Below are positions 1-28,367 of a stretch of 28,367 nt of DNA, piece after piece. Under the pieces are notes generated by a model. It was not told the DNA's origin and searched no databases. It saw only the letters and a program-made list of their open reading frames with translations. This DNA comes from a virus: positions 1 through 28,367 of the IMG/VR virus record IMGVR_UViG_3300008108_005111. One strand, 5' to 3'. The translations under genes and the position numbers were made by a program. How positions within the stretch are numbered: the stretch's first letter is position 1; every line of letters begins with the position of its first letter.

Positions 1-379
1 TACGTCCAGCAAACACATCAACAGTTTGCTTCTGCGTGAGTTTCAAAGTACATCCAGGTTTGTTGTAAGCAACGGCAATCGTTCCACCCACCATCGGGAT
101 TTGAACGACGCCACGTTTTACTTTTGCTACTTCGGAGGATTTGATGGGTTCGTCTGTTGCTCCAAAGTCAACTGTGCCCGCAATGAATTGACGAACACCA
201 GCACCAGAACCAACGGACTGATAATTAATCCTACTCCCAGAAGTTCGTGCATAATCTTGGAACCATCGTTGATAAATGGGTGCAGGAAAGGTTGCACCAG
301 CACCATTAATAGGAGGTCCAGCAAGTGCCGCAACAGGAGCAGCGACCAGACTCATAGCAATAAAATTTTTGAGTTTCAT
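1..379 (-). CDS. pstS: Phosphate ABC transporter substrate-binding protein PstS (5' part, runs off the window)
   Basis: PstS binds periplasmic phosphate and delivers it to the host Pst transporter; phage copies are common in marine cyanophages (established knowledge). The first 126 codons are visible from the ATG at 377-379. They start with a signal peptide (MKLKNFIAMSLVAAPVAALA), followed by the PstS N-terminal features NGAGATFPAPIYQRW, GSGAGVRQF, DFGATDEP and AVAYNKPG. The GSGAGVRQF segment lies in the phosphate-binding region of the family. The 3' part lies outside the window. A Pho-box-like repeat and a late-promoter-like motif lie upstream. Confidence 0.93.
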   Translation of the reverse strand, partial: MKLKNFIAMSLVAAPVAALAGPPINGAGATFPAPIYQRWFQDYARTSGSRINYQSVGSGAGVRQFIAGTVDFGATDEPIKSSEVAKVKRGVVQIPMVGGTIAVAYNKPGCTLKLTQKQTVDVFAGR

Positions 380-413
380 AAAAAGTGAAGTAAAAATAAC
401 GACTTCGTAAGTA

Positions 414-470
414 ATTGTACTAAAGATGCAAATTAAAGTCCACTAAGATTTGGTTAAGGTTTTGATTAAC
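414..470 (-). promoter_or_regulatory. Putative Pho box and promoter of pstS
   Basis: Read on the minus strand, three repeat-like units GTTAATCA (470-463), CTTAACCA (458-451) and CTTAGTGG (447-440) precede pstS. The last two have the 11-bp period (8 bp plus 3 bp) of cyanobacterial Pho boxes; the first is one base out of register. A -10-like TACAAT lies at 419-414, about 35 bases before the ATG. Control of phage pstS by host PhoB is established for other cyanophages; the site here is inferred by eye. Confidence 0.5.
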
Positions 471-741
471 TGATATTTATTGGATGACCTTCACCTTCAG
501 GAAGTTTTACTTTAAATTCTTGAAGTCTTTCAACCTCTCCTGCAGGAAGTCCTACTTGGCCAGGAAGTTGCTTATCTATAGTGGAAGTAATATCAATCAC
601 TTGATCCATAATAAACTTTTGTTTTCTATAACTTCTATTATGAGGATCAAATTCAAACATCATTCTGGCATCTTGTTCATCACCACAATGAGCAATTACT
701 CTACCAGTAGATTTTTCTGTTACTACCCAATAATCATACAT
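466..741 (-). CDS. Hypothetical protein, 91 aa
   Basis: Function not recognised. It is a soluble, mixed-charge protein beginning MYDYWVVTEKSTGRVIAHC, with no signal peptide or membrane segment. A GGAGA ribosome site lies just before the ATG. It sits between the porin terminator and pstS, so it appears to be read separately from the porin; its 3' end overlaps the putative pstS Pho box. The overlapping plus-strand ORF looks like a shadow. Confidence 0.6.
   Translation of the reverse strand: MYDYWVVTEKSTGRVIAHCGDEQDARMMFEFDPHNRSYRKQKFIMDQVIDITSTIDKQLPGQVGLPAGEVERLQEFKVKLPEGEGHPINIS
474..481 (-). promoter_or_regulatory. Late-promoter-like AATAAATA upstream of pstS
   Basis: AATAAATA on the minus strand matches the NATAAATA form of T4-type late promoters used by cyanomyoviruses. 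It overlaps the 3' end of the 91-aa ORF and lies about 95 bases before the pstS ATG. Such AT-rich octamers also occur by chance. Confidence 0.35.
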
Positions 742-757
742 TTAATTTCTCCGCATT

Positions 758-780
758 AAAAAGGAGGGGTTTCCCCCTCC
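758..780 (-). terminator. Rho-independent terminator after the porin
   Basis: On the minus strand a 7-bp GC-rich stem (GGAGGGG/CCCCTCC, 780-774 and 769-763) with a 4-base loop is followed directly by five T (762-758). It starts 24 bases after the porin stop codon and is a textbook intrinsic terminator. Confidence 0.88.
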
Positions 781-803
781 CAGTTTATTATACTTTCAGA
801 TGA

Positions 804-2270
804 TCAGAAAGTAAACTTGGTCTGGATTACACCACCCCACTTGGAGGCATTGTCGTTCAGACGCTGGTTGTCACTAGCATAGAAGATAGCAGGAGTGATG
901 CTGATATTATCGGACACTTGATACTTGTAGAAGATTTCAAGCATCGTTGCATCTTCAAGGTCTTCACCCGTAGGTGCTTGACCAACAGCAATACCAGCAG
1001 AGTTACCCTTAGCAAATACATCTGCCCACTGGAGACCAGCAAACCACGACTCACTATCGGTAGCAGCACTAGCAGTTCCACTTACAGTGTTCCAACCATA
1101 TCCAGCAGAGATAGAAGGAACCCAACCCGATTGAGTAGGTTGCCAGTAAGCATTCACGGCATAACCACTAGAGGTTTGACCAGGAACCAGAGTGCCAGAA
1201 GAACCGTTCAGACCGTTGTAGGTGCGAACACGGGTGCCTTCAGTACCATAACGATAACCAGCACCGATGCCCCAGTTCTGTCCACGATAACCAATCTGTG
1301 CCAGAGTATTCAGAGCACCAGTTTCATCAAAGACACCAGTTTCACTATCGTCACCATTCTGAGCAACATAGTTTACACCAGCAATGAAACCTTGCTTACC
1401 AGGTTGACGCCAGAGGGCACCAAAACCAGCACCAGTTGCCTTGTTATACACACCAGGAGTACCAGCAACTTGGAAGAAATCAAGGATTTCTGACTTATAA
1501 GCAGAAGGAATCCAAGCCATTTCAGTGTTACGAACAACAGGTCCAGCAGTCAATGTCAGACCTTTCGTAAGAGCAGGGAACTGATAGTACAGACGATCAA
1601 TAACTACAGTATCACCAACTTGGGATTCAGTGTTATCTGCCTTGTCCAGTTTGAACAGGGAAGAAGAAGAACCAAAGGGATCAGTGCTGAAATTAGCAGC
1701 ACGAAGACGGGTACGGAGCAGATCCTTACCAGTAAACGAAGTGTCAAAGTTCAGACGAACATCATAGTTGAAAGCAGTACGAGTGCTAACATCGGTTTTA
1801 GTATCATAACCAGGAACACCTCCGAGAACGAAGGTTGCTTCACCACGAAGTTTAGTCGTAGTGGAAAATTGAGTTGCCTCAAGTTGACCAACCTTTGCTT
1901 CCAGACCGTCAACACGACCACGAAGAACAGCAAGTTCTTGTGCGAATTCTGCCTGAAGACGCTTCAGTTCATCGGTAACTTCAGTCACACGATCCAGGCA
2001 AGCATTCAGAAGAGCAGCTGCCTCATAACGAGTCATTGACTGACCACCACCATAAGTGCCATTAGGATAACCAGCAACACAACCATATTGCTCAACAAGG
2101 TTGCTCAGTGCTTGATATGCCCAATCGGTAGGACGAACATCAGAGAACTGTGCGATGCTCGTAACCTGAGATTCTACATAAGGTCCATAAGTCCCATAGG
2201 GTTCTGCGAACGCAGCACCAGCGACTAGTGGAGTTGCAGCAAGGGTTGCTGCGAAAGCGGATTTAAACAT
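804..2270 (-). CDS. SLH-domain outer-membrane porin (cyanobacterial Som/OprB-like)
   Basis: A 488-aa cyanobacterial-type porin. Residues 1-22 are a signal peptide ending in AGAAFA. Residues 38-95 form an S-layer-homology domain (FSDVRPTDWAYQAL, GYPNGTYGGGQSMTRYEAA), which anchors such porins to peptidoglycan-linked polymer. Residues 95-135 look like a coiled coil. The rest is barrel-like, with alternating aromatic strands and the terminal Phe (QTKFTF) typical of BAM substrates. The ATG at 2270 is preferred over an in-frame ATG 34 codons upstream because it begins the signal peptide and has GAGGT just before it. The gene has its own promoter region and terminator. It probably supports solute uptake across the infected cell's outer membrane (inference). 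It looks richer in G+C than the island next to it. Confidence 0.9.
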   Translation of the reverse strand: MFKSAFAATLAATPLVAGAAFAEPYGTYGPYVESQVTSIAQFSDVRPTDWAYQALSNLVEQYGCVAGYPNGTYGGGQSMTRYEAAALLNACLDRVTEVTDELKRLQAEFAQELAVLRGRVDGLEAKVGQLEATQFSTTTKLRGEATFVLGGVPGYDTKTDVSTRTAFNYDVRLNFDTSFTGKDLLRTRLRAANFSTDPFGSSSSLFKLDKADNTESQVGDTVVIDRLYYQFPALTKGLTLTAGPVVRNTEMAWIPSAYKSEILDFFQVAGTPGVYNKATGAGFGALWRQPGKQGFIAGVNYVAQNGDDSETGVFDETGALNTLAQIGYRGQNWGIGAGYRYGTEGTRVRTYNGLNGSSGTLVPGQTSSGYAVNAYWQPTQSGWVPSISAGYGWNTVSGTASAATDSESWFAGLQWADVFAKGNSAGIAVGQAPTGEDLEDATMLEIFYKYQVSDNISITPAIFYASDNQRLNDNASKWGGVIQTKFTF

Positions 2271-2379
2271 AAGTACCTCTATATTTTCTCGCAGAGTTTT
2301 CCTGCGGATGTAAGGAGTTTCGACATAACTCCGTTTATTCAGTGACTCAACAAGTATTTGAGGTCTTGCCACCAGAACG

Positions 2380-2387
2380 TATTTATC
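2380..2387 (-). promoter_or_regulatory. Late promoter motif GATAAATA upstream of the porin
   Basis: GATAAATA on the minus strand matches the NATAAATA late motif and overlaps the -10 of the sigma70-like promoter. The porin may therefore be read both early and late, with a leader of about 110 bases. Confidence 0.5.
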
Positions 2388-2413
2388 CTAACAGTTTGTT
2401 AAGATTTTGTCAA
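2385..2413 (-). promoter_or_regulatory. Sigma70-like promoter of the porin with Pho-box-like repeat
   Basis: TTGACA (2413-2408), a 17-base spacer and TAGGAT (2390-2385) form a near-consensus host-type promoter on the minus strand. The -35 box overlaps the stop codon of the GT25 gene. Within it, CTTAACAA (2403-2396) and GTTAGGAT (2392-2385) repeat with an 11-bp period, resembling the pstS Pho box. Confidence 0.6.
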
Positions 2414-3207
2414 GATTCTTGTTGCCCTGCCGTATTTTCAACGATTCTTCCAAGATATGGATCATAATTCATCAAATCGTCAATTTTTAGTTGTGCTCCA
2501 ACTTGTTGCCAGTAATTAAGCAATGCATCGTGATTTCCCCTATGAAATGCATCAATATGTTCTGGATGAATAGAAGAACCCAATTCAATTTTATAAAGAA
2601 GAAGTGGAATTGAGTAAGTATTTGCTGAATTGTAAATTAAATCATCTGCAACTGGTCGTGGTTTTACTCCATTATCTAAACGATACTTATTACCCTTTAC
2701 ATGAAACTTGATAAGTTTTTCTGCGTGATGTCTTGTAATCAAATAACAAGCAGTAGAAAAATCATTTACAAATCTCTTATGAAGTTTTACATGCAAGTCA
2801 CCGGTACAAATAATTGCAATTTGAACTACATCCCAATCGTAAGGAACATGAGAATAAAAATCTTGCCAGGTAAAATTCCAATACTTAACTAGATCTAAAT
2901 TACAATCATCCTCCATAATAATTGCATAGGGAGAATCTGATGTTTCATACCAATACTTAATTGCTTTTAAGTGAGATGTTACACATCCTATTTCACCAGA
3001 AGTCATCATTTCAGGATAACGACCAGAAAGAATATCACTTAGATCATCTTCTCGACCATCATAAGCAGATATGCGAGTATAATTTTCAATTTCCCAATAC
3101 TTAAATTGGTCCTCCATATACTGCTGCCTTTCTTGTTGACCGTCAAGATTTAGATAATATATTGGACCAATATTTTTAAGTTTGTACGTTGATTTGTTTT
3201 TATCCAT
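2410..3207 (-). CDS. Glycosyltransferase family 25 (LPS-type)
   Basis: This 265-aa protein matches GT25 transferases, which add galactose or related sugars to lipooligosaccharide. It has the N-terminal YYLNLDGQQERQ block, the SGEIGCVTSHLKA block and the acidic IMEDDCNL motif in the position of the metal-binding DxD. The C-terminal part carries a PVADDL segment. The ATG at 3207 is chosen over an in-frame TTG at 3216; the TTG would overlap the upstream stop codon. It is the last gene of the polysaccharide island in transcription order, and the porin promoter starts in its stop codon. Confidence 0.82.
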   Translation of the reverse strand: MDKNKSTYKLKNIGPIYYLNLDGQQERQQYMEDQFKYWEIENYTRISAYDGREDDLSDILSGRYPEMMTSGEIGCVTSHLKAIKYWYETSDSPYAIIMEDDCNLDLVKYWNFTWQDFYSHVPYDWDVVQIAIICTGDLHVKLHKRFVNDFSTACYLITRHHAEKLIKFHVKGNKYRLDNGVKPRPVADDLIYNSANTYSIPLLLYKIELGSSIHPEHIDAFHRGNHDALLNYWQQVGAQLKIDDLMNYDPYLGRIVENTAGQQES

Positions 3208-3212
3208 AATAT

Positions 3213-3560
3213 TCAATCACCCGGAGATACCCGATTACTATCTTCATCAAAATGCTGAGTAGAAAACTCAAAAAGTTCAGTATCCTCTAAAGCAATCATT
3301 TGATGCCTTAAACCTCTATAAACATGAAAATTATCTCCAGGTCCTAAAATAATTTCAAATTCTGGAGTATCAGTATCAGAATATTTTAAAAGAATTTTTC
3401 CACTCTGAATGTAAAAAGTTTCATCTTTTAGATTATGATAATGCCAAGAACATTTTTTACCTTTTACAAGGTAAAGAAGTTTACCGCAATACTCTTCAGT
3501 ATTGACAATCCATTTTTCAAATCCCCATCCTTTGGGGACAAATTTAATTGAAGAACTCAT
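3213..3560 (-). CDS. Small cupin protein, sugar-isomerase-like
   Basis: A 115-aa single-domain cupin. The metal-binding cupin motif is visible as SWHYHNLKDETFYIQSG (two His, one Glu), followed by the second motif GDNFHVYRGLRHQM. Small cupins of this kind occur in polysaccharide clusters as mannose-6-phosphate-isomerase-like or sugar-epimerase proteins. It overlaps the HAD gene by 17 bases and is followed 5 bases later by the GT25 ATG, so it is in the same transcript. It could supply the sugar isomerase otherwise missing from the adjacent kinase/nucleotidylyltransferase module, but that role is inferred. Confidence 0.7.
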   Translation of the reverse strand: MSSSIKFVPKGWGFEKWIVNTEEYCGKLLYLVKGKKCSWHYHNLKDETFYIQSGKILLKYSDTDTPEFEIILGPGDNFHVYRGLRHQMIALEDTELFEFSTQHFDEDSNRVSPGD

Positions 3561-3873
3561 TTGCGTTTATTCCCTTATCATCAATGTAATAATCACCAGA
3601 GGGTTTACCTAGAATAAGTTTGTGATATTTACATCCCCACTTTTCTAATTGATCTGCAGTTAGTGAATAAAAACTTTGTTCTGCTAGATCTGCATTATCG
3701 TTATATCGACCCATTCCTCTAGCTGTTAGATATACGATTGTATGACCTTCATCGTATAGTTTATTTATTTTATCAATTCTATCTTTTTTGGGAATACTAG
3801 TGTCGTAATCACAATCATCACGACACTCAGGTTTATCACAAATTGTGCCATCAACATCAATTACATATTTCAT
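3544..3873 (-). CDS. HAD-superfamily phosphatase, capsule/LPS type
   Basis: A compact 109-aa HAD hydrolase. It has motif I DVDGTIC (Asp7 and Asp9), motif II in VYLTARGM and motif IV in the GDYYIDDKGI segment; it is too short to hold a cap domain. HAD proteins of this size sit in capsule and LPS clusters and probably remove phosphate from a sugar phosphate. It is shorter than GmhB, the phosphatase of the heptose route. It starts inside the 3' end of the kinase gene and overlaps the cupin gene, suggesting coupled translation. Confidence 0.75.
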   Translation of the reverse strand: MKYVIDVDGTICDKPECRDDCDYDTSIPKKDRIDKINKLYDEGHTIVYLTARGMGRYNDNADLAEQSFYSLTADQLEKWGCKYHKLILGKPSGDYYIDDKGINANEFFN

Positions 3874-4618
3874 TTATATCTTCCTCCGTAAGAATATAGG
3901 AACCCAAATGCTGAACTGATTTAGTTGCTAAGATTATGCATTTTGGTATTGTATCATAAAAATTATTATTGGATAAGTAAAAATAGCACAACGATGCTAA
4001 AAATATATCACCAGCACCAGTTACATCATACACATCTACATGAGGTGCTTTAAAATGTTTTCCATTATAAAATGCTCCACTTTTACCATGAGTAACGATT
4101 AATTCATTAGAATCTGATATTTTTACATGTTCTGCTTCATATTGATTTATTTTTATGATGGCATTTGGAAATATACTAAGATCCTTTCTTTTACTATCTA
4201 CGAAAATTGGTCCACTAAAAGTTTCACAAATATTTTTAATTGATATTGGATCTATAAATCCTTTATCATAATCCGAAATTACAATGGCATCATAATTTTC
4301 AGTAATTTCTATTGGTTTTGAAGTAACGGAATTTCCAATATCTTCTCTTAATAATTGATTCATTGATTTTAAATCAACAAATCTCCTTTTAATTAATTGT
4401 TCGGGATTATTTGTATGGAAATCACATTCAACTCCAAATGATAAAAGATTTAAAAAAACATTATGAGACATCCCTAAAGATCTTTTTGTTTCCTTGTGCT
4501 GAAGAATAGGAACTGGAGCTTCAGGACTCAATCTTTCACAAGTTCCATAGACATATTCGTCTACACAACTATCGCCTATCAATAATACTTTGAATTGTTT
4601 TTGTCGTTGAATACTCAT
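3857..4618 (-). CDS. PfkB-family sugar kinase, HldE (RfaE) N-domain-like
   Basis: A 253-aa kinase of the ribokinase/PfkB family. The N-terminal VLLIGDSCVDEYVYG and RLSPEAPVPI blocks are typical of the heptose-7-phosphate kinase domain of HldE. The C-terminal DVTGAGD motif (198-204) holds the catalytic Asp and anion hole. It is shorter than the roughly 310-aa HldE kinase domain, and the usual PGGAANVA segment reads SLGMSHNV, so the substrate may differ. It overlaps the nucleotidylyltransferase gene by 50 bases. The two halves of HldE are thus separate genes in swapped order. Confidence 0.82.
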   Translation of the reverse strand: MSIQRQKQFKVLLIGDSCVDEYVYGTCERLSPEAPVPILQHKETKRSLGMSHNVFLNLLSFGVECDFHTNNPEQLIKRRFVDLKSMNQLLREDIGNSVTSKPIEITENYDAIVISDYDKGFIDPISIKNICETFSGPIFVDSKRKDLSIFPNAIIKINQYEAEHVKISDSNELIVTHGKSGAFYNGKHFKAPHVDVYDVTGAGDIFLASLCYFYLSNNNFYDTIPKCIILATKSVQHLGSYILTEEDINEICN

Positions 4619-4970
4619 CTATTCTATCAAAAAATAAAAGTTTTGCCGCATAACAAGAACCTATGATAGATTTATCTTTCCAATCAGATCCAACTACCAT
4701 GATGTTTGGTCGAACTAATTTAATTAAATTTTCAAGTTCTTCATCAGTACCAAAAAATTTGACTTCATCAACTGATTTTAAATTTAATAACATAATCCTC
4801 CTATCTTTTTCACCATTAACTGGTCTAGAAGGACCCTTTTTCTCTCTCACTCTATCATCTGTATCTATTCCGACAACAACATAATCCCCCAAGGATCTTG
4901 CATAATTTAACAATGCAAGATGTCCTGGATGAAGAACATCAAAGGTTCCATTAACAAATACCTTTGTCAT
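4569..4970 (-). CDS. Sugar-phosphate nucleotidylyltransferase, HldE C-domain/TagD-like
   Basis: A 133-aa cytidylyltransferase-fold enzyme. GTFDVLHPGHLALL near residue 8 contains the HxGH nucleotide-binding motif. The C-terminal YSTTKTIQSI matches the (I/Y)STT motif of the family. It resembles the ADP-heptose-forming half of HldE, which joins a sugar 1-phosphate to a nucleotide. It overlaps both neighbours (SDR upstream by 4 bases, kinase downstream by 50), which supports a shared pathway. A glycerol-3-phosphate cytidylyltransferase-like role is an alternative. Confidence 0.85.
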   Translation of the reverse strand: MTKVFVNGTFDVLHPGHLALLNYARSLGDYVVVGIDTDDRVREKKGPSRPVNGEKDRRIMLLNLKSVDEVKFFGTDEELENLIKLVRPNIMVVGSDWKDKSIIGSCYAAKLLFFDRIDEYSTTKTIQSIIDRR

Positions 4971-5944
4971 GAAATTTTATTATACCAGTACATTAATAGA
5001 TCTTCAAGAGTTTTATCAATAGAATATTCTTCCTTAAATCCTGTCATTTCAACCAGATTGGTAGAATCTCCATGCTGATAATAAATTTCATGAGGTCTCC
5101 AGAAAGGATCATGAATCTTTTGTTCTACATTTTTTAATCCAGAAATCTCAATCAATTTATCAGTAAAGAACTGCATCTTACGAGGAGTGTCTCCGCAAAT
5201 ATTAAACACATGATTAACAACATCATTATTAATCATTGCAAGATAATATGCACGAACAGTATCACGAACGTCCATTACAACGCGAGTAGTCTCAAGATTA
5301 CCTACTTTAAGAATAGGTTCCTGAAAACCCTTCATTATTCTAGCAATTTGATAGGCATCAGAAGAAATTGAAAATATCCTTCCCCTACGTGGACCAGTAT
5401 GAGAGAATGCACGAGTAATAAATCCCTTAATAAATCCATTATGCATTCTTTCTTGGAGATAAAGATCCGTTGCAGCCTTTGATGCTCCGTAAGGATTTGC
5501 TGGGAAAATAGTATCTTCCCAATGAATCTCTCTACCGTCTTGGCCCACATTTCCATAAACTTCAGATGTAGAGCAAAACATCAATTTACATTCAGGTTGA
5601 TGATCCTGAATTACTTGAATTAGATTTGCACTTCCCATTACATTAGTTTCCATTGTTCCGATAGGATCAATAAAACTGGTTGGAGGATGGGATTGTGCCG
5701 CTAGATGAAATACACCATCAAATTTATTTTCTTCAAAAACTTTTCTCGTAGATCTATAATTACATAGATCTCCATATAAGAAAGTAATTGAAGTATAAAC
5801 TTCATCTCGAACAACATCACGAATATCACTCTCCATTCCATTCGTGCGTCTAATCAATCCATAGATTTCATGACCCTCTTGATGTAATAGATTTGCCAAA
5901 TGAGGACCGGCAAATCCAGTAATTCCTGTGATTAAAAATTTCAT
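4967..5944 (-). CDS. NAD(P)-dependent SDR, GDP-sugar 4,6-dehydratase-like
   Basis: A 325-aa extended SDR. It has the N-terminal nucleotide-binding TGITGFAG motif and the active-site set Thr126-Ser127-Glu128, Tyr152 and Lys156. The T-S-E triad is what GDP-mannose 4,6-dehydratase uses; the later AFSHTGPRRGR segment is also of the GMD/RMD type. It may act as a GDP-sugar 4,6-dehydratase or as the reductase that follows one. It lies one base downstream of the GT9-like gene. If it is a dehydratase it could replace the broken gmd at 17481-18312. Confidence 0.8.
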   Translation of the reverse strand: MKFLITGITGFAGPHLANLLHQEGHEIYGLIRRTNGMESDIRDVVRDEVYTSITFLYGDLCNYRSTRKVFEENKFDGVFHLAAQSHPPTSFIDPIGTMETNVMGSANLIQVIQDHQPECKLMFCSTSEVYGNVGQDGREIHWEDTIFPANPYGASKAATDLYLQERMHNGFIKGFITRAFSHTGPRRGRIFSISSDAYQIARIMKGFQEPILKVGNLETTRVVMDVRDTVRAYYLAMINNDVVNHVFNICGDTPRKMQFFTDKLIEISGLKNVEQKIHDPFWRPHEIYYQHGDSTNLVEMTGFKEEYSIDKTLEDLLMYWYNKIS

Positions 5945-5945
5945 A

Positions 5946-6674
5946 TTAGTAAGTCAAATACTCAATGTTATCAAAAAGAAAAAGTCCACGTTCTTTATGG
6001 ATATTATACCACTTTTGAGGTATTACACAAATACTCTTAAGATCTGGAGAATATTCTTTTAGAGCAGAACTTAAATGACTGGCACCACTACTTAAGGAAA
6101 CTAATCCATAAGAAGAAGAAATTAAATCACAATACCTAAAAATATTTTCAACTTCAATATAACCATCAAACCCAACATCATATGTGTTATGTTTTCCATC
6201 AGAAACTTGTTTTGTAAAATAAACTGAAAGAAATTTTCTATCCGGATACTCAGTTTTTAAATCAGACAAAATATTCGCAAGTTGATTTTTATCATAATCA
6301 ATACTAATACAACTAAAATCTACGATAAAAATATCTTTTACATCTTTATGATTTTCTGGTTCATAATAGATTTTTGGATGCGTATTAATTGGTTCTAAAC
6401 CATGCAGTTTTTCCCAATTTAAAATAGTATTATTCATCAAATTAGAATATGAAATTTCTGGAATATCTCCAGCATTCCAAACTCCTTCTTTTTTACCCTC
6501 CACGTAAGGGTTTTTCCCCCATACTAAATCATAAATCTCGGGATTTCTAAAGGGAGCACTCTCTAGAATATAAGTTCTCTTTCCATGTTGTTTTGCAAAT
6601 TGTTCGGGTAGAGTTGAAAATTGCAAACTATCTCCCAAACCACCATGATATGCTTTTAAAAAAATGTCAGTCAT
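5946..6674 (-). CDS. Putative glycosyltransferase, GT9 (heptosyltransferase)-like
   Basis: A 242-aa protein with the layout of short GT9-type enzymes: an N-terminal GGLGDSLQFSTLPEQFAK segment for acceptor/phosphate binding and a C-terminal LVSLSSGASHLSSAL segment like the GGLSHLAAAL block of ADP-heptose:LPS heptosyltransferases. It is shorter than the usual 320-350 aa. It sits directly before the SDR, nucleotidylyltransferase and kinase genes, consistent with transfer of the sugar they make. The first 8 bases overlap the previous gene. Confidence 0.65.
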   Translation of the reverse strand: MTDIFLKAYHGGLGDSLQFSTLPEQFAKQHGKRTYILESAPFRNPEIYDLVWGKNPYVEGKKEGVWNAGDIPEISYSNLMNNTILNWEKLHGLEPINTHPKIYYEPENHKDVKDIFIVDFSCISIDYDKNQLANILSDLKTEYPDRKFLSVYFTKQVSDGKHNTYDVGFDGYIEVENIFRYCDLISSSYGLVSLSSGASHLSSALKEYSPDLKSICVIPQKWYNIHKERGLFLFDNIEYLTY

Positions 6675-7437
6675 TATTTAATTCTTGTTTAGTTTTTTTT
6701 ATAAATTTATTATAGTCATCAGTCAACCAATTTATTTTTTTCCGTATATTACCTTTGGAATTAATTGATTGTAAAGTAACCACATTTTCATTATTAACAA
6801 TAAGAGTTTCTATAGAAAAATCTTTTTGTGGCAATTTACTCATTAAATCATTTCTAACAAAAATAGCATTCCCAGTATGACAAACTAAAGTATATTTTTT
6901 TATTTTTGCAATTTCGTTTATAGAGTGAAGTGAGGATCCATTATCGTTTGATACATAATCTTGATTTAATCCGTAATTTGTATTTGTTTCGATGATTATA
7001 ATTTTTGGAAAATGTTTAGATAATGATTTAAAAATATCATAATCACAACTATCAATATCAATAGACATTAATTGAAAATTATCTTCGTTAAGATTAAATG
7101 ATGATTCATCTAAAATATTATCAATGCTATCTATATGCTTAGGAGATGAATTAACAAAACGATGGTAAGACTCAACATTAGAAATATTTTTTGTGATTGA
7201 TTTTAATTCTTTTGCTCTCTCATCCGAAGACTCTATCAAAATAGCTTTATACCTATCGTTTGATTTCCACAAATTTATAATATTACTTAAATAAATTCCA
7301 TCCCAAGCACCAAACTCGACTAAAATACCATCTTCAATATCAAGATCTTTAAAGAGTTGTTCGATAATTCCATCTTCTCCGCATTGGGAATAGATGTTTT
7401 TTGCAAATTTAATGTAGTGCGAATTAGGTAATGACAT
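6667..7437 (-). CDS. FkbM-like methyltransferase
   Basis: A 256-aa protein with a FkbM-type Rossmann core: SQCGEDGIIEQLF, the SAM-binding LVEFGAWDG, and LMSIDIDSCDYDIFKSL, where family members have an acidic IDxEGxE motif. Such enzymes O-methylate sugars in glycans and glycolipids. It is one of three FkbM-type genes in the island. It starts 3 bases after the preceding methyltransferase gene and overlaps the GT9-like gene. Confidence 0.75.
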   Translation of the reverse strand: MSLPNSHYIKFAKNIYSQCGEDGIIEQLFKDLDIEDGILVEFGAWDGIYLSNIINLWKSNDRYKAILIESSDERAKELKSITKNISNVESYHRFVNSSPKHIDSIDNILDESSFNLNEDNFQLMSIDIDSCDYDIFKSLSKHFPKIIIIETNTNYGLNQDYVSNDNGSSLHSINEIAKIKKYTLVCHTGNAIFVRNDLMSKLPQKDFSIETLIVNNENVVTLQSINSKGNIRKKINWLTDDYNKFIKKTKQELNND

Positions 7438-7440
7438 TGA

Positions 7441-8073
7441 TTAAAGAACCCAAACTATTTGATATCCTTCATAAACAAGGGTAGCTCCAATGTCATCCAT
7501 AAAATCCTTTACATAATTACCTTTACCAATTTTACCACCGGTAAAGAAAGCATCATGATCATCTACAGCGACAATAGATCCACTCTTTAATTTATCTATT
7601 GAAGCACATAGTTCTTTTACATGATGAAGTTGTGATGGATGAGGTGTTTCTCTTTCAATATCATATGAATCCAAATAAAGAAAATCTATTTTTTTATTTT
7701 TAGGGAGACTCCACAAAAATTTAACAGAATCCGAACAAAATACTTTTGTTTTATCAGAAACTATACTTTTACAATAATCAACATTTGATTGATTAATATC
7801 CACAGAATTTACTTCGCCATCATAATGATTTATAAACTTATCAAAGATGTAAGTTGATGCTCCATCATCACCAAATGCAAGATGACCGTGATCTGCCCTA
7901 GTGGTTCCCGTCTCAACGATATAGAAATTTTTATCTTTCTTTTTTTCTAAAATTTCAAATACTTTCAAAAAACTATCAGAACGATTTCTTACAGGGTTAT
8001 TTCCTGCAGGAGAAATCATTTTCTGATAAAAATTTTCTTTAAAGACTTTGGAAAAATTTATATTGTTACTCAT
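7441..8073 (-). CDS. Class I SAM-dependent methyltransferase (Methyltransf_24-like)
   Basis: A 210-aa Rossmann methyltransferase. The SAM-binding strand reads FYIVETGTTR; the acidic strand reads VNSVDINQSNVDYCKS; a later DFLYLDSYD and SGSIVAVDDHDAF match the metal-dependent Methyltransf_24 pattern. It lies directly after an FkbM gene and before another, with no space between. Its role in glycan methylation comes from context. Confidence 0.75.
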   Translation of the reverse strand: MSNNINFSKVFKENFYQKMISPAGNNPVRNRSDSFLKVFEILEKKKDKNFYIVETGTTRADHGHLAFGDDGASTYIFDKFINHYDGEVNSVDINQSNVDYCKSIVSDKTKVFCSDSVKFLWSLPKNKKIDFLYLDSYDIERETPHPSQLHHVKELCASIDKLKSGSIVAVDDHDAFFTGGKIGKGNYVKDFMDDIGATLVYEGYQIVWVL

Positions 8074-8742
8074 TTAATCTAATTTAACGCACAAAACGTT
8101 ACCTAAAAGAATATTGTTATTATAACCTATTTCTTGCAATCTGTCTAACAGATTATCTAATTCCTCAAATCCACATTTAACTTGATTTAATCTATCATCA
8201 TTAGGATTGGGATGTGGTTTTTCAAAATAAATTATTTCTGGATATATTTTTTGATCTATAAATTGATTGACAATTTCCATATCAAATCCTTCAGTATCAA
8301 TTACTAAAACATCTACCGAAGAATCGCATGACTTCATTAGAGTAGAAACTGTAATTCCATCTACCAACTCATAATGATTTTCATCAAAAAGAGTATATGA
8401 ATCATTTTGCCTTAAAAGAAGGGTAGAGTGTCCCGAAGTTCCTTTAGGATCTATATTTTTATATAATTTTATCTCGCCATCAGTGCTAGAAATAGCAACA
8501 TTTAAAAAACTAATCCTATTTTTTTGGTCGGAATAATTATTTTTTAATTTATCAAATTCTATTTTTTGTGGTTCAATCAAAACTGAAAAAATTCTGACAT
8601 CATTTCTTATTAGATCCCTCACAGGATCCTCCATGAAATTTTCATCAGACCCATCATTTGCTCCAATTTGTATTAAAAAAATTTTTTCACGTTTATAAAA
8701 TTTTTGTTTTACAATATTATGAAAATACTCTATGTCATTCAT
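8074..8742 (-). CDS. FkbM family methyltransferase
   Basis: A 222-aa FkbM methyltransferase: FLIQIGANDGSDENF (SAM site), SVLIEPQK (acidic strand) and VLVIDTEGFDMEIVNQF (the family's IDxEGxE-like block). The start overlaps the upstream GT2 stop by 4 bases, so translation is probably coupled. It is likely to act on a sugar or lipid-linked glycan (inference). Confidence 0.85.
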   Translation of the reverse strand: MNDIEYFHNIVKQKFYKREKIFLIQIGANDGSDENFMEDPVRDLIRNDVRIFSVLIEPQKIEFDKLKNNYSDQKNRISFLNVAISSTDGEIKLYKNIDPKGTSGHSTLLLRQNDSYTLFDENHYELVDGITVSTLMKSCDSSVDVLVIDTEGFDMEIVNQFIDQKIYPEIIYFEKPHPNPNDDRLNQVKCGFEELDNLLDRLQEIGYNNNILLGNVLCVKLD

Positions 8743-9569
8743 TTTAATACCCTGTTTTCGTCATGACTTTCTGTTAGAATAATATTTTTGTGTCTATCAA
8801 AAACTATTCTAGTATTTTTATGGTGTGCCTTAAGTAACCAAGGAGCAGGATTTTTTCCATCCGGTCTTGTTCCACCCCAAGCATTATCACAATCATAATC
8901 AATCCAATAGGAACCCACAACTTTACCTAAGTGTTTAAATGCTCTATAACATAAATCAGCATCATCTTGATCTTGTGGAGAAAAAATTTCATCAAAATAA
9001 TCCAATACAATTAAATCACTATGATCAATCATTAGTGGACCTCTATTGACGTTATTTCTTACTGCAAAAATATTTCTACTTAGACCTTCATCTCGATTTA
9101 TATGGGATTCATATTCAAAAATGTCACTCCAACAATTATCTATTTTAGAGTCTTCTTCTGGGGATAAGTGAATGTGTTGACTATTTTGATTAAATCTATA
9201 ATTAAAAGCAGACCTAGCAGTTACAGCAAATACATCGACAAATTCATCAAATGGTTTCTCAAGTCTTTTATTCCACCCATCTTCTTTAATAACCATATCA
9301 TCTTGAACTATGATTACTTTATCACCTACACATTCCTTTAATCCAGCATTATTTGCTTTTGTTTCAAAAACATCTGGGGTATAAACTGTTTTCGTTTTAA
9401 CCAAAGAATTATTACTGATAAAGTTCTCCCACACCTCTTCAGATTTATCAGTACATCCGTCTAGGACCACTACCAATTCATAATCTCCAATAGTATTTTT
9501 TACTATTCCATCAAGAACATTCGAAAGTAACCAATCTTTATTATGAACGGTCAGAACTATACTATGCAT
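8739..9569 (-). CDS. Family 2 glycosyltransferase (GT-A)
   Basis: A 276-aa GT2 enzyme. It starts MHSIVLTVHNKDWLLSNVL and has the nucleotide-binding VVVLDGCTDKSEEVW and IIVQDDMVI acidic segment. The ATG at 9569 has GGGAG eight bases upstream, so it is preferred to the in-frame TTG five codons earlier. It overlaps the upstream gene by 13 bases. The acceptor and donor cannot be told from sequence alone. Confidence 0.85.
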   Translation of the reverse strand: MHSIVLTVHNKDWLLSNVLDGIVKNTIGDYELVVVLDGCTDKSEEVWENFISNNSLVKTKTVYTPDVFETKANNAGLKECVGDKVIIVQDDMVIKEDGWNKRLEKPFDEFVDVFAVTARSAFNYRFNQNSQHIHLSPEEDSKIDNCWSDIFEYESHINRDEGLSRNIFAVRNNVNRGPLMIDHSDLIVLDYFDEIFSPQDQDDADLCYRAFKHLGKVVGSYWIDYDCDNAWGGTRPDGKNPAPWLLKAHHKNTRIVFDRHKNIILTESHDENRVLK

Positions 9570-10306
9570 CCAGTTTCTCCCCAATTATAAGACCCATTTG
9601 AATACTCTTCACCATTCTTATGTATTAGGGTATTCCACTGAATAAAATTTCTAACTCCAGTATGACCAACAACTCTCGGAAGATCGTACTTTAACTGCAA
9701 ATTAGTTATAATACTTTGATCGTGCCTATGATCTACAAAACCATCAAAATTATCCAATCCACATTCATTTGGAATATCGGTTACTATTCTTTCGTCGCAA
9801 CAATATTTAAGGAACTCATTTAATAGGTGAATATTATATTCCGTTTTCTTAAAAGCCATAAATCCATCTTCCAATTGAATTGCTTCCCAATACTTTTCAC
9901 TGTCACAATTCATATAATAAAAACAATCTCTTTTAGTAAATAATTTATGAATACCCGTGTGATTTTGAGATAGAAAATATTGATCGTTTGTTTTCATATA
10001 TTCATAAACACATTGTCTAATTCCAGGAAAAGGAATGTCTCCACAATCCATATAAACTATTACATCGCCTTCTTCAATAAGATTAAATGCTTCTAATATA
10101 ATATAAGGTTTCCATATTGCATACCCAGCAAGACGATCTTTATCAAGGATTTTTTTATTATCCTTATAAAAATTAGTTTCAGTTAACCATTCTCTAGTAA
10201 AAGGTATAGCTGCATCAAATAATCTATTACCAATCACATGGGATATAAGATCTTCTTGATGTTTTTTATAATTAAGGTCAGAATAATTTATATAAACTAA
10301 TTTCAT
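9557..10306 (-). CDS. Putative GT-A glycosyltransferase
   Basis: A 249-aa protein. GYAIWKPYIILEAF, VIVYMDCGDIPFPG (a DxGD in place of DxD) and a later DQSIITN segment match short GT-A-like transferases of capsule clusters. No signal peptide or membrane segment is visible. It overlaps genes on both sides (upstream by 4 bases, downstream by 13), so it is part of the same translationally coupled series. Family number not assigned. Confidence 0.6.
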   Translation of the reverse strand: MKLVYINYSDLNYKKHQEDLISHVIGNRLFDAAIPFTREWLTETNFYKDNKKILDKDRLAGYAIWKPYIILEAFNLIEEGDVIVYMDCGDIPFPGIRQCVYEYMKTNDQYFLSQNHTGIHKLFTKRDCFYYMNCDSEKYWEAIQLEDGFMAFKKTEYNIHLLNEFLKYCCDERIVTDIPNECGLDNFDGFVDHRHDQSIITNLQLKYDLPRVVGHTGVRNFIQWNTLIHKNGEEYSNGSYNWGETGCIV

Positions 10307-11184
10307 TTTATTCTCTCCTTAACATAATCTTGATTTTCATAATACTTTACCAATTCTTCTTTTGAAAGATTTTTAAGATACTCCCATAAAGAATTATTAT
10401 TTTGCATATGAGGATTATGATACCAAGAGTTTTGAGTTCTTTGATGCTCTAAATGATATGCATGATTATCTATTCGTCCTATATTATATCCTAATGTTTT
10501 CCAACGATGATATCTTTCTACATCTTCTGGAGCATATGCTATAAACCCTTCATTTTCTAAGTATCCATCAACGTATACTTTTTTATTAAAGAATTGAACC
10601 ATACCATATTCAGCCCATCCTTCTCCAAATTGACTTTGATAATAAAAATAAGTATTATCAAAACATTCAGAATCGTATCCAGAATTAATAAATTTATCGA
10701 CAAATATTTTTTTCTCAAAATTATCCATATCATCCTGAGTTTCAACTGTAAAGTCTAAAGTGACCTTTCGTTCCCCATGATTACCAAATCTATATGGATA
10801 AACAACATCATAATTATCATTTAACATTTCAACAGACTTAATATAACTGTCTAATGGAAGAATAATATCAGTATCATAGTTAACAACTATTTTAGTTTTC
10901 GCATCTAAAATCATGTCATTAAGAACTTTTGTACGATGAAACGCATCATCAGTTCTAGTATCATCCTCAAACACATGGTTTAAATTTTGAGTATCAACAA
11001 GTCTTTGAATAATAGGTAAAGCATAAGTTTCAAACCTATGCTCGGAATCAACTTCTTTAATTATAACATTTGTATCAAAATGATGTAAGAGATAAGAGGT
11101 AGTCAATATAACGTTCCTTAACCTGTCTCCAGTATCAATTCTTAACGGAATAATAAATGTTACATCTTTTAAATCAATCTTCAT
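10303..11184 (-). CDS. GT-A glycosyltransferase (galactosyltransferase-like)
   Basis: A 293-aa protein. VTFIIPLRIDTGDRLRN opens a GT2-like fold and VVNYDTDIILP carries a clear DxD. A later APEDVERYHRWKTLGY segment resembles the galactosyltransferase C-terminal motif (E-D-x-E/D). The ATG at 11184 has GGAGAG seven to eight bases upstream and is chosen over a start 21 codons earlier. The first 11 bases overlap the GT11 gene. Confidence 0.75.
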   Translation of the reverse strand: MKIDLKDVTFIIPLRIDTGDRLRNVILTTSYLLHHFDTNVIIKEVDSEHRFETYALPIIQRLVDTQNLNHVFEDDTRTDDAFHRTKVLNDMILDAKTKIVVNYDTDIILPLDSYIKSVEMLNDNYDVVYPYRFGNHGERKVTLDFTVETQDDMDNFEKKIFVDKFINSGYDSECFDNTYFYYQSQFGEGWAEYGMVQFFNKKVYVDGYLENEGFIAYAPEDVERYHRWKTLGYNIGRIDNHAYHLEHQRTQNSWYHNPHMQNNNSLWEYLKNLSKEELVKYYENQDYVKERIK

Positions 11185-11983
11185 TAATAACTCTCCATTC
11201 TTGTGGAAATAAGTCTTTAGTAGATTTATCTTGGTTATTCGGACCAAACCACCTATTAGGATATATTACCACCTTATCCATATTATCACAAAGCCAAGCA
11301 GCCCACCAAGAAAACGTAGAATTTGCAATTATAAAGTCAGAACACTTAGACATTATGCATAGATCTAGATAAGAATTTCCAGTTTCGCAAACTAAAAATC
11401 TATCATCAGAAAATAATTCTTGTTCTTTACACCACTCAGTATCATCTGAAAAAATAATAACCTGTCGATCTTTATCAAATTCTTCTAATGCATTTTTATA
11501 ATAATTTAAAGATAAATTATAATGATTTTCAGAATTAATTAGAAAGTCTCCACGACGAATATGAAGTGCTATTGGATCATCAAATAAATTTTTAATTTCG
11601 TTATAGGAATTTATATACTCTTTTTTGAAGGTAAAATCTTTTTTAATTTGATTCGATATATGTTTAAAATATTTTTCACTCTGAAAATATCCGATCAAAC
11701 AACAATCATCAGGACAATTATTGAATAAATTTTCATCAAAAGAAAATTCAGATTCTTGACAATGTTTTTGTGTATTTAAAAATCCAAATTTATCTACATG
11801 AAAATCAAAAACATCAAATAGTTCTATTCTCAGTTTATTCCCTAAACCATCATCAACAACTTCATTATGATTTGGAATGCAAAAATCATAATTTTTATTC
11901 GCAGCAATTCCCTTTATTGCCGCATATTGAAACATCTGATTTCCAAGTTGTCCCATTTTACCAAGATAGTTTAATCCAATCAT
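11174..11983 (-). CDS. Family 11 glycosyltransferase (alpha-1,2-fucosyltransferase-like)
   Basis: A complete 269-aa GT11. It has GQLGNQMFQYAA near the N-terminus, HIRRGDF, VIIFSDDTEWCKEQ and NSTFSWWAAWL, the four GT11 blocks. These enzymes transfer L-fucose or a related GDP-L-sugar, which fits the GDP-mannose-derived sugar genes upstream. The start is set at 11983 (MIGLNYLGKMGQLGN), matching the paralogue's MIGYNRLG; no strong ribosome site is seen. Its first 26 bases overlap the end of the truncated paralogue upstream. Confidence 0.88.
   Translation of the reverse strand: MIGLNYLGKMGQLGNQMFQYAAIKGIAANKNYDFCIPNHNEVVDDGLGNKLRIELFDVFDFHVDKFGFLNTQKHCQESEFSFDENLFNNCPDDCCLIGYFQSEKYFKHISNQIKKDFTFKKEYINSYNEIKNLFDDPIALHIRRGDFLINSENHYNLSLNYYKNALEEFDKDRQVIIFSDDTEWCKEQELFSDDRFLVCETGNSYLDLCIMSKCSDFIIANSTFSWWAAWLCDNMDKVVIYPNRWFGPNNQDKSTKDLFPQEWRVINED
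11393..11448. repeat. Direct repeat in the GT11 genes, copy A
   Basis: This 56-base segment matches 11991-12046 at all but four positions. It encodes the SDDTEWCKEQELFSDDRFL part of the complete GT11. Such closeness at the nucleotide level, in contrast with the divergent rest of the two genes, points to recent duplication or gene conversion. Confidence 0.85.
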
Positions 11984-12563
11984 CCGGCAGTAAAAATCTA
12001 TCATCAGAAAAAAATTCTTGTTCTTTACACCATTCAATATCATCGGAACATATCAGAACATTTGAATCACTGTCAAAATGCTCCAAAGATTTTTTGTAAT
12101 ATTCTAAAGGTGGAACTGGGTGATATTCTTCTCTACCAACATTGTCACCTCTGCGGACATGAAGAAAAATAATTTTTTTATATTGATCAATAAATTCTTT
12201 GCACGGAGTAAGAATATCATCAATAAATTCAAAATCTTCACGAATTTCATCTTCAATATGTTTGAAGTATTTTTCAGTTTGAAGATACCCATCTAGGTTA
12301 TGATTATCAGGAAAATTATCAAATAGATCTTCATCAAAGTGAAAAAAGGATTCTTCTTTTGTTGGATATGAAACTATTCCAGTATTCTTCAAATGTTTCA
12401 ATTTAAATGGATGAAAAATTCCATAATTTGCATACGTTTCATAATCATCTGGAGGAATACACCATTCATAATTATGTTTAGCAGCAATTCCCCTTAAAGA
12501 AGCATATTGGAATAATTGATTTCCAAATCTACCATTTGTCCCAAGTCTATTGTATCCGATCAT
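11958..12563 (-). pseudogene. Truncated GT11 fucosyltransferase paralogue
   Basis: This 201-aa ORF begins like a full GT11 (MIGYNRLGTNGRFGNQLFQYA), keeps HVRRGDN and the LICSDDIEWCKEQEFF block, then stops after a short unrelated tail (PDDWIKLSW). The tail is simply the start of the next GT11 gene read in another frame. The STFSWWAAWL block and about 80 residues are missing, so activity is doubtful. A deletion between tandem copies explains it: the last homologous block and the neighbour's copy share a 56-base near-identical repeat. It starts 13 bases after nadE. Confidence 0.75.
11991..12046. repeat. Direct repeat in the GT11 genes, copy B
   Basis: The partner of 11393-11448, with four differences over 56 bases. 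It ends next to the point where the truncated GT11 loses homology and runs into the next gene. Confidence 0.85.
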
Positions 12564-12576
12564 ATTTTTTTGTTTC

Positions 12577-13350
12577 TCACAGTTTAAATGTAGGAATAGA
12601 TAACATCTTATGTTTGTTTTGGGAATTAAATTTTTGATACGCATTAATTGCAGTTATTTGTTCTCCATTCAAGAACATTGGATCTTGGTTTAATCCATCT
12701 TCCATCACCCACTCAAGCATTTTATATGATGTACCAATTTGATCCTCATCAGTTCTTCCATCATCCCAAAGACCATCAGTAGGAGAAGCATCAATAATGC
12801 GTTGATCTACACCAAAATGCCTGCCAAGTTCCCAAACCTCAGTCTTATAGAGATCTGCGATAGGAGCAACATCAACTCCACCGTCACCATATTTAGTATA
12901 AAATCCTACACCATAATCTTCAACTTTGTTTCCAGTACCAACTACAATACCCCCAACTGAGGTAGCAACCTGATATAACGTTACCATACGAATACGAGAA
13001 CGTGTATTTGCAAGGGCGTGAGTATCAGTACCAAATTCTCTCATCGTGTATTTAAAGGTCTCAAAAACTTTAGTAAGATCATACTTCTGTATGATAACAT
13101 TACTAAAGTTTTCTTGCAACCATTCAAGATGTGCGTCAGAAAGTGTTTCCTGTTCTTCTTTTTGAAGAATTGGCATCCCAAGAGCATAAACTGGAAGACC
13201 CGTTTTAGCAGCAAGAGTCGATGAAACTGCAGAATCAATTCCACCAGAAACACCAATTACGAATGACTTAATATTAAATTTTTCGGCATATTCTTTTAAC
13301 CAAGAAACAATGCGTGTTTCAAGTTCTGAATAATCTGTAATTCGATTCAT
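12577..13350 (-). CDS. nadE: NAD+ synthetase (NH3-dependent type)
   Basis: NadE converts nicotinate adenine dinucleotide to NAD+ with ATP and ammonia. This 257-aa protein has the P-loop SGGIDSAV (35-42) and the NAD-synthase block VVGTGNKVEDYGVGFYTKYG followed by DLYKTEVWELG. There is no glutaminase domain, so free ammonia would be the donor. AAGGAG lies before the ATG, which overlaps the preceding stop (ATGA). It is the only cofactor-biosynthesis gene in the island; it could support the NAD(P)-dependent sugar enzymes or restore NAD+ in the infected cell (both inferred). Confidence 0.92.
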   Translation of the reverse strand: MNRITDYSELETRIVSWLKEYAEKFNIKSFVIGVSGGIDSAVSSTLAAKTGLPVYALGMPILQKEEQETLSDAHLEWLQENFSNVIIQKYDLTKVFETFKYTMREFGTDTHALANTRSRIRMVTLYQVATSVGGIVVGTGNKVEDYGVGFYTKYGDGGVDVAPIADLYKTEVWELGRHFGVDQRIIDASPTDGLWDDGRTDEDQIGTSYKMLEWVMEDGLNQDPMFLNGEQITAINAYQKFNSQNKHKMLSIPTFKL

Positions 13351-14285
13351 TTTTTCTCCTTATAAATTTCATGAATAGTTTTTAAAAAATCTCCAACAAC
13401 ACTATAATATGTTCCTTTAGATTTTGCAAATTCCATTCCTTGTTTTTGTTTTTCTAATCTTGCGTTGTCATTATTTAAATAATACTCTACTTTTTCTTCA
13501 AGTTCTGCATAGTTTGTTACAAGAACTGCGGCACCATCGGTTGCTTCCACTGCCATAGGACAATCAGTTAGAACGACGCACCCATAAGCAACTCCTTCAA
13601 AAACTCTTTCAGTAGGCATACCATTTTCGACAGCATGATCTGAATTAAATCCAAGACAAATTTTTGAATCAAGAAAAACTTTTTGAAGTCTAGTTTCTTC
13701 ATCAAGAAAAGGTGGATAATAATGAATAAAACAATTATACTTTTCACTCAATTTTCTAGACCAATCTACCTTATATTGACACCCACAAAATCCACAATCA
13801 TGAGTATCTGTTCTTTTACTCCATAATTCTTCCAAAGTATCTGGATGTTTTCCTGCAGAAAATGGAAGAGGAACATAATTTTTTAAATTAATATAGTATT
13901 CGAAGTTTTTTCCTAACACATCAATGTTTGGGTTTCTATAATATTCTCCAGTAAAAATACTTTTCTTAAACGGAAATAAATCATCTTCATATAAAATACT
14001 TAAAACATTATGGAAAGACCAAAAAATCCAAACAGATTTTGAAAATTTTTCTGCAAGAAATTTAAAGTCTTCCTTCCAAGATGGTCTACGATGATCGTAA
14101 AAGTTATCACATAAAAAGAAAATTTGATCTTCGGAATCTTCTAATTGATTGAATGTACTAAAATCCGTAATTTCATTGCATTCCAAACCATGATATGAAA
14201 ACGTATTTATAAATTTAAGATTAAAAAGATAATTAGTACCCAAACTAGGGTATTCGGGAGTATTAATTAAATAAATTCTTTTCAT
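13347..14285 (-). CDS. GT-B glycosyltransferase (GT4/CgeB-like)
   Basis: A 312-aa protein with a GT-B C-terminal half: KICLGFNSDHAVENGMPTER, VFEGVAYGCVVLTD and a long helix ending in the last 30 residues. The PTERVFEGVAYGC segment is the donor-binding pattern of CgeB-like and GT4 enzymes. A CGFCGCQ segment near residue 170 could be a metal site. The ATG at 14285 is used rather than the TTG two codons earlier; the stop overlaps the nadE start. Confidence 0.75.
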   Translation of the reverse strand: MKRIYLINTPEYPSLGTNYLFNLKFINTFSYHGLECNEITDFSTFNQLEDSEDQIFFLCDNFYDHRRPSWKEDFKFLAEKFSKSVWIFWSFHNVLSILYEDDLFPFKKSIFTGEYYRNPNIDVLGKNFEYYINLKNYVPLPFSAGKHPDTLEELWSKRTDTHDCGFCGCQYKVDWSRKLSEKYNCFIHYYPPFLDEETRLQKVFLDSKICLGFNSDHAVENGMPTERVFEGVAYGCVVLTDCPMAVEATDGAAVLVTNYAELEEKVEYYLNNDNARLEKQKQGMEFAKSKGTYYSVVGDFLKTIHEIYKEKK

Positions 14286-14287
14286 AA

Positions 14288-15355
14288 TCAAACTGGATGA
14301 TGAATCATTTTATTTTTATATACTTGCTTATCAATCCATTCATAGGTTTTACGAATACCTTCTTCCAGAGATTGAGAATAGTCCCATCCAAGTTTTTCCC
14401 GAATAAGATCATTGTTAGAATTACGACCTCTAACTCCAAGAGGACCGTCAATATGTTTCTTAGTAATTTCTTTTCCTGCAACTTTAGCAGCAGTATCAGC
14501 AAGGGTGTTAATAGTAACCATTTCCTCAGAACCAATATTTACTGGACCAAGAAAATCTGAATCCATCAGACGACGAGTTGCCTCAATACATTCATCAATA
14601 TAAAGGAAAGAACGAGTCTGTTCTCCGTCACCCCAGATTTCAATTTCTCCACCATTTGGAGAAAGTTCAGCAACTTTACGACACATTGCTGCAGGTGATT
14701 TTTCTCTACCACCAGTCCAAGTTCCTTCAGGTCCAAAGATATTATGATATCGAGCAATCCTTACAGGAATTTTATGATTTCTATTATAAGCAAGATAAAG
14801 ACGTTCAGAAAAAAGTTTTTCCCATCCATACTCAGAATCAGGTCCTGCAGGATAAGCATCAGACTCCTTTAGACCAGGATTATTAACATCCATCTGAGCA
14901 TATTCTGGATACATACAAGCACTACTACTATAGAAAATTTTAGTCCTGTTCGTATCTTTAGAGCAATTAAGTTCCTTTACAGACTCAAGAATATTGAGAT
15001 TAATTGCTGCCGAATTATGCATAATTTCGGCATCATTTTCACCACTAAAAACAAATCCTGCTCCCCCCATATCAGCAGCAAACTGATAAATTTCATCGAA
15101 TGGTTCTTGATATCTTTCAGGAACGGAAGTATAAAAATTTCTACCGTATCCCATAAATCTTACAACTCGATCAACAAGTCTAGAATCTGTAAGATTACCA
15201 AGAATAAATTCGTCTGCAGCAGTATCGGAGTACTCTGGCATCTTTACATCAACACCACGAACCCAATACCCCTCACTTTTAAGTCTTCTTACCATGTGAC
15301 TTCCAATAAAACCACCAGCACCACACACTAAAGCAGTTTTTTTATATTGACTCAT
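14288..15355 (-). CDS. GDP-mannose 3,5-epimerase-like SDR
   Basis: A 355-aa extended SDR closely patterned on plant-type GDP-mannose 3,5-epimerase, which makes GDP-L-galactose and GDP-L-gulose. Visible features are the N-terminal CGAGGFIGSHMVRRL, QFAADMGGAGFV, the catalytic Cys147 in SSSACMYPE, and Tyr176/Lys180 (YGWEK). A later RYHNIFGPEGTW fits the family. The ATG at 15355 has GGAGG seven bases upstream; a TTG two codons earlier is less likely. It starts a sub-unit behind a late-promoter-like motif and could supply a GDP-L-sugar for the GT11 enzymes. Confidence 0.88.
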   Translation of the reverse strand: MSQYKKTALVCGAGGFIGSHMVRRLKSEGYWVRGVDVKMPEYSDTAADEFILGNLTDSRLVDRVVRFMGYGRNFYTSVPERYQEPFDEIYQFAADMGGAGFVFSGENDAEIMHNSAAINLNILESVKELNCSKDTNRTKIFYSSSACMYPEYAQMDVNNPGLKESDAYPAGPDSEYGWEKLFSERLYLAYNRNHKIPVRIARYHNIFGPEGTWTGGREKSPAAMCRKVAELSPNGGEIEIWGDGEQTRSFLYIDECIEATRRLMDSDFLGPVNIGSEEMVTINTLADTAAKVAGKEITKKHIDGPLGVRGRNSNNDLIREKLGWDYSQSLEEGIRKTYEWIDKQVYKNKMIHHPV

Positions 15356-15390
15356 ATTCAATCCTCCATAAATGAGTAATGATTTTTTGG

Positions 15391-15398
15391 TATTTATT
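15391..15398 (-). promoter_or_regulatory. Late promoter motif AATAAATA inside the island
   Basis: AATAAATA on the minus strand lies in the only sizeable gap (about 50 bases) within this part of the operon, 36 bases before the epimerase ATG. Position and sequence fit an internal NATAAATA late promoter. Confidence 0.5.
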
Positions 15399-15405
15399 AA
15401 TATTA

Positions 15406-16572
15406 TTATACACCCATTATTGAGATTAGTCTATCAATTCGTTCTTTATTTACAAATTGACTATTACCAACATATACTCCGTTTTGATGAAGTATAGAAA
15501 CATTTGGTATTTCTTTCTGAGTACAAAGTTTATATTTACTAAATGCAGGATGCAAAAGAATATTTCCACTAATAATAGGACGATACTCTATACCACTTGA
15601 TTTCAATTCTTCTTTCATTAATGAAATTTTATATTTTTCTTTAGCAATAATAGGAAAACAAAAACTACTATTTCCTATCTGATATTCAGGAACAAAATAA
15701 TTTTCAGTCTTAAATATCCTATCCCACCAATATTTAAAGTTTTCTCTACGAATTTGGATATTACTATCTAACCTCTTTAATTGAGAAAGTCCTAAAACAG
15801 CACAAACCTCATGATTTCTAAGGTTAAATCCTTCAGTCATAAACAAAAAGGTAGGATCAATATTTGGATTTTCTTCTGAGTACTTTTTAAACATATGAGG
15901 AGATGCTTCTCGTGCCATTCCATGACTACGTTTCATTCTCATCAACTCATAAAGTTCGGTATTATTAGTACAAACAACCCCACCCTCAACTGTTGTAATA
16001 TGATGACCAAAATAAAAACTAAAAGTTGATCCTACAGAATTTATTCCACGTTTATTTCCATCTGGACCCCTTACTCCGTGAGACTCACAAATATCTTCCA
16101 TAATTAATGCATTCGGAAAGATTTCACGAACCTTTTCTACATTAGAAGAAAGTCCAATCAGATGAGTAATGAATACTGCTTTAATGTCTGGATGTTCAGA
16201 TGCAATATATTTCAACTCATCAACATCAAAAGAAAAATTCTTAAGATTAATATCACAAAAAATAGGTTGAAGATTTGCCTGAATTACAGGAGCAATATTA
16301 GTCATCCAAGTACAAGACGGAACAAGAACTTTATCTCCATCTTGCAATCCATAATGTTCTTTAACTGAAGAAATTAACAAAGTATTTGCTGTACTTCCAC
16401 TTGAAACATATAAAGAATGTTTAACACCTAACCACTCAGACCATTTCTGTTCAAATTCCCGAACCTTTGGTCCATTGGTAAGTTTATCACTCATTAAAAG
16501 AAACAGTGCCATTTTAAGACGATCAGAAAGTGTGATCGTATTTTCCATCAACGGCCAAGTAGATTTAGACAT
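15406..16572 (-). CDS. PLP-dependent GDP-4-keto-6-deoxymannose 3-dehydratase (ColD-like)
   Basis: A 388-aa member of the DegT/DnrJ/EryC1 fold. The residue that forms the PLP Schiff base in aminotransferases is Lys; here the segment reads FYFGHHITTVEGG, with His190-His191. That substitution marks the sugar 3-dehydratases; in ColD the base is His188 and the protein is also 388 aa. The PLP ring-binding Asp is seen in MEDICESHG (Asp160). ColD removes the 3-hydroxyl of GDP-4-keto-6-deoxymannose on the way to GDP-L-colitose. It follows the fcl-like and gmd genes with an 8-base overlap, which fits that pathway. The exact substrate is inferred. Confidence 0.85.
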   Translation of the reverse strand: MSKSTWPLMENTITLSDRLKMALFLLMSDKLTNGPKVREFEQKWSEWLGVKHSLYVSSGSTANTLLISSVKEHYGLQDGDKVLVPSCTWMTNIAPVIQANLQPIFCDINLKNFSFDVDELKYIASEHPDIKAVFITHLIGLSSNVEKVREIFPNALIMEDICESHGVRGPDGNKRGINSVGSTFSFYFGHHITTVEGGVVCTNNTELYELMRMKRSHGMAREASPHMFKKYSEENPNIDPTFLFMTEGFNLRNHEVCAVLGLSQLKRLDSNIQIRRENFKYWWDRIFKTENYFVPEYQIGNSSFCFPIIAKEKYKISLMKEELKSSGIEYRPIISGNILLHPAFSKYKLCTQKEIPNVSILHQNGVYVGNSQFVNKERIDRLISIMGV

Positions 16573-17491
16573 AATTCCTATTTAAATAATCAACAATTTT
16601 TTCAATACCTTCTTTCAAAGAAGTCTTTGGTTTCCACCCCAAAGAGTTTAAGTTACTAACATCAAGAACTCTTCTTGCTGCTCCATTTGGTTTTGAAGTA
16701 TCCCACACTATTTTACCATCATATCCGATGATATTGCAAATCAAGTCAACTATCTCCACAATACTAGTTTCAATACCAGTGCCAATATTAATAAACGAAT
16801 CTGTTTTTTGAGTCATTAGAAAAATTGCAGCATCAGCAAGATCATCGGAATATAAAAATTCTCTTTTAGGAGATCCATCACCAAAACATTCAATCTGAGG
16901 AATGTTATCTCTCTTTGCTTTCCAAATTTTATAAATCAAACTAGACATTACATGTGCGTTAGGAGAATCAATTTTGTTTTCTATACCGTAAATATTACAA
17001 GGATTCACAGAAATAAAATTAGATCCATATTGTTTTCTATATGCCTCACAAAGTTTAATACCAGACACTTTAGCAATCGAATAAAACTCGTGCGTTTTTT
17101 CAAAGTTACCCATCATTAGACTTTCTTCTTTTATGGGCATAGGACTTTCTTTAGGATAAACACAGGAAGAAGCAAAAAACATTAACTTATTAACACCATA
17201 CTTATGAGAAGATGAAATTACATTATTTTGAATGTTTAGATTATCCAACAAATAATTCACCGGATTGTTAATATTATCCAATATTCCACCACACTTTGCA
17301 GCAGTTAAAAATACATATTCAGGTCTTGCAAGTCTAAAGAAAGAATCAGTTTCTTCTTGATCTGTAAAATCTATAAGATGACGAGTCCCCTTTATAATAT
17401 TCGTATAACCTTCACTTTCAAGGTTTCTTACGATTGCAGATCCAACCATTCCGTTAGCACCAGCAACTAATATCCTAGAATCATTTTTCAT
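16565..17491 (-). CDS. fcl: GDP-L-fucose/GDP-L-colitose synthase-like reductase
   Basis: A 308-aa SDR of the GDP-fucose synthase (WcaG) family, which epimerises at C5 (and C3 for fucose) and reduces the 4-keto group. Active-site features are present: ASSCVYPK with Ser108/Ser109 and Cys110, and Tyr137/Lys141 in EFYSIAKVSG; NPCNIYG follows. ColC of the colitose route belongs to the same family, so next to a ColD-like gene the product could be GDP-L-colitose. The ATG at 17491 overlaps the end of the gmd remnant by 11 bases. Confidence 0.88.
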   Translation of the reverse strand: MKNDSRILVAGANGMVGSAIVRNLESEGYTNIIKGTRHLIDFTDQEETDSFFRLARPEYVFLTAAKCGGILDNINNPVNYLLDNLNIQNNVISSSHKYGVNKLMFFASSCVYPKESPMPIKEESLMMGNFEKTHEFYSIAKVSGIKLCEAYRKQYGSNFISVNPCNIYGIENKIDSPNAHVMSSLIYKIWKAKRDNIPQIECFGDGSPKREFLYSDDLADAAIFLMTQKTDSFINIGTGIETSIVEIVDLICNIIGYDGKIVWDTSKPNGAARRVLDVSNLNSLGWKPKTSLKEGIEKIVDYLNRNYV

Positions 17492-18312
17492 TGAGACACA
17501 TATCTTTAACAAGTTCTTTAAAAGAAGTTCTAGGTTCCCATCCTAATTTTGCCTTTGCTTTAGATGCATCACCCAATAAGGTATCAACTTCAGCAGGTCT
17601 AAAGTATTTCTCATTAACAATGACTCTTACAAGTCCAGTATTTTTATCCATACCAACTTCATTACCATAAATGTCATTCTGCCATTCAATATCCATACCA
17701 AAGTAAGGTGCTGCTTCTTCAACAAATTCACGAACAGAATATTGTTCTCCAGTTGCAATTACATAATCATCAGGTTCATCTTGCTAGGATTCCAGAGCAG
17801 GCATATATTCCATATGCTTCACGATAATTTCTGGTAGTCCAATATGCATAAAGTTTGGCACAACCATAAGGAGAACGTGGATAAAATGAAGTAGTCTCTT
17901 TCTGAGGAATCTCTTGTACCTTACCAAACATCTCAGAAGTAGATGCTTGGTAAATTCTAACTTTTTTATCTAAACCAAGAAGACGAACTGCTTCTAGAAC
18001 ACGAAGAGTTCCTAAAGCATCAACTTGACCTGTATATTCAGGAGTTTCAAAAGAAACTTTTACGTGACTTTGAGCACCAAGATTATAAATTTCATCAGGT
18101 TGAACGTCTCGAACTACTCGAATTATATTAGTAGAATCACTAAGATCACCGTAATGAAGTTTAATTCTATTAAAAATATGATCGATTCTATCAGTATTAA
18201 TCATCGAAGAACGACGAATAATTCCATGAACTTCATATCCTTTATCTAAAAGAAATTCTGCAAGATAAGATCCATCTTGACCCGTAATACCCGTTATTAA
18301 TGCTATTTTCAT
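17481..18312 (-). pseudogene. gmd: GDP-mannose 4,6-dehydratase, broken by an internal deletion and frameshift
   Basis: The N-terminal part (from ATG 18312) is a normal [18 protein letters not shown], Thr125-Ser126-Glu127 in ASTSEMFG, Tyr149/Lys153 in [12 protein letters not shown], and [10 protein letters not shown]. It then stops at a TGA near 17779. The C-terminal part resumes in another frame with [15 protein letters not shown] and runs to 17481 (ending KDMCLNEK). The stretch between, which in GMD carries NHESPRRGE and the KRDWG block (about 60 codons), is absent. The joint lies near 17784-17787. GMD makes GDP-4-keto-6-deoxymannose, the substrate for both downstream enzymes. As read the gene cannot give a full enzyme; the host gmd or the SDR at 4967-5944 may compensate, or the assembly may be wrong. 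Confidence 0.88.
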
Positions 18313-18320
18313 GTTTAGAC

Positions 18321-19421
18321 TCACAAAGAATTTTCATTTAGAAATAAAAATAGTTCTTCATAATTTCTGGTTTCTTTATGAAATCTAAAAACTTTTTTAT
18401 TTCTCTTTCCAAGAATAACGTCAGAAAATTGAGTTCTATTTTGAATAAACTCATCTCCAACAATTACTTGATTTGTATTGCAATAATACGCAGCTAAATC
18501 TCCAGGACTTGTACCAGTGTTTATAAAATTATCGGAATTATCTACTATCGTCAAAAATAATTTAACATCTAAAAATCCGACCATATCAATATAGGTTATG
18601 TATTCATTTTCAACAACAGGAAACTTAACAAGATCATTAATTATAACTAAATTAATTTTATTTTTTATATGAAAATTAATAACCTTAGCATATAAATCAA
18701 ATTCAACACTCCCAAGTGCAAAATTTCCAGAAATTCCATTATTACCAACTAAGAATTCATTAATATCTTCCGATCTAAAATTTCTAGTCTTCCAACTATT
18801 TTTGACAAAAAACGTATTATATTTGCCAATATTTAAATTATCACACTTCGAGAACTTGGGATTCCATAAATCAAGATCATAATACTGAACTCCCTGTTCA
18901 TAATATTTGCAAGATGGAAAATACCATTCCCCATCAACACCTTCAGCATACTTATATCCTGGACCAGGAGGCCATCCCAATTTCCAATGAAGATCTTTTC
19001 CAATTGGATATAAAATATTCCGAAACTCATACTTAGAAAACAATTCTTGATATAAGTCTTCATCAAAATTTCTAAGGGTGGACCAAAAAGCACTTCCTCT
19101 ATCAGGAATTGACTGGAAATTATTTAAAAGAAGTTCAGTTTCTTGGCTATTTTTATAAGCCTTAGTTGTATCAATAAAATTTGTTAGGGTAACAAGAATA
19201 TCTACATGAGGTTCGTAAAATACTTCTTGTCCAGGAAAACAAAATCCTATAATTGGTCTTTTTACATTTTTAAAAAACTCAATAAAAAGTTCATTAAAAA
19301 ATGTTGGATAAAATCCATATTCAGTCCAAACATAATTAACCAAAGAATATTGTTCGGTATTAATACTATCTAAAATATTTTTAATTTCATCTAAATTTTT
19401 TACATTCAAATGTTTAATCAC
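18321..19421 (-). CDS. Hypothetical protein of the polysaccharide island, 366 aa
   Basis: Family not recognised. It is soluble, rich in Asn, Phe, Tyr and Asp, with no signal peptide or membrane segment. Near residue 50 it has [16 protein letters not shown], and the C-terminal [17 protein letters not shown] looks like a donor-phosphate-binding loop of a GT-B enzyme; a glycosyltransferase role is a guess from that and from context. It seems to start at GTG 19421, with AGGT six bases upstream. It ends just before the gmd start. Confidence 0.6.
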
Positions 19422-19424
19422 AAT

Positions 19425-20150
19425 TTACCTCGACTGAATAAATATATTTTCTCGACCATCCGACCAAAAAATTTCATAATTTAAGTCTTCAATAAGAGAA
19501 TTTAATTGTTCTAGACTGTGCCCACACTGTTCTATATTGTTTGGATTATATTCAAGTAAAATTTTTGGTCTGTATTTTTTTATTGTTTCAAATCCTCCTT
19601 TAATTATATCATATTCTGATCCTTCCGTGTCTATTTTGATTAAATCTATTCTTTTGTTAAGAAATAAACTGTCAATAGTAGTGGTTTTTACCGAATACTC
19701 ATAAGAATCTTCTTTATTAAATCTCACGATATTTTTGCCAAGGGTATTAAGTCCTCTGTGAGAATGACATATATTTAAAATAGATTCTCCAACTTTATCT
19801 GATAATGCATATTCACTTATGAATACATTTTCTATATCATTGAGAATTAAATTTTCTCTAAGATTATCACAAGTCCAAGAGTCTGGTTCAAAACAAAACC
19901 AATGAGTAGTTGGATAAAATTTTGCTGCGAGTGAAAATGATCCATTATTTGCTCCAATATCCAAAATAACAAAATTATCTTGAATTTGATCTACAAATTT
20001 TTGAATTACATTTAGTTCCCAAACAAAATGCGTATCCCACTTACCATCTTTTGATGAATGAACCCAGGATGAATTTAGATATAAGCAGTTTTCAGATACT
20101 GGAATTTCAGTTCCATTTACATAAGGAAAACTAATACTATTTGTTGTCAT
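19425..20150 (-). CDS. FkbM family methyltransferase
   Basis: A 241-aa FkbM methyltransferase. Motif I is VILDIGANNGSFSLAA, motif II is FCFEPDSWTCDNL, and IDLIKIDTEGSEYDIIKGG is the canonical IDxEGxE block; LLEYNPNN follows. The ATG overlaps the stop of the dehydrogenase gene (ATGA). It is the best match to the family of the three FkbM-type genes here. Confidence 0.9.
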   Translation of the reverse strand: MTTNSISFPYVNGTEIPVSENCLYLNSSWVHSSKDGKWDTHFVWELNVIQKFVDQIQDNFVILDIGANNGSFSLAAKFYPTTHWFCFEPDSWTCDNLRENLILNDIENVFISEYALSDKVGESILNICHSHRGLNTLGKNIVRFNKEDSYEYSVKTTTIDSLFLNKRIDLIKIDTEGSEYDIIKGGFETIKKYRPKILLEYNPNNIEQCGHSLEQLNSLIEDLNYEIFWSDGRENIFIQSR

Positions 20151-21313
20151 AGATTTACAATAAAAATTGGTTCAATAACATATTTTTTATCATCAACAAA
20201 TTTAACCTTTTCCCCATACTTTCCCATCAAGTAATCACAGACTTGAGGAGTAACTCTACTATCATTAAGAATGTAAACAGTATGTCCTCGATCTAGTAAA
20301 TCAATACATAAACGATATTGCTGACTTTCAGTAAGAATATCAGTTCCTTTCTTGTAAGTGATATATTCAAAATAGAAAGGTTTTCTATCAGAATTCATTT
20401 TTTCATAATAATCGCAAATAAATCCTGCGTGTTGATTATTAATTTCATCAGTTACTGATCCTAAATTATTCTCCAGTCCAACCCTTTTAGCAAATGCAGC
20501 AAAGGATCTATTATCCCTTGGAAGACAAGGACCACCATAACCAAATCCATATCCAAGATACTTTCTGCCAATTCTACTATCAGTTCCTACAGCACTCAGA
20601 ACAGCAGAAACTTCATCCCCACAACCAGAATGATGAAGAACATCACCAAGCATATTTGCGTAACTAATTTTAGTCGTCAGGAAACAGTTAATTGCAATCT
20701 TAGTTATTTCTGCTGCGGTTGTTGACATCGTACATACTATTGCACGAGTAGTCTGGATTTTATCATACAACTTTTTAATCTCAGATACAATTCTGTCATT
20801 ATCTTCAAAAGGATTTGTCCCCAAAAGAACCATATCAGCGGTACGAAGATCGTTAATAATAGATCCTTGTGCGATAAATTCTGGATTGTAGAAGACACTT
20901 ACACAGGAAGGAAGTTGCTTTTTAAAGTTTTCACAGTCACCAGGATTAGTAGTACATCCAACAACAAAATATTTTTTCTTTGGATTTACTTCGATTTCTT
21001 CTTTAATATCTTCTACTACACTCCAAATAGCAGAAACATCATAAGAACCATCCTCAAGTGAAGGAGTTGCGACAAGTGTGTAAATTAAATCACACTCACG
21101 AATTACTTCTTTATTATCTGTAGTCGCTCTAAAGTTTTTAGCAACACGAAGAAGGTTTTCTACTTCTGGTTCATTTGTAGTGATCTTACGGTCATTTAGA
21201 CCATTAACATAATCTTCTCTAATATCAGAAACTAAAACATCATATCCTGCTGCTTCACATAGAAGAGCAAAACAAATTCCAAGTCTCCCAGCTCCAATTA
21301 CTCCAATCTTCAT
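20147..21313 (-). CDS. UDP-glucose/GDP-mannose 6-dehydrogenase family
   Basis: A 388-aa nucleotide-sugar 6-dehydrogenase, which oxidises C6 of UDP-glucose (or a relative) to the uronate using two NAD+. It has the N-terminal IGVIGAGRLGICFALL, FVVGCTTNPG, VFYNPEFIAQGS and the catalytic Cys263 in GFGYGGPCLPRDN. The C-terminal UDP-binding part is present. The second ATG (21313) is preferred because AGGAG lies seven bases upstream of it but only one base from the first ATG. It supplies a uronic acid donor to the island and consumes NAD+, of interest beside nadE. Confidence 0.88.
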   Translation of the reverse strand: MKIGVIGAGRLGICFALLCEAAGYDVLVSDIREDYVNGLNDRKITTNEPEVENLLRVAKNFRATTDNKEVIRECDLIYTLVATPSLEDGSYDVSAIWSVVEDIKEEIEVNPKKKYFVVGCTTNPGDCENFKKQLPSCVSVFYNPEFIAQGSIINDLRTADMVLLGTNPFEDNDRIVSEIKKLYDKIQTTRAIVCTMSTTAAEITKIAINCFLTTKISYANMLGDVLHHSGCGDEVSAVLSAVGTDSRIGRKYLGYGFGYGGPCLPRDNRSFAAFAKRVGLENNLGSVTDEINNQHAGFICDYYEKMNSDRKPFYFEYITYKKGTDILTESQQYRLCIDLLDRGHTVYILNDSRVTPQVCDYLMGKYGEKVKFVDDKKYVIEPIFIVNL

Positions 21314-21315
21314 AC

Positions 21316-22099
21316 TCATTCTCCTTTAAGTTTCGCTGTAATTAATAAATGCCATCCCAATTTTTTTTCTAAAACTTTAAACATCTCATCAGGCATAACT
21401 TCAAACCAAGGTTGTTTTATATATTTTCCTTCCTTGTATGGTTCAATTTGATAAGGAAAAATATGATCTCTTTCTATAGAAATTACATCAAAATCTTTTG
21501 AAAGTAAATCATAAATTTCTTCTTCAGTATATGTATAAGCAATAGGACATCCATATTGTGCTTCTGGTTGATCGAGTCCAATACTAATCATATAATTCTT
21601 CCAGGACTCAGATGCATACATCATCAACTTAAATACACCATCCTTACTCATATACTTACTAACTTCTTTGATTACTTTTTCGGGATGTGGAGTATGGTGG
21701 ATTACTCCCCAAGAATAAACCAAATGATAATTTTCTTTCGGAAGAAAGTCAGAAAGATTTTCTGCATTTCCTTGATAAAATTCTCCCCGTTGATTATAAA
21801 CTTCAAATCTCTTTTTTGCTAGTTCAAGGCTTTCCCCTGAAAGTTCTACCCCTGTATATTCTGCCCCATATCTAGCAAAATTAATTCCAGCAGTTGCTAG
21901 TCCACAACCTATTTCTAAAACTTTTTTTCCATTCCATTCATTAAATTTAGAAAAAGACTTTATATGAGGTTCTACAAAAAACTTTTTATTCTCTACTTCA
22001 TCAAAGTATTCTTTTGAAGTGCGATTTTTTTTTAGAATGATTTACATTACAAGGTCTATTATCCCAAAAAGTTTTTACTTCTTCAATAGTAGGTTTCAT
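21316..22099 (-). pseudogene. Class I SAM methyltransferase, frameshifted in an A9 tract
   Basis: From ATG 22099 the reading begins MKPTIEEVKTFWDNRPCNVN, the usual start of this methyltransferase family. It runs into nine A (T at 22025-22033 on the plus strand) and stops soon after. One base out of phase, the protein continues RTSKEYFDEVE, KKVLEIGCGLATAG (SAM motif I), YTGVELSGESL, VYSWGVIHHTPHPEKV and on to AKLKGE at 21316. With eight A the gene would be intact at about 260 aa. A sequencing error, a real mutation, phase variation or polymerase slippage could each explain it. It is the first gene of the island in transcription order. Confidence 0.85.
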
Positions 22100-22120
22100 A
22101 AATTTTTTTATTATTATTTT

Positions 22121-22149
22121 ATTATACTAAAAAAGGAGAGTTTATGCAA
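22121..22149 (-). promoter_or_regulatory. Possible sigma70-like promoter of the polysaccharide island
   Basis: TATAAT (22126-22121, minus strand) is a perfect -10 hexamer 22 bases before the first gene of the island. A weak -35 (TTGCAT, 22149-22144) lies 17 bases away, in the loop and stem of the terminator hairpin. Only the -10 is convincing. Confidence 0.45.
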
Positions 22150-22155
22150 CTCTCC
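22129..22155 (-). terminator. Rho-independent terminator upstream of the island
   Basis: Minus-strand stem GGAGAGTT/AACTCTCC (8 bp) with a five-base loop, followed by six T (22134-22129). It overlaps the stop codon of the small reading frame at 22155-22302 and separates the tRNA/small-gene region from the polysaccharide island. Confidence 0.88.
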
Positions 22156-22302
22156 TATAGGTCTTTCATGCACGCTACCAATTCTTTGACTGGAAATTGG
22201 AAACCAGGCGGGAGAGAGTCCCATCCGCACCACTTGCTCTTTGAGGAAGCAAGAAACCAAACAGGGTCATATTTGACTCCACCAGTATAAGTTTTAAGTC
22301 AT
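22155..22302 (-). pseudogene. Possible small gene or C-terminal extension, one base out of frame
   Basis: This frame has no start codon of its own but reads as a plausible protein, KTYTGGVKYDPVWFLASS then SKWCGWDSLPPGFQFP and VKELVACMKDL, stopping exactly at the terminator stem. Removing one base near 22296 would either join it to the ATG at 22302 (48 aa) or extend the membrane protein upstream. The otherwise gene-free stretch 22158-22293 holds nothing else. Confidence 0.4.
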
Positions 22303-22530
22303 TCCAGGACTAAAGAAAAGTTGGGATAACTTTGATATCTCGGAAATACCAAAGAAAGCACATAGAAATAATACATCCCAAAGTTTAAGTTTAATCGCAA
22401 AAGGTACTGTGAGTAATCCCCCAACAACTTTTAACATTAAACCATATTTAAAATCTCCCCACAACATAGTTTGATAACCAATTATAAGGAGAAGGTTTCC
22501 AAGATATCGCAAGATACTTGTTTTTGACAT
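22294..22530 (-). CDS. Small membrane protein, 78 aa
   Basis: Function not recognised. Three hydrophobic segments are visible: YLGNLLLIIGYQTMLWG, LMLKVVGGLLTVPFAI and LWDVLFLCAFFGISEI. It would sit in the inner membrane of the infected cell. No clear ribosome site precedes the ATG. It may be joined to the following reading frame if a base is missing or extra near 22296. Confidence 0.6.
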   Translation of the reverse strand: MSKTSILRYLGNLLLIIGYQTMLWGDFKYGLMLKVVGGLLTVPFAIKLKLWDVLFLCAFFGISEISKLSQLFFSPGMT

Positions 22531-22585
22531 TAGGGGTTTGCTCCCGACCAGTGCTGTTAAAGTCCATCCGTGACTATTTAACTAA

Positions 22586-22801
22586 TTATGCAACCTCGAC
22601 AGACTCAAGATCGGCAAGAACATATTCCATAAGCATTTCGTAGTCATCAAGAGGATCACCAGAGAACACTACACCTTCATTTTCATAGTAACGGCGAACC
22701 TTTTTGTAGAGTTTCGGGTTCTTTACATCAAGGTAGAAATCACCATTTGCTGCACCACGAAGGGTTTGAACGTCTTTCTTGAATTTAGAAGTGAGAGTCA
22801 T
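22586..22801 (-). CDS. Small hypothetical protein, 71 aa, behind a strong early-type promoter
   Basis: Function not recognised. It is an acidic, soluble protein starting MTLTSKFKKDVQTLRGAANG with an FYLDVKNPKLYKKVRRYYEN segment and an acidic C-terminus. The ATG at 22801 is chosen because a longer reading would begin upstream of the promoter's -10 element. A near-consensus sigma70 promoter directly upstream suggests early, strong expression. Confidence 0.75.
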   Translation of the reverse strand: MTLTSKFKKDVQTLRGAANGDFYLDVKNPKLYKKVRRYYENEGVVFSGDPLDDYEMLMEYVLADLESVEVA

Positions 22802-22823
22802 TGTTTTGATTGTTGACCTTGTT

Positions 22824-22852
22824 ATTATAGTGTGTTGATGTTTGAAAGTCAA
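22824..22852 (-). promoter_or_regulatory. Sigma70-type (early) promoter
   Basis: TTGACT (22852-22847), a 17-base spacer and a perfect TATAAT (22829-22824) on the minus strand, ending 22 bases before the ATG of the 71-aa gene. This is the best host-type promoter in the window. Confidence 0.85.
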
Positions 22853-22878
22853 GTAGGACGCTTTGGTAAGTGTCCAGT

Positions 22879-22951
22879 GCTCGTTGTCAGGATTGAACTG
22901 ACCTCTGCCGATTTATGAGATCGGTCCCTTCAACCAGATGGGTAAACGAGC
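22879..22951 (-). tRNA. tRNA with CAT anticodon (Met, or Ile2)
   Basis: Acceptor stem GCTCGTT/AACGAGC is perfect. The anticodon stem CCGAT/ATCGG encloses CTCATAA (anticodon CAT). T-arm GTCAG/CTGAC encloses TTCAATC. The discriminator is A and CCA is not encoded. Elongator Met and lysidine-type Ile2 cannot be separated by eye. Its 5' 22 bases also encode the end of the HNH gene upstream. Confidence 0.9.
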
Positions 22952-23316
22952 GTTAATAAACCAGCGTGTATTTTACGATGGCAGTTAGAGCATACTAAAA
23001 TACACTTTTCAATCTCTTGTTGAATTTTAGTCCAAGAGTTTGCTTCAATCATTTTAGAAACTTGTTTTTCTTTTACAGAAGGGTCTAAATGATGATGATC
23101 CATACAGCAAGTTGGATGATACTCCCCACAAGCAGAACAAGGAGAATTTTCTTTTAACTCTTTTAAAAGTTTTCTATTTGTTTCTGCTCTTTTTTGTTTA
23201 TTTGCATAGTGTCTTTCTTTGTACTCTGGATCATTTTTAAGTTTATCTCTTAGCCAGTTGCGTTGATACTCTCGTATTAAATCGCAATCTGCTGATGTTT
23301 TTCTTTTTCGTGGCAT
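22930..23316 (-). CDS. HNH endonuclease (small, free-standing)
   Basis: A 128-aa HNH nuclease: a basic N-terminal part (MPRKRKT), CSACGEYHP, MDHHHLDPSVKEKQVSKM and CILVCSNCHRKIH, with two Cys pairs for zinc and the catalytic His pair. It is a paralogue of the plus-strand gene at 27774-28130. The ATG at 23316 is preferred because the late promoter at 23341-23348 would start transcription downstream of the earlier ATG (23337). Its last 22 bases lie inside the tRNA-Met gene. Probably a homing-type mobile gene (inference). Confidence 0.85.
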   Translation of the reverse strand: MPRKRKTSADCDLIREYQRNWLRDKLKNDPEYKERHYANKQKRAETNRKLLKELKENSPCSACGEYHPTCCMDHHHLDPSVKEKQVSKMIEANSWTKIQQEIEKCILVCSNCHRKIHAGLLTLVYPSG

Positions 23317-23340
23317 ATTAAGTTGTATATAACTCATAAC

Positions 23341-23348
23341 TATTTATT
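23341..23348 (-). promoter_or_regulatory. Late promoter motif AATAAATA of the HNH gene
   Basis: AATAAATA on the minus strand lies in the gap between tRNA-Ile and the HNH gene, 24 bases before the preferred ATG. It matches the NATAAATA late motif. Confidence 0.5.
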
Positions 23349-23363
23349 AAAGTTATGAGTAAG

Positions 23364-23435
23364 TAGGACCGCCGAGAATTGAACTCGGTTCTGCCGCTTA
23401 TAAGGCGACGGCTTTAACCAATAAGCAACGGTCCC
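23364..23435 (-). tRNA. tRNA-Ile(TAT)
   Basis: Acceptor GGGACCG pairs with CGGTCCT (one G-T pair). Anticodon stem GTCGC/GCGGC encloses CTTATAA (anticodon TAT, reading AUA). T-arm CCGAG/CTCGG encloses TTCAATT. The discriminator is A. Bacteria usually read AUA with a modified CAT tRNA, so a TAT gene is a phage-type addition. Confidence 0.88.
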
Positions 23436-23441
23436 TTAAGA

Positions 23442-23464
23442 CCAAATCATTTTAGGAGATTTGG
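23442..23464. repeat. Inverted repeat between the antitoxin gene and tRNA-Ile
   Basis: CCAAATC/GATTTGG, 7-bp stem with a 9-base loop. It lies just after the antitoxin stop codon. No T-run follows on either strand, so it may be an RNA-processing hairpin rather than a terminator. Confidence 0.5.
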
Positions 23465-23473
23465 AACCCTTCG

Positions 23474-28367: not shown

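Follow-up and report, generated by a model that had tools for sequence, protein, structure and literature searches.

To our knowledge, GmhA, which is also a drug target, has been regarded as the enzyme with which heptose synthesis universally starts. It is followed by HldE, GmhB and HldD in the ADP-heptose pathway, with some bacteria carrying HldA and HldC as separate genes, and it recurs as GmhA2 in the GDP-6-deoxy-heptose set hddC-gmhA2-hddA-dmhA of Campylobacter. The step of GmhA was described as the sole one "first and common" to the ADP- and GDP-heptose routes (PMC5387315). In T4-like cyanophages, the LPS genes of P-SSM2 and S-SSM7 belong to the gene clusters T4-GC 304, 305, 307 and 308, which co-occur and are probably functionally linked (Sullivan and colleagues, PMC3037559), and SynMITS9220M01 was described as carrying heptose-related LPS genes (PMC7378029). 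Since both reports precede the present analysis, the presence of heptose-type genes in cyanophages is no novelty in itself. The new point is the cupin encoded therein; PMC3037559 assigned neither a pathway to these genes nor a role to the cupin. A literature search, with thin coverage of subscription papers, returned nothing relevant that ties a cupin to sedoheptulose, GmhA, ADP-heptose or heptose.

The window, i.e., the whole stretch of DNA analysed here, is a virus record of 28 kb (28,367 nucleotides) belonging to the T4-like cyanophages, with Synechococcus and Prochlorococcus myoviruses as closest annotated relatives; the hosts of this virus group are photosynthetic bacteria of oceans and lakes. 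At 3213-6674, where the first-pass annotation had placed a heptose-like module, six adjacent and intact open reading frames were found, all on the minus strand. Neighbouring module genes overlap by 4-50 nt, with the SDR gene and the putative glycosyltransferase gene lying 1 nt apart. On the other side, the cupin gene is overlapped by a GT25 glycosyltransferase gene (2410..3216, minus strand), which is linked to the module in several phages. The nucleotidylyltransferase, kinase, cupin and epimerase families are the same as those of the P-SSM2 and S-SSM7 LPS genes. Compared with the ADP-heptose pathway, the module shares an HldA-type kinase, an HldC-type transferase and a HAD phosphatase, but a cupin stands in the place of GmhA, the phosphatase is of EcbF type and not GmhB, and the SDR resembles 4,6-dehydratases and not HldD. 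No SIS domain homologue was found in the module and no GmhA match in cyanophages. A heptose-type NDP-sugar route without GmhA, as initially proposed, is thereby supported, and the module very probably represents a cyanophage NDP-heptose route in which the cupin serves as a non-homologous replacement of GmhA.

The compact HldA/RfaE-N-type kinase (3857..4618, minus strand, phrog_8133) comprises 253 aa, compared with about 315 for HldA. Its best profile match is HldA 4E84 (E 2.7e-28, both halves covered), and the seven best PDB folds of its AlphaFold model (pLDDT 90) are all HldA, with E 2e-19, the next fold reaching 1e-11. The 126 bits to rfaE_dom_I bear out the RfaE-N-like label; as they do not reach the curated cut-off of TIGR02198 (345 bits), the kinase is filed as HldA-like and not as a strict equivalog. 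The catalytic motifs RLSPEAPVPV, SDYxKG and DVxGAGD of HldA are kept. The first-pass annotation held that the PGGAANVA segment was missing, which proved wrong: a diverged form, GMxxNV, is present (G49, M50, N53 and V54 fully or almost fully conserved), and the deletion mainly concerns the following stretch of about 25 residues, which corresponds in the alignment to residues 67-92 of Escherichia coli HldE. Nor did the idea that a short kinase indicates a new sugar hold, with the closest family and fold being heptose-7-phosphate kinases; the protein is best read as a shortened HldA that phosphorylates heptose 7-phosphate.

The RfaE-C/HldC-type nucleotidylyltransferase (4569..4970, minus strand, 133 aa, phrog_7878) likewise retains its earlier label, with rfaE_dom_II as the best NCBIfam family (111 bits, below the cut-off of 181.5) and a conserved H14xGH17 motif, although its profile is also close to Pcyt2 and TagD. 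The HAD phosphatase (3544..3873, minus strand, 109 aa) was correctly recognized as such. It features the invariant residues D6-x-D8, T50, K90 and D99 and is closest to EcbF/BcbF (42 bits) and the capsule HAD 9IQW, GmhB not being its closest family; it is proposed to act as 7-phosphatase, in the role of GmhB but without being a GmhB homologue. The family scores of the transferase, kinase and phosphatase are all below the curated cut-offs. For the product of 5946..6674 (minus strand, 242 aa), a putative glycosyltransferase that is GT9-like by eye only, the GT9 label found no support in Pfam, in PDB profiles or in hhalign comparisons to WaaC and WaaF.

The extended SDR (4967..5944, minus strand, 325 aa, Epimerase/GDP_Man_Dehyd) was rightly assigned to its family, whereas its implied role as counterpart of HldD did not stand in this phage. 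HldD was ruled out as best family by scores of 52 bits for heptose_epim against 112 for gmd, and the closest solved structure is the GDP-D-glycero-D-manno-heptose 4,6-dehydratase 7US5, with 190 bits compared to about 90 for ordinary Gmd. Together with the TSExYG and YxxxK motifs, of which T-x-E and YxxxK form the catalytic motif, this places the protein among heptose 4,6-dehydratases of the DmhA/7US5 type. For P-SSM2, P-TIM68 and S-SM2, the module SDR was identified as HldD (1EQ2, E 4e-43; TIGR02197, 185-210 bits), and 13 phage loci have relatives of the P-SSM2 SDR gene next to the module; in the window phage and its near relatives, HldD is replaced by the 7US5-like SDR. Both SDR types act on NDP-D-glycero-D-manno-heptose, and therefore the product of the window module, as predicted from these families, is probably a 6-deoxy-heptose. 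With regard to the nucleotide, the module gives mixed signals, an HldC-type transferase being paired here with an SDR whose closest relative works on a GDP-sugar.

The search for the same gene order in other phages, which had been suggested as a check, yielded the order nucleotidylyltransferase-kinase-HAD-cupin in 20 phage loci, a number that includes near-duplicates; two more phages, P-TIM68 and S-SM2, have a rearranged module. The recurrence of this order in 20 loci indicates that the module is not due to chance. Across these loci, protein identities range from 33 to 77% for the kinase and from 54 to 76% for the cupin, with invariant catalytic motifs, and the GT9-like gene accompanies the module in close relatives and P-TIM68. 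Family membership, gene order and motifs are read directly from the sequences. The split of HldE into two genes in swapped order, earlier regarded as peculiar, is thus real, but it is common to these phages and not unusual.

A second cyanophage context was found in Bellamy, SynMITS9220M01 and AG-345-E15, where the cupin gene is located between HddA and HddC and not beside an HldA-type kinase. Bellamy and SynMITS9220M01 additionally encode a reductase and a clear GDP-heptose 4,6-dehydratase downstream (561 bits to 7US5 in Bellamy). Phages of the Bellamy type resemble the Campylobacter set in HddA, HddC, the reductase and the heptose 4,6-dehydratase, the last being also shared by the window, while GmhA2 serves in Campylobacter where the phages have the cupin; the window differs further by its HldA/HldC-type enzymes. 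Across both contexts the cupin and, in most HddA/HddC loci, the HAD protein are constant, whereas kinase and transferase are swapped. The position between HddA and HddC is read as the role of GmhA in a GDP-heptose route.

The cupin itself (3213..3560, minus strand, 115 aa, Cupin_2) has an intact metal site, with the ligands H40, H42, E47 and H86 as well as K45 and E98 invariant or nearly so in 42 divergent sequences. It is not homologous to the SIS-fold GmhA. The top PDB folds for its model (pLDDT 96.8) come from D-lyxose isomerases in complex with fructose or mannose (TM-score 0.82), an archaeal phosphomannose isomerase ranking lower among matches that are broad and include the non-isomerases CENP-C, KdgF and oxalate decarboxylase. 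Fold and the HxH(x)4E...H metal site are shared with the cupin sugar isomerases (D-lyxose isomerase, archaeal phosphomannose isomerase, L-ribose isomerase), but the identity of these to the window cupin amounts to only 20-26%, and the invariant W12-G13-x-E15-x-W17, K27, K45 and E98-x-S100 set it apart as a separate family. A phosphomannose isomerase, for which cyanophage S-SCSM1 has MPI genes (PMC9602691), would be compatible with the fold, but the gene context is that of heptose.

The earlier suggestion that the cupin might replace GmhA is backed by cellular genomes, in which the phage cupin profile detected 79 loci. The cupin is fused to an HldE-type kinase C-terminally in four loci and N-terminally in two, and a single chain of GmhB, cupin and HldE-C was found in another. 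The fusions with a C-terminal cupin and the GmhB-cupin-HldE-C chain occur in loci of Woesearchaeota, Levyibacteriota and Parcubacteria that are without GmhA, with HldD and WaaF homologues adjoining in some. Elsewhere in the same phyla it is GmhA that is fused to the same kinase, e.g., in one frame of 538 residues. HddA and HddC were not found near cellular cupins within the flanks examined. In a first phylum sample of 240 genomes, 15 contained the kinase (≥200 bits), of which five had the cupin (threshold 110 bits; fused or adjacent to the kinase), ten had GmhA and none had both (Fisher p 3e-4). A second sample of 193 genomes gave 40 with the kinase, comprising 12 with the cupin, 21 with GmhA (≥150 bits), none with both and seven with neither (Fisher p 9e-6); as most genomes are MAGs, absences can be gaps. 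With looser thresholds, both genes occurred in 1/15 and 2/40 genomes (p 0.001 to 0.003). All of these p-values, strict and loose, treat genomes as independent, which is addressed in part by the kinase tree described below. In one genome of the first sample, GmhA co-occurs with a cupin of about 100 bits that is located elsewhere, and among the 12 cupin genomes of the second sample, two have GmhA-like genes that score lower (87 and 117 bits) and are not located at the kinase. A search with Pfam SIS_2 found no GmhA in the cupin genomes. Divergent GmhA was considered as well and dismissed, the SIS matches being partial and mostly inside GlmS-like frames of 560-640 aa.

When 52 kinases were placed in one tree and labelled by their partner, cupin or GmhA, the two labels were intermingled: they change 11 times, at least eight of these changes are required by branches with good support, and the AU test rejects one common clade of cupin-associated kinases (p 3e-5). 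The sister operons GmhA-HldD-kinase (G465) and cupin-HldD-kinase (G367) differ in nothing but their first gene; their neighbours are 57-66% identical, the two genes in common 64-66%. In a second pair (G526 and G534) the common neighbours are 75-81% identical. Such pairs represent replacement in place. The cupin thus occupies the position of GmhA in heptose operons and excludes it there, with fusions, mutual exclusion and swaps all legible in the genomes. From these genomes, a non-homologous sedoheptulose-7-phosphate isomerase is the best reading of the cupin, and its repeated presence at the position of GmhA points to a new enzyme family. It is likely that this family establishes a second class of sedoheptulose-7-phosphate isomerases that is not homologous to GmhA. 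The class would be in use in cyanophages, in archaea (Woesearchaeota and related groups), in bacteria of candidate phyla and in others, and it would have displaced GmhA many times in ADP- and GDP-heptose routes.

Other explanations of the module were weighed against this reading. The phage might make NDP-heptose with isomerization left to the GmhA of the host, the cupin performing another pathway task such as anomer selection, C-epimerization or a non-catalytic role. Cupins in other heptose loci are indeed epimerases (RmlC type in Campylobacter), and GmhA-like genes are present in about one in four of the 101 Cyanobiaceae genomes sampled; nevertheless, this small share argues against host GmhA as a general supplier, since the remaining three quarters are without GmhA, including a Prochlorococcus genome with phage-type cupin and kinase. 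As cellular genomes moreover show GmhA replaced and not supplemented, host isomerization with another task for the cupin appears unlikely. It is still less probable that kinase, transferase and cupin drifted to another sugar phosphate and make a different, non-heptose activated sugar. The scores of kinase and transferase well below the HldE cut-offs, the shortened kinase and the resemblance of the transferase to TagD and Pcyt2 would fit such a drift, but the SDR found with the module belongs to one or the other of two heptose-specific families, and in other phages the same cupin is found beside HddA/HddC, an independent heptose route. The idea that LPS-type genes are functionless cargo or "stuffer" DNA has been considered for large cyanophages (PMC3037559) and is very improbable here, given intact overlapping reading frames, catalytic motifs invariant in about 20 divergent loci and a linkage maintained at 40-70% protein identity.

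Under the preferred reading, with the cupin as isomerase, we infer all of the reactions, the nucleotide used and the glycan that the module finally serves. The metal-dependent cupin would act on sedoheptulose 7-phosphate in place of GmhA, the compact HldA-type kinase would form the 1,7-bisphosphate, and the EcbF-type HAD protein would remove the 7-phosphate. The HldC-type transferase would then generate NDP-heptose, which the 4,6-dehydratase-like SDR may convert to NDP-6-deoxy-4-keto-heptose for the neighbouring glycosyltransferases. If true, phages tap an intermediate of the Calvin and pentose-phosphate pathways for a seven-carbon sugar, a second, unrelated isomerase fills the gap in genomes with HldE but without GmhA, and the long-noted linkage of "LPS" genes in T4-like cyanophages is explained. 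Misleading annotations would have to be corrected as well. In P-SSM2 and S-SSM7, the HAD protein is annotated as "phosphoheptose isomerase", a name it bears in other phages too, and the cupin as "nucleotidyltransferase"; the cupin is also listed as "cysteine dioxygenase".

Many cellular relatives of the cupin are located away from heptose genes, e.g., in Binatota-type and Erysipelotrichaceae loci. Those of Erysipelotrichaceae adjoin SIS and hexulose-phosphate-synthase-like genes, a context that fits sugar-phosphate isomerase chemistry and suggests a wider cupin family with more than one substrate.

Cupins related to the phage protein also occur in cellular loci. In a Woesearchaeota metagenome-assembled genome (L086, 7446-8873), a single chain of 475 aa reads as GmhB, cupin and HldE-C, and is adjoined by a diverged HldE-type kinase. 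Cupins of the same family as that of the phage are further encoded in Erysipelotrichaceae (L087, 6783-8351, and the related loci L088-L101), where they are located beside genes for a SIS protein, an OMPdecase/HUMPS-family protein and a DeoR regulator, a neighbourhood which suggests a role as another sugar-phosphate isomerase. In phage records, database annotation is misleading, as it swaps functions in L003 (6737-7418), P-TIM68 (L005, 7841-8610) and others: the HAD phosphatase is labelled "phosphoheptose isomerase", and labels given to the cupin are "nucleotidyltransferase", "cysteine dioxygenase" and "glucose-1-phosphate adenylyltransferase related".

Genes for a transketolase-like protein and a zinc alcohol dehydrogenase surround the heptose module in both P-TIM68 (L005, 3768-5992) and S-SM2 (L006, 2964-11978), the latter additionally featuring a class II aldolase gene. 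These extra flanking genes perhaps point to a branched or modified sugar.

In the window, a long sugar island (8074-21723, minus strand) encodes FkbM methyltransferases, GT2, GT11, a DegT aminotransferase and epimerases as well as NAD-synthase-like and UDP-glucose dehydrogenase-like proteins. A GDP-mannose 4,6-dehydratase (17776-18324, minus strand) comprises the first half only (182 aa, profile positions 1-180 of 332). None of the called genes supplies the remaining half, so that this is a truncation or an assembly error. Besides, the phage encodes an OprB-type porin with an SLH domain (804-2372, minus strand; Pfam OprB 58 bits, SLH 31 bits), which resembles a protein from the outer membrane of its cyanobacterial host. 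Thirteen tRNA genes occupy 22877-28269 (minus strand), a stretch also harbouring a ferritin-like protein (25774-26271).
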